Assembly: GCA_947470895.1 (NCBI GenBank)
Contig: CANIVF010000020.1
Coordinates: 1 to 61,606 of the forward strand
DNA: 61,606 nt
From: Bacteroidota bacterium
GTDB lineage: Bacteria > Bacteroidota > Bacteroidia > Cytophagales > Cyclobacteriaceae
Direction: 5' to 3'
The first letter of the stretch is position 1. Every line of letters begins with the position of its first letter. Below the pieces are notes generated by a model. The model worked only from the letters and a program-made list of their open reading frames with translations. It ran no database searches and was not told where the DNA came from. Positions 1 through 61,606 of the stretch are shown one piece after another. Position numbers and translations under genes: made by a program.

Positions 1-1
1 C

Positions 2-1297
2 ATCGACAGACTCATGCATGGCGAGCAAAATGTGTTGTGGCCTACCGAGACAAAATGGTTTGCCAAATCAAGTGGCACGACAAACGCCCGCAGCAAGTTT
101 ATACCCGTAAGCCCCGAGGCTCTGGAGGATTGTCATTTTAAAGGAGGAAAAGATCTTTACTCCATGTTTATCAACAACCATCCCGACACCAAAATATTCT
201 CGGGCAAGGGATTAGGTGTTGGAGGAAGTTATCGCATCAATGAGTTTGATCCAACTTCGTCATCACATTACGGTGATGTGTCGGCTGTAATTATGCAAAA
301 CCTGCCACCTTGGGCTGAGTTCATCCGCACCCCAAGTATTGAGGTGGCTCTTATGGATAACTGGGAAGAAAAAATTGAGAAGCTTGCCCGCGAAACAGCT
401 AAAGTAAATGTAACTCACATTGCAGGAGTGCCTACCTGGACGGTTCTCCTCATCCAATACATCACCGAGTTAGAGAAAAAAAGTTCTATCCTTGAGGTGT
501 GGCCCAACCTCGAGCTTTTCTTTCATGGGGCGGTGTCGTTTAAGCCCTATCGCAAGTTGTTTGAAACGCTCATCCCGAGCGAGAAAATGGTGTATTGGGA
601 AACCTTCAATGCAAGCGAAGGCTTCTTTGGGATTCAGGATCAAAAAGATTCCGATGACCTTTTGCTCATGCTTGATTATGGCGTGTTCTACGAATTCATT
701 CCCATCCAAGAAGTTGATAAAGAATATCCTAATGCGATTCCTCTTTCTGAAGTAGAAGTAGGAAAAAATTATGCGATGGTAATCACCACCAATGCCGGGC
801 TGTGGAGATACAACATTGGCGACACGGTTAAGTTTACGTGTACGAGCCCTTACAGAATAAAAATATCAGGACGCACCAAGCACTTTATGAACGCCTTTGG
901 TGAAGAAGTGATTATAGAAAATGCAGAGACCGCAATCACCAAAGCTTGTGAACAAACCGGTGCCGTTATTGGCAACTTCACCGCAGCGCCTATCTTTTTT
1001 GATAAAGGAAAACGCGGTGGCCACGAATGGATCATTGAGTTTGTAAAACAACCCAGCGATCTGGCCAAATTCACTTATGTGCTTGACGAGACCCTTAGAA
1101 AAATAAACTCAGACTATGATGCCAAGCGGTGCAAAGACATAGCATTGGCAGCACCGACCATCCACATCGTGGCAGAACACACCTTCTATAACTGGATGAA
1201 AAAGCGAGGAAAACTAGGAGGCCAAAACAAAGTTCCCCGCTTAAGTAATTCCCGCGAGTTTGTAGAAGACATCCTTGCGATGGTGGCCTCGGCATAA
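2..1297 (+). CDS. GH3-family (auxin-responsive promoter type) protein, 5' end outside window
   Basis: This is the C-terminal part (about 430 residues) of a GH3-superfamily protein. The frame is open to the window edge, so the first ATG at 14 is probably internal; full bacterial members are about 500 residues. Family-like segments include HFKGGKDLYSMF, the adenylate-forming-like WETFNASEGFFG and TTNAGLWRYNIGDTVKF, and the C-terminal TIHIVAEHTFYNWMKKRGKLGGQNKVPRL. Plant GH3 enzymes adenylate acyl acids and conjugate them to amino acids; the substrate of the bacterial proteins is not known, so only acyl-adenylating chemistry is inferred. The next gene starts about 45 bp downstream on the same strand and may be co-transcribed. 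Confidence 0.85.
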   Translation: MDRLMHGEQNVLWPTETKWFAKSSGTTNARSKFIPVSPEALEDCHFKGGKDLYSMFINNHPDTKIFSGKGLGVGGSYRINEFDPTSSSHYGDVSAVIMQNLPPWAEFIRTPSIEVALMDNWEEKIEKLARETAKVNVTHIAGVPTWTVLLIQYITELEKKSSILEVWPNLELFFHGAVSFKPYRKLFETLIPSEKMVYWETFNASEGFFGIQDQKDSDDLLLMLDYGVFYEFIPIQEVDKEYPNAIPLSEVEVGKNYAMVITTNAGLWRYNIGDTVKFTCTSPYRIKISGRTKHFMNAFGEEVIIENAETAITKACEQTGAVIGNFTAAPIFFDKGKRGGHEWIIEFVKQPSDLAKFTYVLDETLRKINSDYDAKRCKDIALAAPTIHIVAEHTFYNWMKKRGKLGGQNKVPRLSNSREFVEDILAMVASA

Positions 1298-1342
1298 TAA
1301 CTTTTCAGAGCATTTCCTTCTAAAATTGAAAATCTATTGTCT

Positions 1343-3526
1343 ATGAAAATGAGAATACAAATTCTTTTGGTTACGCTATTGTTTCCTGTGCTGGTCTTTG
1401 GCCAGATTAAGAAACCAATCGTTGCATCAGACCTAATGAAAATTGCCACTACGAGTCAGATTCAAATTTCGCCTGATGCTAACAAAGCGGTGATAACCGT
1501 GGTGCGCAAAGCCGTGAAAAACGAAAATGATTATTACTACACGCGTCATTTGTATTTGCTTGATCTCCTCGGAAAAAGTGAACCCATGCAGCTAACCTTT
1601 GGCGATAAGAACGACAATCAACCACAATGGTCGCCTGATGGAAAACAGATCGCGTTCGTGCGTACGGATGGAGACAAATCTCAACTATGGATACTTCCCT
1701 TAGCCGGTGGTGAAGCACATGTGATTACAAAATCTGAATTTGGTGCAGGCAACCCGCGCTGGTCACCGGATGGGAAAAAGATTTTATACTCAGCAAGCAT
1801 ACCCTTTTCAAAAATAGAAGGAAGCACACCGTGGACCTACGAACGTCCAGGCAGAACCAAAGACGATGAGCCCAACTTTAAACCATTAAATCCAGAAGAA
1901 ATAAAAAAGATTGTCACCAGTCCAGATGGGTCTTTAGATGAAGTAAGAGCATGGCTTGCCAAAAATACCGCAGATAACAATCCACGCGTTTTAATACGAC
2001 AAGATTTGCAAGGAGAACTTAACCTTCAGCCAGAAGAAAGTTTCACCCATCTCTTCGTTACAACCATCGGAAGTGACGAAAAAGATACTCAACTCACACA
2101 AGGCTTTCAGGATTTTCAATCAGCCGATTGGTCGCCTGATGGAAAAACGATCATCTGCCGTTCACGTGTTTATAAAATTCATCCTGATCGCCAACAAGAT
2201 ACCGACCTCTGGAAGATTGATGTTGCTACCAAAACAGCGAACGAGTTTTTATCGTGGACAGGATATAGCGTCTCGAATGCATCGTTTTCTCCTGATGGGA
2301 CACAAATATCTTTTTACGCCACCAACATAGAAAATCGTCACGCTACACAAAATCAGTTAGCCATAGTTTCTGCAAGCGCAGGGAAGCCAGCATTACTCGC
2401 TGCTTCATTAGATCGCGACATTGGTGGCACAGTGTGGTCGGCTGATAGCAAGACCATTTATTTTTCATCACAAACGGAAGGAGATATTCCGCTGTTCAGC
2501 GTGCCCGCAAAAGGAGGTGCCCTTACAAAAATTTTTGGTAGTGATAATGGCGTAACAGATTTTGACGTACGTGGTGATAAAGTTGTGTACGCCCTTACCG
2601 AAACAAAAAATCCATGGGAAATTTTCTTATATAACCTTAAAGACAAAACCAATCGTCAACTCACTCAGCTCAACGAAGGTTGGCTGAAAGATCGTATGGT
2701 TAGTGCTCCAAAAGAATATTGGTTCACTCGTCCTGATGGAACAAAAATCCAATACTGGGTACAGGAACCCATTGGTAAAAAAGATGGCGTAAAGTATCCT
2801 ACCATTTTAAATATTCACGGTGGTCCATCAGCCATGTGGGGGCCTGGAATATTTTCTATGTGGCATGAATATCAACTTGAAAATAGCTGGGGCTATGGAT
2901 TAGTCTATTGCAATCCACGTGGTAGTGGGGGTTATGGCGATAAATTCAAAAAAGGAAATTTCAAAAATTGGGGTAATGGCCCTGCCAATGATATTCTTGC
3001 TTCTTTAGATGAAGCCATGAAACAACACAACTGGATTGACAAAGATCAACTATTTGTAGAAGGTGGAAGCTATGCGGGCTATATGGTAGCGTGGATTGTT
3101 GGTCATGACAATCGCTTCAAAGCAGCCAATGCACAGCGTGGTGTTTATGATCTCACCACCTTCATGGGTGAAGGCAACGCGTGGCGATTGGTGCCCGATC
3201 ATTTTGGTGGTTATCCATGGCAGAAAGAAACCAAGGCATTGTTAGATTCAGAATCACCTCTTACTTATGTTGAAAAGATCAATACGCCATTGTTAATTAT
3301 TCATGGCGATCAGGACTTGCGCACCGGAGTCATTCAATCAGAGATGTTGTACAAAAGTTTGAAGATCATGAACAAACCGGTGGAATATATCCGATATCCA
3401 CGTGAAGGTCACGAACTAACACGCAGCGGGAATCCGGGAAGAATGATGGATCACATGTTGCGTGTAATTGAATTCTTCGAACGTTATGCAAAGCACCCAG
3501 AAACTCCGGCCGCTACGGTAAAATAA
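1343..3526 (+). CDS. Exported S9-family prolyl oligopeptidase-type peptidase
   Basis: A 727-residue serine peptidase of the S9 (DPP/acylaminoacyl peptidase) type. The ATG at 1343 is preferred over the TTG at 1337 because it gives a clean signal peptide, MKMRIQILLVTLLFPVLVFGQ. The N-terminal half is a beta-propeller with repeated WSPDGK-type blades (QWSPDGKQIAFV, RWSPDGKKILYS, DWSPDGKTIICR). The C-terminal alpha/beta-hydrolase domain shows the nucleophile in GGSYAGYM, the acid in HGDQDLRTG and the histidine in REGHELT. It probably trims peptides in the periplasm or at the surface. A second S9 peptidase on the minus strand at 28285-30285 is only distantly related. Confidence 0.92.
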   Translation: MKMRIQILLVTLLFPVLVFGQIKKPIVASDLMKIATTSQIQISPDANKAVITVVRKAVKNENDYYYTRHLYLLDLLGKSEPMQLTFGDKNDNQPQWSPDGKQIAFVRTDGDKSQLWILPLAGGEAHVITKSEFGAGNPRWSPDGKKILYSASIPFSKIEGSTPWTYERPGRTKDDEPNFKPLNPEEIKKIVTSPDGSLDEVRAWLAKNTADNNPRVLIRQDLQGELNLQPEESFTHLFVTTIGSDEKDTQLTQGFQDFQSADWSPDGKTIICRSRVYKIHPDRQQDTDLWKIDVATKTANEFLSWTGYSVSNASFSPDGTQISFYATNIENRHATQNQLAIVSASAGKPALLAASLDRDIGGTVWSADSKTIYFSSQTEGDIPLFSVPAKGGALTKIFGSDNGVTDFDVRGDKVVYALTETKNPWEIFLYNLKDKTNRQLTQLNEGWLKDRMVSAPKEYWFTRPDGTKIQYWVQEPIGKKDGVKYPTILNIHGGPSAMWGPGIFSMWHEYQLENSWGYGLVYCNPRGSGGYGDKFKKGNFKNWGNGPANDILASLDEAMKQHNWIDKDQLFVEGGSYAGYMVAWIVGHDNRFKAANAQRGVYDLTTFMGEGNAWRLVPDHFGGYPWQKETKALLDSESPLTYVEKINTPLLIIHGDQDLRTGVIQSEMLYKSLKIMNKPVEYIRYPREGHELTRSGNPGRMMDHMLRVIEFFERYAKHPETPAATVK

Positions 3527-3530
3527 TTTT

Positions 3531-3580
3531 AGCCACAGATTCACAGATTAGTTATTCTGTGAATCTGTGGCTTTGTTTTA
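3531..3580. terminator. Bidirectional terminator hairpin between convergent genes
   Basis: A perfect 17-bp inverted repeat, AGCCACAGATTCACAGA at 3531-3547 and its complement at 3556-3572, is separated by 8 nt. A T-rich run follows on the plus strand and an A/T run (AAATAATTTT) precedes it, so it can act in both directions between the S9 peptidase and the rRNA methyltransferase. The CCACAGATTCACAGA wording is of a kind often seen dispersed between Bacteroidota genes. Confidence 0.75.
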
Positions 3581-4753
3581 TTCTACATAAAGCACAAGTC
3601 CTTTCAGATACTCTCCTTCCGAATGATAAAGTGAAACCGGGTGATCGGCTGGTTGAGAAAGATGATGTAATACTTTTATTTGTCTCCCGGATTGAATCCC
3701 TGCTGATACAACTGTATCATAAAACAATTGTCTGTCGACTACCTGCGAGCACGAAAATGTAAAGATGATGCCACCAGATCTTATCATCTTCATTACCTCC
3801 GTATTCAATCGTTGATATCCTTTTATCGCTTGATGGCGGGCATCTTTATGTTTAGCAAAAGCAGGAGGATCAAGAATAATTACATCGTAAACATCTTTCT
3901 TATCTTTGATAAAATCAAAGGTATCGCTGGCTACGCAATGATGCACCTGCGGATCAAAACCATTGAGGGTTAGGTTTTTTCGAGTCATAACCACTGCTTT
4001 TTCGGATGCATCTACGGAATGAACCAGAGCTGCTTGATTTTGCAAAGCATACACGGAAAATCCGCCTGTGTAGCAAAAGGTATTTAACACCGTTTTGTCT
4101 TTGCTCATCTCGCCCAACAATTTTCTATTTTCCCGTTGATCAAGAAAAAAACCGGTCTTCTGCCCTTCTTCCCAATCCACATAAAACTTATTTCCATGCT
4201 CCAATACAATGTGAGGTACACCCGCCATACCTAACAAATACTCACTCTCCGATTTTTCAGCCAATGATTTATAGTAAACGGCTGACACCGAAAATCCCTT
4301 TTCTTCCAACGCCATCTTAATGGCATCCGAAACCAGATTTCTAACTAGGTGCATACCTGCCGAATGCGCCTGCACAATGGCAACATCATGATAGATATCG
4401 ATGATCAAACCAGGCAATCCATCTCCTTCTCCATGCACAAGCCGAAAGGCATTTGTGTATTCCGAAATAACTTGGGTTGCCAGCCGCTGTGCGAAAGCGA
4501 CTTTTATTTTTGAGCGATAGACTGAATTTCCGGGAGGAACTGCCCCGAACGATACGATACGCACCGTAATGGTTCCTTTCTGGTAGTGGCCAAAGCCTAA
4601 TGTCTTTTTAGAAACATCCTGCACCTCCACCCAATCACCATCTTTTAATCCATCGGTTGTTTGTTGAATAGCACCTGAAAAAACCCACGGATGCAGTCTT
4701 TTTACCGAGTGATCGCGGCCTTGCTTTAAAGTAATTGTTCCCTTAATGTTCAC
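3578..4753 (-). CDS. rlmI: Class I SAM-dependent rRNA (cytosine) methyltransferase, RlmI type
   Basis: A 391-residue protein with the RlmI/YccW layout: an N-terminal PUA RNA-binding domain (residues about 1-80, containing LHPWVFSGAI), a linker domain and a C-terminal Rossmann methyltransferase. SAM motif I is NTFCYTGGFSVYAL, followed by VDASEKAV. DPPAFAKHKDARHQAIKGY is the catalytic DPP motif and FTFSCSQ holds the conserved cysteine. E. coli RlmI makes m5C at position 1962 of 23S rRNA; target identity here is inferred from the family. The gene is convergent with the S9 peptidase and its stop codon lies just beyond the shared hairpin. Confidence 0.9.
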   Translation of the reverse strand: MNIKGTITLKQGRDHSVKRLHPWVFSGAIQQTTDGLKDGDWVEVQDVSKKTLGFGHYQKGTITVRIVSFGAVPPGNSVYRSKIKVAFAQRLATQVISEYTNAFRLVHGEGDGLPGLIIDIYHDVAIVQAHSAGMHLVRNLVSDAIKMALEEKGFSVSAVYYKSLAEKSESEYLLGMAGVPHIVLEHGNKFYVDWEEGQKTGFFLDQRENRKLLGEMSKDKTVLNTFCYTGGFSVYALQNQAALVHSVDASEKAVVMTRKNLTLNGFDPQVHHCVASDTFDFIKDKKDVYDVIILDPPAFAKHKDARHQAIKGYQRLNTEVMKMIRSGGIIFTFSCSQVVDRQLFYDTVVSAGIQSGRQIKVLHHLSQPADHPVSLYHSEGEYLKGLVLYVE

Positions 4754-5047
4754 GTAATACAGCGTTAAGAAATTTTGTCAAAAAACAAAGGTACTCAATA
4801 TATTCAGGCGATGTAGATGAGCGTTTAATGATTGCACATACCTAAGAAATATGAAATTTTGTGAGTAAAATTGAACCCAAACTATGCCAGCCATCGTTTT
4901 ACAACCACTGGCATTTCTTTTGATTTTGCGGGGGAGTAATGAGAGGACAAAAAAAATCTGATTTTAACATTCAACTAATCTTTACGGAAACTCATCGTGT
5001 TTCTGCTAATCATTTTTTTAACCATTAAATAAACTGTACAAAGAATT
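4754..5047. other. Divergent intergenic region (294 bp)
   Basis: This region separates the leftward methyltransferase from the rightward protease and must hold both promoters. No clean TTG/TAnnTTTG pair was found. The only structure seen is a weak 7-bp inverted repeat (ATGCCAG at 4884-4890 with CTGGCAT at 4908-4914) followed by a T-rich stretch, which may be a remnant terminator. No coding signal was seen. Confidence 0.4.
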
Positions 5048-6562
5048 ATGAAACGATTCGGATCACTTTTGTTGGCTGCCATGTTGGGAAGCGTGATAAC
5101 TATTGTAGCCACTCAATGGCTGGTGAAAGATCAGCAGACGGGAATTAAAATTGAACATATCACAGGAGCTCCTGCATCACAAGTAGCCTATACGATAAAC
5201 GATCAGGGGCAAGTTGTTCCACTGGATTTCACGGGCACTGCCGAAAAAGCAACCAAGGCAGTTGTACACATTCGATCCATCCAGGAGAAAAGTGCTCGTA
5301 GCAATCAACAACAAGTGCCTGATGCTTTCCGCTTCTTTTTTGATGAACCGTTTGAAGGTCAGGGAAGGCCCAGTCAAAGCACCGGTTCAGGTGTAATCAT
5401 TAACAAAGACGGATATATCGTAACCAACAATCATGTGGTTGACAATGCTGATCTGGTACGGGTTACTCTTTACGACAATCGCGAAGTAAATGCAGAAGTA
5501 ATTGGTACCGATCCTGACACCGACCTGGCAATGATTAAGATCAACGAAAAAGATCTTCCCTATTTGTCATTTGTAAATTCTGATGATTCAAAAGTGGGTC
5601 AGTGGGTATTAGCCGTTGGCAATCCATTCAACCTGAACTCCACGGTTACTGCCGGAATCATCAGTGCCAAGGGAAGAAATATTAACGTTATTAATTCTGG
5701 CCATTCTGGTGCAAACGGTCAACCCGCGTCAAACACGGCCATTGAATCTTTTATTCAAACTGACGCTGCCATTAACCCAGGAAATAGTGGTGGAGCGCTG
5801 GTGGATATCAATGGAGGATTGCTCGGAATCAATACAGCCATTGCAAGCCCTACAGGTTCTTATTCAGGTTATGGTTTTGCTGTGCCCTCAAACATCGTCA
5901 GTAAAATCACTGAAGACCTTATTAGTTTCGGAACCGTGCAACGCGGCTGGCTTGGTATTGAAATCAGAAGTGTGACCAGCGACCTTGCCAAAGAAAATGA
6001 CCTTGATGTGAATGAAGGAGCTTTTGTGGCCGGGTTTGGCGATGCTGCTGATCAAAGTGCAGCTAAAGCAGCCGGGATTAAAGAAGGTGATGTGGTCGTT
6101 AAATTGGACGGAACAGCGATTAAGTCAAGTTCTGCGCTTATTGAATATGTAGGCCGCAAAAGACCAGGGGATAAAATTGAAGTAACAGTTGATCGCAAGG
6201 GAAAAATCATGGTATTGCCTGTCACATTAAAAAGCCGCGAAGGAAAAACAACGATCGTAAAAAAAGATGAAAAGCCGGAATTAGCATCATTGGGATGGGA
6301 GCTGGAAGAAGTGGACGCCAAAGTTCTGAAAAGAATGGAAATCACAGGTGGTGTTAAGGTTTCAGCACTTACTAATGGCAAGATAAAGCGATACACCGAC
6401 ATAAGAGAAGGTTTTGTGATCACCCACATTGATGATGTGGCCGTAAATTCTGTGAAAGCAGTGGATGAAATACTTAAGAAAAAGAAGACCGGAGACTTAA
6501 TAACCATTGCCGGGGTGTATGAAGATTATCCCCGAGAGTATATATTCGCATTGCGCATGTAA
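5048..6562 (+). CDS. Periplasmic DegP/HtrA-family serine protease (Do-like)
   Basis: A 504-residue HtrA protease for periplasmic protein quality control. The N-terminus (MKRFGSLLLAAMLGSVITIVATQWL) is a signal anchor or signal peptide. The trypsin-like domain shows the triad His129 (TNNHVVD), Asp159 (DPDTDLAMIKI) and Ser247 (NPGNSGGAL); residue numbers were counted by eye. Two PDZ-like regions follow: one at about 295-390 with GWLGIEI and AAKAAGIKEGDVVVKLDG, and a more divergent one at about 410-504. The length is typical of the family. The gene is preceded by its own intergenic region and followed 18 bp later by a 57-aa gene that may share its transcript and terminator. Confidence 0.93.
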   Translation: MKRFGSLLLAAMLGSVITIVATQWLVKDQQTGIKIEHITGAPASQVAYTINDQGQVVPLDFTGTAEKATKAVVHIRSIQEKSARSNQQQVPDAFRFFFDEPFEGQGRPSQSTGSGVIINKDGYIVTNNHVVDNADLVRVTLYDNREVNAEVIGTDPDTDLAMIKINEKDLPYLSFVNSDDSKVGQWVLAVGNPFNLNSTVTAGIISAKGRNINVINSGHSGANGQPASNTAIESFIQTDAAINPGNSGGALVDINGGLLGINTAIASPTGSYSGYGFAVPSNIVSKITEDLISFGTVQRGWLGIEIRSVTSDLAKENDLDVNEGAFVAGFGDAADQSAAKAAGIKEGDVVVKLDGTAIKSSSALIEYVGRKRPGDKIEVTVDRKGKIMVLPVTLKSREGKTTIVKKDEKPELASLGWELEEVDAKVLKRMEITGGVKVSALTNGKIKRYTDIREGFVITHIDDVAVNSVKAVDEILKKKKTGDLITIAGVYEDYPREYIFALRM

Positions 6563-6580
6563 AACTTAATTCCAAACTGA

Positions 6581-6754
6581 ATGAGAAAACTATTTAAGAA
6601 AGGCGAACGCGTTCGCAGCAAAGTAGATGGCAAAGTGATGGAAGTACTGAAGTATTTGAAGTCAAATTTGGTAGAAGTAAAATGGTTTGATCTGCAAGCC
6701 AAGGAAATACGAACGAACAAAGTCAAAGAAGATAAATTATCAAAAGCAGCATAA
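6581..6754 (+). CDS. Small protein, 57 aa, DUF2158/YodC-like fold suspected
   Basis: An ATG frame of 57 codons starts 18 bp after the HtrA stop and ends right at a strong terminator. The protein is basic (begins MRKLFKKGERVRSK) and has the pattern KGERVRSK..GKVMEV..VEVKWFD, which resembles the short beta-barrel proteins of the DUF2158/YodC type (GDVVRLKSGGP...WFD). That match is from memory and is weak. Its position between the protease and its terminator suggests co-transcription. No function can be given. Confidence 0.65.
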   Translation: MRKLFKKGERVRSKVDGKVMEVLKYLKSNLVEVKWFDLQAKEIRTNKVKEDKLSKAA

Positions 6755-6790
6755 TACAAAGCCCCTATTTGGTCGGGGCTTTGTATTTTT
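6753..6790 (+). terminator. Rho-independent terminator
   Basis: A 13-bp stem (AATACAAAGCCCC at 6753-6765 with GGGGCTTTGTATT at 6775-6787) has a 9-nt loop and runs into TTTTT. It overlaps the stop codon of the 57-aa gene and ends the HtrA transcript. It lies upstream of ispH, so ispH needs its own promoter. Confidence 0.88.
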
Positions 6791-6857
6791 AGAACGCATA
6801 CAAACCACAAAACAAACAATCCGATTACCTTTACGGTTAGACTTAAAAATCTTAGCC

Positions 6858-8075
6858 ATCAAAAAATTTCAGATCCCCGCTTATTACAGGTCTTCCATCA
6901 CTGGAAGAATTAAAGAATCGCGCAGGGTAACCGATCTGCGCAAGCAGGATTTTGCTCCTACATTGTTAGACTTTGGTCCTGTGCAATTTGTGTTGGCACG
7001 TCATTTTGGTTTCTGCTACGGTGTTGAAAACGCTATTGAGATCAGCTACCGAGCATTAGAAGAAAATCACGGTAAGAAAGTGTATCTGCTCAGCCAGATG
7101 ATTCACAATCAGGAGGTAAACAATGACCTGGAAAGCCGTGGTATCAAATTCATCATGGACACCGATGGATCTCATTTTATTTCTTGGGAGCACATCACAA
7201 AAGATGATGTGGTGATCGTGCCTGCCTTTGGCACCACCCTGGAAATTGAACACTTACTACTGGATAAAGGTGTAGACGTGCAAAAATACAACACCACGTG
7301 CCCGTTTGTTGAAAAGGTATGGAACCGCGCGGAGAACCTTGGGAAAGATAACTACACGATCATCATTCACGGCAAGCCAAAGCATGAAGAAACAAAGGCA
7401 ACGTTTTCGCACAGCAATCATTATGGTCCGTCCATCATTGTAAGGGATATGGAGGAAGCCCAGCAATTGGCAAACTATATGTTGGGCAGTAAGACGCGAT
7501 CGGAATTTTATGAAGAATTCTCTGGCAAATTCTCTTCCGGGTTCGATCCCCATGTGCATTTGCTTCGCGTGGGTGTAGTCAACCAAACCACTATGTTGGC
7601 CAGTGAAACGCAGGGCATTGCCGATTTCTTTAGGCAGCTCATGATTTCAAAATATGGTGAAGCAAATCTGAAAGAACACTTTGCAGACACGCGCGATACC
7701 CTTTGCTACGCTACCAATGACAATCAGGATTCTACGTATCAACTTTTAGAAAGTAAGGCCGATTTAGCTATCGTGGTTGGTGGCTATAACAGCTCGAATA
7801 CTTCACACATTGTAGCGCTCTGTGAGAGAAAATTTCCAACGTATTTCATCAACTCAGAAAATGAAATAAAATCGCATACTGAAATTCATCACTTCAACTA
7901 CCATCAAAAACAAAACGTAGCCACGCACGAATTTCTACCAAGCAAAAGGCCTTTACGGATTGTGCTTACCAGTGGAGCTTCCTGCCCGGACACACTCGTG
8001 GATCGTGTTCTTTTGAAAATGCTCGGTTTTTTTGAAGGTGCAAAAACGGTAGAAGATATTATTGCCGCTTATTAA
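6858..8075 (+). CDS. ispH: 4-hydroxy-3-methylbut-2-enyl diphosphate reductase, long form, apparent ATC start
   Basis: IspH makes IPP and DMAPP in the last step of the MEP isoprenoid pathway using a 4Fe-4S cluster. The three cluster cysteines are in GFCYG, TTCPFVEKVW and SGASCPD; the family also shows HGKPKHEE and GYNSSNTSHI. From the start chosen here the protein is 405 aa, the length of the long Bacteroidota form, whose N-terminus reads roughly MKKF(D/E)(V/I)P.(F/Y)YRSP. The matching sequence here is KKFQIPAYYRSS, preceded by an ATC codon at 6858. There is no in-frame ATG, GTG or TTG between the upstream terminator and the conserved N-terminus. The start is therefore rare (ATC), or the sequence carries an error. 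Confidence 0.9.
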   Translation: MKKFQIPAYYRSSITGRIKESRRVTDLRKQDFAPTLLDFGPVQFVLARHFGFCYGVENAIEISYRALEENHGKKVYLLSQMIHNQEVNNDLESRGIKFIMDTDGSHFISWEHITKDDVVIVPAFGTTLEIEHLLLDKGVDVQKYNTTCPFVEKVWNRAENLGKDNYTIIIHGKPKHEETKATFSHSNHYGPSIIVRDMEEAQQLANYMLGSKTRSEFYEEFSGKFSSGFDPHVHLLRVGVVNQTTMLASETQGIADFFRQLMISKYGEANLKEHFADTRDTLCYATNDNQDSTYQLLESKADLAIVVGGYNSSNTSHIVALCERKFPTYFINSENEIKSHTEIHHFNYHQKQNVATHEFLPSKRPLRIVLTSGASCPDTLVDRVLLKMLGFFEGAKTVEDIIAAY

Positions 8076-8138
8076 TCTGCCAGAGCACTTATCTGATAAT
8101 TTATTTCTTTTTATCATTCTTATTTGTATTTCTCAACA

Positions 8139-10193
8139 ATGAAAGAGTTTCTAACAATCATCATTTGTTTACAGGGCCTGTCGCTTATGGCGCAGGATTC
8201 CGATTCCGTAAAAATACTTCAGGAGGTCACCATCCGTTCCTACGAAGCTAACCGTCCTATACTCCAGGTTCCTGCTTCCGTTGGGCTGGTGTTACGATCC
8301 GATTTACAGCGGTTCAGCAACACTTCTTTGGTTTCGGCTATCAACAATATTCCGGGCATTCGCATGGAAGAACGCTCGCCTGGCAGCTACCGTTTTTCAA
8401 TTCGGGGTAGTTCGTTACGATCTCCTTTTGGTGTACGCAATGTGAAAGCCTATTGGAACGAACTTCCGTTAACTGATCCGGGTGGCAATACCTACCTTAA
8501 TCAGTTTGATGCTAACGCGATCAGTCAGATAGAAATCATTAAAGGGCCCGGCTCAAGTCTCTATGGTGCAGGAACCGGTGGGGTCATTTTATTAAAAACA
8601 CAACTGTCTGAAAATGAGGATTTAATTTCTGCTTCATGGATGGGCGGAAGTTTTGGGTTGAGTAATTATCAACTTTCATTATCGCAAGGCAATAAAAATG
8701 CAAGCCATTATGTTGGCTATCAACACCAACAATCCGCTGGCTATCGTGAGCAAACGCGCATGGTGCGCGACCAACTTAATAGCACATTCCGGTTTTCATT
8801 CTCCGACAAGGAAGAGTTAGAGACGGCTATTTTTTATACTGACTTATATTATCAAACTCCTGGTGGCCTTAATGAAGCTGAGTTTCTTGCCAATCCAAAG
8901 CAAGCACGACCGGGCGCAGGCACACAGCCCGGAGCGATAGCACAACAGGCGGGTGTTTCGCTCCGATCTTTTTACACAGGCATCTCACACCAATATCACT
9001 TCACCAAAAACATTCATAACCGCACCGGTGTATATGGCAACTTCGTTCAATTCAACAATCCGGCTATTCGTAACTTTGAGCGCAGACTTGAACAAAACTT
9101 TGGGGCCCGAAGTATTACAGACGCATCATTCGAGATCCAGGGGTGGAAAGCAATCATACAAGGTGGTGGCGAATTTCAGCACGGATATTCACCTGTAAAA
9201 AATTATAAAAACCTGGGGGGGTACGCTGGCCTTCTGCAAAGCGATGAAGAAATCAGAACCTTACAGTATAGTGTTTTCGGACAAGGCGAATTGAGTAAAG
9301 ACAACTGGATACTTACGGGAGGATTAAGTGCAAATTGGGTGAGTTATAACTTGTTGCAGCTTAATCGTGCGCCTGCATTGGAGCAAGCGGCAAACTATGG
9401 TCCTGTTATCACACCTCGTGTTGCATTACTCAGAAAAATCAATGAAGCCTTTTCTGTTTACGGAAACATGAGTTGGGGGTTTTCTCCCCCCACATTAGCA
9501 GAAGTGCGTCCTTCCAACGGAGTTTTTAATACAACACTTAAACCAGAAAATGGAACGCAAATTGAAATGGGTGGTAAGGGATACTTTGCAAACCGTAAGT
9601 TCTTTGTCGATGTTGCCGTATACCATTTTGTACTGGACAAAACGATTGTCGTGCGCAGAGACGAAGATGGGGCCGACTATTTTGTAAACGCTGGCGCTAC
9701 TAATCAAAATGGCATTGAGTTGTTGATCAACTGGCAACCTGAAATTTCCAGTTCAATACTTTCATCATTAAAGCTATGGAGTGGCGTCACGTTGAATCAA
9801 TACGAATTTAAAGACTATATAAAAGACAATGTTTCTTATTCGGGCAATCAACTGACGGGAACGCCTAAAGAAGTACTTACCGGTGGTGCTGATCTTTTTT
9901 TCGCTAAAAGATTTTTCCTTAACGTGACGGTAAACTATACCTCAGAGATTCCATTAAATGATGCCAACTCGGTGTTTGCGAAATCTTATACATTGTTAGG
10001 TGCCAAGGCGGGCTATAATAATCAATTGAATAAAAAGGTTCCATTTGAATTATTTGCAGGTGCCGACAATCTGCTTGACGAAACCTATAGTCTTGGCAAT
10101 GATTTGAACGCTGCCGGGGGTAGGTATTACAATGCTGCCTTTGGACGAAATTATTACTTTGGCTTAAAGCTGGGTGTTGATTTCACTAAATAA
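8139..10193 (+). CDS. TonB-dependent outer-membrane receptor
   Basis: A 684-residue outer-membrane transporter. The ATG at 8139 gives the signal peptide MKEFLTIIICLQGLSLMAQ; an in-frame TTG 15 bp upstream is ignored. The mature protein starts with a TonB-box-like stretch (SVKILQEVTIRSY). A plug domain follows (SNTSLVSAINNIPGIRMEER, SGSSLRSPFGVRNVK-like region, IEIIKGPGSSLYGAGTGGVI). The rest is a long beta-barrel ending in the aromatic-rich YYFGLKLGVDFTK. There is no N-terminal carboxypeptidase-like domain and no SusD partner, so an iron-complex or vitamin receptor is likelier than a glycan receptor. The ligand cannot be read from the context. Confidence 0.9.
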   Translation: MKEFLTIIICLQGLSLMAQDSDSVKILQEVTIRSYEANRPILQVPASVGLVLRSDLQRFSNTSLVSAINNIPGIRMEERSPGSYRFSIRGSSLRSPFGVRNVKAYWNELPLTDPGGNTYLNQFDANAISQIEIIKGPGSSLYGAGTGGVILLKTQLSENEDLISASWMGGSFGLSNYQLSLSQGNKNASHYVGYQHQQSAGYREQTRMVRDQLNSTFRFSFSDKEELETAIFYTDLYYQTPGGLNEAEFLANPKQARPGAGTQPGAIAQQAGVSLRSFYTGISHQYHFTKNIHNRTGVYGNFVQFNNPAIRNFERRLEQNFGARSITDASFEIQGWKAIIQGGGEFQHGYSPVKNYKNLGGYAGLLQSDEEIRTLQYSVFGQGELSKDNWILTGGLSANWVSYNLLQLNRAPALEQAANYGPVITPRVALLRKINEAFSVYGNMSWGFSPPTLAEVRPSNGVFNTTLKPENGTQIEMGGKGYFANRKFFVDVAVYHFVLDKTIVVRRDEDGADYFVNAGATNQNGIELLINWQPEISSSILSSLKLWSGVTLNQYEFKDYIKDNVSYSGNQLTGTPKEVLTGGADLFFAKRFFLNVTVNYTSEIPLNDANSVFAKSYTLLGAKAGYNNQLNKKVPFELFAGADNLLDETYSLGNDLNAAGGRYYNAAFGRNYYFGLKLGVDFTK

Positions 10194-10329
10194 GTCATTT
10201 AGCAAGCCTTAATAATTTCCTTTTTTTGACCAAAAGGAGCTGACAAATGTCATACTTATATAGTTTGCCGTCTACTAAATTAGATCATCAAAAATGTCGT
10301 TTAAGTTTCTAAAATCTAAACATACTTTT

Positions 10330-10866
10330 ATGAAAACAAAATCCATTATTTCGATTCTATTGCTAATTGTGTTCGGTACATTTTCATCATGTGATCTTTT
10401 AGATAAAGCAGATGATATATCTTTTGACATCACACTTCCTCTCAATTTTGTAATCAACGAAACAGGTAACAACCCAGGAGGCAAAGTGTACACGGCCTCG
10501 CAACTTTTGGATGCTACATCAGACCCGGAAGTAGCCAAATATGCGAGTAAAATAAAGGAATTTAAAGTAAATAGAATCACCTATACCATTACACCCGGTA
10601 CAAATTCTAACACAGTAACATTCTCGAATGGAGCACTAAAGGTTTCTTCAACGGGTAAGATAATAGCCACTGCCACTTCTGCGAGCCTGTCCAATACAGC
10701 TGAAACAGACCTGACAGCCGATATCGCTGGTTTTAACGAACTGGCTGCAAAACTCCTGGATGACAAGCAAGAGTTGATATTACTGGATGGCACGTTCTCC
10801 AGCACGCCTGTTGCCTTTACCGTGAAGTTTAACTTTTATGTAACGATTAAGGCCAACGCATTGTAA
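10330..10866 (+). CDS. Small lipoprotein of unknown function
   Basis: A 178-residue protein with a type II signal peptide, MKTKSIISILLLIVFGTFSSC, whose lipobox cysteine is followed by DLLDKADD. A longer frame opens at 10294, but only the ATG at 10330 puts the signal at the N-terminus. The mature part is rich in beta-strand, serine and threonine (for example SNTVTFSNGALKVSSTGKI) and has no motif I recognise. It is monocistronic, with a strong terminator right after it. Confidence 0.75.
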   Translation: MKTKSIISILLLIVFGTFSSCDLLDKADDISFDITLPLNFVINETGNNPGGKVYTASQLLDATSDPEVAKYASKIKEFKVNRITYTITPGTNSNTVTFSNGALKVSSTGKIIATATSASLSNTAETDLTADIAGFNELAAKLLDDKQELILLDGTFSSTPVAFTVKFNFYVTIKANAL

Positions 10867-10887
10867 TTATACTTATGAAATTCTGTT

Positions 10888-10918
10888 AAAGGCGCCTTCT
10901 TCCTGAAGGCGCTTTTAT
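10888..10918. terminator. Terminator hairpin between convergent genes
   Basis: AAAGGCGCCTTC at 10888-10899 pairs with GAAGGCGCTTTT at 10905-10916 (one G-T wobble) around a 5-nt loop, followed by T-rich sequence. It lies between the lipoprotein gene and the convergent YpdA-type gene, whose stop codon (10915-10917) sits inside the right arm. It can serve the rightward transcript, and plausibly the leftward one through the AAA tract. Confidence 0.8.
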
Positions 10919-11889
10919 TTTGCTTTTACCCTTTGCATCAAATCATGGATTATAATCTCTGCATGCACTCTGGAGTTTTCAATAAACCATTTATTTGTTT
11001 TAAGACCTCCACATACTACGCCTGCCAGGTATAAATTGGTTACGTTGCTCTCCATAGTTCCTTCATCGTAGACAGGCGTGTGATATTCATCATCGTGAAA
11101 AGTAATTTCCATCGATTTCATAAAATCAAAAGGAGGTTGATAGCCTGTCATCGCCAGTACAAAATCATTTTCTAAGACTTCATTGCCAACAGGCGTGCTG
11201 ATTTCAATGGATCTCGGAGTTATCCGAATCACTTCCGACTCAAAATATGCTTTTATAGAGCCTTCTTTAATCCGATTTTCAATATCGGGCTTCACCCAAT
11301 ACTTCACGCTTTCGCGGATAGTTGATTCTCGAATGATCATTGTTACTTCGGCACCTTTGCGCCAGGTTTCAAGGGCAACATCTACAGCTGAATTAGCCGC
11401 GCCAATTACCGCCACTTTCTGACCAAAATATGGATGTGGTTCACCATAGTAATGCTTTACTTTGGGCAACTCCTCACCTTCTACATCTAACAGGTAAGGC
11501 AGATCATAAAATCCCAAAGCAAGTATCACCGCCTTTGCCTGGTAAGTGGCTTTAGCTGTTTTAATGCAAAAGATCACTCCTTGCTTTTTTACCTCCTCTA
11601 CCGGCTCGTATAATTTCACATGGAGCTTCCAAGTGGTGCACACCCTGCGATAATATTCTAATGCTTCCGATCTGGTCGGTTTGGGGTTGTTGGAAATGAA
11701 CGGCACGTTTCCAATTTCAAGTCGCTCGGAAGTAGAAAAGAAAGTCATGTTGAGCGGATAGTGATATAAAGAATTTACCAGGCATCCTTTCTCCAGAATA
11801 ACATAATTCATCCCCGCTTTCTGGGCTTCGATGGCACACGCCAAACCAATAGGACCAGCACCGATGATGATTAAATCTTTCCCTTCCAT
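10915..11889 (-). CDS. ypdA: YpdA-family FAD/NADPH (putative bacillithiol) disulfide reductase
   Basis: A 324-residue flavoprotein. The N-terminal FAD motif is IIIGAGPIGLACAIEA (residues about 6-21), a second GxGxxA-type nucleotide motif is VAVIGAANSAVDVALE, and the C-terminal FAD-contact region is LYLAGVVCGGLKTNKWFIENSRVHA. The length and the absence of a thioredoxin-reductase CxxC fit YpdA, which in Firmicutes reduces oxidised bacillithiol with NADPH. Members are widespread in Bacteroidota, some of which make bacillithiol; the substrate here is inferred. The gene is monocistronic and convergent with the lipoprotein gene. Confidence 0.85.
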   Translation of the reverse strand: MEGKDLIIIGAGPIGLACAIEAQKAGMNYVILEKGCLVNSLYHYPLNMTFFSTSERLEIGNVPFISNNPKPTRSEALEYYRRVCTTWKLHVKLYEPVEEVKKQGVIFCIKTAKATYQAKAVILALGFYDLPYLLDVEGEELPKVKHYYGEPHPYFGQKVAVIGAANSAVDVALETWRKGAEVTMIIRESTIRESVKYWVKPDIENRIKEGSIKAYFESEVIRITPRSIEISTPVGNEVLENDFVLAMTGYQPPFDFMKSMEITFHDDEYHTPVYDEGTMESNVTNLYLAGVVCGGLKTNKWFIENSRVHAEIIIHDLMQRVKAK

Positions 11890-12026
11890 CCCTTAAGCTT
11901 TATATTTTTAGCAATAATGAGAAAATTCATTCGCTAAACATCATAAATTTATAAAGCATAACTGATTGTTAAACTAGTTTTGATTAGCGCTGAAGGCGAA
12001 TTTTCGAAATACAGAATTGATATCAC

Positions 12027-12941
12027 ATGAATTCCGAAGACGAACAGAAATTGAATTTAGTAAAGCGATATACCCGTTTGGCTATCGTGTCGGTATTTTT
12101 GCTCGCCCTGTTTTGGCCATTGGATGATTTCTTTTTCTGGGTATTTTCCGGAGCCACATCTTACTTTACTTTCCTTGCATTTTACTATCGCCCAAGGGCT
12201 GAACAAGAAGAAGAAACGCTTGAACGTGCACGGCCAACCTGGCCGCCATCGCGTCAAGGAACCTCAATTAAAGTTCCTCCAAAAAATGTAAAACTTATTG
12301 TTGTCATCTCGATCATTGCCTTCTTTAGTTTATTTCTGATTGTCATGATCATTGGCCTAGCCTCAGATGATGAGGATTGTGAATCAATTCCGGTCGCTGA
12401 AGAAATTTCAATAAACGAAGCCCGTGAGTTACTATCCTCAGATCCCAATAATATTGATGCCCTCACCAACGTGGGCAATAGCTTCTACTCAAACGGACAA
12501 TATGACTCTGCTCTGATCTATTACGAGCGCCTGTTAACAATCGACTCAAAAAATAGCAGTGGACTTTACAATAAAGGATTGGTTCACTATCAGAAAAAAG
12601 AATACCAAAAGTCAATGGCTGTTTTGAGGCAATGCATGTCACTTTATCCTGATAACACAGATGCATTTATGTTATTAGGCGATAACTACTATGCACAAGA
12701 TCAGCTTATTCTGGCACTTGATTCGTATAAGCAAGCCTCTGCCAAAGGTGCCAGAACAGCTGGATTATCAAATGTGATGGCGTACATATATGATCAGCAA
12801 AATCAAAAAAGTGAAGCCATTCGGTATTATAAAGATGCTTTGCAACAGGATAGCAGCCTGGTGGAGGTATACTCCCGACTCGCTTACCTGGAGCCCAACA
12901 AGGCCGATTGGTATGAAAAGAAGGCCCAAGCCTGGAAGTGA
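12027..12941 (+). CDS. Membrane-anchored tetratricopeptide-repeat protein
   Basis: A 304-residue protein with two membrane segments (about residues 17-50 and 88-112, the second being LIVVISIIAFFSLFLIVMII) joined by a charged loop. About four TPR units follow from residue 130 to the end (for example NVGNSFYSNGQYDSALIYYE and NKGLVHYQKKEYQKSMAVL). TPR domains are protein-interaction scaffolds; the partner is unknown. It precedes the three TPM-domain genes in the same direction but is separated from them by 123 bp and a probable promoter. Confidence 0.8.
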   Translation: MNSEDEQKLNLVKRYTRLAIVSVFLLALFWPLDDFFFWVFSGATSYFTFLAFYYRPRAEQEEETLERARPTWPPSRQGTSIKVPPKNVKLIVVISIIAFFSLFLIVMIIGLASDDEDCESIPVAEEISINEARELLSSDPNNIDALTNVGNSFYSNGQYDSALIYYERLLTIDSKNSSGLYNKGLVHYQKKEYQKSMAVLRQCMSLYPDNTDAFMLLGDNYYAQDQLILALDSYKQASAKGARTAGLSNVMAYIYDQQNQKSEAIRYYKDALQQDSSLVEVYSRLAYLEPNKADWYEKKAQAWK

Positions 12942-12997
12942 TTTCTGAATCTTCCTAAGAATGTTTCCATAAAACCTGATAGCTACTGCTGATGAAG

Positions 12998-13031
12998 TTG
13001 TTATAAATCGTGCCGAATCCTCGTATCTTTG
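12998..13031 (+). promoter_or_regulatory. Bacteroidota-type promoter upstream of the TPM genes
   Basis: A perfect -7 element TATCTTTG (13024-13031) matches TAnnTTTG and is preceded after 23 nt by TTG (12998-13000) as the -33 element. The start codon at 13065 lies about 33 bp downstream. An in-frame TTG at 13029 overlaps the -7 box and so cannot be the translation start. Confidence 0.55.
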
Positions 13032-13064
13032 ACATTCCGATTCGACCTAATAAGATTAAACGAT

Positions 13065-13715
13065 ATGTCTATTCAAGAAAGATTTAGTCCCGAAGATCTC
13101 GAGCGCATAAAAAAAGCGGTGCGCGATGCGGAAAGCAAAATCTCTGGTGAGATTGTTCCCGTGTTTGTAGAGCGAAGTGGAGTTTATAGCATTGCTAACT
13201 ACCGCGCAGCCTTAATTGGAGCTGCTTCCGTGTTTCTGCTCATTATCATATTCGATCGCTATGTTCCTTCATTGGCAGTATATGACCCCGTACTTATTTT
13301 CTCTTTGGTCATGTTGGGTGGATTTATTGGCGCACTGAAATCGCATTTCATCAATCCGGTAAAGCGCTTTATGCTTAGTCAAGCTCATTTGGATCAGGCC
13401 ACTCAAAAGCGGGCCGAAACAGCCTTTCTTGAAGAAGAAGTCTTTAACACACGCCAGCGCACCGGAATATTGATTTTCATTTCCTTTTTTGAGCATGAAG
13501 TGATCGTGATGGCCGATAAGGGCATCAACAAAGTAGTTGATCAGAAAGAATGGAATACACTGGTCCGCATCATGATCGAGCACATTAAAAAAGGAAAAAT
13601 TACCGATGGTATTGTATCAGCCATCACGCGCTGTGGTGATATTTTACTGGAAAAAGGATTCATGATTACGCCTGATGATGTGAATGAATTAGGAGATGAA
13701 CTGCGCCTTGAATAA
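13065..13715 (+). CDS. TPM-domain membrane protein (first of three)
   Basis: A 216-residue protein starting MSIQERFSPEDLERIKKAVRD. A split TPM (Psb32/YgcG-type) domain is interrupted by two adjacent membrane segments (about residues 45-66 and 72-92). The domain then resumes with RAETAFLEEEVFNTRQRTGILIFISFFEHEVIVMADKGINKVV. It has no signal peptide and no glycine-rich tail, unlike the next two genes. TPM proteins are usually found beside LemA in many bacteria and their biochemical role is unsettled. It is followed 41 bp later by another TPM gene, suggesting one operon. Confidence 0.82.
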   Translation: MSIQERFSPEDLERIKKAVRDAESKISGEIVPVFVERSGVYSIANYRAALIGAASVFLLIIIFDRYVPSLAVYDPVLIFSLVMLGGFIGALKSHFINPVKRFMLSQAHLDQATQKRAETAFLEEEVFNTRQRTGILIFISFFEHEVIVMADKGINKVVDQKEWNTLVRIMIEHIKKGKITDGIVSAITRCGDILLEKGFMITPDDVNELGDELRLE

Positions 13716-13756
13716 CGTGTTAATCCTTTTATCAATCCGGCTCTATTTTTAGAAAG

Positions 13757-14500
13757 ATGAAATCAGTTTTCTCGACACTAATTTTTACACTGCTCGTTAT
13801 CTCTGCGTCAGCGCAACGCAATGTGCCGGCACATGGAGGAGAATGGGTGCATGATGAGGCAACCATTTTGTCTCCGGCAGGTAAGGCACAACTAGAAGCC
13901 ATTCTAAAAGCACATCGCGATTCTACCTCCACTCAAATAGCAGTGCTGCTAATTCCATCTCTTGAAGGAGACGATATTGGTTCGTTTGCACTGCGTGTAT
14001 CTGAAGCCTGGAAACTAGGACAAGAGAAAAAAGACAACGGAGTTTTGTTTCTGGTAGCCATGCAAGAGAAGCAAATGCGCATAGAAGTAGGTTATGGATT
14101 AGAAGGTGTGCTCACCGATGCGATGAGTACTCGCATCAATCGCAATGAAGTAGCCCCTAACTTCCGACAAGGAAATTATGAGGCTGGTATACAAGCGGGT
14201 GTTATTGCAATCATTAAAACAGTGCAGGGAACCTACGTGAATGACGAACCTATTGTAAGAAAACGCAAAGGTCGCTCACCGATTGGCACCATCATCTTTG
14301 TGGTCATTCTCATCATTGTGATGTCGCGCAAAAATCGTGGAGGTGGTAGCGGGTCCGGTGGCTATTGGTCTGCCGCCATGCTAGGTTCTATGCTTGGTGG
14401 AGGCGGTGGCTATGGCCGAAGTTCAGGATCGTGGGATAGCGGTGGCGACTTTGGTGGTGGTGGTGGCTTCGGTGGTGGTGGCTCCAGCGACTCGTGGTAG
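13757..14500 (+). CDS. Exported TPM-domain protein with glycine-rich tail (YgcG type)
   Basis: A 247-residue protein with the signal peptide MKSVFSTLIFTLLVISASAQ. A TPM domain spans about residues 25-165 (WVHDEATILSPAGK, TSTQIAVLLIPSLEGDDI, KKDNGVLFLVAMQEKQMRIEVGYGLEGVLTD). A single membrane segment (IGTIIFVVILIIVM) is followed by a glycine/serine tail ending SSDSW. The order signal, TPM, membrane anchor, Gly-rich tail is typical of YgcG-like proteins. It is clearly related to the next gene and likely arose by tandem duplication. Confidence 0.88.
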   Translation: MKSVFSTLIFTLLVISASAQRNVPAHGGEWVHDEATILSPAGKAQLEAILKAHRDSTSTQIAVLLIPSLEGDDIGSFALRVSEAWKLGQEKKDNGVLFLVAMQEKQMRIEVGYGLEGVLTDAMSTRINRNEVAPNFRQGNYEAGIQAGVIAIIKTVQGTYVNDEPIVRKRKGRSPIGTIIFVVILIIVMSRKNRGGGSGSGGYWSAAMLGSMLGGGGGYGRSSGSWDSGGDFGGGGGFGGGGSSDSW

Positions 14501-14546
14501 CTAGTATATGATGGTAATTTTTTTGAAGAACGATCTCCTATTAAAT

Positions 14547-15446
14547 ATGCGGTTGAAATTTTTTATTTACGCATTCATTCTCTCCTTTTCGGCTTTTGGC
14601 CAGAAAGCCGTGCCCGAGTTGTGGAACATGCGTATGCATGACGATGCACATGTGCTTAAGCAAGAGACCATCGATCAACTGGAAAAACAACTGGCACAGT
14701 ATGAGGATAGCACTTCCAATCAAATTGCCATTCTCACCATCAATTCATTAGAAGGCGAATCGGTAGAAGATTATTCCATTAAAGTGGCTGAAAAATGGGC
14801 GCTGGGTAAAAAAAATAAAGACAATGGTGTGTTGCTTTTGATCGCTGTCGATGATCACATAATGCGCATTGAAGTAGGCGAAGGCCTTGAAGGTGTGCTT
14901 ACGGACGCGATCAGCAGTCGCATCATCCGAAATGAAATGGCCCCTAATTTCCGCAGGGGTGATTATGATAGCGGTGTTATTGCAGCCATCGGGGGAATAA
15001 TAAAAGCCATCGGGGGAGAGTACACAGCAGAAGACACCAATGACTTAGAAGATCTCACCTTAACGCAACGACTCTTAATCGGCCTCGGCTTGTTTGTATT
15101 CTTAGGCATCTTCGCATTTTTCGCATTGGTAATGCCGGGCTGCACAGGCTGGGGATTATATGCCTTCCTGATTCCTTTTTATACACTATTTCCTGCAGCA
15201 CTAGTGGATCAAAAATATTGGTATTTGCCTGGTTCTATATACATGCTTGGATTTCCAGCTCTTAAACTTTGGATATCGCGCACTGGCTGGGGCAAAAAAA
15301 TGGGAAAGAGTATGGGCGGTGGCACTTCGGGAGCAGGAGGTTGGAGCAGTTGGAGTTCAGGTGGAAGTAGTTGGGGCAGTAGTGGTGGTGGTTTCTCTGG
15401 TGGTGGTGGAAGTTTTGGTGGCGGTGGCAGCAGCGGAAGCTGGTAG
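14547..15446 (+). CDS. Exported TPM-domain protein with glycine-rich tail (second copy)
   Basis: A 299-residue paralogue of the preceding gene. The ATG at 14547 gives the signal peptide MRLKFFIYAFILSFSAFGQ; an earlier in-frame ATG at 14508 would bury it. The TPM domain repeats the same landmarks (DDAHVLKQETIDQLEKQL, TSNQIAILTINSLEGESV, KDNGVLLLIAVDDHIMRIEVGEGLEGVLTD). Here two membrane segments (about residues 170-225) precede the glycine-rich tail, which ends SSGSW. It is probably co-transcribed with the two TPM genes before it; start codons lie about 50 bp after the previous stop. Confidence 0.87.
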   Translation: MRLKFFIYAFILSFSAFGQKAVPELWNMRMHDDAHVLKQETIDQLEKQLAQYEDSTSNQIAILTINSLEGESVEDYSIKVAEKWALGKKNKDNGVLLLIAVDDHIMRIEVGEGLEGVLTDAISSRIIRNEMAPNFRRGDYDSGVIAAIGGIIKAIGGEYTAEDTNDLEDLTLTQRLLIGLGLFVFLGIFAFFALVMPGCTGWGLYAFLIPFYTLFPAALVDQKYWYLPGSIYMLGFPALKLWISRTGWGKKMGKSMGGGTSGAGGWSSWSSGGSSWGSSGGGFSGGGGSFGGGGSSGSW

Positions 15447-15514
15447 GCAATCGATTCACCCAAGCCGGGTAAAAAAATATAGCGTGATCGCTAATTCATT
15501 TTCTGATAAAGACC

Positions 15515-15921
15515 AACGTCTTTTCAGGAACTCCACTGGCAAAAAAATTAAGCCTCAAAGTGGGCTTCAGCATTCGAATCTTCAATCAGCCTGATCATTA
15601 CCTTAATCTCTTGGAGGACTTTCCTGAAAAGATTGATATCAGGAATGAAAATAAAACGAAGAAAGATTTCATTCACTACTTCACGTAAAAAGCTAAAGAA
15701 TTAGATCATGATATCCTTTCATTAAAGGATGAACTTGTTCCAAACGGAATGATCTGGATTTCGTGGCCAAAAAAATCTTCTAAACTTGCAACCGATATTA
15801 CCGAAGATATTATTTGGCATTAGCCAATGAATTGGTAGACATCAAAGTCTGTGCTGTGGATGAGGTTTGATCTGGATTGAAACTGCTCATTCACGTAAAG
15901 GATAGAAAAACAAGTAAGTAG
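15515..15921 (+). pseudogene. Broken DUF3052-family gene
   Basis: The remains of a DUF3052-type protein can be read in two frames. Frame 15521 gives FSGTPLAKKLSLKVGFSIR, then a TAA at 15686, then KAKELDHDILSLKDEL and the family signature MIWISWPKKSSKLATDITED. After a one-base shift near 15820 the other frame gives ALANELVDIKVCAVDEV, a TGA where the family has Trp, and SGLKLLIHVKDRK. Two stop codons, one frameshift and no plausible start codon make this a decayed gene rather than a sequencing slip. In intact members the protein is about 130-140 residues and of unknown role. It fills most of the gap between the TPM genes and the glycosidase. Confidence 0.85.
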
Positions 15922-15967
15922 CATCACGATTGATCTTGTGATTAGTAAAGTGTTACCTTCGATACCT

Positions 15968-17347
15968 ATGATCAGAAAATTCGTTATCTGTTTTTATTTA
16001 ATGCTGCTCGTGTTTGGCACAACTCACGCTCAACTCCGCGTAAGCAAAAACCAACGCTATCTGGAAACAGCCGATGGCAAACCTTTCTTCTGGTTGGGCG
16101 ATACTGCCTGGGAATTATTTCATCGCTTAAGTCGCGAAGAAGCTGATTTGTATTTGAAGAACCGTGCCGAAAAAGGATTCACCGTGATTCAAGCCGTGGC
16201 CCTGGCCGAGATGGACGGACTTCATGATCCCAACTATTACGGTGAAACTCCTTTAGTGAATGATGATCCCACCAAACCAAATGAAGTGTATTTTCAACAT
16301 GTTGACTATATCATTCGCAAAGCCGAGCAACTGGGTTTATATATCGGATTTCTACCTACGTGGGGCGATAAAGTATTCAAAGACACATGGGGCATTGGAC
16401 CTGAGATTTTCAATGTGAATAATGCCAAAGCATATGGCCGCTGGATCGGCAACCGGTACAAAAATCAAAAGAACATCATCTGGATTTTAGGTGGCGATCG
16501 GAATCCGCGTAATGAAAGTGATATAGCCATCTGGAGAGCATTGGCCGAAGGAGTTACAGAAGGTGTTGGCGGAAATAATAAAACCTTAATGACTTTTCAC
16601 CCACAACCCAATGGCGTGCAGGAAGGAGGCTCCTCAAAATGGTTTCACAACGATGCATGGCTCGACTTCAACATGTTTCAAACCGGGCACTGTCGTGAGA
16701 ATAATTTGTGGGATCGCATGGAATATGTCTATAATCTCAATCCTGTAAAGCCTGTGTTGGATGGCGAGACATTATACGAAGATCATCCTGTCTGTTTCAA
16801 TGCACAGGACTTTGGCATCTCAAGCGCCTACGACATTCGCAAGCATGCCTACATCGATGTGTTGGCCGGAGCGTTCGGTCACACCTATGGTTGTCATGAT
16901 GTATGGCAGATGTATGCGCCTCATCGCACGCCTGTGAACGGACCACACTATCCATGGTATGTTGCACTTGATTTGCCCGGTGCGAGCCAGATGAAATACT
17001 TGCGACAACTCATCGAGTCGCGCCCTATTTTTGATCGTGTGCCTGATCAATCATTAATCACCCAAGCACTTGGCGCCAATGATCACATTCAGGCAACGCG
17101 CGGCAATGATTATATCTTTGTTTATAGCTCGCAGGGAAAAACCATCACCGTTAATACTTCAAAAATTTCTGGCATTGAGGTGATCGCACATTGGTATAAT
17201 CCCCGCAAGGGAGAAAGTACTGAAATCGGGAAGTTTGCCAAAAAGGATAAACAGGAGTTTGTTCCTCCTTCATCAGGCTACGGACAAGATTGGGTGCTGG
17301 TAATTGATGATGCCGCGAAAAACTACAGTAAACCCGGCCGCAATTAA
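15968..17347 (+). CDS. Exported DUF4038/GH140-like glycoside hydrolase
   Basis: A 459-residue protein with the signal peptide MIRKFVICFYLMLLVFGTTHAQ; the ATG at 15968 is chosen for that reason. The body is a DUF4038 (GH140-type) TIM barrel: RYLETADGKPFFWLGDTAWE, KGFTVIQAVALAEMDG, YIGFLPTWGDKV, NIIWILGGDRNP, and VLDGETLYED, which probably holds an acidic catalytic residue. A C-terminal collagen-binding-like beta domain (about residues 365-455) ends in GQDWVLVIDDA. GH140 founders are apiosidases acting on rhamnogalacturonan-II; the actual glycan here is inferred only. There is no SusC/D pair nearby. Confidence 0.85.
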   Translation: MIRKFVICFYLMLLVFGTTHAQLRVSKNQRYLETADGKPFFWLGDTAWELFHRLSREEADLYLKNRAEKGFTVIQAVALAEMDGLHDPNYYGETPLVNDDPTKPNEVYFQHVDYIIRKAEQLGLYIGFLPTWGDKVFKDTWGIGPEIFNVNNAKAYGRWIGNRYKNQKNIIWILGGDRNPRNESDIAIWRALAEGVTEGVGGNNKTLMTFHPQPNGVQEGGSSKWFHNDAWLDFNMFQTGHCRENNLWDRMEYVYNLNPVKPVLDGETLYEDHPVCFNAQDFGISSAYDIRKHAYIDVLAGAFGHTYGCHDVWQMYAPHRTPVNGPHYPWYVALDLPGASQMKYLRQLIESRPIFDRVPDQSLITQALGANDHIQATRGNDYIFVYSSQGKTITVNTSKISGIEVIAHWYNPRKGESTEIGKFAKKDKQEFVPPSSGYGQDWVLVIDDAAKNYSKPGRN

Positions 17348-17357
17348 TGCCAGCTTG

Positions 17358-18026
17358 TTAATCGCCAACCACCACTTTTTTGCCTTTGGTAATCATGGTG
17401 CTTACCGCGATATGAAACGCGTTCACATCTAAATTTTCAAAGGGTTTTACAGGTGTTCCATTAGCAATCTGCGTGTAGTTTTGATTGAAGAATGGTGTGA
17501 GGTAATACTTCACTTTAACACTCAGGCCATGCGGAAAGCGCACTCCCACAAACAAGGCGTGATAGAACGTAGGCGTGCGATTGCTGAACCACACATTAAA
17601 CTTATCTTCCTTCTTTTCGTTGATAAATGTTTTCTCTTTGTAGTTAAAGGGCATCTCCAGTTCGTAACCACCAAACACATACATATTGTCCATGTCGCCA
17701 ATTTTGAAGCCGATGGGAATGCCCACATTATAGGTGCGATATTTCTTCCGTGTGCTCGCATCCTGATCATAAATGAACCCCACATTGCGAAGCGAGAAGC
17801 CGGTAAAAAATCCGGAGGTTTCATGCCGATCAAAGTGGATCAGTGATTGCCCATGGAAGAACATGGTGAATCGCGGTATGGATTGCTCATCCACACCTTT
17901 ATTGGAAATTTTGGCAAAGCTGAGGATCAATTCACCATCGGAAGTTAAGTAGGGCTTTTGGCCGAAAGAAGGAGAAGCCAGGAATAACCCCAAAACAACG
18001 AAGAAAATGTTGCGCATATCATTCAT
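17358..18026 (-). CDS. Probable outer-membrane beta-barrel protein, function unknown
   Basis: A 222-residue protein with a signal peptide (MRNIFFVVLGLFLASPSFGQ, starting at the second in-frame ATG, 18017, or nine bases earlier). Alternating aromatic and polar residues (FTGFSLRNVGFIYD, YRTYNVGIPIGFKI, MYVFGGYELEMPF, HALFVGVRFPHGLSVKVKYYL) suggest a small beta-barrel. No family name can be assigned. It is convergent with the glycosidase, whose stop is only 10 bp away, and divergent from glyA. Confidence 0.7.
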   Translation of the reverse strand: MNDMRNIFFVVLGLFLASPSFGQKPYLTSDGELILSFAKISNKGVDEQSIPRFTMFFHGQSLIHFDRHETSGFFTGFSLRNVGFIYDQDASTRKKYRTYNVGIPIGFKIGDMDNMYVFGGYELEMPFNYKEKTFINEKKEDKFNVWFSNRTPTFYHALFVGVRFPHGLSVKVKYYLTPFFNQNYTQIANGTPVKPFENLDVNAFHIAVSTMITKGKKVVVGD

Positions 18027-18100
18027 ATTTATTCCCTACTTAAATAAGCAAATGTTTTACTTTAAAGATTAATTTCACGTGCTTTTTTCTCGATTAATTA

Positions 18101-18131
18101 CTGACCTTGTTGGTCAGAATCTCTATTTTTG
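18101..18131 (+). promoter_or_regulatory. glyA promoter with an overlapping perfect palindrome
   Basis: A -7 element TATTTTTG (18124-18131) matches TAnnTTTG. Directly upstream lies the perfect inverted repeat CTGACC-TTGTT-GGTCAG (18101-18117), placed where the -33 region should be. The palindrome is not followed by a T-run, so a repressor or activator operator is likelier than a terminator. It could also affect the divergent beta-barrel gene. Confidence 0.45.
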
Positions 18132-18213
18132 CCACCTGATTTAAAAGCCGGAGACAGAATAGTAACGATCTGGCCATCTATATTCTTAAGAGAAACCCTT
18201 TCACCTCCCAACT

Positions 18214-19485
18214 ATGAAACGCGACAAGATAGTTTTTGATCTGATCGACAAAGAAAAAGAAAGACAAGAGCACGGCATCGAGCTCATCGCTTCCGAAAAT
18301 TTTGTATCTCAGCAAGTGATGAAGGCCCAAGGCTCTGTGCTCACCAACAAATATGCAGAAGGCCTGCCCGGCAAACGTTATTATGGTGGTTGCGAAGTGG
18401 TGGATCAAGTAGAGCAGCTGGCTATCGACCGTGTAAAGGAATTGTTTGGTGCCGAGTGGGCCAACGTGCAACCTCACTCGGGCGCTCAAGCAAATGCCGC
18501 GGTTATGTTGGCATGCTTAAAGCCAGGCGATAAGATTCTAGGTTTCGATCTTTCACATGGTGGTCACCTCACACACGGATCTCCGGTAAACTTTTCGGGT
18601 AAGTTGTATCAGCCGTCATTTTATGGTGTGGAGCAAGAGACGGGTGAAATTGATTTTGATAAAGTCGTTGAGACTGCACAGCGCGAGAAACCCAAGATGA
18701 TCATCTGCGGAGCGTCTGCATACAGCCGCGATTGGGATTATGAAAAATTACGCGATGCTGCGGATCGTGTTGGCGCGTTGTTACTGGCCGATATCTCTCA
18801 CCCATCCGGACTTATTGCCCGCGGTTTGTTGAACGACCCAATGGAACATTGCCATATCGTAACCACCACTACACATAAAACACTTCGTGGCCCTCGTGGT
18901 GGATTGATCATGATCGGAAAGAATTTCGATAATCCATTTGGATTGAAAACACCGAAAGGAGAATTGCGCAAGATCTCGTCCATTTTAGATTCGGGTGTAT
19001 TTCCAGGCACACAAGGAGGACCATTGGAGCATGTGATCGCTGCCAAAGCCATTTCTTTTGGTGAAGCATTGAGCGATGAATACTTAGAATATATTGTGCA
19101 AGTAGCAAAGAATGCAAAAGCGATGGCCAATGCTTTTGTTGAACGAGGTTATAAAATTATTTCTGGTGGCACCGACAACCACTTGATGCTGATCGACCTT
19201 CGTTCGAAAAAACTTACTGGCAAGATTGCTGAAGAAGCTTTGATTCAGGCTGACATCACCATCAACAAAAACATGGTGCCTTTCGATACTCAATCACCGA
19301 TGATCACTTCCGGTATGCGCATTGGCACGCCAGCCATAACCACCCGTGGCTTGATGGAGAAAGACGTGGTTCGAGTAGTTGACCTGATTGATGAAGCCTT
19401 AACAAAACCTGAAGATGTTAAACACCTGAAAGCGGTGAAGCGCAAGGTGAATACCTTCATGAAAAAGTTTCCGTTGTATTTATAA
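18214..19485 (+). CDS. glyA: Serine hydroxymethyltransferase
   Basis: A 423-residue PLP enzyme that interconverts serine and glycine and loads one-carbon units on tetrahydrofolate. Recognisable blocks are [10 protein letters not shown] near the N-terminus, [47 protein letters not shown] and the PLP-lysine motif [14 protein letters not shown]. The C-terminal domain includes GTPAITTRG. Length and motifs are canonical. It has its own promoter upstream and a short hairpin downstream before tatC. Confidence 0.97.
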
Positions 19486-19503
19486 GAAGTTGAACCGTTA
19501 GCC

Positions 19504-19526
19504 CTGCGCGTTGCGCAGCGTTTTTA
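19504..19526 (+). terminator. Short terminator after glyA
   Basis: A six-base-pair GC-rich stem (CTGCGC at 19504-19509, GCGCAG at 19513-19518) with a 3-nt loop is followed by CGTTTTT. It is small but well placed between glyA and tatC and may be only partly effective. Confidence 0.5.
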
Positions 19527-19541
19527 GATAGGATTGATATT

Positions 19542-20381
19542 ATGAGCGAAGAAAAAGAAATGGCATTTCTGGATCATCTTGAAGAACTGAGATGGCATGT
19601 GGTGAGAGCGGTGGCCTCCGTATTTATCATGATGATTTTTGCGTTCATCTACACCGAAGAGATTTTTAAATACATCGTTTTTGCTCCGGGCCATGTTGAT
19701 TTTATAACCTTTCGCTGGCTGTGTCAATTAGGGGAATGGACAGGCGCAGAAGGTCTTTGTGTTACGGATATCCCGATGAAGATTCAAAGCCGTTTTCTGA
19801 TGGGTCAATTTACCATGCAGTTACAAGCTTCCTTTGTGATCGGCTTGGTAGTAGCCTTCCCGTATGTCGTTTGGGAGATGTGGAGTTTTGTTAAGCCAGG
19901 CCTTTATAATAAAGAAAAACGTAGTTCAAAAGGTGCTGTGTTTTCCATTTCAGGTCTTTTCTTGTTGGGCGTTTCATTTGGTTATTTTATTCTATGCCCG
20001 ATGACAATCGCTTTCCTCGCCAACTATACGATTAGCCCGGATATATCAAATGAATTTGATATCACCTCCTATGTGTCTACTATAACCATATTGGTAGTGA
20101 GCTGCGGACTCTTATTTCAGTTACCTATTGTTATTTTCTTTTTAACAAAAGTAGGAATCGTTACCCCAACTCTTTTAAAAGGCTTTCGCAAGCATGCCGT
20201 AATTGTTATTCTGGTGATTGGCGCTATCGTTACACCTAGCTCCGATCCATTGAGTCTTTCCCTGATTTCCATTCCGTTATATTTCCTTTACGAAATCAGT
20301 ATTTTAATTTCATCAATTGAATTGAAGAGAAAAGCAAAGCGCGAATTAGACGAAGCGCGATTAGATCAACAATCTAGCTAA
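19542..20381 (+). CDS. tatC: Twin-arginine translocase subunit TatC
   Basis: A 279-residue inner-membrane protein with six predicted membrane segments. The conserved N-terminus EMAFLDHLEELRWHVVRAV carries the cytosolic LxELRxR-type motif used in twin-arginine recognition. FVVAFPYVVWEMWSFVKPGLYNKEKR-like sequence after segment 2, and GAIVTPSSDPLSLSLISIPLYFLYE near the end, are also canonical. A long cysteine-containing insert (WLCQLGEWTGAEGLCVTDI) sits in the first periplasmic loop, as is common in Bacteroidota. No tatA/B gene is adjacent. A predicted Tat substrate lies two genes downstream. Confidence 0.95.
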   Translation: MSEEKEMAFLDHLEELRWHVVRAVASVFIMMIFAFIYTEEIFKYIVFAPGHVDFITFRWLCQLGEWTGAEGLCVTDIPMKIQSRFLMGQFTMQLQASFVIGLVVAFPYVVWEMWSFVKPGLYNKEKRSSKGAVFSISGLFLLGVSFGYFILCPMTIAFLANYTISPDISNEFDITSYVSTITILVVSCGLLFQLPIVIFFLTKVGIVTPTLLKGFRKHAVIVILVIGAIVTPSSDPLSLSLISIPLYFLYEISILISSIELKRKAKRELDEARLDQQSS

Positions 20382-20471
20382 CTATGAAATGAGTCTTGAT
20401 TTACTGTTATCTATTGGCAGGATAGATGATCAGACGAATTCCATGTGACCTAAACAAAAAATTATTAACAC

Positions 20472-20900
20472 ATGAAAATTGCCATTGGTGCCGATCATGC
20501 CGGATTTGAATACAAAGAGTTGCTGAAAAAGCATCTCGAAAAAAATGGTCATGAAATAAAGGACTTTGGAACCAATGCAACACAATCAGTAGATTATCCA
20601 GACTTCGCACATCCGGTTGCCAGTGCTGTTGAAAAAAAAGAATTTGAGCTGGGTGTGTTGATTTGTGGGAGTGCCAATGGTGTAGCCATCACAGCTAACA
20701 AAAGACAAGGCATTCGCGCTGCCATCTGCTGGATGGAAGAGATTGCATCACTAGCACGGCAGCATAACAATGCCAACATCGTTTGTATCCCTGCACGATT
20801 TGTTTCTATTGATCTCGCTGAAAAAATCACAGATAAGTTTCTGTCTACTCCCTTCGAAGGCGGTCGTCATGAAACCAGGGTAAATAAGATCAGCTGTTAA
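20472..20900 (+). CDS. rpiB: Ribose 5-phosphate isomerase B
   Basis: A 142-residue RpiB/LacAB-family sugar-phosphate isomerase. Landmarks are MKIAIGADHAGFEYKE at the start, DYPDFAHPVA, the catalytic-cysteine segment GVLICGSANGVAITANK, and AARQHNNAN-type sequence (LARQHNNANIVCIPARF). The C-terminal FEGGRHETRV is typical. It interconverts ribose 5-phosphate and ribulose 5-phosphate in the non-oxidative pentose phosphate pathway. It lies 90 bp after tatC and 40 bp before the exported isomerase-like gene. Confidence 0.94.
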   Translation: MKIAIGADHAGFEYKELLKKHLEKNGHEIKDFGTNATQSVDYPDFAHPVASAVEKKEFELGVLICGSANGVAITANKRQGIRAAICWMEEIASLARQHNNANIVCIPARFVSIDLAEKITDKFLSTPFEGGRHETRVNKISC

Positions 20901-20905
20901 ACAAC

Positions 20906-20936
20906 TTGTCTTCGGTCGTTCTTTGTCATAACTTGG
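20906..20936 (+). promoter_or_regulatory. Possible promoter for the Tat-exported isomerase gene
   Basis: TTG at 20906-20908 and TAACTTGG at 20929-20936 are 20 nt apart and resemble the -33/-7 pair. The same TAacTTG- wording is seen before the RidA genes. The start codon is only 5 nt beyond the -7 box, which would give a nearly leaderless mRNA. Confidence 0.3.
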
Positions 20937-20940
20937 TTTC

Positions 20941-21864
20941 ATGATAAAAAAGAGCACCACCACACGCAGGAATTTTTTACAAACTACCGCTGCATTAATA
21001 ACCGCATCGCTAGGAGCCTCCGCTTTTGTATTTAAGAAGAATGAACCTCTTCTCGCTTTCTCCACTTTGGGTTGCCCCGATTGGTCGCTTACCCAAATTG
21101 TGGACTTTGCCTCACAACATGGTTTTAAGGGAATTGAAGTGCGAGGCCTGCTGCGACAAATGGATCTTACCCAATGCAAGGAATTCAGCAAACAAAATCT
21201 GGCAACATCCCTGCGTCTGTTACAAGACAAAGGGTTGAATTTTGTAAACCTGGGAGCATCCGCTACGATGCACTTTGCTGAAGGTGATGAGAGAAAGAAA
21301 AACCTTGATGAAGGAAAACGATATATCGATCTGGCTCAGGAGCTCAAGTGTCCTTATATGCGCGTCTTCCCAAATAATTTTCCAAAAGACCAGAGTAAAA
21401 ATCAAACCATGGATTTAATCGCCAAAGGGTTACTTGAACTTGGGAATCATGCAACAGGAAGTAACGTAACCGTACTCCTCGAATCGCATAGCGATTTGAT
21501 TTATGTAAATGATCTACAGCAAGTATTGAAGGCTTCTGAACATGAGCACGTAGGTTTGATCTGGGACATGGTCAACATGTGGACGGTAACCAAAGAATCG
21601 CCTGCGATGGCGTATGAGAAACTGAAAAAATATATTCGTCACACGCACATCAAAAACGCAAAACTATCGAACGACAAGATCACTTACACGCGGCTGGCGC
21701 AAGGTGATGTTCCGATCTTCGAAGCCATTGATGCATTATCGAAAGGCGGTTACAAAGGTTATTATAGCTTTGAGTGGGAGAAATTATGGCACCCAGAACT
21801 TGAAGCGCCAGAACTCGCCATCGCTGATTATGCTGTGGTGATGAAAAAACATTTTCAGCAATAA
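20941..21864 (+). CDS. Tat-exported sugar phosphate isomerase/epimerase-like TIM-barrel protein
   Basis: A 307-residue protein of the xylose-isomerase-like/AP-endonuclease-2 TIM-barrel superfamily. The N-terminus (TTTRRNFLQTTAALITASLG) is a textbook twin-arginine signal, so the enzyme should fold with its metal in the cytoplasm before export. Barrel features include FKGIEVRGLL, VNLGASATMHF, TVLLESHSDL (metal-ligand Glu), GLIWDMVNMW, HTHIKNA (His ligand) and YYSFEWEKLWHPE. Members act on keto-sugars or inositol-type substrates; the substrate here is not known. It is convergent with the PQQ dehydrogenase, with 7 bp between stops. Confidence 0.87.
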   Translation: MIKKSTTTRRNFLQTTAALITASLGASAFVFKKNEPLLAFSTLGCPDWSLTQIVDFASQHGFKGIEVRGLLRQMDLTQCKEFSKQNLATSLRLLQDKGLNFVNLGASATMHFAEGDERKKNLDEGKRYIDLAQELKCPYMRVFPNNFPKDQSKNQTMDLIAKGLLELGNHATGSNVTVLLESHSDLIYVNDLQQVLKASEHEHVGLIWDMVNMWTVTKESPAMAYEKLKKYIRHTHIKNAKLSNDKITYTRLAQGDVPIFEAIDALSKGGYKGYYSFEWEKLWHPELEAPELAIADYAVVMKKHFQQ

Positions 21865-21871
21865 ACATTAA

Positions 21872-23989
21872 CTACTGCTTAGCGGCTTTTTCTTTCTTGT
21901 ACGATTCAGTCTGTTGCTTCAACAAATACTGATGAATCGCCTCCACATCTTCCTCGCTAAGTGAATTACTAAAGTTTGCCATGCCGTTTTGTGAAAGAAT
22001 TCCTTTCAATAAAATATCATTGAATACCATATGCTTTGCTGGTGTCAGCTTCGAAAGATCCGGATGCTGAGAAAGATGTTTACCACCAAAGTTTCCGTGG
22101 CAGATAAAGCAGTAGAAATCATAAAGGGTTGCTCCTTTCGCGAGTAATTCGGTTTTGATTTTTGTATCCGGGGGTGCTGGTGTTTCAATGGGGGTTTTCT
22201 TTGGTGGTATAGGAGTTTCACCTCCTCCAAGTTTGAATGCAATGATTCTTGTTTTGTTTTCATATTGAAAGACAACACCATCCGGTAAGTAAGCGCTGGT
22301 CTCTGCTCCGCCATAGCCTGCCATCACGGCAACGTATTGTTCGCCATCAATGCTGTAGGTTGTTGCTCCAGCCATGATCCCTGTGCCGGTAAATATCGAT
22401 TTCAATTTCTCTCCTGTTCTTGCATCGTGCACATTGAAGTATCCCGTACGTGTTCCCTGAAAAACCAAATCGGGTGTCGACATAATACCACCATCCGGGC
22501 CGCCATCAGGAAATTTCCATGCTACCTTTTGTGTTACCGGATTCCACGCCAGCAAACTTTCTGATCGCAACGTATCTTCAGCGCTCTTGATCTGATCGGC
22601 CACATTCTTTTTAAACTTGAACATGTTGCCATAATCCAGATTCGTGTTATCCACATCGGGCAACCATTGATAGGTGTCAAAGGACTTGAACACTTGTGGC
22701 ACGGCTCGCTCAGGAATATAAACCAATCCTGTTGTTGGATTGAACGACATCGGTTGCCACACATGCCCACCACCTAGATAAGGCACTACGAGTCTGGGTT
22801 TATCTTTATACCATTGTCCATTTTCTGTTAACACGGGCCGTCCGGTTTTCAAATCTACATGACTGGCCCAATTCACTTTGGTGTAATTCTCTGCGGAGAT
22901 CAGTTCGCCCGATACTCTATCCAACACATAAAAAAATCCATTCTTTGGTGCCATCATCAAAATCTTTCTGGGCTTTGCATTGATGTCAACATCGGCTAAC
23001 ACAATATTTTGTGTGGCGGTGTAATCCCAAATCTCACCGGGTGTGGTTTGATAGTGCCAAACTAATTTTCCGTTGTCGGGATTGATGGCGAGAATAGAAG
23101 AGAGAAATAAATTATCACCACCGGCAGGACTGCGAAACCAAATCGGATAGGGTGTTGAGTTGCCCGTTCCTACATACAACAAATTCAATTCAGGATCATA
23201 AGCCGATTCTCCCCAGGCAGTTCCGCCCATACCCGATTGCCAATGCGAATTCGGATCCCACGTTTTGGCAGCCATCTCCATTTCTTCACTTTCGTAACCG
23301 TTGGCCGGATCGCCCGGTACAATCCAGAAGCGCCATTTCTCCTCTCCTGATTTCAAATCATAAGCCGTAACATAACCACGCACACCATATTCACCTCCGG
23401 AGTTTCCAATCATCACAATGCTTCCGGCTACTTGTGGCGGACTTGTAATCGTATAGGCTTTGGTGCGATCGGTAAACGTGTCTTTACTCCAGAGCACTGA
23501 ACCATTCTCAGCATTCAAACAAACTAAATATCCATCCAGTGTGCCTATATAAACCTTTCCCTCCCACACGGCAATACCACGGTTCACGACATCACAGCAC
23601 GTTCTGCGACCATACGATGCGTCTACTTGGGGTTTGTATATCCAAAGTTGATTTCCGGTTTTTGCATCAAGCGCATACACTGCTCCCCATGCGCCTGAGG
23701 TGTACATAATTCCATCCACCACAATCGGTGTGGCTTCCAATCCGCGTGGCACGTTTCCGATGATCGTGCTGGCATCATATTCCCAGGCATAGCCAAGATC
23801 TTTTACATTTTTTTTTGTGATTTGATTGAGCGGAGAATAATGTTGCATCATGTGATCACCACCCAATGAAAGCCAATCTTTTGCTTCTCGATGAGTTAAT
23901 CGTTCATTGTCAATCCAGCCGATGGGTTTTTCTTCTTTGCAACTGATGATGGTAACGAAAAGCAAAAGGTGATAAACTATTTTTCTCAT
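21872..23989 (-). CDS. PQQ-dependent quinohaemoprotein dehydrogenase, lipoprotein
   Basis: A 705-residue protein. The ATG at 23989 gives a lipoprotein signal (MRKIVYHLLLFVTIISC); longer frames upstream lack one. The N-terminal eight-bladed propeller shows WGAVYALDAKTG-type tryptophan-docking blades and the vicinal Cys-Cys of PQQ alcohol dehydrogenases (RRTCCDVVNRG). It also shows GGTAWGESAYDPELNLLYVGTGN and a catalytic-Asp region in GEIWDYTATQN. A C-terminal cytochrome c domain (about residues 605-705) has the haem motif CFICH and an axial-Met candidate in NGMANFSNSL. It probably oxidises an alcohol or sugar in the periplasm and passes electrons to its own haem. No pqq biosynthesis genes lie in the window. 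Confidence 0.9.
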   Translation of the reverse strand: MRKIVYHLLLFVTIISCKEEKPIGWIDNERLTHREAKDWLSLGGDHMMQHYSPLNQITKKNVKDLGYAWEYDASTIIGNVPRGLEATPIVVDGIMYTSGAWGAVYALDAKTGNQLWIYKPQVDASYGRRTCCDVVNRGIAVWEGKVYIGTLDGYLVCLNAENGSVLWSKDTFTDRTKAYTITSPPQVAGSIVMIGNSGGEYGVRGYVTAYDLKSGEEKWRFWIVPGDPANGYESEEMEMAAKTWDPNSHWQSGMGGTAWGESAYDPELNLLYVGTGNSTPYPIWFRSPAGGDNLFLSSILAINPDNGKLVWHYQTTPGEIWDYTATQNIVLADVDINAKPRKILMMAPKNGFFYVLDRVSGELISAENYTKVNWASHVDLKTGRPVLTENGQWYKDKPRLVVPYLGGGHVWQPMSFNPTTGLVYIPERAVPQVFKSFDTYQWLPDVDNTNLDYGNMFKFKKNVADQIKSAEDTLRSESLLAWNPVTQKVAWKFPDGGPDGGIMSTPDLVFQGTRTGYFNVHDARTGEKLKSIFTGTGIMAGATTYSIDGEQYVAVMAGYGGAETSAYLPDGVVFQYENKTRIIAFKLGGGETPIPPKKTPIETPAPPDTKIKTELLAKGATLYDFYCFICHGNFGGKHLSQHPDLSKLTPAKHMVFNDILLKGILSQNGMANFSNSLSEEDVEAIHQYLLKQQTESYKKEKAAKQ

Positions 23990-24162
23990 TGAACAGAGGG
24001 ATTTAGGCTTGAATAGAAACTTTGTTTTGGGAGTAATAATCCGAAAGTAATCATAACTCCTGAAAAAGCATAGGCTCAAAAGTCAAGATAAAGCTTTCTT
24101 AATATTCCCTTGATGATTACATTGAAACAGCAAAACCGAAAGCTTTCACCCAATGCAAAATC

Positions 24163-25140
24163 ATGGAAAAGAAAACACCCGCTACCATGGCCGCGATGGC
24201 GCCCACCATGGCACACAAAGAAATTCCCGGCAATCCTTCTGTTGCAAAATCAAGTACACAAAAATTAAATGATCGCTCCAACGGCAAACCGCTTCGCGTG
24301 CTATCCGAAGAGGATTGGAACTTCTGGATACATCATGGATACATCGTTATCGAGAATGCAGTGCCAAAAGAAAACTGCGAACGGCTTGCCAAATTACTTT
24401 GGGAGTTTGAAGAAAAAGAGCCCAACGATCCATCTACCTGGTATGCACCACCGCGTGCCGAAATGCAAATGAAAGAATTGACCAACACGGGCATGGTGGA
24501 AATTTATAATCATCAATACCTGTGGGACAATCGCTCTGTTCAAAAAGTATATGATGCCTTTGCCGATATCTGGGGAACTGAAAAATTATGGTGCACCATT
24601 GACCGTGCTAATCTCAACTTGCCCATGCGTCCGGGGTTTGAATACAAAGCATTTATTCATTGGGATTATGATCCGGAAACGAAGCCACAAAACGTGCAAG
24701 GTGTGCTGGCGATTGCCGATCAAACCGATGAGAACATGGGCGGCTTTCAATGCATTCCTGAATTGTACAGAACCTATGATACCTGGAAGTTAACACAACC
24801 TACCGATCGCGACTACTTCAAGCCTGATGTAAGTGGTTTTGAAAAGGTGAAAGTAAAAATGGAAGCCGGAGATTTATTAATCTTCAACAGCCTTGAGCCA
24901 CATGGAATTCGTGCGAATAACTCAAAAGATAAAGTGCGCATTGCTCAATACATTTCGATGATGCCTGCCGAAGAAGAGAATGAAACACTACGTCAATGGA
25001 GAATCAACTCATGGCGAGATCGCATTGCCCCAGAAGGTTATGCTTTTCCAGGAGATCCGCGCAAGTGGGAACAAACGCGATATAACACGGCTGAACTTAG
25101 TGACCTTGGAAAAAAACTGCTGGGATTGGAAAAATGGTAA
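24163..25140 (+). CDS. Phytanoyl-CoA dioxygenase-family Fe(II)/2-oxoglutarate oxygenase
   Basis: A 325-residue cytosolic protein of the PhyH family. The 2-His-1-Asp iron triad can be read as HWD in FIHWDYDPETK and the distal His in LEPHGIRANNSKDKVRI, where the Arg after the His is a 2-oxoglutarate-contact candidate. NWNFWIHHGYIVIENAV-type sequence at residues about 48-66 is the usual N-terminal helix and strand. The first 40 residues are low-complexity and Ala/Met-rich, so the true start could be later. It is divergent from the quinohaemoprotein gene with about 170 bp between, and convergent with xseB. The substrate is unknown. Confidence 0.85.
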   Translation: MEKKTPATMAAMAPTMAHKEIPGNPSVAKSSTQKLNDRSNGKPLRVLSEEDWNFWIHHGYIVIENAVPKENCERLAKLLWEFEEKEPNDPSTWYAPPRAEMQMKELTNTGMVEIYNHQYLWDNRSVQKVYDAFADIWGTEKLWCTIDRANLNLPMRPGFEYKAFIHWDYDPETKPQNVQGVLAIADQTDENMGGFQCIPELYRTYDTWKLTQPTDRDYFKPDVSGFEKVKVKMEAGDLLIFNSLEPHGIRANNSKDKVRIAQYISMMPAEEENETLRQWRINSWRDRIAPEGYAFPGDPRKWEQTRYNTAELSDLGKKLLGLEKW

Positions 25141-25150
25141 TGGTGTAACG

Positions 25151-25357
25151 CTATTTGATTTTCTTCTTTGGTTTCTTCTCCGATAATGCTGCCGTCACAT
25201 CGTTATCAATAAATCGTAATTTCGTTTCGCAATAGTCAATTAATTCTTTGGCTTGCTTTACTTTGTCGGCCAGGGTGTCGAGTTGAATTTTATCGTCTTC
25301 TATCTGGTCAACCAGTTTGGATAACTTTTGATAAGCTTCGTTATAAGTCAAGTTCAT
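25151..25357 (-). CDS. xseB: Exodeoxyribonuclease VII small subunit
   Basis: A 68-residue XseB. The canonical helical segment is NLTYNEAYQKLSKLVDQIEDDKIQLDTLADKVKQAKELI followed by YCETKLRFID, ending in a lysine-rich tail. XseB coats XseA to form the exonuclease VII complex that degrades single-stranded DNA. Its start codon overlaps the end of xseA by 17 bp, so the two are translationally coupled. Confidence 0.93.
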   Translation of the reverse strand: MNLTYNEAYQKLSKLVDQIEDDKIQLDTLADKVKQAKELIDYCETKLRFIDNDVTAALSEKKPKKKIK

Positions 25358-26492
25358 GTTTTGATTTTTTGGTGACAGTGCTGTGAATGACTTCGTTTTT
25401 TAAAATAGTTTTTATTTCTGACTTAAGCTTGATGTCTTTGGGATCAATGATGATCTGATTGTTGCTGGTGATGATGGCGTAGCCTTTATTTAAAATCGTT
25501 GACGGACTATAAGCCTTCACCGTTCTTTTTAGTTGAAGTAAGTTGTCCTTGGCTTTGTCGAGCATCCGTTCTGTTGTTTCTAAAAGGCGATCTTTCAATT
25601 CGGTGATCTCCGTTTCGAAGTTGAAATTGTGTTCGACTATGGTGCTTGCTACTTTGGTGGGTGTCTTATACTGACGGGCCATCAGGTCAACAATACTTGT
25701 GTTTCTATCGTGACCAATGCCTGTGACAATCGGCAATGGAAAAGACGCCACATACTTCGACAAGTCGTAATCATCGAAGGGTTTAAAATCCGTTTGCGAT
25801 CCGCCTCCTCGCACAATGGCTACCACATCAAATTTTTCCTTCTCCACTTCAATCTGTTTTAGTTTTTGAATGATGAGGGTGCTGGAGTTGTCGCCTTGTA
25901 TCTGCGTTAAAAACTCAGATACTGAAAAAGTATATCCATACGGATTGTTTGCAATCTCTTGTTTAAAGTCCCGTTGTCCATCTGAATCCGGTGCGGTCAC
26001 TATCGCGATGCGCTGCAACACGATTGGTAGCTCCAACGATTTGTTGCTGGTGAAATAGTATCCATCCACCAGGCGAATGAATGCGGGGTTTTCGTTGACT
26101 AACCGATCCAATGTTTGCTGCCGCTCGGTTTCCAGTTTGCCGAGCGCATAGGAGTGATCAATCTCTAACACTTCGAGGTCGATGCCGAAACGTTTATGAA
26201 AGCGCACTCTTACCTGGCACGTAATCTCCAGGCCACTGGCAAAAAGTTGCCCAGAAAGTTTTTCAAAACGCACCACACTATCGTAGGCATTCGACCAGAA
26301 CACGCCTTTGATTTCTGCGGTGATGAGGTTGCCTTCTTTTTCAATGAACTTTAAAAAACACCAGCGCTTGTCCGGTTGCTTTTTTACATCCGTGACCTCC
26401 GCTGTGATCCAAAACGTTTCGCCCGCAAAGCGATCTTGGATCACATCGTCTATTTCATTGATGAGTTCTGAAAGTTTTATTGGCTTTGGCAT
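25341..26492 (-). CDS. xseA: Exodeoxyribonuclease VII large subunit
   Basis: A 383-residue XseA, slightly shorter than the E. coli protein. The N-terminal OB domain includes FWITAEVTDVKKQPDKRWCFLKFIE; the catalytic domain has RIAIVTAPDSDGQRDF, DVVAIVRGGGSQTDFKPFDDYDL and VTGIGHDRNTSIVDLMA, which match the family blocks. A C-terminal coiled-coil (ELKDRLLETTERMLDKAKDNLLQL) binds XseB. It is the first gene of the xseAB pair, reading left from 26492. Confidence 0.94.
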   Translation of the reverse strand: MPKPIKLSELINEIDDVIQDRFAGETFWITAEVTDVKKQPDKRWCFLKFIEKEGNLITAEIKGVFWSNAYDSVVRFEKLSGQLFASGLEITCQVRVRFHKRFGIDLEVLEIDHSYALGKLETERQQTLDRLVNENPAFIRLVDGYYFTSNKSLELPIVLQRIAIVTAPDSDGQRDFKQEIANNPYGYTFSVSEFLTQIQGDNSSTLIIQKLKQIEVEKEKFDVVAIVRGGGSQTDFKPFDDYDLSKYVASFPLPIVTGIGHDRNTSIVDLMARQYKTPTKVASTIVEHNFNFETEITELKDRLLETTERMLDKAKDNLLQLKRTVKAYSPSTILNKGYAIITSNNQIIIDPKDIKLKSEIKTILKNEVIHSTVTKKSKHELDL

Positions 26493-26671
26493 TCTTCTTA
26501 ATTCTTTGGGGCTAAAGTACTAAACAATATTGTTAAGGCAGAGATTGCAGTTTGATCCAAGCTGTAAGACTTCAAACTTATTAAAAAACAACCGATCTGC
26601 GAAGGTCGCAACCCATGATTAAGTTTATACTTTGAAATAGAAATTCTCAATGAATTTAATATTTTCGCTTT

Positions 26672-28249
26672 ATGAGCATATCTAATCGCCAGCAACTACT
26701 GAGTATTTCTATAGTCTTCATATTTGCATCCAACCTCGTCTATGCTCAAGAGGTAGTCTTCAAAGGAAACATCAACATAAAGGGAAAGGATACCCGTTTT
26801 ATTTCAGGTACTGAAAATGACGGAACGATCCTTTTGAATGTCAATAGAAGTGAAGGCGCAGATAATTTCTATCTCATCAATTCCTCAAATGAAGTAATTC
26901 AGGTTTATGACATCGAATCCTCTCCTGAAAAACTTTATAATGTTATTCACCTTACATCAAAGGGTGAGTATTTCTATGTGTACACGTATTACAAAGGGTT
27001 TTATACTCCACCTAACTCTGCCCGGCTCAATCTGACCTATTTGCAGTACCTGAAATTTGCACGAGATGGATCGCTTAGACCACAATTTATAAGTCTTACT
27101 GGGACAAATCCGTATGATGAATACATGACAACTCATTCCAGAAATGATACTGTCTATATAGTTGGTGTTAACAAAACTAAATATACTGTTTCCGTAAATA
27201 TGGTTACCCCAACACAAGAAGTCATTCGAAAGGAATTTGCATTTGGTGATAAAAAGGTTTTTCGTAAATTCTACAGAGAAGATTACTTCCCCGTAAAGGA
27301 TACACCAGAAGACTCGTTCGAAACATTCCTGCATAAGAACAAAGTCTATGTTAAAGAACAAGAATTAATTTTCATTTCTGATGACGATGATGGACCGGTT
27401 ACCAATATTCCCGGAAACCCATCCGCATCCCTTGATCGAAATACAACATTCATAACACGGCTCAACTTACTTACAGGAAAAGCAAATGTTCAGGAACTTA
27501 GGCACAACTACACAGTTAAGGCAAACCACAATAGTTTCTTATATGATACCAATTTATTCACCATCCGATTTACAAAGGACGACTATTCAATCTCCATTGT
27601 TGATTTACAGACACTTAAAGAATTACGAAGATACACTCAAACAGAAATAGAAAGCTCAATTGATTGGACAAAATTGATCGTATCCGAAAACAGAACGCTC
27701 ACGGGTGATGTCCTAAAAGCAGATTTCCAAAGGCGAATAAGTAAGGCTACACCCGTTATTGGCTTGCATTACAAGAGTGATGTTGATATATTCTTTGGTT
27801 TACTGGGAACTGATAATAGAACTGAAGACGGGAAATTGAAATTAAATTTAAGTATTGAAGCTAGTAAGTATGCAAACATATCATCATTAGGGCGCCTCAT
27901 TTACACTAGCGGAAATGTGGGATCATACAACAAACCCCCTACCTTGTCCACAGAATATGTTTTATTGAAGTTACCGATGTACTATGTGCCAGCTGCAATA
28001 AGAAGTGATGGAAAAAGAATGTATGGTAAAATACCCCTTCAAAAGCAAGGGTTCACATTATCGACCAGCATCAGGCCGACATCAACATATGATGAGCTGG
28101 AACAACTCACTGAAAAATGGAAGGAAAAATATAAAAGCAAAGCTGTCTTCTCTTTTGAAAATGACACCGCGGTCTTTCTCGTCTACCTAACCCATAACGA
28201 GGAAAACGATGATGTTTATGTTACCCTTGAAAAGTATCTCAGAATATAA
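26672..28249 (+). CDS. Exported protein of unknown function, 525 aa
   Basis: A 525-residue protein with a signal peptide (MSISNRQQLLSISIVFIFASNLVYAQ). The mature part is beta-rich with recurring motifs of the form FYLINSSNEVIQVYDI and KDDYSISIVDLQTLKELRRY, so a propeller-like fold is possible but unproven. It has no lipobox, sorting domain or catalytic motif I can recognise. It is lower in GC and more AT-rich in codon use than its neighbours by eye, and stands alone between xseA (divergent) and an S9 peptidase (convergent). Confidence 0.75.
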   Translation: MSISNRQQLLSISIVFIFASNLVYAQEVVFKGNINIKGKDTRFISGTENDGTILLNVNRSEGADNFYLINSSNEVIQVYDIESSPEKLYNVIHLTSKGEYFYVYTYYKGFYTPPNSARLNLTYLQYLKFARDGSLRPQFISLTGTNPYDEYMTTHSRNDTVYIVGVNKTKYTVSVNMVTPTQEVIRKEFAFGDKKVFRKFYREDYFPVKDTPEDSFETFLHKNKVYVKEQELIFISDDDDGPVTNIPGNPSASLDRNTTFITRLNLLTGKANVQELRHNYTVKANHNSFLYDTNLFTIRFTKDDYSISIVDLQTLKELRRYTQTEIESSIDWTKLIVSENRTLTGDVLKADFQRRISKATPVIGLHYKSDVDIFFGLLGTDNRTEDGKLKLNLSIEASKYANISSLGRLIYTSGNVGSYNKPPTLSTEYVLLKLPMYYVPAAIRSDGKRMYGKIPLQKQGFTLSTSIRPTSTYDELEQLTEKWKEKYKSKAVFSFENDTAVFLVYLTHNEENDDVYVTLEKYLRI

Positions 28250-28284
28250 CTCCTTCCTTGGGCTTTGTCATCACAGAACAATGC

Positions 28285-30285
28285 CTACTTCTTCGGAGGC
28301 AACTTCTCATTCAGTTTATCCGAATGCATATACTTGTTGAACCAATCGAGGTAACGTGTATAGCGATCTTTCTGATAGCTCGGCACAGCAAGGCCATGGT
28401 TTTGTTCTGGGTAAACAATAAACTGTGTGGGCACGCCCAATGTTTTCAATGCCTGGTACATTTGTTCGCTGCCGGCAGCGGGCACATTAAAGTCTTCCTC
28501 GCCTACCATATAGAGTGTGGGCGCTTTTATTTTCTCTACATTCATAAACGGATACGAAACTTTCATCCACTTGTCCATATTCTTCCACGGCACACCCAAC
28601 TCGGTTTCATATTGAAGGGTGTATTGATCGGTTCCATACATCGACAACTGCATGGCGCTGCCCGCACCACTGGCCGCTGCCCTAAAGCGCGGATCGCTAG
28701 CCGTAACATAGTCAGTAAGAATACCACCGTAGCTCCATCCACCAATGCCTAATTTATTTGCATCGGCTAGGCCGGTTTTGATCAGATGATCTGTAGCGCC
28801 CAGAATATCCATCACTTCTTTGTTTCCCCAATCGCCCGAGATGGCTTTACTAAACGCCATTCCTCGTCCGTTACTGCCGCGATAATTTACGGTTGCCACC
28901 GCATAACCTTGTGCGGCTAAAAGCTGTGGGATCAAATCAAAACTGAAATCATCCTGTGCTGTTGGGCCACCATGTATCCACATGATCAGCGGAAGCTTTT
29001 GATCTTTCGGTTTTCCTGCAGGCCAGAAGAGGAAGTTGCCCACACGTGTACCGTCTTTGCTTTTCGAATCAAAGGCTTCTACCGTAGCCAGCTTCAACGA
29101 CTTTAAAAACTCATCATGAATGTGCGTGAGCCTGCGTGTGGTTCCGTTTTCAATCACATAAATTTCACTGGGTGTCATTGGGTCGCTGCTTAAGGTTACC
29201 CAGGCATCTCCTGCACCTGGTTGAAGTGAATTGAATACACGATCGCCACTGGTGATGGCTTTCATCTTTCCATCGAGATCAAATGAAGTAACATGACTTC
29301 TCCGATCATCCTCCACCGTTACCATCACCGACTTGCTATCGGCCGACCAGCGAGGTGCCGCTACATCACGATCTGATGTGGCGTTGAGAATTTTTGGCGT
29401 TCCTCCATCTGTCGGAATAACTGCAACCTGTGGTTGATCGTACATATCATAGCCGGGAGTTTGGGATTTCAGATACGCAATCCATTTTCCATCGGGGCTC
29501 CAGGCTGGGTTGTTGTCACTGTCTTCCCATGTGGTCAATTGTTTTAAGGGCGCGCCTTTTCTGGCATCCATTACCCAAAGGTCACTGTTGCCATTGCGAT
29601 CAGGATCAGCGGTGCGATTACTTACAAAAGCAATCTTCTTGCTATCGGGCGACCAGATCGGATTGGCTTCCTCAAAATCTCCGATGGTCAGTGTGTCCAG
29701 TTTTTTAGTTTCTACATCAAACACATAAAGATGATTGCGCTTGCGCTCGAGGTAGCCATCGCCATCGGCTTTAAAGTGATAGCGATCGATCATGATCGGC
29801 TTCGCTGTCTTATCCTTTTTTTCTTCTTCCTCCTTCGACTCCTGGTCTTTAATGGTCAGCATAATTTTTTTGGAGTCCGGACTCCATACATAATCGCTGA
29901 TGCTGTATTTCAGATCGGTTAATTTTTCTGCTTCTCCTCCTCTGCGGTACATGCGCCAGATTTGTGATTTCTTGGTTTCATAGCGTGACGAAAGAAAGGT
30001 GAGGTATTTTCCATCGGGTGTCCATCGCGGTTTGCTTTCGCCTTCTTTGCTGGCGGTAAGTTTTACCGATTCTTTTCCATCCCAGCTGATCATCCAGATG
30101 TCTGTATCCGATTTATCTTTCACCGAATCGGGAGTAGATAATACATACGCCACCCACTTGCCATCGGGCGAAACCTGAGGATCGCTGATGGATCGGATTT
30201 TATAAATATCAGATGGTGTGATGGCGCGCTGGGCTACAGAAGTCAGAGCCATGAAAAGGAAAGGGAGTAGATAAAGTTTTTTCAT
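28285..30285 (-). CDS. Exported S9-family prolyl oligopeptidase-type peptidase (second)
   Basis: A 666-residue exported peptidase; the signal peptide is MKKLYLLPFLFMALTSVAQ. The N-terminal propeller has TolB-like blades (PQVSPDGKWVAYVLS, PRWTPDGKYLTFLSS, PIWSPDSKKIAFVSN, PAWSPDGKWIAYL). The C-terminal hydrolase domain has the nucleophile in GGWSYGGIL, the acid in VGEEDFNVP and the histidine in EQNHGLAVP. It belongs to the acylaminoacyl-peptidase-like group. It is convergent with the preceding unknown gene and separated from it by 35 bp. Confidence 0.92.
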   Translation of the reverse strand: MKKLYLLPFLFMALTSVAQRAITPSDIYKIRSISDPQVSPDGKWVAYVLSTPDSVKDKSDTDIWMISWDGKESVKLTASKEGESKPRWTPDGKYLTFLSSRYETKKSQIWRMYRRGGEAEKLTDLKYSISDYVWSPDSKKIMLTIKDQESKEEEEKKDKTAKPIMIDRYHFKADGDGYLERKRNHLYVFDVETKKLDTLTIGDFEEANPIWSPDSKKIAFVSNRTADPDRNGNSDLWVMDARKGAPLKQLTTWEDSDNNPAWSPDGKWIAYLKSQTPGYDMYDQPQVAVIPTDGGTPKILNATSDRDVAAPRWSADSKSVMVTVEDDRRSHVTSFDLDGKMKAITSGDRVFNSLQPGAGDAWVTLSSDPMTPSEIYVIENGTTRRLTHIHDEFLKSLKLATVEAFDSKSKDGTRVGNFLFWPAGKPKDQKLPLIMWIHGGPTAQDDFSFDLIPQLLAAQGYAVATVNYRGSNGRGMAFSKAISGDWGNKEVMDILGATDHLIKTGLADANKLGIGGWSYGGILTDYVTASDPRFRAAASGAGSAMQLSMYGTDQYTLQYETELGVPWKNMDKWMKVSYPFMNVEKIKAPTLYMVGEEDFNVPAAGSEQMYQALKTLGVPTQFIVYPEQNHGLAVPSYQKDRYTRYLDWFNKYMHSDKLNEKLPPKK

Positions 30286-30389
30286 AGGCGGACAAGATAA
30301 AAAGAAAATGCAATGATTTGCCAGTACATATTAGGCGTGAATATTATGTACATTTAATATGACCTAGTATTAATCAGCATTCGAATGAT

Positions 30390-30740
30390 ATGACTTCAAT
30401 CCACTGGACATTATTTCATGCAGATCCTTCGCGGGAGCCTCCTTTTTCGATAGAACTTGGCATTGCTGAAGATGGAATCCGAAAAGAGATTTTTATTGAT
30501 CACTGCGAGCATATTCCTGATGCCATAGAAAAACTCAAAGTGTGGTCAGGTGGCAAAAATATTCCATTCCCAACCACTTTTACTCTTCTTTATCCTATCT
30601 ATCTTGACGTTATGGGCTCGGATGATGAAGACACCATGCATCAGGTAGCCTGGCTTGTGAAAGAACAAGCCGACCTCAATAAATGGATGTTTGCCAGGGT
30701 AAATGGATTAGATGGTCGAACGAAAGAAAATTTTTATTGA
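30390..30740 (+). CDS. Hypothetical protein, 116 aa
   Basis: A 116-residue soluble, acidic protein with no signal or membrane segment. It opens MTSIHWTLFHADPSREPPFSI and contains DHCEHIPDAIEKLKVW and DVMGSDDEDTMHQVAWLVKE. I recognise no family. It has a proper ATG, a coding-like composition and its own upstream region, divergent from the S9 peptidase and convergent with the 3-hydroxyacyl-CoA dehydrogenase gene. Confidence 0.65.
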   Translation: MTSIHWTLFHADPSREPPFSIELGIAEDGIRKEIFIDHCEHIPDAIEKLKVWSGGKNIPFPTTFTLLYPIYLDVMGSDDEDTMHQVAWLVKEQADLNKWMFARVNGLDGRTKENFY

Positions 30741-30759
30741 TTTTTTGCCAGGCGATTGG

Positions 30760-31641
30760 CTACCCCTTCAAAAAATCTACATCGCGATAAGCAGGTTTCG
30801 GATATTTATAAAATCCTTCTCCGGTTTTTTCTCCCAGCTTACCTGCATCAATATACTCTTTCAACAACTTCGCGAAAGATTGTGATGGCACATCGTCTCT
30901 TTCTTTCACCACGTGCCAGGCGGTATCGAGACCAATGTTATCAATAATGCCGAACGGCCCGGTGGGCATGTGAAAGTTTACCATCCATGAGCGATCAATG
31001 TCTTCCATGCTGGCGATGTCTTTGGTTTTCAATCTTCCGGCTGCACCAAGTAATGCCATCAACATAAAATTGAAAATGTATCCCGGTGATTCTTTCTTCA
31101 CAATCACCGGCACTTGATTAAGTGATTTTCCTAATTCCTGTAAGAGGGGAATCAGTGATGCATCGGTAGTTGGGTGCGGCATGATATCCACCACTCGCGC
31201 ATAAAACACATCGTGAAAATGAAAGGCACAGAATTTTTCTGGTCGGTCGGAGATCGTGGCCAGTTGTGATGGAAGCAGGTATGAAGTGTTCGTAGTGAAG
31301 ATCGTTTTAGCCGGAGCCAATTCACCAATTTGCTTCCATGCTTTTTCTTTGATGGATAATTCTTCGGTTACGCTTTCGCTGATGAAGTCACAATCAGTTA
31401 ATGCACTTTTCAAATCGGTGGTGTAACTCATCCGCGAAAGCGCTGCTGCTTTCATTTCTTCCGTGAGCAGATTGCCTTTGATGAGTTGCCGCATGATTTT
31501 ATCCATCACGATTTTAGCTTGATCCAGGATGGGCTCGCTGATATCGTAAAAAATTACCTGATAGCCAGAGATCGCAGCCTGTAATCCAATGCGAATTCCT
31601 AATGTTCCGCTACCAATGATCGTGATGTTCTTTATTTGCAT
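30760..31641 (-). CDS. 3-hydroxyacyl-CoA dehydrogenase
   Basis: A 293-residue NAD-dependent dehydrogenase of the 3-hydroxybutyryl/3-hydroxyacyl-CoA type. The N-terminal Rossmann motif is IIGSGTLGIRIGLQAA; CDFISESVTEELSIKEKAW and TNTSYLLPSQLA are family blocks, and FCAFHFHDVFYARVVDIMPHPTT carries the catalytic His region. The C-terminal domain includes GPFGIIDNIGLDTAWHV and GKLGEKTGEGFYKYP. It is the last gene of a leftward acyl-CoA cluster but is separated from the kinase gene by 174 bp of repeat-rich sequence, so it may be transcribed separately. Confidence 0.9.
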   Translation of the reverse strand: MQIKNITIIGSGTLGIRIGLQAAISGYQVIFYDISEPILDQAKIVMDKIMRQLIKGNLLTEEMKAAALSRMSYTTDLKSALTDCDFISESVTEELSIKEKAWKQIGELAPAKTIFTTNTSYLLPSQLATISDRPEKFCAFHFHDVFYARVVDIMPHPTTDASLIPLLQELGKSLNQVPVIVKKESPGYIFNFMLMALLGAAGRLKTKDIASMEDIDRSWMVNFHMPTGPFGIIDNIGLDTAWHVVKERDDVPSQSFAKLLKEYIDAGKLGEKTGEGFYKYPKPAYRDVDFLKG

Positions 31642-31671
31642 TCTGCTCTTGGTTTAAATTCTTGCTTACCT

Positions 31672-31814
31672 CGGTCTGTGTCTTCACAGACCGAAAATTA
31701 TTTGAATGTTCTTTAAAAGTATTTTAATGTTATTATGGCCTGTGTCCTCACTGACCATGGAAAATGTGGCTATGAAAAATTTTTAACCACAATGGGCACG
31801 GAGTTTTCACAGAG
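31672..31814. repeat. Intergenic palindromic repeats, two related copies plus a CCACA/CACAGAG tract
   Basis: A perfect 9-bp hairpin, CGGTCTGTG-TCTT-CACAGACCG (31672-31693) followed by AAAAT, is echoed about 60 bp later by an imperfect copy, GGCCTGTGTCCTCACTGACC, also followed by GGAAAAT. A third segment (AACCACAATGGGCACGGAG...TTTTCACAGAGG) resembles the ACCACAGAG.ACACAGAG type of dispersed intergenic repeat. The function is unknown. None is followed by a good T-run in the direction of the genes, so terminator activity is doubtful. Confidence 0.55.
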
Positions 31815-31815
31815 G

Positions 31816-32871
31816 TTATATAGTATTTTTTTCGATCGCTCTTCTGGCATTTTCGCCACACGCATTGATCACATAAATGAGTGACGCAAAGCGCGGATCT
31901 TTAGTTAAGCCGTTTTTGAAGCGATGATAAATCTGCTGACAGATCACACCAACTTTAAACGCACCAAATACATAATAGAAAACCATGTTACCAATAGGTG
32001 TTCCGGATTGTTGTTGATAATAACTCACCACTTCGCTGCGTGTTAAATTACCGGGCTTCCACGTAAGACTAAACGGTTTCAGTGCATCCGCATCGCTGGC
32101 TTCGGCCCAATAGGCGAGTGTTGTCCCTAAATCCATGAGTGGATCTCCCACCGTAGCCATCTCCCAATCGAGAATGGCAACGATGTCGGTTAGATCAGTC
32201 GGGTTCAACACAAGGTTGTCGTATTTGAAATCGTTGTGGATGAACGATGTTCTTGATGTTATCGGAATATTTTTTTGCATCCATGCAACCACTTCATTCA
32301 TCGAAGCGATGTCATCCGTTTGGGCATTGATGTAGCGTTTTGTCCAGCCTTCTACTTGCCGTTGCACATAGCCTTCTGGTTTGCCGAGTGCATCTAATCC
32401 AGAGGTATGAATGTCGATCTGATGAAGCTTTACTAATTGATCAATGGTTGCTTTTGATAACGCGCGGAATGACTCTTCACTTATTGTCACATCTTTTGGC
32501 AATCGGTTTCGAAGAATGATTCCTTTCACGCGCTTCATGATGTAGAACTTTACTCCCATCACACGTTCATCCACACATAAATGAACGGCATCCGGCACTT
32601 TCGTGAATCTGGCTTTATGCAATTTGGTTAGCACCGTAAACTCACGCTCCATATCATGCGCTGATTTGATGTTAGCGCCAAGCGGTGGTCTGCGCAACAC
32701 ATATTCGTGATCACCGGCTTGCACAAAATAGGTCAGGTTAGAATAACCTCCGGAAAATTGTTTGATGGTAATCTCTTTTTCGAAGCCCGGCACTTTATCG
32801 CGCAGGTATTCTTGCAACTTTTGTTGATCAAGCTCCTCGCCTGCTCGGGTGTTGGTGGGTTGGTCGAGCAT
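31816..32871 (-). CDS. APH-family phosphotransferase (ACAD10/11 kinase-domain-like)
   Basis: A 351-residue kinase-fold protein. The nucleotide-binding N-lobe includes FSGGYSNLTYFVQAG and EYVLRRPPLG. The catalytic loop is FIHNDFKYDNLVL (HxDxxxxN) and the metal-binding Asp is in VAILDWEMATVGDPLMDLGTTLAYW. This is the APH type that is fused to an acyl-CoA dehydrogenase in ACAD10/ACAD11 and is separate in LvaA of the Pseudomonas levulinate pathway, where it phosphorylates a 4-hydroxyacyl-CoA. The acyl-CoA dehydrogenase gene ends 3 bp before its start, which supports that role. Confidence 0.88.
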   Translation of the reverse strand: MLDQPTNTRAGEELDQQKLQEYLRDKVPGFEKEITIKQFSGGYSNLTYFVQAGDHEYVLRRPPLGANIKSAHDMEREFTVLTKLHKARFTKVPDAVHLCVDERVMGVKFYIMKRVKGIILRNRLPKDVTISEESFRALSKATIDQLVKLHQIDIHTSGLDALGKPEGYVQRQVEGWTKRYINAQTDDIASMNEVVAWMQKNIPITSRTSFIHNDFKYDNLVLNPTDLTDIVAILDWEMATVGDPLMDLGTTLAYWAEASDADALKPFSLTWKPGNLTRSEVVSYYQQQSGTPIGNMVFYYVFGAFKVGVICQQIYHRFKNGLTKDPRFASLIYVINACGENARRAIEKNTI

Positions 32872-32874
32872 AGA

Positions 32875-34074
32875 TCAACGCATGTACTTTTTTAGAATCG
32901 ATTTTGCCAGTGATGTCTTATGCACTTCATCCGGGCCATCATAAATGCGTGCTGCCCGTTCATGGCGATACCAGAATGAAAGTAAGGTGTCATCGGTCAC
33001 ACCCAATCCTCCGTGCACCTGTATGGCGCGATCTATTACTCTCATCAATACATCCGCCACAAAAAATTTAATTGCTGAGATTTCATTTTTGGCAGCTTTC
33101 GCTCCTTCCATATCAATCTTATGAGCCGCATTCAACACCAGCAACCGCGCAGCATTAATTTCAGCACGGCTCTCGGCAATCCAGAATTGAACCATCTGCT
33201 GATGCGCCAATACTTTTCCTTCTTTCAATTGACGACTTACTGCTCGCGTACACATCATGTCAAAAGCTCGTTCACAAATACCAATCCAACGCATGCAGTG
33301 ATGAATTCGACCCGGACCTAGTCGCGCCTGCGCCAAAGCAAAACCTTTTCCTTCTTCACCAATCAGATTTTTAACGGGCACTTTGCAATTCGTGAACTGC
33401 ACTTCTCCATGACTCAGGTAATCTTCACCCACATCGCCCATGATCGGAATGTTGCGCATCAATTTATAGCCGGGATTATCCAGCGGCACAACAATCATGC
33501 TCGCCCGCTGATAGGGGTTTTCGTTTTTGGGATCGGTGAGCGCCATCACAATCGTAAACGATGCACCATCAGCCGCAGTCGTAAACCATTTATGTCCGTT
33601 AATGATGTAATGATCTCCTTCACGCACGGCCTTCGTTGCCATGTCCACCGGATTTGATCCGGCAAATTCAGGCTCAGTCATCGCAAAGCATGAACGAATC
33701 TCTCCATGCATCAATGGCTTCAGGTATTTTTCGTTCAATTCGGCTGTAGCAAAATGATGCATCAATTCCATGTTGCCAATATCTGGTGCATTGCAATTGA
33801 AAATATAATGACCCAATGGCGAGGTGCCCAACACTTCACTCACATAAGCAAACTCCGGTAGTGACAAACCAACGCCACCGTCCTGTTCCGATAAATGCGG
33901 TGCCCACAATTTTTTTTCCTTCGCTTTGGCGCGAAGCGATGTTAATAACGGAAGCGATTGGCGGAAAGGATGTGTGATAATGTGTAACTCAACGGGATAA
34001 ACTTCCTGTTCCAAAAATGAATTGTATTGAGGAAGAAGTGCTTTTACTTTGTCGCTATAAAATAAATCGAGCAT
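32875..34074 (-). CDS. Acyl-CoA dehydrogenase family protein (ACAD10/11- or LvaC-like)
   Basis: A 399-residue flavoenzyme; the ATG at 34074 (MLDLFYSDKVKALL) is chosen over upstream in-frame codons that overlap the SDR gene. Family landmarks are CFAMTEPEFAGSNPVDM (FAD/substrate region), INGHKWFTTAADGA, GKGFALAQARLGPGRIHHCMR and the C-terminal QVHGGLGVTDDTLLSFWYRHERAARIYDGPDEVH. In ACAD11-type systems the dehydrogenase fold removes the phosphate placed on a 4-hydroxyacyl-CoA. Tight spacing with the kinase (3 bp) and SDR (10 bp) genes suggests one operon. Confidence 0.9.
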   Translation of the reverse strand: MLDLFYSDKVKALLPQYNSFLEQEVYPVELHIITHPFRQSLPLLTSLRAKAKEKKLWAPHLSEQDGGVGLSLPEFAYVSEVLGTSPLGHYIFNCNAPDIGNMELMHHFATAELNEKYLKPLMHGEIRSCFAMTEPEFAGSNPVDMATKAVREGDHYIINGHKWFTTAADGASFTIVMALTDPKNENPYQRASMIVVPLDNPGYKLMRNIPIMGDVGEDYLSHGEVQFTNCKVPVKNLIGEEGKGFALAQARLGPGRIHHCMRWIGICERAFDMMCTRAVSRQLKEGKVLAHQQMVQFWIAESRAEINAARLLVLNAAHKIDMEGAKAAKNEISAIKFFVADVLMRVIDRAIQVHGGLGVTDDTLLSFWYRHERAARIYDGPDEVHKTSLAKSILKKYMR

Positions 34075-34084
34075 AACCAATCCA

Positions 34085-34846
34085 TTAAAGTGTGAATCCA
34101 CCATCGGCTGTAAACACGCTGCCCGTAGAATAAGCCGAAGCATCAGAAGCAAGGTACAACGCCAACGCAGCGATCTCTTCAGCTGTGCCTACACGTTTGA
34201 TTGCAAGCATCTTCATCACGGTGTGCATGATTTTATCATTGCTCCATAACGCTTCACTGAATTTGGTTTTGATCAATCCTGGGCAAATCACATTCGCACG
34301 AATATTATCCTCACCCCACTCCTTGGCCATCACTTTTGTTAATGAAATCAGTGCTGCTTTGCTTACACTATAAATTCCCAAACCCGGTTCGGGTCTTAAT
34401 CCTCCAATAGAACTGATATTAATGATCGATCCAGATTTCTTTTGTTTCATGAAAGGATAACTCTTCTTCGCCAACTCGAAAGGACCTTTTACATTAACGT
34501 TCATGATTTTATCAAAAGCGCTTCCGTCTGCCTCTGCAATCGAGCCAAATATCGGATTGGCAGCAGCATTGTTCACAACAATATCAACCGTGCCATATGC
34601 AGCAATTGTCGCATCTACTAAGCGGGCAATATCATCGGTATCGCCCATGTGACACGCAACGGCTTTGGCCTGGCCTCCTTTTTTTATAATCGACTCAACC
34701 ACCTGATTGACTGCCTCAAGCTTGCGACTGGAAACAATGACGCGTGCACCGGAAGCAGCATAGAGCTCTGCTATCGCTTCACCGATGCCCTTACTCGCAC
34801 CTGTTACTATAGCTACTTTGCCGGAGAGATCAAAAAGAATATTCAT
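34085..34846 (-). CDS. Short-chain dehydrogenase/reductase (LvaD-like position)
   Basis: A 253-residue classical SDR; the ATG at 34846 (MNILFDLSGKVAIVTG) is preferred to one 9 bp upstream. The cofactor motif is TGASKGIG, the NNAA motif is present, the active-site Ser is in IINISSIGG, and YSVSK is the catalytic Tyr-Lys pair. The C-terminal stretch SAYSTGSVFTADGG is typical. As first gene of the leftward cluster it could reduce a 4-ketoacyl-CoA to the 4-hydroxyacyl-CoA used by the kinase, as LvaD does, but this is inferred from context. Confidence 0.9.
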   Translation of the reverse strand: MNILFDLSGKVAIVTGASKGIGEAIAELYAASGARVIVSSRKLEAVNQVVESIIKKGGQAKAVACHMGDTDDIARLVDATIAAYGTVDIVVNNAAANPIFGSIAEADGSAFDKIMNVNVKGPFELAKKSYPFMKQKKSGSIINISSIGGLRPEPGLGIYSVSKAALISLTKVMAKEWGEDNIRANVICPGLIKTKFSEALWSNDKIMHTVMKMLAIKRVGTAEEIAALALYLASDASAYSTGSVFTADGGFTL

Positions 34847-35044
34847 AAGAAACATTTAAATGATTACATGCTTGTCCGTTAAAGATAGTCGATTAATTAA
34901 TAAGAAGTTCTTCGCTATAAGGCCATTTCATTTGTATAAAGCCCTCTTTGAAAGATGACTTAAATCATAATTTACGTAAGGGGAATCCATTTATGCGTTA
35001 TCCTTTCATTCTATTTGAAGGCACGCTCATCCTTGGGCGTTATT

Positions 35045-35079
35045 TTTGCGTGGAAAGGTTTCTGAATTTTGTATTTTTA
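35045..35079 (+). promoter_or_regulatory. Possible promoter before the Gly/Ser-linker protein gene
   Basis: TTTG at 35045-35048 and TATTTTTA at 35072-35079 (one mismatch to TAnnTTTG) are 23 nt apart and lie just upstream of the ATG at 35098. This fits a -33/-7 pair with a short leader. Confidence 0.3.
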
Positions 35080-35097
35080 TACTACAAATCTATTCTT

Positions 35098-35931
35098 ATG
35101 AAGTTTCATAATGTATTAGCCTTGGGTGCCGGCTTATGTCTGGCATCCGTTGGCACAGACGCTCAAGTCTTGAACAGACTCAAGCAAAAAGTGGAAAACA
35201 AGACCGAACAAAAAGCAGGACAAGAAATTGACAAGCTTTTTGGCGGTAAGAAAAACCAATCTGGTAATCAGAGTGGCCAGGGCGGACAAAGCGGAGCGGG
35301 TGGAAAACAGGGTGGACAAGGTGGAAGTGGAAGCGGTGGCAGTAACCCTTCCAATAAAGGCGGTGGTGGTTTGATATCTACTCCTCCGGATGTGAATCAA
35401 AACCTGATTGATGCCGAAGCTGCCTACAAAAAGAACAGCTATGGCGAAGCGCGCTACTCCGTGCAACAAGCCATGCTAGGTGTGGAGTTAGAGATTGGCA
35501 ACAAAATTATAAAATCACTACCCGAATCAGTTATTGGCCTTAATAAAGAAGCTGAATCAGATGAAGTGACCAGCACCGGTTGGGGATGGGCCGGCCTCAC
35601 CATACACCGTGAATATTCTGATAAAAATGATAAACAGTTTAGCGTAACAATTTCGAACAACTCCATTTTAATGGCCGGAGTAAACGCTTACCTGTCGGGA
35701 GGTTATGCACAGCAAACCAATGGTGAGCAAAACTGGAAACAAACGAAAGTGAAAGGCTATCGTGCAGTAATTGAATATAGCGAAGGTAGTGGCTATACAT
35801 TAAGTGTACCTATCGGGCAGTCATCTATTATCGTTTACGAAGGAATCAATTTTGTCTCAGAGCAGGAAATGATGAAGTCTGCCGAAGTCATTAACATTGA
35901 CGCCATCAAAAAAGAATTAGGAGAGCAATAA
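35098..35931 (+). CDS. Exported protein with Gly/Ser-rich linker, function unknown (paralogue A)
   Basis: A 277-residue protein. The ATG at 35098 gives the signal peptide MKFHNVLALGAGLCLASVGTDAQ, whereas the longer frame from 34948 would bury it. The mature part has a short charged helix (LNRLKQKVENKTEQKAGQEI), a Gly/Gln/Ser-rich linker at about residues 58-100, and a C-terminal domain of about 165 residues starting AEAAYKKNSYGEARYSVQQA. That domain is repeated, diverged, in the next gene. I know no name for the domain. The two genes are 12 bp apart and surely form an operon. Confidence 0.78.
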   Translation: MKFHNVLALGAGLCLASVGTDAQVLNRLKQKVENKTEQKAGQEIDKLFGGKKNQSGNQSGQGGQSGAGGKQGGQGGSGSGGSNPSNKGGGGLISTPPDVNQNLIDAEAAYKKNSYGEARYSVQQAMLGVELEIGNKIIKSLPESVIGLNKEAESDEVTSTGWGWAGLTIHREYSDKNDKQFSVTISNNSILMAGVNAYLSGGYAQQTNGEQNWKQTKVKGYRAVIEYSEGSGYTLSVPIGQSSIIVYEGINFVSEQEMMKSAEVINIDAIKKELGEQ

Positions 35932-35943
35932 AAAAATTCAGTT

Positions 35944-36543
35944 ATGAAAAAATTCAGTTTGATACTTATATTTCTGTCAGTTGGTTTACTATCCTTTGCA
36001 CAGGATTTTGATAAAAATGTAGCTACCGCAAAATCAACTTATGCATCTGGCAACCTGCAGGATTCACGCTTCGCGATGGAACAAGCCCTTCGTGATCTTG
36101 ATATCGCCATCGGAAAAGAAATCTTAAAAGTGCTGCCCGTCAAATTAGGGTCATTGGCTGTCGTTGAAAAAGAGGACAATGTTACGGGCTCCGGAAGTTA
36201 TGTCGGCTTGTATGTAAACCGTCATTATGGTGCTAGTCCTAAAAGAGGCTCTATTGAAATTATCAACAACTCTCCGATGATCAATTCATTGAATGCTATC
36301 CTATCGATGCCTGTGATTGGTGGCATGATGCGCGATGAAAATCAAAAGATGGTAAAAATTCAGGGATACAAATCCATTCTCAACAAGCAGGTAAATTCCG
36401 ATACCGGAAAAACCAACTACGAATTACAAATACCGATGAACAACACATTGGTAACACTGAAAATAGATGATACGAACGAAGGTGAAATCACCGCTGCGGC
36501 CAATGCGATTCCGCTGGCCAAGATTGTTCAGATGGCCCAATAA
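35944..36543 (+). CDS. Exported protein, function unknown (paralogue B)
   Basis: A 199-residue protein with the signal peptide MKKFSLILIFLSVGLLSFAQ. The mature protein is essentially one copy of the domain seen at the C-terminus of the preceding gene: KSTYASGNLQDSRFAMEQAL matches AAYKKNSYGEARYSVQQAML, and later GYKSILNKQVNSDTGKTNYEL matches GYRAVIEYSEGSGYTLSV. No catalytic residues stand out. A terminator follows. Confidence 0.78.
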   Translation: MKKFSLILIFLSVGLLSFAQDFDKNVATAKSTYASGNLQDSRFAMEQALRDLDIAIGKEILKVLPVKLGSLAVVEKEDNVTGSGSYVGLYVNRHYGASPKRGSIEIINNSPMINSLNAILSMPVIGGMMRDENQKMVKIQGYKSILNKQVNSDTGKTNYELQIPMNNTLVTLKIDDTNEGEITAAANAIPLAKIVQMAQ

Positions 36544-36563
36544 TTCGTGACTGATAGTCGACT

Positions 36564-36587
36564 AAGGAGCCTAAGGGCTCCTTTTTA
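36564..36587 (+). terminator. Rho-independent terminator after the paralogue pair
   Basis: AAGGAGCC (36564-36571) pairs with GGCTCCTT (36576-36583) around a 4-nt loop and runs into TTTTT. It ends the two-gene transcript before the metallo-hydrolase gene. Confidence 0.8.
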
Positions 36588-36614
36588 ATTTAATAACTCT
36601 TTGAAAACTTTCGG

Positions 36615-37649
36615 ATGATTGCAATCCTAACCCTGGCACTGTTCGTAACAGGCTCATTCATTATAATAGGCATGCTGATTTCCGCTCCGACCTATAGCGG
36701 TCGTCTATCCGATCATTTTGATGGAAAGAAATTCATCAATCCTGGCAACGCACAGGCGAAAGGATTACTGGATGTATTTCAATGGATGATGAAACGCCAG
36801 CAAGGACCATGGACTGAAAAGAAGGAATCCGCTTACGGTGAAAAACCTCAATCAATCATCACGCAAGGAGTGAAGATTACATTTGTGAATCATTCTACAT
36901 TTTTAATTCAGATTGACGGAAAAAATATTCTTACTGATCCGGTTTGGAGTGAGCGCACCAGTCCATTTCAATTTGCCGGGCCTAAGCGCATGAATCAACC
37001 GGGCATTCGGTTCGAAGATTTGCCCAGGATTGATTTCATCATCCTCAGTCATAATCATTATGATCACCTCGACATCAAGACTGTAAAAAACATTTATAGA
37101 ATCCATCAACCCAACATAATTACTCCGCTGGGATTAAAATCATTTTTGGATGAACATCATATAACATCGGCTACCGATATGGATTGGTGGCAAGAGGTTT
37201 CTCTTTCTGATTCGCTCACTATTCAATCGGTGCCCGCGCAACATTTTTCAGGGCGAGGGATCATCGATCGTGATGCAACATTATGGTGTGGCTATGTGAT
37301 CAGGAATGATCAACGAACTATTTATTTCGCTGGTGATACCGGTTATAACCCTATTACATTTAAAGAGATTGGAAAGCGGTGTGTTCCTATTTCTGTCGCA
37401 CTTATTCCCATCGGAGCTTTTAAACCCGCCTGGTTTATGTCACCCATACATTGCTCACCGGCCGAGGCTGTTCAAATTCATTTGGATGTGCATGCATCAC
37501 AAAGTATCGCTACACATTTTGGAACATTCCCGCTGGCGGATGATGGCAAAGATGAACCAACCGTTGAATTGACTAAAGCCATGAGTGAAGCGAAGCTTGA
37601 CACAGAAACGTTTCTGGCCTTGAAAGAAGGTGAGGGAAGGCTGTTTTAA
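36615..37649 (+). CDS. MBL-fold metallo-hydrolase (NAPE-PLD/UlaG-like), membrane-anchored
   Basis: A 344-residue metallo-beta-lactamase-fold hydrolase. The metal motif is LSHNHYDHLD (HxHxDH), a later metal Asp lies in IYFAGDTGYNP, and a late His is in IATHFGTFPLADDG. The N-terminal 25 residues (MIAILTLALFVTGSFIIIGMLIS) form an uncleaved-looking membrane anchor. The PTYSGRLSDHFDGKKFINP and TDPVWSERTSPFQFAGPKR segments are typical of the NAPE-phospholipase D-like group that acts on lipid or other phosphodiesters. The natural substrate is unknown. Confidence 0.9.
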   Translation: MIAILTLALFVTGSFIIIGMLISAPTYSGRLSDHFDGKKFINPGNAQAKGLLDVFQWMMKRQQGPWTEKKESAYGEKPQSIITQGVKITFVNHSTFLIQIDGKNILTDPVWSERTSPFQFAGPKRMNQPGIRFEDLPRIDFIILSHNHYDHLDIKTVKNIYRIHQPNIITPLGLKSFLDEHHITSATDMDWWQEVSLSDSLTIQSVPAQHFSGRGIIDRDATLWCGYVIRNDQRTIYFAGDTGYNPITFKEIGKRCVPISVALIPIGAFKPAWFMSPIHCSPAEAVQIHLDVHASQSIATHFGTFPLADDGKDEPTVELTKAMSEAKLDTETFLALKEGEGRLF

Positions 37650-37673
37650 AAGACCGCTTACAAAAAATTTGTA

Positions 37674-37702
37674 TTGATTCGGATATTCATCTTGTAACTT
37701 GC
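37674..37702 (+). promoter_or_regulatory. Promoter of first exported RidA gene
   Basis: TTG at 37674-37676 and TAACTTGC at 37695-37702 are 18 nt apart, followed by TTTAAA. The same arrangement is repeated before the second RidA gene, so the duplication appears to have carried the promoter with it. Confidence 0.4.
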
Positions 37703-37719
37703 TTTAAAGCCTATGGCTC

Positions 37720-38244
37720 ATGAAAAGATTTATCACATTATTTCTATTTACTTTCATAGCAAATTGGGCTGCCGCTCAGCAAAAAATTGACTACGATAAA
37801 AAGCTAAAAGAATTAGGCATAGCGTTGATCACTCCAGCGAAACCCGTTGCTAATTATGTAAAAATGGTGCGCACAGGCAATCTGCTTTACCTGGCTGGGG
37901 ATGGTCCATGGCGTGCCGATGGATCGTATGTTACAGGTAAGGTTGGCGTTGATCTTTCTGTCGAGCAAGGCTATGAAGCCGCAAAGCAAACTGGTATTTC
38001 CATTATCTCTACCCTAAAGGCTGAACTTGGCGATTTAAACAAAGTAAAACGCATCGTAAAAGTATTGGGCATCGTCAATTGCGCTAGTTCATTTACTGAT
38101 CAACCCAAAGTAATCAATGGCTTCTCCGACTTGATAGTCGCTGTGTTTGGTGATAAAGGAAAGCATGCCCGCTCCGCAGTTGGAATGAGTTCTTTACCCA
38201 TGAACACTTCTGTAGAGATTGAAGTTATTGTTGAAGTTGAATAA
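37720..38244 (+). CDS. RidA/YjgF-family protein with signal peptide (copy 1)
   Basis: A 174-residue protein whose first 19 residues (MKRFITLFLFTFIANWAAA) form a signal peptide; cleavage before QQ is likely. The rest is a RidA-type domain of the longer Atu1372-like subgroup: LAGDGPWRADG, a core VGVDLSVEQGYEAAKQTGISII, LGDLNKVKRIVKVLG, and HARSAVGMSSLP, where the Arg matches the substrate-binding Arg of RidA. Cytosolic RidA deaminates reactive enamines; export would put this protein in the periplasm, where that role is uncertain. It is in tandem with a close paralogue. Confidence 0.88.
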   Translation: MKRFITLFLFTFIANWAAAQQKIDYDKKLKELGIALITPAKPVANYVKMVRTGNLLYLAGDGPWRADGSYVTGKVGVDLSVEQGYEAAKQTGISIISTLKAELGDLNKVKRIVKVLGIVNCASSFTDQPKVINGFSDLIVAVFGDKGKHARSAVGMSSLPMNTSVEIEVIVEVE

Positions 38245-38275
38245 ACAATTATGAGACGGAATGGCACTCTTCTTG

Positions 38276-38307
38276 TTTGGATTAAAAGTTACATAAAACT
38301 AAATTGC
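38276..38307 (+). promoter_or_regulatory. Promoter of second exported RidA gene
   Basis: TTTG at 38276-38279 and TAAATTGC at 38300-38307 are 20 nt apart, again followed by TTTAAA. The -7 region is nearly the same as before the first RidA gene, which supports a real conserved promoter. Confidence 0.42.
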
Positions 38308-38322
38308 TTTAAATAAACTACT

Positions 38323-38844
38323 ATGAAAAAACTACTTGCCCTTTTTGTGTTTGCTTTGGTTGCCAACATTTCCATGGCTCAAAAAATTGATTTCGATAAA
38401 AAGTTGAAAGAACTTGGTATCGAGTTGTCTACTCCAACAAAACCGATCGCTAATTATGTAAAAGCTGTTCGTGTTGGCAATCTTCTTTACTTGTCTGGCC
38501 ATGGCCCCGACAAAGCTGATGGATCAAAGATTACCGGAAAAGTAGGTGCCGGCATGACCATCGAACAAGGATATGAATCAGCAAAACAAACTGGCATATC
38601 CATACTTTCTACACTCAAAGCTGAATTAGGAGATCTCAATAAAGTAAAACGTGTTGTTAAAGTATTGGGCATGGTCAATTGTACCGATACCTTTGCTGAT
38701 CAACCCAAAGTAATCAATGGTTTCTCTGATCTGATGGTTGCCGTGTTTGGAGATAAAGGAAAACATGCCCGTTCCGCTGTTGGAATGAATTCACTTCCTG
38801 GAAACATCACCACCGAAATTGAAATCATTGTTGAAGTGGAGTAG
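38323..38844 (+). CDS. RidA/YjgF-family protein with signal peptide (copy 2)
   Basis: A 173-residue close paralogue of the preceding gene with a signal peptide MKKLLALFVFALVANISMAQ. Most of the mature protein is identical or conservatively changed (KIDFDKKLKELGIELSTPTK, VGAGMTIEQGYESAKQTGIS, HARSAVGMNSLPGN). Both copies keep the core Arg. Differences concentrate around the ligand pocket and C-terminus (GDGPWRADGSY versus GHGPDKADGSK), so the two may prefer different ligands. A strong terminator follows. Confidence 0.88.
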   Translation: MKKLLALFVFALVANISMAQKIDFDKKLKELGIELSTPTKPIANYVKAVRVGNLLYLSGHGPDKADGSKITGKVGAGMTIEQGYESAKQTGISILSTLKAELGDLNKVKRVVKVLGMVNCTDTFADQPKVINGFSDLMVAVFGDKGKHARSAVGMNSLPGNITTEIEIIVEVE

Positions 38845-38870
38845 TAACCCATTCTAAAACTTTAGCTTCC

Positions 38871-38906
38871 AGAAAAGGCATAAGGAATATCTTATGCCTT
38901 TTCTGC
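38871..38906 (+). terminator. Rho-independent terminator after the RidA genes
   Basis: A perfect 14-bp stem (AGAAAAGGCATAAG at 38871-38884, CTTATGCCTTTTCT at 38891-38904) with a 6-nt loop. The right arm is itself T-rich. It is placed 27 bp after the second RidA gene. Confidence 0.8.
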
Positions 38907-38940
38907 GTTTACAACCTAATTGCTATCTTTACAATCCTTT

Positions 38941-39261
38941 ATGATAGACCGCAACTTCATATTCTTGCTAAGTACCCTGCTGCTCATAGCCGTGAGCTAT
39001 GTGCAAGTCTTTCATAAAATTTCAAACCAGCAGAGTCTTTTAGTAGAGTTTAACGATGACTTCAGTGATAATGCCGAAGAAGGCGAAAAATCTACTGAAG
39101 AAAATGCGCGCGAGACAGATCAAGATGAAGATCCTTTTAATCTTGCCGAAATGACGATGCTCGCTTCATCTAATTACCTGGCTCCCTCCAAAAATGAAAA
39201 TTATTTCTTCGGTCATTTCGGCTACTATCCAGAAATAGTTTCTCCACCGCCTCAGGTTTAA
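38941..39261 (+). CDS. Small membrane-anchored acidic protein, unknown
   Basis: A 106-residue protein from the ATG at 38941. It has one N-terminal membrane segment (FIFLLSTLLLIAVSYVQVF) followed by a strongly acidic region (DDFSDNAEEGEKSTEENARETDQDEDP) and an aromatic, proline-rich end. It lies 69 bp before the SulP transporter gene and may be co-transcribed with it. I recognise no family. Confidence 0.65.
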   Translation: MIDRNFIFLLSTLLLIAVSYVQVFHKISNQQSLLVEFNDDFSDNAEEGEKSTEENARETDQDEDPFNLAEMTMLASSNYLAPSKNENYFFGHFGYYPEIVSPPPQV

Positions 39262-39330
39262 AACATTTTCGCTGCAAGCCGTCTAGCACTTGCCTATGTT
39301 TTAGATTCTCTCTCTCAATTCAATTCATTT

Positions 39331-40866
39331 ATGAACGTAAGAAATTTCTGGTCATCGGATTTTCCATCCTCTGTGGTAGTATTTTTAGTCGCCTTGCCAC
39401 TTTGTTTAGGTGTTGCCCTTGCTTCTGGGGCTCCATTATTTTCAGGCCTCATTGCCGGTATTATAGGTGGAATTGTTATTGGTGCTTTAAGTGGTTCTTA
39501 TGTAAGCGTTAGTGGACCTGCGGCAGGCCTCACCACCATTGTAGCCGCTGCGATTTTAGATCTTGGATCGTTTCAGGCATTTTTATTAAGTGTTGTTTTG
39601 GCTGGCATAATTCAAATCGCTCTTGGTTTTGCCAAAGCAGGCAGCATCGGACATTTTATTCCCTCATCGGTAATCAAAGGAATGCTGGCCGCCATTGGCC
39701 TCATACTTATCTTAAAACAGATTCCCCATGCAGTGGGTTTTGATGAGGATTTTGAAGGTGATGAAAGTTTTTTTCAAGCCGATGGAAGAAATACGTTTTC
39801 AGAGATTCTTGCCTCACTGGAATATGTAAGCCCCGGTGCGATCGTGATTAGTGTGAGCTGCTTATTAATTATTATTTTATGGACTAAAAGTTTCTTTCAG
39901 CGCTTTCACTTTTTCAGATTGGTGCCTGCTCCGCTTGGGACCGTTGGTGCCGGTATTTTGCTCAACCTGCTCTTCAATTCTTTTTTCCCTGACCTCGCCA
40001 TTGAACAAAAGCATTTGGTTTCGATGCCTATATTACTAGGATCTTCTGATACAAGCTCCTTCTTCAGTTTTCCGGATTTTACACTCTGGGCCAATCCTAA
40101 AGTTTACATAGCTGCTATTACGATCGCTGTTGTTGCCAGTCTCGAAACGTTGTTGAGCATTGAAGCTTGCGATAAAATGGATCCATACCATCACATCACC
40201 CCTCTTAACCGTGAACTTAAAGCGCAGGGAGTTGGAAATTTAGTGTCAGGACTGTTGGGTGGTCTTCCTGTAACTTCTGTGATCGTAAGAAGTTCTGCTA
40301 ACATTAACGCTGGCGCAAAAACCAAGGCCTCTGCCATTTCTCACGGACTTATTTTACTGATTACGTTGTTGGCCATTCCAGGATTTCTGAATTTGATTCC
40401 GCTCTCCTGCCTGGCGGCCATTCTTCTTGTGGTTGGTTACAAGCTCACGAAAATTTCTTTGTATAAAGAAATGTATGCCAAAGGCATAAGTCAGTTCTAT
40501 CCTTTTATAATTACCGTAGTTGCCATCCTGTTTACCAATCTCTTGCAAGGTGTGTTTTTAGGAATTGCTGTTGCCTTGTTTTTTATTCTGAAAACAAATT
40601 TTCAACGTGCCGTAATTGCTGTTCACTCCGAAGATAACTACCTGATCAAATTTTCAAAGGATGTATCGTTCATGCATAAGGCATCCCTTCGCAATGCACT
40701 GGCAAATGTGCCTAACGATACACGGTTACTCATTGATGGAAAAAAATCACACTTCATGGATGATGATATTATTGAAACCATTGAAGATTTTATTCAGATA
40801 GCAAAGATTAAAAATATTGAGATTGAAATTATCGGAATTAAGACCAAAGAAAAAACTGTGAACTAA
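39331..40866 (+). CDS. SulP-family anion transporter, likely bicarbonate
   Basis: A 511-residue SulP (SLC26-type) transporter with 10 or more membrane segments. Family markers are [25 protein letters not shown], the VSGPAAGLT motif, [22 protein letters not shown], and [26 protein letters not shown]. The C-terminal 70 residues are a short STAS-like domain ([24 protein letters not shown]). SulP proteins move sulfate, bicarbonate or other anions. The carbonic anhydrase gene 7 bp downstream strongly suggests bicarbonate, as in BicA-type systems; that is inference from coupling. Confidence 0.92.
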
Positions 40867-40873
40867 ATATCCT

Positions 40874-41518
40874 ATGAAAAAATACGAACAACTTCTCCTT
40901 CAAAACCGCGCGTGGGTTGAGCAGAAACTACAGGAAGATAAAGACTTCTTTAATCGTTTGGCAAACGTGCAAACACCCGAATTTCTTTGGATCGGCTGTG
41001 CCGATAGCCGCGTTCCTGCCAACGAAATCACCGGAACAAATCCTGGTGAAGTATTCGTGCACCGCAACATTGCCAACATGGTGGTACACTCCGATATGAA
41101 CATGCTTAGTGTATTAGACTATGCGGTGAATGTACTGGAAGTAAAACACGTTATCGTGTGCGGGCACTATGGTTGTGGAGGCATCAAAGCAGCCATGATC
41201 AACAAACAAATCGGACTGATTGATAATTGGATCCGTCACATCAAGGATGTTTATCGGATGCATCAGGATGAACTGGAAGCCATTGACGATATGAAGATGA
41301 GGCAAGATCGACTCACCGAACTCAACGTAATCGAGCAGGTATATGATCTAGGCAAAACTTCCATCATCCAGAATGCCTGGCAAAAACGCGGTGGTCCGTA
41401 TGTGCATGGTTGGGTTTATGATGTGAGTAATGGCTTGATCAAAGATCTGAAAGTATCGATGCATGACGACTCTGAAATGCCCGATGTTTACCGATTTGAA
41501 AAGATGACAAAAGTCTAA
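40874..41518 (+). CDS. can: Beta-class carbonic anhydrase
   Basis: A 214-residue beta-carbonic anhydrase. Zinc ligands are Cys42 (GCADSR), His98 and Cys101 (CGHYGCGG), with the Asp44-Arg46 dyad in place. [11 protein letters not shown] and [19 protein letters not shown] are also canonical. It interconverts CO2 and bicarbonate in the cytoplasm. The start is 7 bp after the SulP stop, so the two are co-translated and probably act together in inorganic carbon supply for carboxylases. Confidence 0.95.
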
Positions 41519-41540
41519 CGTATCCATCAGTGCTCCATAG

Positions 41541-41576
41541 AAAGGTCATCTTGGTTACTCAGGATGACCTTTTTTA
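41541..41576 (+). terminator. Rho-independent terminator after carbonic anhydrase
   Basis: AAAGGTCATC (41541-41550) pairs with GATGACCTTT (41563-41572) around a 12-nt loop and is followed by TTTT. It separates the SulP/carbonic anhydrase transcript from the sigma-factor operon. Confidence 0.82.
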
Positions 41577-41605
41577 TATTATTTCAAAAACTAAAAAATT
41601 CAAAT

Positions 41606-41634
41606 AGGGGTAAAAGATCATTCAGTTGTCATAA
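41606..41634 (+). promoter_or_regulatory. Possible ECF-type (autoregulated) promoter
   Basis: AGGGGTA (41606-41612) followed about 13 nt later by TTGTCATAA (41626-41634) resembles the GGGGTA...CGTC-type promoters that ECF factors of FecR-linked systems use in Bacteroidota. The match rests on recollection of that pattern. A weak TAAATTGC lies further down at 41654-41661. Confidence 0.35.
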
Positions 41635-41678
41635 CCTCAAAGCCTTAAAACCGTAAATTGCACTGAATACTATCAAGA

Positions 41679-42260
41679 GTGGTGGATTTATTGGAAAAAC
41701 AGGCTTTGGAAACAATCCAGTCGGGCAACGAAAGTGCTTTTGAGATGATATTTAAAGCCTATTACCAACCTTTGTGTCGCTACGCATATTCTTTTCTTTC
41801 CGATAAGGAAGAAGCCGAAGAAGTGGTTCAATCTGCTTTTATCACGGTGTGGGAAAAACGAAAGCGCATTGATATTCAAACCTCATTTAAGTCTTACCTC
41901 TATCGCATGGTGCGCAACGGCTGCCTCAACGTGATTAAACACGAAAAGGTGAAGCAACAATATGTTGCTCATGAACTAGCGGTAACCGAAGTGTCACACG
42001 AATCTGTTTCGCAAAAAGTATATGCCACCGAATTAGAAATGAAAATTACGGAAGCGATGAAGGCATTACCAGAACAATGTCGCCTGGTGTTTCAACTAAG
42101 TCGATTTGAAGAATTGAAATATCAGGAGATTGCCGATCAACTTAATATCTCCATAAAGACCGTGGAGAATCACATGGGCAAAGCTTTGAAGATCATGCGG
42201 GAACAATTGAAAGAGTATTTGCCTTTGTTTTTACTATTTATGAAAGACTTTATTGAATAA
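41679..42260 (+). CDS. ECF-family RNA polymerase sigma factor
   Basis: A 193-residue sigma-70-type ECF factor of the Bacteroidota FecI-like group. Region 2 is FKAYYQPLCRYAYSFLSDKEEAEEVVQSAFITVWEKR, and region 4 is LPEQCRLVFQLSRFEELKYQEIADQLNISIKTVENHM with its helix-turn-helix. The start is GTG (41679, or a second GTG three bases later); no ATG is available. It is followed directly by its FecR-type anti-sigma factor and an STN-domain protein, a complete signalling trio. Confidence 0.92.
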   Translation: MVDLLEKQALETIQSGNESAFEMIFKAYYQPLCRYAYSFLSDKEEAEEVVQSAFITVWEKRKRIDIQTSFKSYLYRMVRNGCLNVIKHEKVKQQYVAHELAVTEVSHESVSQKVYATELEMKITEAMKALPEQCRLVFQLSRFEELKYQEIADQLNISIKTVENHMGKALKIMREQLKEYLPLFLLFMKDFIE

Positions 42261-42282
42261 GGTGGGTCCTGTGTTGAACGAT

Positions 42283-43263
42283 ATGGACGATTTGATTGGC
42301 AAAGTATTAGCCGGAGAAGCTACTGCTCAGGAGAAGGAAACGGTTATGCTATGGAGAAAGCAACATGAAACTAACGAGAAGTATTTTAATCAACTCAACC
42401 ATATTTTTTATAAAGCCTCTGCTACCAATGTGCAGGTTGAATTCGATGCCGATGAAGCCTGGACTAAAGTAAAAGGTCAGCTTAACAAAAGTGAAGGCAA
42501 AGTTATTCCGATTTCAAGAGCCCCTTATTTCTCACCGCTTCGTGTTGCTGCTACGGTCTTTTTATTAGTTGCAATCAGTTTAACGATCTATCAGAAAACA
42601 GCCCCGCCAGTGCAAACTCTTGCCGTTGAATCAGAAACAACAACCAGGCAGGATACGCTACCTGATGGAAGTACTGCCTTCTTGAATAAAAAAACTGAGC
42701 TCCAATTTGAATACAACCCAAGAGAAAAAACACGAAAGGTAAAGTTGAAAGGCGAAGCCTACTTCAATGTAAAGCATCAAGAAGAAAAACCCTTCATCAT
42801 CGAAGCGGATGAAATCCGGGTGCGCGACATCGGTACCGAGTTTAATTTAAAGGCATATCCTGATAAAGACACCATCGAAATTATTGTCACCTATGGTGAG
42901 GTGCAATTTTATACGAAAGATGATCCGGGACTTAATTTGAAGGCCGGAGAAAAAGCCATCTACAGCAAGCGCACCAAAGAGTTTTACCGTATCGAAAAGC
43001 CAGACACCAATATGCTGGCTTACAAAACAAAAGTATTTAGCTTCAACAATACAGATCTCCGGTCGGTGGTCTTATTACTTAATGAAGTCTATAACTCCAA
43101 AATAATACTGGCCACCGAAGCGCTTTACGTATGCCGCCTTACTGCCAATTTTAAAGAAGACAATCCTGAAATAATTGCCGAAGTGATTGCCGAAACTATG
43201 GGATTGGAACTTACTAAAAAAGATGATCAGCTTATCCTGAGCGGGAAGGAATGCTACAATTAA
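42283..43263 (+). CDS. FecR-family anti-sigma factor
   Basis: A 326-residue inner-membrane anti-sigma factor. The ATG at 42283 (MDDLIGKVLAGEATAQE) is preferred; a TTG at 42253 would overlap the sigma gene by 8 bp. A cytosolic N-terminus of about 85 residues binds sigma and one membrane segment spans about residues 87-105 (VAATVFLLVAISLTIYQ). The periplasmic FecR domain (TLPDGSTAFLNKKTELQFEY, VKLKGEAYFNVKHQEEKPF) is followed by a C-terminal DUF4974 domain (VFSFNNTDLRSVVLLLNEVY). DUF4974/FecR pairs with an STN domain across the periplasm, matching the next gene. Confidence 0.92.
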   Translation: MDDLIGKVLAGEATAQEKETVMLWRKQHETNEKYFNQLNHIFYKASATNVQVEFDADEAWTKVKGQLNKSEGKVIPISRAPYFSPLRVAATVFLLVAISLTIYQKTAPPVQTLAVESETTTRQDTLPDGSTAFLNKKTELQFEYNPREKTRKVKLKGEAYFNVKHQEEKPFIIEADEIRVRDIGTEFNLKAYPDKDTIEIIVTYGEVQFYTKDDPGLNLKAGEKAIYSKRTKEFYRIEKPDTNMLAYKTKVFSFNNTDLRSVVLLLNEVYNSKIILATEALYVCRLTANFKEDNPEIIAEVIAETMGLELTKKDDQLILSGKECYN

Positions 43264-43272
43264 AGTTCTGGT

Positions 43273-45075
43273 ATGAAGCATCTTTACGTTGTTTTAATCT
43301 GCCTCATACTTTCTAACACATCGCTTTTAGGGCAACCCAATATTCCTATTCTCGAAAGGAAAATTTCCATCACGGCTTCCAATGAAAAGATTTCCTCGAT
43401 ACTTAATCGCATCGGGCAACATGGAGGATTTTCTTTTTCGTATAACAGCGCGATTATAACTCCGGAAGAAACTACGTCATTGAACATGACCGACAAATCC
43501 GTTCGTGAAGTGCTTAATGAAATATTTAAAGGCACCCTGAATTTCAAAGAGAAAAGCAATTACCTTATTCTCACCAAAGCCATTACGCCACCTGTAAAAA
43601 ATGACATCGTGGTGATTGTTCTTAATGGCTATGTCGAAGACGGCAAAACCGGAGAAAAAATTACACAGGCCAGTGTGTATGAAAAAAGTTCGGTCACCGC
43701 AACCACCACCGATCAATATGGATATTTCAAACTAAAATTGGAGAAGAAGTCTGATTCCGTTTTCATATCGGTAAACAAGAAAAATTATCGCGATACATTG
43801 GTGGGCATCACGGTTCCAGACAATCAGTATTTTAAAATTTCCATATTTCCCGAAATAGATTCTGCGGAACACATCACCCAGAAAGAAACCATTGATACCG
43901 CCACTAATGATGCCAATGATCTCTTATTCCCGTATGAAGATGAACCAAACGTTCAGAATATCCATGATACTCTATATCAATTGGTGCAGGCTTCCATTCT
44001 TCCATTCATAGGCACTAACCAGCGACTGAGCGGCAACGTGATCAATGATTATTCAATCAATTTTTTAGGCGGCTATTCGCTAGGCACGCGTCAGATTGAG
44101 TTGGGGTTTTTCGTTAATATGGATCGGGGTGATGTGAGCTGGCTGCAGGTGGCTGGATTCGGAAATCTAGTAGGAGGAAATGTGTTTGGAATTCAGGCAG
44201 CAGGATTTTCTAATGTGAATGGCGGTGAAACCAAAGCGGTGCAGCTGGCAGGATTTGCCAATACCAACTTTGGAGAGAGTCGCGGAGTACAGATAGCCGG
44301 ATTTGCCAATACAAATCTAAACAGCATGAACGGTGTGCAGGTAGCCGGATTTAGCAATGTAACCCTTGGAGATTCGAGAGGTGCACAGATAGCTGGCTTT
44401 AGCAATGTACAGACTGGAGACTACCGGGGATCGCAGATAGCGGGACTAACCAACATTGCTACAGGAAAAATTTCAGGCTCGCAAATTTCAGCTTTATTCA
44501 ATCATGGCAGGCGTGTGCATGGAACACAAATCGGATTGATCAATTATGCCGATAGCTTAGGCGGTGTTCCTATCGGGCTGTTGAGTATCGTGAAATCCGG
44601 TTATCACAAAATCGAACTTTCGGCTGATGAAGTCTTTTACACCAATGTTGCTTTTCGTACGGGTGTGAGAAAATTTCACACCATGCTGATAGCCGGATTC
44701 AAACCTCAGCAATCATTAAATGCTTCTGATACTTCTGTCTGGACATTTGGTTATGGGCTGGGCACAGCCCGAAAATTAACCCGCTGGCTTTATCTCGATC
44801 TGGATCTTTCATCGCAACATGTAAACAAGGGTGGCTTTACCAACTCGTTGAGTTTATTAAATAAAGCATATGTCGGTCTTGAATTTCAAGTAGCAAAAAA
44901 ATTCTCCATTGCTACCGGCATTAGTTTGAATGGATACATAACACGCAATACCTATTCGCAATATCCGGAACTCTTCACCGATTATAAACCCAAAATAATC
45001 TTCGATGAAAATCTGAATCACAACATTAATCTGAAGATGTGGTGGGGTGCTAAAGTTGCACTACGATTTTTATAA
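43273..45075 (+). CDS. STN-domain plus LA_2272-repeat outer-envelope protein
   Basis: A 600-residue exported protein (signal MKHLYVVLICLILSNTSLLG). An STN domain (residues about 28-100; ISITASNEKISSILNRIGQH...NLTDKSVREVL-like) is followed by a carboxypeptidase-regulatory-like beta domain (about 118-190; GYVEDGKTGEKITQASVYEK). Then come eight or so short repeats of the form GVQ(V/I)AGF(S/A)N between about residues 290 and 430, the LA_2272-type surface repeat, and a barrel-like C-terminal region ending WWGAKVALRFL. STN domains contact FecR. Here the expected TonB-dependent transporter is absent and this protein takes its place. Start is 9 bp after the fecR-like stop. Confidence 0.85.
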   Translation: MKHLYVVLICLILSNTSLLGQPNIPILERKISITASNEKISSILNRIGQHGGFSFSYNSAIITPEETTSLNMTDKSVREVLNEIFKGTLNFKEKSNYLILTKAITPPVKNDIVVIVLNGYVEDGKTGEKITQASVYEKSSVTATTTDQYGYFKLKLEKKSDSVFISVNKKNYRDTLVGITVPDNQYFKISIFPEIDSAEHITQKETIDTATNDANDLLFPYEDEPNVQNIHDTLYQLVQASILPFIGTNQRLSGNVINDYSINFLGGYSLGTRQIELGFFVNMDRGDVSWLQVAGFGNLVGGNVFGIQAAGFSNVNGGETKAVQLAGFANTNFGESRGVQIAGFANTNLNSMNGVQVAGFSNVTLGDSRGAQIAGFSNVQTGDYRGSQIAGLTNIATGKISGSQISALFNHGRRVHGTQIGLINYADSLGGVPIGLLSIVKSGYHKIELSADEVFYTNVAFRTGVRKFHTMLIAGFKPQQSLNASDTSVWTFGYGLGTARKLTRWLYLDLDLSSQHVNKGGFTNSLSLLNKAYVGLEFQVAKKFSIATGISLNGYITRNTYSQYPELFTDYKPKIIFDENLNHNINLKMWWGAKVALRFL

Positions 45076-45159
45076 AATCTTCCTTTAAATATTGGTTTGC
45101 GAAGACTCTGCTACAATGAATCCCCATTTGCATTAACATTTTGATGTATTCACCTACAA

Positions 45160-47673
45160 CTAATTCTTTGAACCAAAAATTAAAATTGGAAAATCGTTGC
45201 CGAACGAAAAACTGGCTGGATACTGAGCAGCACCTTTATATTTTGCAGAAAGTTCAGGCACTCTTTGTTCTATATAAGTACTTAACTCCCGAATGGTAAG
45301 AGAACCATCCGTTATCGTGCCTGCATCTTTTCCCTGAAGGGCTTCCAGAAGGGAATAGGTAAAAACCCCATGACCAAGCTGGGCAAATTCCGTAGCAAAC
45401 TGATCCGAACCTGCTGCGGTAAGCCAAAATGTGCCAGTGCTCCTGGCCAATTGGCCGATGGCTTTTTCTTCTGCGGCCCCGCGGGTGACTGCCGAGTTTA
45501 AAGCGCCAGCGGAATGGCAGGCATCAATAATGAATACCTGCTTTTGAGCATTAATGGCCATGGAAAGTTTTTTTATTTCACTGGCTGAAATTGCCTTTTC
45601 TTTTAGCAATGCTTCATTCCCATAAAGTTGGGTTACATCCTGGGGAACAATATAGAATTCGTTGGCAGGGGCTTCGCTCATGGTGCCATGCCCCGCATAA
45701 TAAAAAATAAACATGTCCTGTTCTTGCACCGTACTGCTCATCTCTTTGAAAACATTGATAACATTTGCTTTTGTTGCCTGGCCTTCAAACAATGTTTTTA
45801 TTACTATTGATTCAAACAAAGCTGAACCGCCTTTCTCCAACTGCCCTTTTATCGCTGTTGCATCCGGCAAGGCATAGTTTAGTTCATATTTTGGATTTTG
45901 ATATTTATTGATACCAACGACCAAAGCATATAATTTAGGTTTCGTATTATCTTTCTCCGCATACGTAACCGTGAGTTTACATTTTTCAGAGTCTAATCCA
46001 TCATTTGTACTGGCTATCGCATGCATTGAATTAGCATCTCCAAATAACGAATTTAAGCTGGCGGTGAATGAGTAATTGGCCGTTCCATTGGCGGGTTGAT
46101 TGCCCACTAATTTTCCATTATGATATAACCGCACTTCTTTTACTTGATTCAGGTTGGCGGTAATTTTTAAGCGAACCACAATGTTTTTCTGTTTTGAACT
46201 AAAGGTGGCCATAGTTCCTGCATCCCTCGTTACAGCCTTTTCATTGACATCGAGAAACTCTAAAGTGGGCACTTGCTTCATGTCCTCATCAATGGTAACA
46301 GTTTTAACTGCAACAGCTCCGTCCGTTAACAGCTCATCGCCATTTAAAATAGTGTAGAGCAACCGTGGTGTATAATATTTATCGAAGGATGACTCCACGG
46401 AGGCTGTGCGCATGAGCTTGTCTCCATCATATTCTCTCCATTCCAGTTTTTCAAAAGCGCCTTGAGTGCCATCAATACGACCATCTTTGGCAATCACCGC
46501 CCAATCCTCCATGTCGGTAAAAATGTTGGCTACCACCTTGCGCTCTTTAGTGCTGAATAAACTCATAATGCCCGTGCTATACGTTATCAAATAGAAAGCG
46601 CCTCCGTTAATTTTCGTTAACCCTCCATTACTTACACTTTTCTTACCTTTTTCATTAGGGATAAGGATTGCTGCTTTATCAACAGCTTTGATGTAGGTAT
46701 CTTTTGCTTCAAATAAAATATTGCCTGAAGCAACATCGATAAGTTTTATAGTTCCGTTCGGGGAAACAGAAATAAACTCTCTCCCGTTATCCAATATTTG
46801 GGTCTGCCTTTCAGTATTGAAAAATTCCTTTATGGTACTTAAACCGTCCGGACTTAATATTTTCGCGGAAAAACCTGACCCGTTTTTTCCAGATTTGTTA
46901 CCCATCAAATTACAAAACATTCTATTGTCGTTTAGCATTTGAATAAGATAGGGGCTTTCTTCTTTGAATTCTATCGTCTGTAATAGTTTGCCGCTCTGAA
47001 GACTATACACTTTAATGCTACTTTCCTTAAGGTTTATGCCATAGAGTTTAGTACTATCAGGGGATATAGTTACATTTTGAATATCAAACTGATACTTAAT
47101 TTCATATTGACCATTTTTTTCTTCGGCTAGGGCAGAATGTGGTGGGTTAAAATCAGTAGACTGGAACACTCTGTACTTTCCACTTGGTATGATAGGAAAA
47201 TACCCAACTGGTGGTTTGCTGATAATTTTCTTTTCGTTGTTGGTAAGCCATATAAAAGATGAAGCGTTTGAAGTCTCAATCATATTCTGCTCTACCGTAA
47301 GCCACTGATTTAACTTTGAGAAATCCATAACATGCAATTCATTTTTAATGTTGCGTGCATAAATTCCATCCTGATTTAACTCCAACCTTCCATTTTTCAA
47401 GTTAATTATTTTAGACGAGTAAGCGGATTTTAATTGCTTATAATCCTTACTAAAATCTGTTTTTGATGTTGTTATCCCAAGCCTATTATTGTCCTCACTT
47501 ACGGAGGGTAGAACCATTACCATGTTATTGCCCTCTTCCTTGTCGTAATCTTTTTTCTCCAGATACCTAACCGTTTGTGCTTGTAAGGTGCCCGTAAGTG
47601 AAATAAAGCATATTACCAGATATAGTCGTTTCCTCGTGCAAAGCAATAAAAAGGCAATAGTTACTTTTTTCAT
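45160..47673 (-). CDS. Exported propeller plus caspase-like (C14) peptidase
   Basis: An 837-residue protein with a long N-terminal signal or anchor (about 33 residues, ending TLQAQ). Residues about 40-440 are propeller-like repeats (TISPDSTKLYGINLKESSIKVYSL). A beta-sandwich region follows at about 470-570, and the C-terminal peptidase C14 domain starts KPKLYALVVGINKY. The catalytic dyad is His662 (YYAGHGT) and Cys719 (IIDACHSAG), both intact; numbers are from coordinates. Bacterial orthocaspases cleave after basic or acidic residues; target unknown. The signal peptide argues for an envelope role rather than cytosolic phage defence. It stands alone. Confidence 0.9.
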   Translation of the reverse strand: MKKVTIAFLLLCTRKRLYLVICFISLTGTLQAQTVRYLEKKDYDKEEGNNMVMVLPSVSEDNNRLGITTSKTDFSKDYKQLKSAYSSKIINLKNGRLELNQDGIYARNIKNELHVMDFSKLNQWLTVEQNMIETSNASSFIWLTNNEKKIISKPPVGYFPIIPSGKYRVFQSTDFNPPHSALAEEKNGQYEIKYQFDIQNVTISPDSTKLYGINLKESSIKVYSLQSGKLLQTIEFKEESPYLIQMLNDNRMFCNLMGNKSGKNGSGFSAKILSPDGLSTIKEFFNTERQTQILDNGREFISVSPNGTIKLIDVASGNILFEAKDTYIKAVDKAAILIPNEKGKKSVSNGGLTKINGGAFYLITYSTGIMSLFSTKERKVVANIFTDMEDWAVIAKDGRIDGTQGAFEKLEWREYDGDKLMRTASVESSFDKYYTPRLLYTILNGDELLTDGAVAVKTVTIDEDMKQVPTLEFLDVNEKAVTRDAGTMATFSSKQKNIVVRLKITANLNQVKEVRLYHNGKLVGNQPANGTANYSFTASLNSLFGDANSMHAIASTNDGLDSEKCKLTVTYAEKDNTKPKLYALVVGINKYQNPKYELNYALPDATAIKGQLEKGGSALFESIVIKTLFEGQATKANVINVFKEMSSTVQEQDMFIFYYAGHGTMSEAPANEFYIVPQDVTQLYGNEALLKEKAISASEIKKLSMAINAQKQVFIIDACHSAGALNSAVTRGAAEEKAIGQLARSTGTFWLTAAGSDQFATEFAQLGHGVFTYSLLEALQGKDAGTITDGSLTIRELSTYIEQRVPELSAKYKGAAQYPASFSFGNDFPILIFGSKN

Positions 47674-48225
47674 TTAGTAAGATTTTGATTTAAGCAGAGT
47701 TGGGATGAAGCAAGAGAAAGGCAAACTACGGTTAATTGCACATTGCAAACAATATTGTTGAGGTCTAAGATTTAGGCTCTCAAAAACTCTCTGCCGGGCT
47801 GCCTGTAGACACGGGGCAGACTTGCTTTGAATAACATTGTTCATTCACGATATCTATTTTTCTAGCTTCCTCATGTATCAAGAACCAATTTTTAATTCAG
47901 GATACTTTCTAATTAACCGTGCGGATGGCTTTGGCTCTTATCATTACTTTGGATTGTGCGTGGTGTGTGGAAAGGGCCTGAGCCAAATGAGCAGGGAATT
48001 CTATTGGAGAATCTTGACAAAAAACGCGAAGGATTGGCCATTCGATTTTATAATTTGTTCAACGCTATTTATTTTTTCATAGTCCAAGTTGTCACGAAGT
48101 CGTTCATTTGTCCAAGTGAGAAATCTTTGTTAATAATGTGTCACCAGTTAGTTGAATTTTTTGTTAGGCCACATTGCCACCAACCTCGACATTTTTGATA
48201 TCTCGCTTTGTATTTATTTAAATTT
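47674..48225. other. Non-coding or decayed region (552 bp)
   Basis: No recognisable gene was seen. The first 100 bp should hold the promoter of the leftward caspase-like gene. Two overlapping short plus-strand frames (47837-48082 and 47956-48198) have no motif, no neighbour support and conflicting reading frames. The stretch between 47900 and 48080 may be the remains of a gene because one frame has coding-like text (GPEPNEQGILLENLDKKREG), but the family is unknown. Confidence 0.4.
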
Positions 48226-48598
48226 TAATGCGCCTCCAGCCAATTCTTTACTATTCCCACTTCCACTTCCATGGGCACATCAAGTATCACGGCCGACCTC
48301 ATGAGTTCAATCACCTTGAGTTTTACAATTTTCTGTTCTTCATGATGAAGGTCAAACACTAATTCGTCATGCACCTGCATGATCATTTTTGTTTTTAGCT
48401 TTTCGCGCTCCAGCCATTTGTGAATTTGAATCATTGCGATCTTAATAATATCCGTAGCGCTTCCCTGTATGGGTGCATTGATCGCGTTACGCTCGGCAAA
48501 ACCTCGCGTAGTAATGTTGCGTGAGTTAATGTCGCGCAGGTAGCGTCTTCGTCCTAAAATGGTTTCTCCATATTCTTTCTCGCGTGCAAAGTTGATGG
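48225..48598 (-). pseudogene. 3' fragment of DNA polymerase I (second copy of the polA tail)
   Basis: This 373-bp segment is a gap-free copy of the last 124 codons of the intact polA gene (52515-52887), about 91% identical by eye count (roughly 32 differences, only about six of them changing an amino acid). It runs from the INFAREKEY region to the WLEAH end and its own TAA stop, and keeps motif C (QVHDELVFD). It lacks the exonuclease domains and polymerase motifs A and B, so it cannot be functional. Changes at usually conserved sites (YGETILG for YVETILG, GIVKNW for GIGKNW) suggest relaxed selection. Homology stops abruptly at 48598. Confidence 0.93.
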
Positions 48599-48738
48599 TT
48601 TCAGTTGCAAGCAATGCCAAGGTAAGTGTATCGCAGGCTCTGGAGGTAAATGCAAGTGGTGCCAGTTTAGTTTTATATCGCGGCAACCCACAACTGGAAG
48701 TGGAGACGAGTGGAGAGAGTATTGTGAAGCCGGAGTAG
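48598..48738 (+). pseudogene. C-terminal fragment of a DUF2807 (GIN-domain) protein
   Basis: A 46-codon plus-strand frame starts exactly where the polA fragment ends and stops at TAG 48736. It reads VSVSQALEVNASGASLVLYR, then GNPQLEVETSGESIVKPE. The ASGAS...YRGNP...SG.S pattern is that of the end of DUF2807 head-GIN beta-helix proteins. There is no start codon, and the 5' part is missing at the same breakpoint that truncates the polA copy. Confidence 0.7.
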
Positions 48739-48779
48739 TTAAAACAAGCTTTGCCAGTCTTCACGAGCAAGGTCTATTC

Positions 48780-48866
48780 TTATTTCGGATTTGCTATTTC
48801 GCTCATGCGTTCATACCATCCTTTTGCAAGCCACTGTTTAAACGGCTCTGCTTCTGCAGAAGGCAT
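48780..48866 (-). pseudogene. Fragment of a BRO-N/DinD-like (phage antirepressor-type) protein
   Basis: A 28-codon minus-strand remnant reads MPSAEAEPFKQWLAKGWYER, then MSEIANPK. It matches, from memory, the conserved PSPKAEPFK.WLAKVGYER..EI.NP segment of DinD/BRO-family proteins. Both ends are broken: an in-frame stop precedes it and another follows NPK. Such proteins occur in prophages, integrative elements and some chromosomes. Confidence 0.6.
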
Positions 48867-48944
48867 TGATTAGGGATAATTTAATGCGAAGTACGTATAA
48901 ACAATTTGTGACTTAAATTGCGACTATGTTAAGCAGCAGCCATG

Positions 48945-51890
48945 CTATTTTTTGACAAAAGCTCTAGTTGAACTTTTGTCTCCTTGAATGACTTTAATAC
49001 TATAAAACCCGATTGGAAGTGTTGACAGGGAGATTGAGATTGTTTGAAGATTTGAACTCCTGCTTTGATGAACGATTTGACCCATTAGATTGTAAATCGC
49101 ATAGGATAGTTCACAACAGCTGTCAAAGCCTTTGAATAGTATGTTGATTTCAGTTGTTGCTGGAACAGGAAATACTTCTATTGCGCACGCTTGCTCATGA
49201 TCAGAAACTTCGGTAATAGGAGATAATTTAACCATAATGACATTTGAAGGAGGCGAGTATACAATATCGCCAGAGTTGTAATATCCACCAGCTCGGATTC
49301 TATAGTAATAAGTTAGGTCGTTGAGCAAATCAGAAAAGTTAATACCATTATACTGTCCTTGTATGATAACATTAAAAGGATCACTGAACTCTTTGTCCAA
49401 AGCAATATCAAAAAAATAAGAATTAGGCCAATTAGTAGCGGCAATACGATTCCAATTCGCTGTAAAGGAGGTAGGGGTAATTTCAGAAGGTGGAAGAGCT
49501 TCAGGTGTAAGGAAAGTAAAAGTGTGGACTTTGCCTGAGCTTAATGATGAACTTCTGCCATTGAACGAGCGTACACGAAAATAGTAGTGGGTCAGAGGCT
49601 TGAGCCCGCTAAACAAAAAAGAGGTATCATTTACAGGCAAATTGATAAAACCCCCGACTAAAGAAAAAAGGTTATCGCTGAATAAGTCAACGAAATAGCT
49701 GACTGCTCCTACTTCATTTCTCCATCGCACGCGGAATGAAGTACTAGCGCTATCGACCGTTTGCAAAGATGAAGGAGGATTTGACCCCCTTAAATCAATT
49801 ATTTGTAAACGATTGGCGGAAGGCTCAGCTATGTAGCAATAATTATTATTAATAAATGGTGTAGTGGGTCCGATTCTAGCCTCACCATCTTCGTTTAAAA
49901 CTCGAGTCACAAGAGTAGGGTCGTTTTTTTTCGAAATGTCCAATACTATAAGAGAACCTGGGGAGGTCACATATGCAAAATTTCCTTCAACTGAAATCCC
50001 TGAAGGATTGCTGAGTATGTAATCTGGAAAATTGGTTTTGCCGGTATGCTTGGGGAGTAATGGGTTGGATACGTCAACTATTTCTACAGTATTAGAAGAA
50101 GCACTTGTTAAGTAGACGTATCCGTAAGATAAATATAGACTACTTCCACTGAAGATTACAGCACCATCGGTTCCGTTCTCTAGACTAGACACAATGAATG
50201 GCGCAGATGGGTTTGAGATGTCTATAATTTGCAAGGCATAAGCTGTTGACAGATAAGCGTAATTTTCTTTCACTACCACAGCTGTCGGCAAGATGGCTGT
50301 GTTAATGGAGGCCAAATGAATTGGAATCAAAGGATTATTTATGTCAACAATCTCTAAGTTGCTAGTATAGTAGTTACAGATAAAGGCATAGCCACCGGAA
50401 ACAAACAATGAATAGGGGTCGCCTAATGCGGCCCCATTATCGCCATTTGACAATGTAGATACATGAACAGGATTGGTTGGATCAGAGACATTGATGATTT
50501 CTAGGGCATATCCCCACCTGCTTGCTACAAACGCCAAATCATTAGAGACATATACACCGCTCGCTCCTATCAAATTCGCTCCGTTCTGCCCATTAATAAG
50601 TATGCCCGCAGGGAGAGGTTTACTGGGGGTACTGACATCGATTACTGTCAATGAATTGCTGACAGAACAGGCCACATAAGCATGGTCTCCTACAACATAA
50701 ACCGATCGAGCGCCCTCCAGCTTAACACTTCCGTCCCCGTTTTTTATGGTCGCTTTATGAAAAGGTGTAGTCGGATCAGAAACATCTGCAATTTCCAATG
50801 AAGAACTATTTGTCGACAATATGTAGGCGGCTGTGCCTGATACCAGCACGTTGACAGGATAATTAAGAGTAGCATTTCCTTCGCCATTTTCCAGACTTCC
50901 CGAGTGAACCGGATTGGCGGGGTCCTTTATGTTAACTATTTCAAGTGCATTGCTTACAGAACATGTAACGTAAGCAAACTCACCATTGACTGACACTGAG
51001 TTTGGGAATATTAAAAGCGCACCACCTTCGCCATCCCTAATACTACCGACATGTTTTGGTGCTGCTCGGTTCGTTATGTCAATAACCTCGAGAGAACTTG
51101 ATCCTATACCCACTGCATAGGCATAGTTGCCTTGGATGCTTATTGATCCCACTTGAGTCAGTAATGCTCCTCCAGCACCATCCGTCAGCCTGCCCGCATG
51201 TTTTGGTGAAGCAGGATTTGAAACATCGATAACTTCGATAGAGCTTGACTCTGTGCAAGCAACGTATGTATAGTTATCTTTTACATAAACTGATCTCGGG
51301 CTTTTAAGTGCAATGCCAGCAACCCCATCTGATGCTGTGCCTACATGGAAGGGATTGGCTGGAGATGAAATATCCAGTATTTCGACTGTATTGTTCCCAA
51401 GATTGGTAATGTATGCATATTGACCCGAGACATGAATAAATTGAGGAAATGAAAGTAACGCCCCCTGATATCCATTTGAAATGCGAGCTGCAACCACAGG
51501 GTTTAATGGATCTGAAATGTTAACAACCACTAATTTACTATCCCAATAGGATGTTATTAATGCATATGTTCCCGAGATTGCAATCGATCGGGCGTCATCA
51601 AATATTGCGTTAGTAACACCATTTATTATGCTTGAAACTATTGCTGGAGATGAGGGATTTGAAATATCAATTATTTGTAAGCCGGAACCAGTAGCTACAT
51701 AGGCATAAGTACCTTTTATCTGAATCGCATTCGGTGCGGCAAAGTATGTCCCGAACGATCCATGCCAAATGGCCCCAGCATCGCCTAATACTGGGGTCTG
51801 GGCAGTGCAAGCTGTAAGACTAATTAACAGAATGATAAGACTCGTAATACAAAACCTTAGAAAGGAGCTCGTGATAGTATCTATTGTCAT
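48945..51890 (-). CDS. LVIVD-repeat protein with fibronectin-III domains and T9SS sorting domain
   Basis: A 981-residue surface or secreted protein. After an N-terminal signal (a possible lipobox lies in ISLTACTAQ) come about 14 repeats of roughly 49 residues, each with a core such as GNYAYVACSVSNALEIIDIS followed by NP..PVHVGSL.NGDGGA. These are LVIVD-type repeats that build a propeller-like fold. Two fibronectin-III-like domains follow (about residues 715-795 and 800-890). The last 75 residues (VFPVPATTEINILF...ISLSTLPIGFYSIKV) are a type IX secretion sorting domain. The ligand is unknown. It lies inside the 3.9-kb segment bracketed by the two polA tails. Confidence 0.88.
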   Translation of the reverse strand: MTIDTITSSFLRFCITSLIILLISLTACTAQTPVLGDAGAIWHGSFGTYFAAPNAIQIKGTYAYVATGSGLQIIDISNPSSPAIVSSIINGVTNAIFDDARSIAISGTYALITSYWDSKLVVVNISDPLNPVVAARISNGYQGALLSFPQFIHVSGQYAYITNLGNNTVEILDISSPANPFHVGTASDGVAGIALKSPRSVYVKDNYTYVACTESSSIEVIDVSNPASPKHAGRLTDGAGGALLTQVGSISIQGNYAYAVGIGSSSLEVIDITNRAAPKHVGSIRDGEGGALLIFPNSVSVNGEFAYVTCSVSNALEIVNIKDPANPVHSGSLENGEGNATLNYPVNVLVSGTAAYILSTNSSSLEIADVSDPTTPFHKATIKNGDGSVKLEGARSVYVVGDHAYVACSVSNSLTVIDVSTPSKPLPAGILINGQNGANLIGASGVYVSNDLAFVASRWGYALEIINVSDPTNPVHVSTLSNGDNGAALGDPYSLFVSGGYAFICNYYTSNLEIVDINNPLIPIHLASINTAILPTAVVVKENYAYLSTAYALQIIDISNPSAPFIVSSLENGTDGAVIFSGSSLYLSYGYVYLTSASSNTVEIVDVSNPLLPKHTGKTNFPDYILSNPSGISVEGNFAYVTSPGSLIVLDISKKNDPTLVTRVLNEDGEARIGPTTPFINNNYCYIAEPSANRLQIIDLRGSNPPSSLQTVDSASTSFRVRWRNEVGAVSYFVDLFSDNLFSLVGGFINLPVNDTSFLFSGLKPLTHYYFRVRSFNGRSSSLSSGKVHTFTFLTPEALPPSEITPTSFTANWNRIAATNWPNSYFFDIALDKEFSDPFNVIIQGQYNGINFSDLLNDLTYYYRIRAGGYYNSGDIVYSPPSNVIMVKLSPITEVSDHEQACAIEVFPVPATTEINILFKGFDSCCELSYAIYNLMGQIVHQSRSSNLQTISISLSTLPIGFYSIKVIQGDKSSTRAFVKK

Positions 51891-52070
51891 CTTAAGAAGA
51901 GTTATTATCCTAAGAAAATAAGATTATTACTTTGATATCGTCTGTTAATTGTCAGCCATTCAACTTTTGAAATCCAAAATTTCAGAGCCTGATAAAAGCG
52001 TTGAATGAAGATAAAACTTAAAACCATCTGGTCACGGAATCATTTAGGAACATTTGTGGTGCGCTGCAGG

Positions 52071-52505
52071 CTACTTCCGAGTTGTTGAATGAAGAAATTT
52101 CATTTTCCATTGTCCGTCAACTTTTTGGAATGTCGCATTTTCGAGCCAGTCTACTTGCGTTTTAATTGTGTCATTGATAATGAAATCGCCATGGTTATAG
52201 TAAATAATATCGCCACTATTTTCATCTATATTCACTTTCATATTTTCAAAAGTCCACGAGCCCTTAAATGATTTCACATTAGGGTTTGGTTTGACTAAAC
52301 TGTCATTGGTCAAGATTTCTCCATCCTCAAAAAGAACAAAGTCCATTGTCGTTAGTGAGTTCAATTTCTCCAGGTCTTGTGTTTTTATTCCATCAAAATA
52401 GTCGGTTAGAATTTTTTTTAGAACTTCTGGGTCGTCCTTTTTTTGCTGGCAACTTGCCAGTAGCCCCAGGCATAAAATAATTGTTAGAATCTCTCTAGTT
52501 TTCAT
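52071..52505 (-). CDS. Lipoprotein with NTF2/SnoaL-like (DUF4440-type) domain
   Basis: A 144-residue lipoprotein; the ATG at 52505 gives MKTREILTIILCLGLLASC with a lipobox cysteine. The mature part (PEVLKKILTDYFDGIKTQDLEKLNSLTTMDFVLFEDGE...WKMKFLHST) has the layout of NTF2-like proteins of the DUF4440/SnoaL type, a helix followed by a curved sheet with a trailing WKM(K)FLHST strand. No catalytic residues can be assigned. It starts 9 bp after the polA stop on the same strand and may be read from polA transcripts. Confidence 0.75.
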   Translation of the reverse strand: MKTREILTIILCLGLLASCQQKKDDPEVLKKILTDYFDGIKTQDLEKLNSLTTMDFVLFEDGEILTNDSLVKPNPNVKSFKGSWTFENMKVNIDENSGDIIYYNHGDFIINDTIKTQVDWLENATFQKVDGQWKMKFLHSTTRK

Positions 52506-52513
52506 ATTTATGT

Positions 52514-55249
52514 CTAATGCGCCTCCAGCCAATTCTTGCCTATCCCCACTTCGACTTCCATAGGCACATCGAGTATCACCGCTGAGCGCATGAGTTCGAT
52601 CACTTTGGGTTTTACAATTTCCTGTTCTCCATGATGAAGATCAAACACCAATTCGTCATGCACCTGCATGATCATTTTTGTTTTTAGCTTTTCGCGCTCA
52701 AGCCATTTGTGAATTTGAATCATGGCTATCTTAATGATATCCGCAGCGCTTCCCTGGATGGGTGCATTGATCGCGTTGCGCTCGGCAAAACCTCTTGTAG
52801 TAATGTTGCGCGAATTGATGTCGCGCAGGTAGCGTCTTCGTCCTAAAATAGTTTCCACATATTCTTTCTCGCGTGCAAAGTTGATGGAGTCATCCATGTA
52901 ACGTTTGATGGCGGAGAACTCTTTGAAATAGGCTTCAATGATTTCAGCTGCTTCGGTTCGTGATATCCCCAGGTTTTGCGAAAGACCAAAGGCCGTGCTT
53001 CCATATAAAATTCCAAAGTTCACTTCCTTCGCTTTACGTCTCATGTCGGGAGTAACTTTATCCAAAGGCACCTTGAAAACTTTGGCAGCCGTTGTCGCGT
53101 GAATGTCGCGCTTGTTGCGGAAGGCTTCAATCATGGTTTCATCTTTCGCAAACGATGCGGCAATGCGCAATTCAATCTGCGAATAATCGGCAGACATGAA
53201 CAGGAAATCTTCACCACGAGGAACAAAGGCTCCGCGTATTTGTCTTCCTTTCTCTGTGCGTATAGGTATGTTCTGAAGGTTAGGATTATTTGAACTCAAT
53301 CTTCCCGTGGCAGCCACGGCTTGCCGATAGTCAGTGTGAATACGATGATCAAGTTTGCTCACCATCTTGGGCAATGCATCCACGTAGGTGGAGCGAAGTT
53401 TTTCATATTCGCGGAAGTCCAGAATTTTTTTCGCGATCTCATGCTCGTTAGCCAGCTTCTGCAACACATCTTCCCCGGTAGCATATTGTCCGGTCTTTGT
53501 TTTCTTCGCTTTGTCTAGCAGCTTCATCTTGTCAAACAAAATTTCTCCCAACTGTCTTGGCGATGCGATGTTGAACTCCGTGCCGGCAATTTCAAAAATT
53601 TCCTTCTGTACAATGGCGCTGTCCTTCTTCAACGCTTCCGACATCCACTTCAGTGTTTCTTCATCCAGGTTCACGCCTTCAAACTCCATGTGCGCGAGCA
53701 CCGACACCAGCGGCATTTCTACTTCGCGCAACAGACGCCACTGTCCTTTTTCCTGTAACTCTGCTTCGATTTTAGATTTTATCTGAAGGGTAAGATCTGC
53801 ACGTTCGCAAGCCGATTCATAATTTTCAGTTTCCTCGTTTAAGTGATAATCCAGATACTGACCACATAAAATAGAAAAGTCGTGCGAGGCTTCTGGCTCA
53901 ATTAAATAATGAGCAAGCATGGTGTCAAACAAATTGCCCTTCACATCAATGCCATATTTTTTCAATACCAGAATGGACGACTTAATGTTATGACCCACTT
54001 TGCCTATGCGATCATTCGCAAAGACATCGGCAAATTCATGAAGAGTACTCTGGGCTTCGTTGCTGAGTGGAACAAAAAAACTTTCGCCTGGTGAATAGGA
54101 GCAGGTAAAACTCGTGGCAATAAAATCAAAGTTGGCAGCCTCGTCCGTTAACACTTCAAACGAAAACTGTTTTTGATCTTTTAATTTCTGAATCAGTTCT
54201 TGTCGGCCTTCTGCTGTATCCACCTGGTGATAGGAAACACTCGTTTTGTCGAGTCCTTTCTTTTCAACCATTGGTGCAGGTGTTGACTCTTCAGATGGCG
54301 ATAAGCCAAACATACTAAGCTGCGAAGGCTTTGATGCAGAAGTAGTAGAAGCAACAGCAGGAGCGCCATGCTGAAGACCAAAGATGCGCGGTGCCATAGT
54401 TTTAAATTCAAGCTCCTCAATGATGGGCTTCAATTTTTCAACATCGGGTCCGGTGTAAACCAAATCCTCTTCATCCCAGGGCACGGGCACATCAATAATG
54501 ATGGTTGCTAATTTCTTGGATAAAATTGCTTGTTCACCAAATTGCTCAACGCGTTCCTTTTGTTTACCCTTCAATTCACTGGCGTGCGCAATAATATTCT
54601 CGACAGTCTTATATTGCTTTAGAAGTTCTGCAGCGGTCTTAGGTCCTATGCCCGGAATACCAGGAATGTTATCGGATGTGTCTCCCTGCAATCCCAATAT
54701 ATCAATCACCTGAGAGACATCTTCGATATCCCACTTTTCACAAACTTCTTTTGTCCCCAGTATGTCTACCGCATTGCCCATATAGGCGGGCTTATAAAGG
54801 AGAATCTTTTCTGTAACGAGCTGCCCAAAATCTTTATCGGGTGTCATCATAAAAACTTCGAACCCTTCTTTCTCTGCGCGCTTGGCAATGGTGCCGATAA
54901 TATCATCTGCTTCAAATCCATCCAATTCCAAAATTGGAATGTTAAAGCCCCGCAGTATTTCTTTCACTTTCGGCACACCGCTTCGAATGTCTTCGGGAGA
55001 CTCCTGACGGTTGGCTTTATATTCCGGAAAAATCTCATCGCGAAATGTTTTGGCCGAAGTATCAAATGCCACCGCGATGTGTGTGGGTCTCTGCTTTTGA
55101 ATTACTTCCAGCAAGGTGTTGGTAAAACCAAACGGCACGGATGTATTAATTCCTTTGGAATTGATTCGTGGATTTTTGGTGAAAGCAAAGTGTGCGCGGT
55201 AAATGAGCGCATATGCATCAAGAAGAAAGAGTTTTTTATCAGAGGCCAT
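52514..55249 (-). CDS. polA: DNA polymerase I, proofreading domain inactive
   Basis: A 911-residue PolA. The 5'-3' nuclease domain (residues 1 to about 300) keeps its acidic residues (LLDAYALIYRAHFAF, ELDGFEADDIIGTIA, TPDKDFGQLV, GDTSDNIPGIPGIGPKTA). The polymerase domain keeps motif A (SADYSQIELR), motif B (RRKAKEVNFGILYGSTAFGL) and motif C (QVHDELVFD). The 3'-5' exonuclease fold is present but its catalytic acids are lost: DxE is EVL at 365-367, the exo II Asp lies in KSSI, and the exo III Asp is Arg in CERADLTLQ. It replicates and repairs DNA without proofreading. The last 124 codons are duplicated at 48226-48598. Confidence 0.96.
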   Translation of the reverse strand: MASDKKLFLLDAYALIYRAHFAFTKNPRINSKGINTSVPFGFTNTLLEVIQKQRPTHIAVAFDTSAKTFRDEIFPEYKANRQESPEDIRSGVPKVKEILRGFNIPILELDGFEADDIIGTIAKRAEKEGFEVFMMTPDKDFGQLVTEKILLYKPAYMGNAVDILGTKEVCEKWDIEDVSQVIDILGLQGDTSDNIPGIPGIGPKTAAELLKQYKTVENIIAHASELKGKQKERVEQFGEQAILSKKLATIIIDVPVPWDEEDLVYTGPDVEKLKPIIEELEFKTMAPRIFGLQHGAPAVASTTSASKPSQLSMFGLSPSEESTPAPMVEKKGLDKTSVSYHQVDTAEGRQELIQKLKDQKQFSFEVLTDEAANFDFIATSFTCSYSPGESFFVPLSNEAQSTLHEFADVFANDRIGKVGHNIKSSILVLKKYGIDVKGNLFDTMLAHYLIEPEASHDFSILCGQYLDYHLNEETENYESACERADLTLQIKSKIEAELQEKGQWRLLREVEMPLVSVLAHMEFEGVNLDEETLKWMSEALKKDSAIVQKEIFEIAGTEFNIASPRQLGEILFDKMKLLDKAKKTKTGQYATGEDVLQKLANEHEIAKKILDFREYEKLRSTYVDALPKMVSKLDHRIHTDYRQAVAATGRLSSNNPNLQNIPIRTEKGRQIRGAFVPRGEDFLFMSADYSQIELRIAASFAKDETMIEAFRNKRDIHATTAAKVFKVPLDKVTPDMRRKAKEVNFGILYGSTAFGLSQNLGISRTEAAEIIEAYFKEFSAIKRYMDDSINFAREKEYVETILGRRRYLRDINSRNITTRGFAERNAINAPIQGSAADIIKIAMIQIHKWLEREKLKTKMIMQVHDELVFDLHHGEQEIVKPKVIELMRSAVILDVPMEVEVGIGKNWLEAH

Positions 55250-55324
55250 GGGGCGAAGGTAGAAAGAAGGGATATAAGTTTAAACAGGAAAGTCAGGCTA
55301 ATCTCTTTATTACCTAAAAAAGAA

Positions 55325-55350
55325 AAGAGCGGAAATGCTTCCGCTCTTCT
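55325..55350 (-). terminator. Terminator between the SPFH gene and polA
   Basis: AAGAGCGGAA (55325-55334) pairs with TTCCGCTCTT (55339-55348) around a 4-nt loop. On the minus strand the stem is followed by TTCTTTTTT-like sequence, so it ends the leftward SPFH transcript. Confidence 0.85.
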
Positions 55351-55373
55351 TTTCATAATGATTATCGGTATTT

Positions 55374-56627
55374 CTAATTTTTGTTTTTCAAATCCAGTGC
55401 AAAGTCCCTGGCCGTTTTGGCTGTCATGATATCCATAAAGTTAAGCGCTCCATTGGTAGTTGGTCCTCCTCCGGTTTGAATCTGTGGCACCACCGCACCG
55501 GTGTATTTGCTAAATGCCTCGGCCCATACTTTCTGTACTTCTACCTGAGCTTTTAGTTTCATCTCAAGAGCTCCATCGGCCTGCATGATTCTTTGTCTTG
55601 CATAAGCATTCGCATCGGCCAACTCTTTAATTTTCTTAGCTTCGAGAATAGATCCTTCATAGGCAATTTTCTGTTGCATCTTATCTTGTTCAGCAACCTT
55701 CACTTTAGTTTGCGCTTCTACTACCTGCTTGGTTTGCTCCTGCTTTTGCTGATATTCAATTTCCACCAGGGCTTGTTCACCTTTTGCTTTCGCGGTAAGC
55801 GTTTGCTGTTGGGCCGTCATCAATTCTTGTTTTGAAATGGAAGACTTAGTTACTGCATCAATGATCTTCACCAATTTCTCATCCACTTTGTTTTCATAAT
55901 CCACATCAGTGATGGCAGCATCCGCTACCGTAATACCATACTCCTTTATAGAAGAAAGTTTACGCTTCGGTGCGGATGTTTTTTTGTCATATTGAATTTC
56001 GGTTTGATACACTCTTTTCTTTTCCATCTCTAATGAATCGTATACTACGTTCTCTTCCGTTACCAATAAATAAACACCTTCTTTTAACTGATCTAAAAAA
56101 TCCTGCGCCATTTGCGCGCGACCGCCACCGTAGTGTTTCTCACTGCTCATCAATTGAGCTGACGATTGTAAACACTCTTTTGTATAGGGAGCCAGTCTCT
56201 TCACCACCAATGACTGTGGCGTTCTGTGTGTGTTGTGAATAAGAATCATTTCTTTTTCATCCGATGGTAAAATAAACTGGGTAATACCACGCACATCGGC
56301 TGTAGTCGCATCGCTAAAGCGAATCATGATCTGGCCTACTTCAATGCCGTTGTCTTCGATCTCCAGCTTAGGCACAGCATCCTGATAGGTAACGGAGATC
56401 TGGTTTGGCCATTCTTTTTCTTTTGCGAAGAACCCTGCATAGAATATTCCGGGCGCAAACTGAACAATCTGTTCACCATTTGTTCGCTCTACCACGGTGC
56501 GATTTCCCGCATCGTTCCATGAGAAAGGATTAACAATAAGAAAGAGGATTAATCCAAGAATAGCTGCTACACCTGCAGCGATTGTCTTTTTTGTAATCAT
56601 AGGGTTGTTGGGATTAGTTGAATTCAT
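55374..56627 (-). CDS. SPFH/Band-7 domain membrane protein
   Basis: A 417-residue protein with one N-terminal membrane segment (KKTIAAGVAAILGLILFLIVNPF). A Band-7/SPFH domain spans about residues 40-250 (NRTVVERTNGEQIVQFAPGIFYAG, VGQIMIRFSDATTADVRG, KEYGITVADAAITDVDYENKV). A long coiled-coil at about 255-365 is rich in Ala, Glu, Gln and Lys (AKAKGEQALVEIEYQQKQEQ). It ends in an alanine-rich helix. SPFH proteins form membrane-bound ring assemblies, often controlling proteases. No partner protease is adjacent. A 41-codon membrane peptide gene ends 4 bp upstream, likely in the same transcript. Confidence 0.87.
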   Translation of the reverse strand: MNSTNPNNPMITKKTIAAGVAAILGLILFLIVNPFSWNDAGNRTVVERTNGEQIVQFAPGIFYAGFFAKEKEWPNQISVTYQDAVPKLEIEDNGIEVGQIMIRFSDATTADVRGITQFILPSDEKEMILIHNTHRTPQSLVVKRLAPYTKECLQSSAQLMSSEKHYGGGRAQMAQDFLDQLKEGVYLLVTEENVVYDSLEMEKKRVYQTEIQYDKKTSAPKRKLSSIKEYGITVADAAITDVDYENKVDEKLVKIIDAVTKSSISKQELMTAQQQTLTAKAKGEQALVEIEYQQKQEQTKQVVEAQTKVKVAEQDKMQQKIAYEGSILEAKKIKELADANAYARQRIMQADGALEMKLKAQVEVQKVWAEAFSKYTGAVVPQIQTGGGPTTNGALNFMDIMTAKTARDFALDLKNKN

Positions 56628-56631
56628 CTGA

Positions 56632-56757
56632 TTAAGAGTTTTGATTTTTGTTGGGGTTGTTTTTGTTTGAAAAATAGTTGGTGAGCAGCAATACTATAAC
56701 GTATGCAACAATACCGAACACGGCCAGAAATCCGACCGCTAATGCTAATCTAATCAT
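56632..56757 (-). CDS. 41-aa single-pass membrane peptide
   Basis: An ATG frame of 41 codons ends 4 bp before the start codon of the SPFH gene. It encodes one membrane helix (LALAVGFLAVFGIVAYVIVLLL) followed by a short polar tail rich in Asn and Lys (FSNKNNPNKNQNS). Spacing and orientation suggest translational coupling with the SPFH gene, and a small partner or regulator of the ring is possible. No family is recognised. Confidence 0.6.
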   Translation of the reverse strand: MIRLALAVGFLAVFGIVAYVIVLLLTNYFSNKNNPNKNQNS

Positions 56758-57009
56758 AAGTTTGTGTGTCTTTAAATGTGAGAAAACTGAACGTGACGAA
56801 AGCGTCTGTGATTTTGCAACCTGAATGATGTGTTACATGTATGTTTGTGAATTTTGAACATATATGCAGCATCGATCAGGAGGGAAACCAAGGAAACAAA
56901 AATTTATTTTAACCAAGGTAAATCCTGCTTAAAAGGACAGTTCATTTAATATTGCCGCACTTTACTTTTTGATCTTTTCTAGGTAAATAGTACGTCTAAA
57001 TCGTTTGTT

Positions 57010-58656
57010 ATGATCCAAAGCAACCCCCTCGTTCAGTTTCTTAAATGGGAAAAAGAAGTGCCCAACGACTTGTTTCTTCGTCAACCTTTTGAGGGTGAGT
57101 GGCGTAACTGGACGTTTCAACAGGCGGGAGAAGAAGCCAGAAAAATTGCCGCGGGCTTAAAACAGCTAAACCTTCCTAACCGCAGCAATGTTGCACTGCT
57201 TTCAAAAAACTGCGCCCATTGGATCATCGCAGATCTTGCCATTATGATGGCCGGACATATTTCTGTTCCACTCTATGCAACGCTTACCGCACAATCCATT
57301 CAACAGATTCTAGAACATAGTGAGTCGAAAACAATCATCATCGGTAAACTCGATCATTACAAAGCACAACAAGAAGGAATTCCTGTCAGTATGATTCGCA
57401 TCGGTATAGAATTGTATGGAATAAAAGAATCGCACTCGTGGGAGAACATGTTAGCTACTGAAAAACCAGTTTCAGAAGTTGCTTCGTGGGATTATGATGA
57501 GCTGCTTACCATCATGTACACATCCGGCACAACGGGCAAACCCAAAGGTGTGATGCACTCCGCTGGAAATTTCGATGCTGTGTTGAATGTTGCTATTTCA
57601 GATTTATTACTTCCAAAAAGACCGAGGTTGTTTTCATACTTACCCATAAGTCACATTGCTGAGCGCATGGGCGTAGAGATGGCTGGCATTTATCTTGGAG
57701 GAATGTTCTCCTTTGCAGAATCGCTGGAGACTTTCCCTAAAAATCTTTCCGACACTCAACCTGATGTTTTCTTTGCGGTGCCTCGCATCTGGGCAAAATT
57801 CCGTGAGAAGATTTCAGAAAAATTGCCTCCTAAAAAATTAAACACGCTGCTCTCCATTCCTATCATCAATAATGTGATTCGTAAAAGCATCAAGAAAAAA
57901 TTGGGCCTTTCAAAAGCCACCCATATTTATTCTGGCGCTGCTCCCATTTCTGTGGATATGCTGGAATGGTTCGATAAGATTGGTGTTACCATTTATCAGG
58001 CTATCGGCATGACAGAAGATTGTATCTACTCGCATTTCAATAGAGCAGGAGCCAATCGTTTTGGAACGGTGGGTAAAGCACTCTCAGGCTTGCAATTTAA
58101 AATTGCTGACGATGGCGAGATGAGAATAAAAAATCCCAGCCTGATGAAGGGCTATTATAAAGAGCATGAACTCACCGTTGCTGCATTTGACGAACAAGGA
58201 TTTTTAAAAACAGGCGATAAAGCAGAGAAGGACAAAGATGGCTATGTATCTATTGTGGGAAGAGTGAAAGATCAATTCAAAACAGACAAAGGAAAATATG
58301 TTTCGCCTGCGCCTATTGAAATGATGTTGACGGCCAATCAGGATATTGAACAGGCCTGCGTAGTAGGCATGGGCATACCACAACCTATTGCGTTAGTGGT
58401 GCTTTCCGCTGCCGGAAAGGCAAAATCGAAAGAAGACATAGCATTAAGCCTGGCGAACTCAATCAGTCAGGTTAATCCCAATCTGGAATCGTACGAAAAA
58501 CTTGAGAAAGCTGTGATCATGAAAGGCGAATGGACCATTGAAAATGGCTTGATCACACCAACCCTGAAGGTGAAGAGAAATGAAGTAGAGAAAATTCACA
58601 TTCCCAAATATCCGACCTGGTATCATACACAGCCTGGCGTAGTGATATGGGAATGA
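57010..58656 (+). CDS. AMP-dependent acyl-CoA synthetase (long-chain fatty-acid ligase type)
   Basis: A 548-residue ANL-superfamily ligase. The P-loop-like motif is IMYTSGTTGKPKGVMHS, followed by YLPISHIAERMGVE, the A5 motif YQAIGMTEDCIYSH, and the A8 hinge KTGDKAEKDKDGYVSIVGRVKD. The length is shorter than typical fadD-type proteins, but the order is complete. It activates a carboxylic acid to acyl-CoA; chain length cannot be read. It could feed the acyl-CoA cluster at 30-35 kb, though the two are 22 kb apart. It has its own 250-bp upstream region. Confidence 0.92.
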   Translation: MIQSNPLVQFLKWEKEVPNDLFLRQPFEGEWRNWTFQQAGEEARKIAAGLKQLNLPNRSNVALLSKNCAHWIIADLAIMMAGHISVPLYATLTAQSIQQILEHSESKTIIIGKLDHYKAQQEGIPVSMIRIGIELYGIKESHSWENMLATEKPVSEVASWDYDELLTIMYTSGTTGKPKGVMHSAGNFDAVLNVAISDLLLPKRPRLFSYLPISHIAERMGVEMAGIYLGGMFSFAESLETFPKNLSDTQPDVFFAVPRIWAKFREKISEKLPPKKLNTLLSIPIINNVIRKSIKKKLGLSKATHIYSGAAPISVDMLEWFDKIGVTIYQAIGMTEDCIYSHFNRAGANRFGTVGKALSGLQFKIADDGEMRIKNPSLMKGYYKEHELTVAAFDEQGFLKTGDKAEKDKDGYVSIVGRVKDQFKTDKGKYVSPAPIEMMLTANQDIEQACVVGMGIPQPIALVVLSAAGKAKSKEDIALSLANSISQVNPNLESYEKLEKAVIMKGEWTIENGLITPTLKVKRNEVEKIHIPKYPTWYHTQPGVVIWE

Positions 58657-58797
58657 TATAAATCATTTCCAGTCTTGATCTGGCTCATAGCTTGTGATTT
58701 ATCAGAACATACCTTTAGATAAAAAAGGTTGAATGTTCTTGGTAAAGATTTCAACAGGAATTCAACAAGATTCTTTGTGAACTCTAACATTACTACT

Positions 58798-59223
58798 ATG
58801 AAAAAGAAAGAGCCCGTAAGCACCATCATGACCAGGATGATTCATAAGGTGCAGATTAACGATAAACTATCTCATGCGCTTGAGCTGGTTCGCAAATACG
58901 GTGTGCGTCACATCCCAGTTATTCAGGATAAACAATTAGTTGGAATTATAAGCAAGACTGATTTAAACCGACTCACGTTCAGCACCATGTTTGATGGTGA
59001 GGAGGATGTCGATGAAACTGTTTTTGATATGCTCACCATCAGCCAGGTAATGTCGCACAAACCACGAGTAGTGAAAGCCAGCGATACGATTTATCAAGCA
59101 GCAAAAATTCTTTCAAAAGAAGAGTTTCATGCGTTGCCTGTGGTTGACGATAAAGATGAGAGCCAGTTAATTGGCATCGTCACGACTACCGATGTAATTC
59201 AATATATGTTGAAACAATATTAG
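58798..59223 (+). CDS. CBS-domain pair protein
   Basis: A 141-residue protein starting MKKKEPVSTIMTRMIHKVQ (ATG at 58798). A longer frame from 58729 has no family match in its first 23 codons. It is made of two CBS motifs, the first with KYGVRHIPVIQDKQLVGIIS and the second with FHALPVVDDKD...LIGIVTTTDVIQYML. CBS pairs bind adenosyl ligands such as AMP or ATP and usually regulate another protein. No effector domain is attached. A TACCTTTA element with an upstream TTG at 58692-58717 is a weak promoter candidate. Confidence 0.88.
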   Translation: MKKKEPVSTIMTRMIHKVQINDKLSHALELVRKYGVRHIPVIQDKQLVGIISKTDLNRLTFSTMFDGEEDVDETVFDMLTISQVMSHKPRVVKASDTIYQAAKILSKEEFHALPVVDDKDESQLIGIVTTTDVIQYMLKQY

Positions 59224-59242
59224 AATAGTGGAGAATGAGCCA

Positions 59243-59279
59243 TTGATAATGGATGATAGAAAAGACTGTCCATTATCAA
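59243..59279. repeat. Intergenic inverted repeat
   Basis: A perfect 11-bp inverted repeat (TTGATAATGGA at 59243-59253, TCCATTATCAA at 59269-59279) has a 15-nt loop and is followed by TTGTCAACTGTCAATTAATTAA. It sits between the convergent CBS and dienelactone hydrolase genes. The wording resembles small dispersed palindromes rather than a classical terminator, as the T-run is missing. Confidence 0.55.
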
Positions 59280-59294
59280 ATTGTCAACTGTCAA

Positions 59295-60146
59295 TTAATT
59301 AAGTCTTGCTTTGAAGAAATCAAGCGTGTTTTTGTAAGCATCAGCAGTAAAGTCTTTGTTGTGTTTAGGATTGCTTGGGTTTGCAAAGGCGTGATCGGCA
59401 TCGTACGCTTTCACGGTAACTTTCTTCCCCGCAGCCTTCATGTCGACCTCAAACTCATCCATCACATCTTTATTGATCCACTTATCTTGAGTAGGCCAGA
59501 TGGCGAGTACATCGCAATTTAGGTTTTTTAAACGGCTCACATCACCTTCTGGCATTCCATAATAAATCACACAGGCTACAGCTTGTTTTTCGGCAGCCAA
59601 TGAAGCCTGCATCGATTGGCCTCCGCCAAAGCACCATCCCACGGTAGCAATTTTGGCATCCTTGCCTGCATAAGCGATAGCACCTTTAACAATGATGTTG
59701 CCCCGGTCTTGCTTAAACTCACCCATAAATTTTCCAGCATCCGCTGGTGTTGTGGCAAGCTTGCCATCATACATGTCGAGGGCAATCACGTTTACGTTGC
59801 CCAGATCTTTATAGAGTTGTTCTGCTTCGCGTTTGATGTGATCATTTAATCCCCACCATTCCTGGAAAACAAAAACCCAGTTGTTTGTTTTCTTCTTGGC
59901 TACTAAGAGATAACCATTAGCATCCTGACCATCGGCCGTTTTAATGGTGATCGTCTTGCCGTTTTCACTCTGATGAATGTAAGGAACCGGATTGGGATGC
60001 GAGCTGTTGAAATCTTTGTTGGAAGCAAATAATGCAAACTTCTCTGTGGCAGAAGTGTGGCACACGGTAATGTCATCCGCATCATTTTGTGCCCATGCCG
60101 CTAGTGATACACACAGCCCAAGGAAAATCAGATTCAGTTTTTTCAT
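59295..60146 (-). CDS. Exported dienelactone hydrolase-family protein
   Basis: A 283-residue alpha/beta hydrolase with the signal peptide MKKLNLIFLGLCVSLAAWA. The catalytic triad is Cys in VGWCFGGGQSM, Asp in WPTQDKWINK and His in YDADHAFANPSNP. VFVFQEWWGLNDHIKREA is the family's oxyanion-hole region. Dienelactone hydrolases open lactone rings in aromatic degradation, but exported relatives often have other ester substrates. It is preceded 20 bp upstream by the DinB-family gene, so the two are probably co-transcribed. Confidence 0.9.
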   Translation of the reverse strand: MKKLNLIFLGLCVSLAAWAQNDADDITVCHTSATEKFALFASNKDFNSSHPNPVPYIHQSENGKTITIKTADGQDANGYLLVAKKKTNNWVFVFQEWWGLNDHIKREAEQLYKDLGNVNVIALDMYDGKLATTPADAGKFMGEFKQDRGNIIVKGAIAYAGKDAKIATVGWCFGGGQSMQASLAAEKQAVACVIYYGMPEGDVSRLKNLNCDVLAIWPTQDKWINKDVMDEFEVDMKAAGKKVTVKAYDADHAFANPSNPKHNKDFTADAYKNTLDFFKARLN

Positions 60147-60166
60147 CGTGTTTTGGTTGGTTTAAT

Positions 60167-60637
60167 TTAGTCGTTAAGCTGACCGGAGATTACCCGGTCG
60201 TAGGTGATAAAATCGGTATTCACTGGTTCGTAATCCTTCTGTCGTAATAACATGGCCACCTGACCGCGGTGATACGTGCCATGATTAACAAGATGAATCA
60301 TGATTTGTTGCACGTTGTTTTCAAAATAATCGCCCACATAGTTACGATACTTCATGATGCGGTCGAAGTTTTCATGTTCATGCAGAAAACTCATCCATAA
60401 ATGATCGGCCTCTTCCACCATTGTTCGTAACTCGATCAAATCATATTTACCCCACAACTCATATTTGCTCTTAGGCAAATCTTTCATGCGATTGAGCCAG
60501 ATAAAGTTTGCTGCCATCAGGTGCCCAAATACGGAAAGTATTTTTTCGTCAGTTACTGTTTGTTGCTCTAAACAACTGATGACTTTGCGATTGGCCCAGC
60601 CATTATACTCATACCATTTCAAAAAGAAATCCTTCAT
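60167..60637 (-). CDS. DinB-family four-helix metalloprotein
   Basis: A 156-residue DinB/YfiT-type protein. The start MKDFFLKWYEYNGWANRKVI and the C-terminal metal pattern MIHLVNHGTYHRGQVAMLLRQ (His near residue 124 and HxxxH) are characteristic. Family members include thiol-dependent transferases such as BstA; the activity here is unknown. The gene is cotranscribed with the dienelactone hydrolase gene. Confidence 0.88.
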   Translation of the reverse strand: MKDFFLKWYEYNGWANRKVISCLEQQTVTDEKILSVFGHLMAANFIWLNRMKDLPKSKYELWGKYDLIELRTMVEEADHLWMSFLHEHENFDRIMKYRNYVGDYFENNVQQIMIHLVNHGTYHRGQVAMLLRQKDYEPVNTDFITYDRVISGQLND

Positions 60638-60756
60638 ACTCCGCGTTGTCTTTTAAATATATCGGTACTTGATTCTGAAAAGAAAAAAGGAGAACAAATC
60701 TACAAGGTTTATCGGAAAGTTGTTTTTTGTGATGAACACAAAAGAATTAAGATGAG

Positions 60757-61605
60757 CTAAGCTTTACGGAATGGTTGCACTTTTAAATACGTGCCACTCC
60801 TCCACAGCCATTCAAAAAATCCATAACGGAAGCGGGCAAGCCACCATTGGCTAAAATAGATCTGGATGATAAAGACTACTATTCCAATGCCCACACTGGC
60901 CAAGGCTCCGATTTCTCCCAGTAAACCAAATCCTACGCTGAAAAAAATAAGGAAGCCAAAGCATGTTTGCATTAGGTAAGTGGTTAAACCCATTCGCCCT
61001 ACGGCATAAAAGTTCATCAGCCTGGTGCGCCATTTCTCCTTTTGAAACAAGAGCACAATACCGGCCACATAAATTGTGGCAAGCGCGAGATTAAAGCCAT
61101 CGAACAACAACCCACCTACCATCCACTGCACAATATCCGGCAGTTTGATTTTAGCTAACTCCGCACCCCCAAAGAAAGCCAAGGCAAAAAGGATAAGGCC
61201 CAACAGTAACCAAAGGCTTCGTTTTAAAAGTTGCTTGAATAGAGGAAGCTCATCCACCAACTGTTCGAACACGCGTTTTCTTCCGGCATACAATCCCAAC
61301 AGGAATAGACCCAGTGTGATATAAATTCTTCCAGACTCCACCTGAAATTGATACTTGTAATCCATTTCGCCAAGATTGGTTTTTAAAATTTCACCATAGC
61401 TTCCAGACTTTACGGTGTTATAGTATTTTTCATTGGCGGCATCATCAACAAAAAATGGCTGTTGATTTTCCTGACCTGTGGCAGGAGTATTCAACGTCTG
61501 AAATCCTCTCACCATGGCCGATGGTAAATTGATGGTGAGGCACAAAGCAAGAATTAATAAAAGTTTATCGGGCAGCTTATAAAAAATCAACAATCCTATA
61601 CCCAA
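60757..61605 (-). CDS. DUF418-family membrane protein, 5' end outside window
   Basis: The last 282 residues of a DUF418-type integral membrane protein, open to the window edge (the codon at the edge is not a credible start). It has at least five membrane segments, and the C-terminal block GRMGLTTYLMQTCFGFLIFF...GVGFGLLGEIG...IQIYFSQWWLARFRYGFFEWLWRSGTY is characteristic of DUF418. An inserted periplasmic loop (NTPATGQENQQPFFVDDAANEKY) lies near its visible start. Function is unknown; DUF418 proteins are sometimes linked to transport. Confidence 0.85.
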   Translation of the reverse strand: MGIGLLIFYKLPDKLLLILALCLTINLPSAMVRGFQTLNTPATGQENQQPFFVDDAANEKYYNTVKSGSYGEILKTNLGEMDYKYQFQVESGRIYITLGLFLLGLYAGRKRVFEQLVDELPLFKQLLKRSLWLLLGLILFALAFFGGAELAKIKLPDIVQWMVGGLLFDGFNLALATIYVAGIVLLFQKEKWRTRLMNFYAVGRMGLTTYLMQTCFGFLIFFSVGFGLLGEIGALASVGIGIVVFIIQIYFSQWWLARFRYGFFEWLWRSGTYLKVQPFRKA

Positions 61606-61606
61606 C

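Follow-up and report, generated by a model that had tools for sequence, protein, structure and literature searches.

Why does the 3' end of polA occur twice in this genome, once as the end of the intact gene and once as an orphan beside other genes? The question is raised by the window, a stretch of 61,606 nucleotides from a member of the Cyclobacteriaceae (genome G000), for which an earlier note had suggested that an element integrated into polA and brought a replacement tail.

Two versions of the polA end

The 373-bp direct repeat was recovered as the note had described it (48226-48598 versus 52515-52887, same strand), aligning without gaps and with 32 differences (91.4% identity). With the whole stop codon included (48225-48598 and 52514-52887), 33 of 374 positions differ, and the stop codons are unlike, being TAA in the orphan copy A and TAG in copy B, the end of the intact gene (Table 1). 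When the genome was searched against itself, the two copies matched with E = 1.4e-149, so the similarity is not due to chance; it ends at both edges of the repeat. Neither a second polA nor further parts of one were found elsewhere in the genome.

Table 1. Features of the polA locus, in the coordinates of the window, and the basis of their assignment
Feature	Position	Strand	Basis or remark
600-aa protein	43273..45075	+	conserved anchor of the interval, present in eight relatives
Caspase-domain gene	45160..47673	-	Pfam Peptidase_C14 E 7.4e-20; PADLOC caspase E 3.4e-23
Spacer	47912..48154		71% identical to DNA ~11 kb 3' of polA in G018
Orphan 374-bp end of polA (copy A)	48225..48598	-	in frame and ending in TAA; five conserved sites with derived amino-acid changes
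Joint of polA interior and DUF2807 interior	48598..48599		single junction of unrelated sequences
DUF2807', last 45 codons of the broken gene	48599..48738	+	Pfam E 0.018; 15.2 bits, below the 24.2-bit cut-off
28-aa gene scrap	48783..48866	-	~52% identical to two other places in the genome; no Pfam match
LVIVD-repeat surface protein with T9SS sorting domain (Por_Secre_tail)	48945..51890	-	Pfam
DUF4440 lipoprotein	52071..52505 (from ATG)	-	Pfam; starts 9 bp past the polA stop
Copy B, end of intact polA	52514..52887	-	alignment to copy A
Intact polA, 911 aa	52514..55249	-	ORF and Pfam

Third codon positions account for 24 of the 32 differences, and the previously counted six amino-acid changes were correct. 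Random change would be expected to yield 73% nonsynonymous differences rather than these six (P = 1.8e-10), and the deviation is also seen on the side of copy A alone (5 of 17, P = 2e-4), where the excess over the side of copy B (1 of 15) is not significant (P = 0.18). The third-position bias and the few nonsynonymous changes indicate that both ends were coding while they diverged, so that both copies served as working gene ends for most of their divergence. Copy A carries the derived state at five of the six amino-acid changes, and the base of copy B at these sites is present in 40-48 of 48 other tails. In the tree, A and B are sisters (100/99), and the next-nearest polA tails among the genomes compared are only about 83% identical.

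Past its stop codon, copy A adjoins the spacer and the caspase-domain gene, and the counterpart of the spacer in one relative (G018) also adjoins a caspase-domain gene. As both resemble DNA 3' of polA in this relative, copy A would be the displaced end. Most likely, copy A is a dead second copy, the old end of the gene, whereas the live polA ends in a newly acquired tail.

The segment between the copies has the composition that had been read from the sequence, with a T9SS surface protein, a lipoprotein, and scraps, one of which (28 aa) may be DinD/Bro-like; likewise, Pfam detected no integrase in the ORFs scanned there. An orthologue of the LVIVD protein in G066 (79% identical) lies away from polA, and neither a polA tail nor DUF2807 was found in its neighbourhood. 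No tRNA or tmRNA was found, and Rfam gave no match on 44900-57100 up to E 0.1.

A broken DUF2807 gene at the inner edge of copy A

At the inner edge of copy A, polA gives way to the end of a DUF2807 gene (DUF2807'). Despite the Pfam score below the cut-off, this identity is borne out by eight relatives, in which the matches reach 52-67% identity over 48 aa. In these relatives, the order is 600-aa gene, a gene that we assume to be TonB-receptor-like, and DUF2807 gene, and the intact DUF2807 orthologue lies 3181-3459 bp from the 600-aa protein, versus 3663 bp for DUF2807' here. G000 lacks the TonB-like gene, whose place is occupied by the caspase-domain gene, and has lost the initial four fifths of DUF2807. 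The usual neighbour of DUF2807, presumably coaX, is on contig C87 in G000, with no DUF2807 scrap beside it. This interval and polA are mostly far apart in relatives, with about 350, 85, and 375 kb between polA and the 600-aa protein in the three that were measured, and polA is near the 600-aa protein only in G056 (23 kb). At the joint, polA agrees with the DUF2807 gene of the nearest relative, G067, at 12 of 15 positions; for the other seven, the count is 7-9.

Illegitimate joining as the probable origin

With a probability of roughly 0.6, a figure that covers both directions of import, we regard the locus as two versions of one chromosomal interval that were joined once by homology-facilitated illegitimate recombination (HFIR). 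Version A would have consisted of polA with tail A, the caspase gene, and the 600-aa protein, and version B of polA with tail B, the lipoprotein, the LVIVD protein, and DUF2807 (followed by the TonB-like gene and the 600-aa protein). Most likely, version B DNA entered the cell. At one end, homologous recombination inside polA would have replaced the resident 3' end, and at the other end, the interior of the donor DUF2807 would have been joined illegitimately to the interior of the resident polA tail, so that the last 374 bp of the resident gene would have been left as dead copy A beside their former neighbours. An integrase would be unnecessary for these steps. The donor would have been diverged but related, as the sister copies diverged mostly under constraint. 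This reading is supported by the divergence of the sister copies under constraint, the spacing kept by DUF2807' and the 600-aa gene, the DNA 3' of polA in G018, the match at the joint with the nearest relative, and the orphan tails and the G065/G061 locus described below. Against it, neither parental version is among the genomes examined, the match at the joint is found in only one of eight relatives, the excess of nonsynonymous changes in copy A is not significant, polA and the 600-aa protein are distant in the three relatives measured, no orphan tail occurs at polA loci picked irrespective of one, and the G065/G061 locus is a mosaic.

A long-lived duplicate would show the same divergence under constraint as a related donor. 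The second polA in this case would have been a full gene, arisen by tandem duplication or import, and both genes would have worked for a long time before one was mostly deleted into DUF2807; given how DUF2807' and copy A are oriented, a simple deletion would suffice. We nevertheless consider this unlikely, as no tandem polA was found in 62 genomes of the genus, among which a tail-only second polA match occurs solely in G000, and as it leaves unexplained the repeated short tails of unequal length in two other genomes, G081 and G139. Second polA matches of other kinds were a nearly full polA on another contig of G042, an assembly with 6% contamination, a 41% match on a separate 4.8-kb contig of G118, and matches of 30-32% identity in G210 and G222 within ORFs of 646 and 682 aa. 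The polA genes of genus g42 gave no clear sign of a parental switch, and an empty site was not seen in this genus, in which the contig of G097 stops 287 bp past polA.

Orphan polA tails in other genomes

Further orphan polA tails are present in three of 390 Cytophagales genomes (G081, G139, and G357), in each case 3' of polA and on the same strand, with genes for DUF6934, HicAB, or AbiL between tail and polA. No orphan tail was found at polA loci that had been picked irrespective of such a tail. Among 1198 ORFs, a scan returned nine tail-type rows, of which polA accounts for those of the window, L237 (three), and L238 (two); the others are L270, L212 (588 bp; presumably a larger paralogue), and L267, where the tail has 57 bp, lies 43 bp past the stop, and belongs to a gene of a tandem pair. 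Four other repeats lay away from the tail, and the scan missed the known case L239, in which an antisense ORF stood in for polA.

These cases bear on the integration suggested in the earlier note. An integrative element with a tail-supplying integrase would have been inserted and the integrase later lost. The direct repeats flanking the cargo with polA left intact have the geometry expected of such an element, the cargo between the tails is unlike from case to case, and the innermost 30 bp of the repeat (48569-48598 and 52858-52887) are identical, as the positions of the differences confirmed. Since, at 91.4% identity, the probability that a given end shows an identical run of this length is about 0.07, this block argues only weakly for an att core. 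The polA tails, moreover, have their inner edges at distances of 374 (G000), 248, 153, 122, 97, and 79 bp to the end of polA, and with such variation no shared core is apparent. Different integrases could use different cores. DUF2807' should be element DNA, yet the gene is chromosomal in eight relatives, and no integrase was found in the ORFs scanned in G000, G081, G139, and G357. Searches with the polA tail reached at best 62.6% in phages and 60.8% among the plasmid matches listed, and three loci in viral contigs matched at 29-37%, with no sign of an element carrying it, and we found no report of polA as an integrase site in the literature searched. An integrative element is thus quite improbable.

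A tail remnant at another gene

The sister genomes G065 and G061 offer a comparable case at another gene. Relative to G061, the tail remnant in G065 has 3 differences in 117 sites and the live tail 16, and parentage switches within the live gene at a distance of about 420 bp from the inner edge of the remnant. A single integrase event would place switch and remnant edge at one point, which argues against it. Identity to G061 is only 74% in the flank past the remnant and 76% over a further segment of the live gene (4449-4648), and a neighbouring 3.4 kb are nearly identical, indicating that G065 and G061 exchanged DNA more than once. Later exchange could blur the distance between switch and edge. 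This mosaic locus favours HFIR over an integrase or a circle, as supporting but not decisive evidence.

The same layout would result if a DNA circle bearing a polA end and its downstream genes had integrated by a single crossover, a route suggested for rhs loci (PMC2935791). In this case, however, the remnant should start upstream of the crossover, and in G065 it starts about 420 bp downstream, unless later exchange moved the switch, and we regard a circle as very improbable. Of the integration of the icd kind, the displaced old tail likely stands, whereas a site-specific element is not supported, in view of the chromosomal DUF2807', the varied edges, the G065 geometry, and the failure to find an integrase in the ORFs scanned. 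An assembly artefact merging two strains, conceivable for a draft of 167 contigs, is highly improbable, as five derived changes at conserved sites would hardly be expected in the working polA of a strain, the genome contains nothing else of a second polA, contamination is 0.27%, and other assemblies show the same pattern.

Implications and comparison with known systems

Tentatively, the 3' ends of conserved genes, above all polA, might be recurrent integrase-free landing sites in Cytophagales, at which toxin-antitoxin, AbiL, and other accessory genes enter on core-gene homology, with nested dead tails as an orderable and datable record of acquisition. If this were general, displaced tails of essential genes would reveal how small accessory and defence genes enter without integrase or transposase. 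This route is normally traceless, whereas tails lend themselves to counting, ordering, and comparison, which would make the order of acquisition measurable, and a scan for orphan core-gene 3' ends would uncover hotspots invisible to integrase-based searches.

Phage 21 and e14 bring a replacement gene end to icd and thereby generate direct repeats of its 3' end by means of an integrase and a fixed core. The replaced gene end and the repeats are shared with the polA locus; the integrase and the fixed core were not found here. C-terminal displacement at rhs loci (PMC2935791) likewise leaves displaced 3' tips in arrays behind the live gene. These are variable toxin tips with a proposed circular intermediate, whereas the polA tails represent allelic forms of a single conserved polymerase end and not the variable ends that characterize toxin displacement. 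Homology-assisted illegitimate recombination has been offered for dimorphic loci and small variable segments in E. coli, without displaced core-gene ends in the parts of that paper covered (PMC2884548). HFIR is proposed for the T6SS immunity-gene arrays of Vibrio cholerae (PMC5361080), with a homology anchor in the gene, an illegitimate other end, old 3' material left downstream, and arrays formed by repeated events, as suggested here for the polA locus. There, what is displaced is part of variable toxin genes; here, it is a conserved housekeeping gene whose end is displaced, with variation confined to the cargo.

The repeated polA end

Direct alignment confirmed the claim of the earlier note that the end of polA is present twice without gaps: copy A, an orphan 3' end, and copy B, the end of the intact polA gene, show 32 mismatches over 373 aligned sites and zero gaps. 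Copy A has kept its frame and its terminal stop, and the likeness is confined between the stop codon at one edge and 48598/52887 at the other. The A/B match was recovered with an E value of 1.4e-149 in a search of the own genome (G000), and a whole-polymerase search of its 4.92 Mb on 167 contigs found no further polA sequence beyond polA and copy A.

Features in and around the polA end repeat
Feature	Position	Strand	Remark
600-aa protein	43273-45075		conserved anchor of the interval
Caspase gene	45160-47673	minus	occupies the place of the TonB-like gene of relatives
Caspase-gene end	45175-46141		matches on contigs C11 and C12
Spacer	47912-48154		match in G018
Copy A	48225-48598	minus	ungapped alignment to copy B
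DUF2807 fragment	48599-48738	plus	broken gene
Dispersed repeat	52002-52055		about 54 bp
Copy B	52514-52887	minus	end of intact 911-aa polA
Band-7-like gene	55374-56627		

Third codon positions hold 24 of the 32 differences, and only 6 of the 32 alter an amino acid, compared with the nonsynonymous share of 73% expected under random change (P = 1.8e-10). The A side alone also deviates (5 of 17 nonsynonymous, P = 2e-4), and on the B side the share is 1 of 15. Most of the divergence of both copies therefore arose while they were coding; the A-B contrast in this share, taken alone, is not significant (P 0.18). When the differences were polarised by the plurality among 48 other tails from the genus and the order Cytophagales, those at third positions divided 12:12 between A and B, and five of the six amino-acid changes were derived in A, with the base of B found there in 40 to 48 of the 48 tails. 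Copy A probably decayed later. Since A and B are also sisters (support 100/99), their source was two close lineages or two long-lived copies.

The Band-7-like gene lies between polA and an acyl-CoA-synthetase-like gene, a position from which it is usually absent in relatives with the latter gene near polA. The small dispersed repeat, located between the genes for the LVIVD-repeat surface protein and the DUF4440 lipoprotein, is 80% identical to sequences on contigs C55 and C136 of the same genome and in locus L044.

A proposed single joint between two interval versions

At its inner edge, copy A gives way to a truncated DUF2807 gene, of which the last 45 codons are left. Eight relatives with intact DUF2807 (L110, L112, L114, L116, L118, L119, L120, and L121) have the 600-aa-protein orthologue, then a gene that we take to be TonB-receptor-like, and then DUF2807, with a stop-to-stop distance of 3181-3459 bp versus 3663 bp in G000. 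In G000, the TonB-like gene is gone from the interval, about four fifths of DUF2807 are lost, and the caspase gene, the spacer, and copy A stand where the TonB-like gene would be. The DUF2807 fragment had zero matches at E 0.01 to the other DUF2807 places identified in G000. The spacer has a 71% identical counterpart in G018, about 11 kb 3' of polA, which is likewise situated upstream of a gene with a caspase domain (25% identity to the one in the window, E 5e-29). In G056, the 600-aa protein is encoded about 23 kb 3' of polA and convergent with it, as in G000, and TonB-like gene and DUF2807 are absent between the 600-aa protein and coaX. Close linkage of polA and the 600-aa protein is not the rule, as coordinate subtraction gave about 350 kb in G020, 85 kb in G008, and 375 kb in G024. 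The caspase-gene end is 70-71% identical to two other places in G000 and thus belongs to a small paralogous family.

One joint connecting two versions of the stretch that runs from polA to the 600-aa protein would account at once for the doubled tail, the truncation of DUF2807, and the absence of the TonB-like gene. This single illegitimate joint would lie at 48598/48599, where polA and the DUF2807 gene of the nearest relative, G067, are alike at 12 of 15 positions, as against 7-9 in the seven other relatives. Random registers give at least 12 of 15 matches with a frequency of 2.2e-5, and with eight relatives compared, the match is suggestive only. The incoming DNA would have carried copy B, the lipoprotein, LVIVD, and the DUF2807 fragment, and copy A, the caspase gene, and the 600-aa protein would have been resident. 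We infer this direction by analogy with G081, G139, and G065, where the displaced piece comes after the live gene to which it belongs, in series with it, and the joint is in the tail of that gene; the mirror direction, with A incoming, is less likely.

Orphan polA tails in other genomes

With the 123-aa polA tail as query, 363 of 390 order genomes had a match, and among the genomes listed seven had more than one (G000, G081, G118, G139, G210, G222, and G357). A repeat search of the six genomes other than G000 located extra tails close 3' of polA in G081, G139, and G357, all on the same strand as polA. In G210 and G222, the second match is 30-32% identical and sits inside a long ORF, and that of G118 lies on a different contig. 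The three tails of G081 (248 bp, 94.8%; 79 bp, 87%; 122 bp, 89%) and the two of G139 (153 bp, 91%; 97 bp, 90%) extend to 5 bp or less from the end of polA; in the rearranged G357 tail (pieces of 111 and 36 bp), only the second piece does so. The cargo between tails encodes DUF6934 proteins in G081, HicA, HicB, and DUF4160 in G139, and an AbiLi match with a weak AbiLii match in G357. In G081, a polA tail with the following DUF6934 gene occurs twice (L237 reversed, 9852-10109 and 11689-11973; 69% identical), which looks like two acquisitions of the same unit.

Within the genus, 55 of 62 genomes had a match, and G000 alone had a tail-only second match; in G042, a separate contig carries another, almost complete polA. 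When 107 polA loci (106 distinct tails) with 1 kb or more of downstream sequence were each compared with themselves, the only ones with orphan tails were L237-L239, chosen for the set because their orphan tails were already known. The pattern is rare, with at least 4 of 390 order genomes by tail search, which misses short tails; the third and fourth G081 matches surfaced only with the tail of G081 itself as query.

A tail remnant in one of two sister genomes

A scan of 1198 ORFs for tail copies identified in G065 (L270) a 170-bp tail copy of a gene that is presumably an acyl-CoA dehydrogenase, 4.7 kb 3' of the live gene; in the sister genome G061, gene and following flank are present and these 4.7 kb are absent. 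In a 117-bp comparison, remnant and G061 differ at 3 positions, whereas the live G065 tail differs at 16 from G061 and at 16 from the remnant. Along the reversed contig, the live gene matches G061 almost perfectly at about 4650-5090 and with about 88% identity from there to the stop at 5641, and the remnant starts at the equivalent of 5519. From these sequences, one parent would have contributed the remnant together with the gene as far as about 5090, and another the live end, so that crossover and joint are separated by about 420 bp. After a single integrase event the two would coincide, and after a single crossover involving a circle the remnant would start 5' of the crossover, both unlike G065. 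Homology-facilitated illegitimate recombination (HFIR), our favoured mechanism, yields the observed layout.

Complicating this account, the two genomes are only 76% identical at 4449-4648 and 74% in the flank past the remnant, and 2.6 kb (L270 reversed, 1649-4248, versus L269 of G061) are almost 100% identical between adjacent stretches of about 90%, which is a recent exchange between the two species. As the species thus swapped DNA more than once, either parent may have been the resident one in G065, and the switch may have been shifted by a later exchange. L270 also encodes three short paralogous peptides (688-894, 907-1113, and 2074-2238, plus strand) whose start is signal-like and whose C-terminal motif is of the RCxVYxxxGxLxASCWFCxC type; they resemble secreted small peptides.

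Comparison with known systems

In the genus, genes of toxin-antitoxin type occur 3' of polA (MazF-like in L033, PIN with Phd-like in L036, nucleotidyltransferase in L034), which would be compatible with a possible hotspot there. Precedents for HFIR and displaced 3' ends are Vibrio T6SS arrays (PMC5361080), rhs tips (PMC2935791), and variable segments in E. coli (PMC2884548). As literature searches found, among the papers listed, no report of HFIR-type end displacement at polA, we take the variant described here as new: what is displaced belongs to a conserved housekeeping gene, and variation is confined to the cargo.
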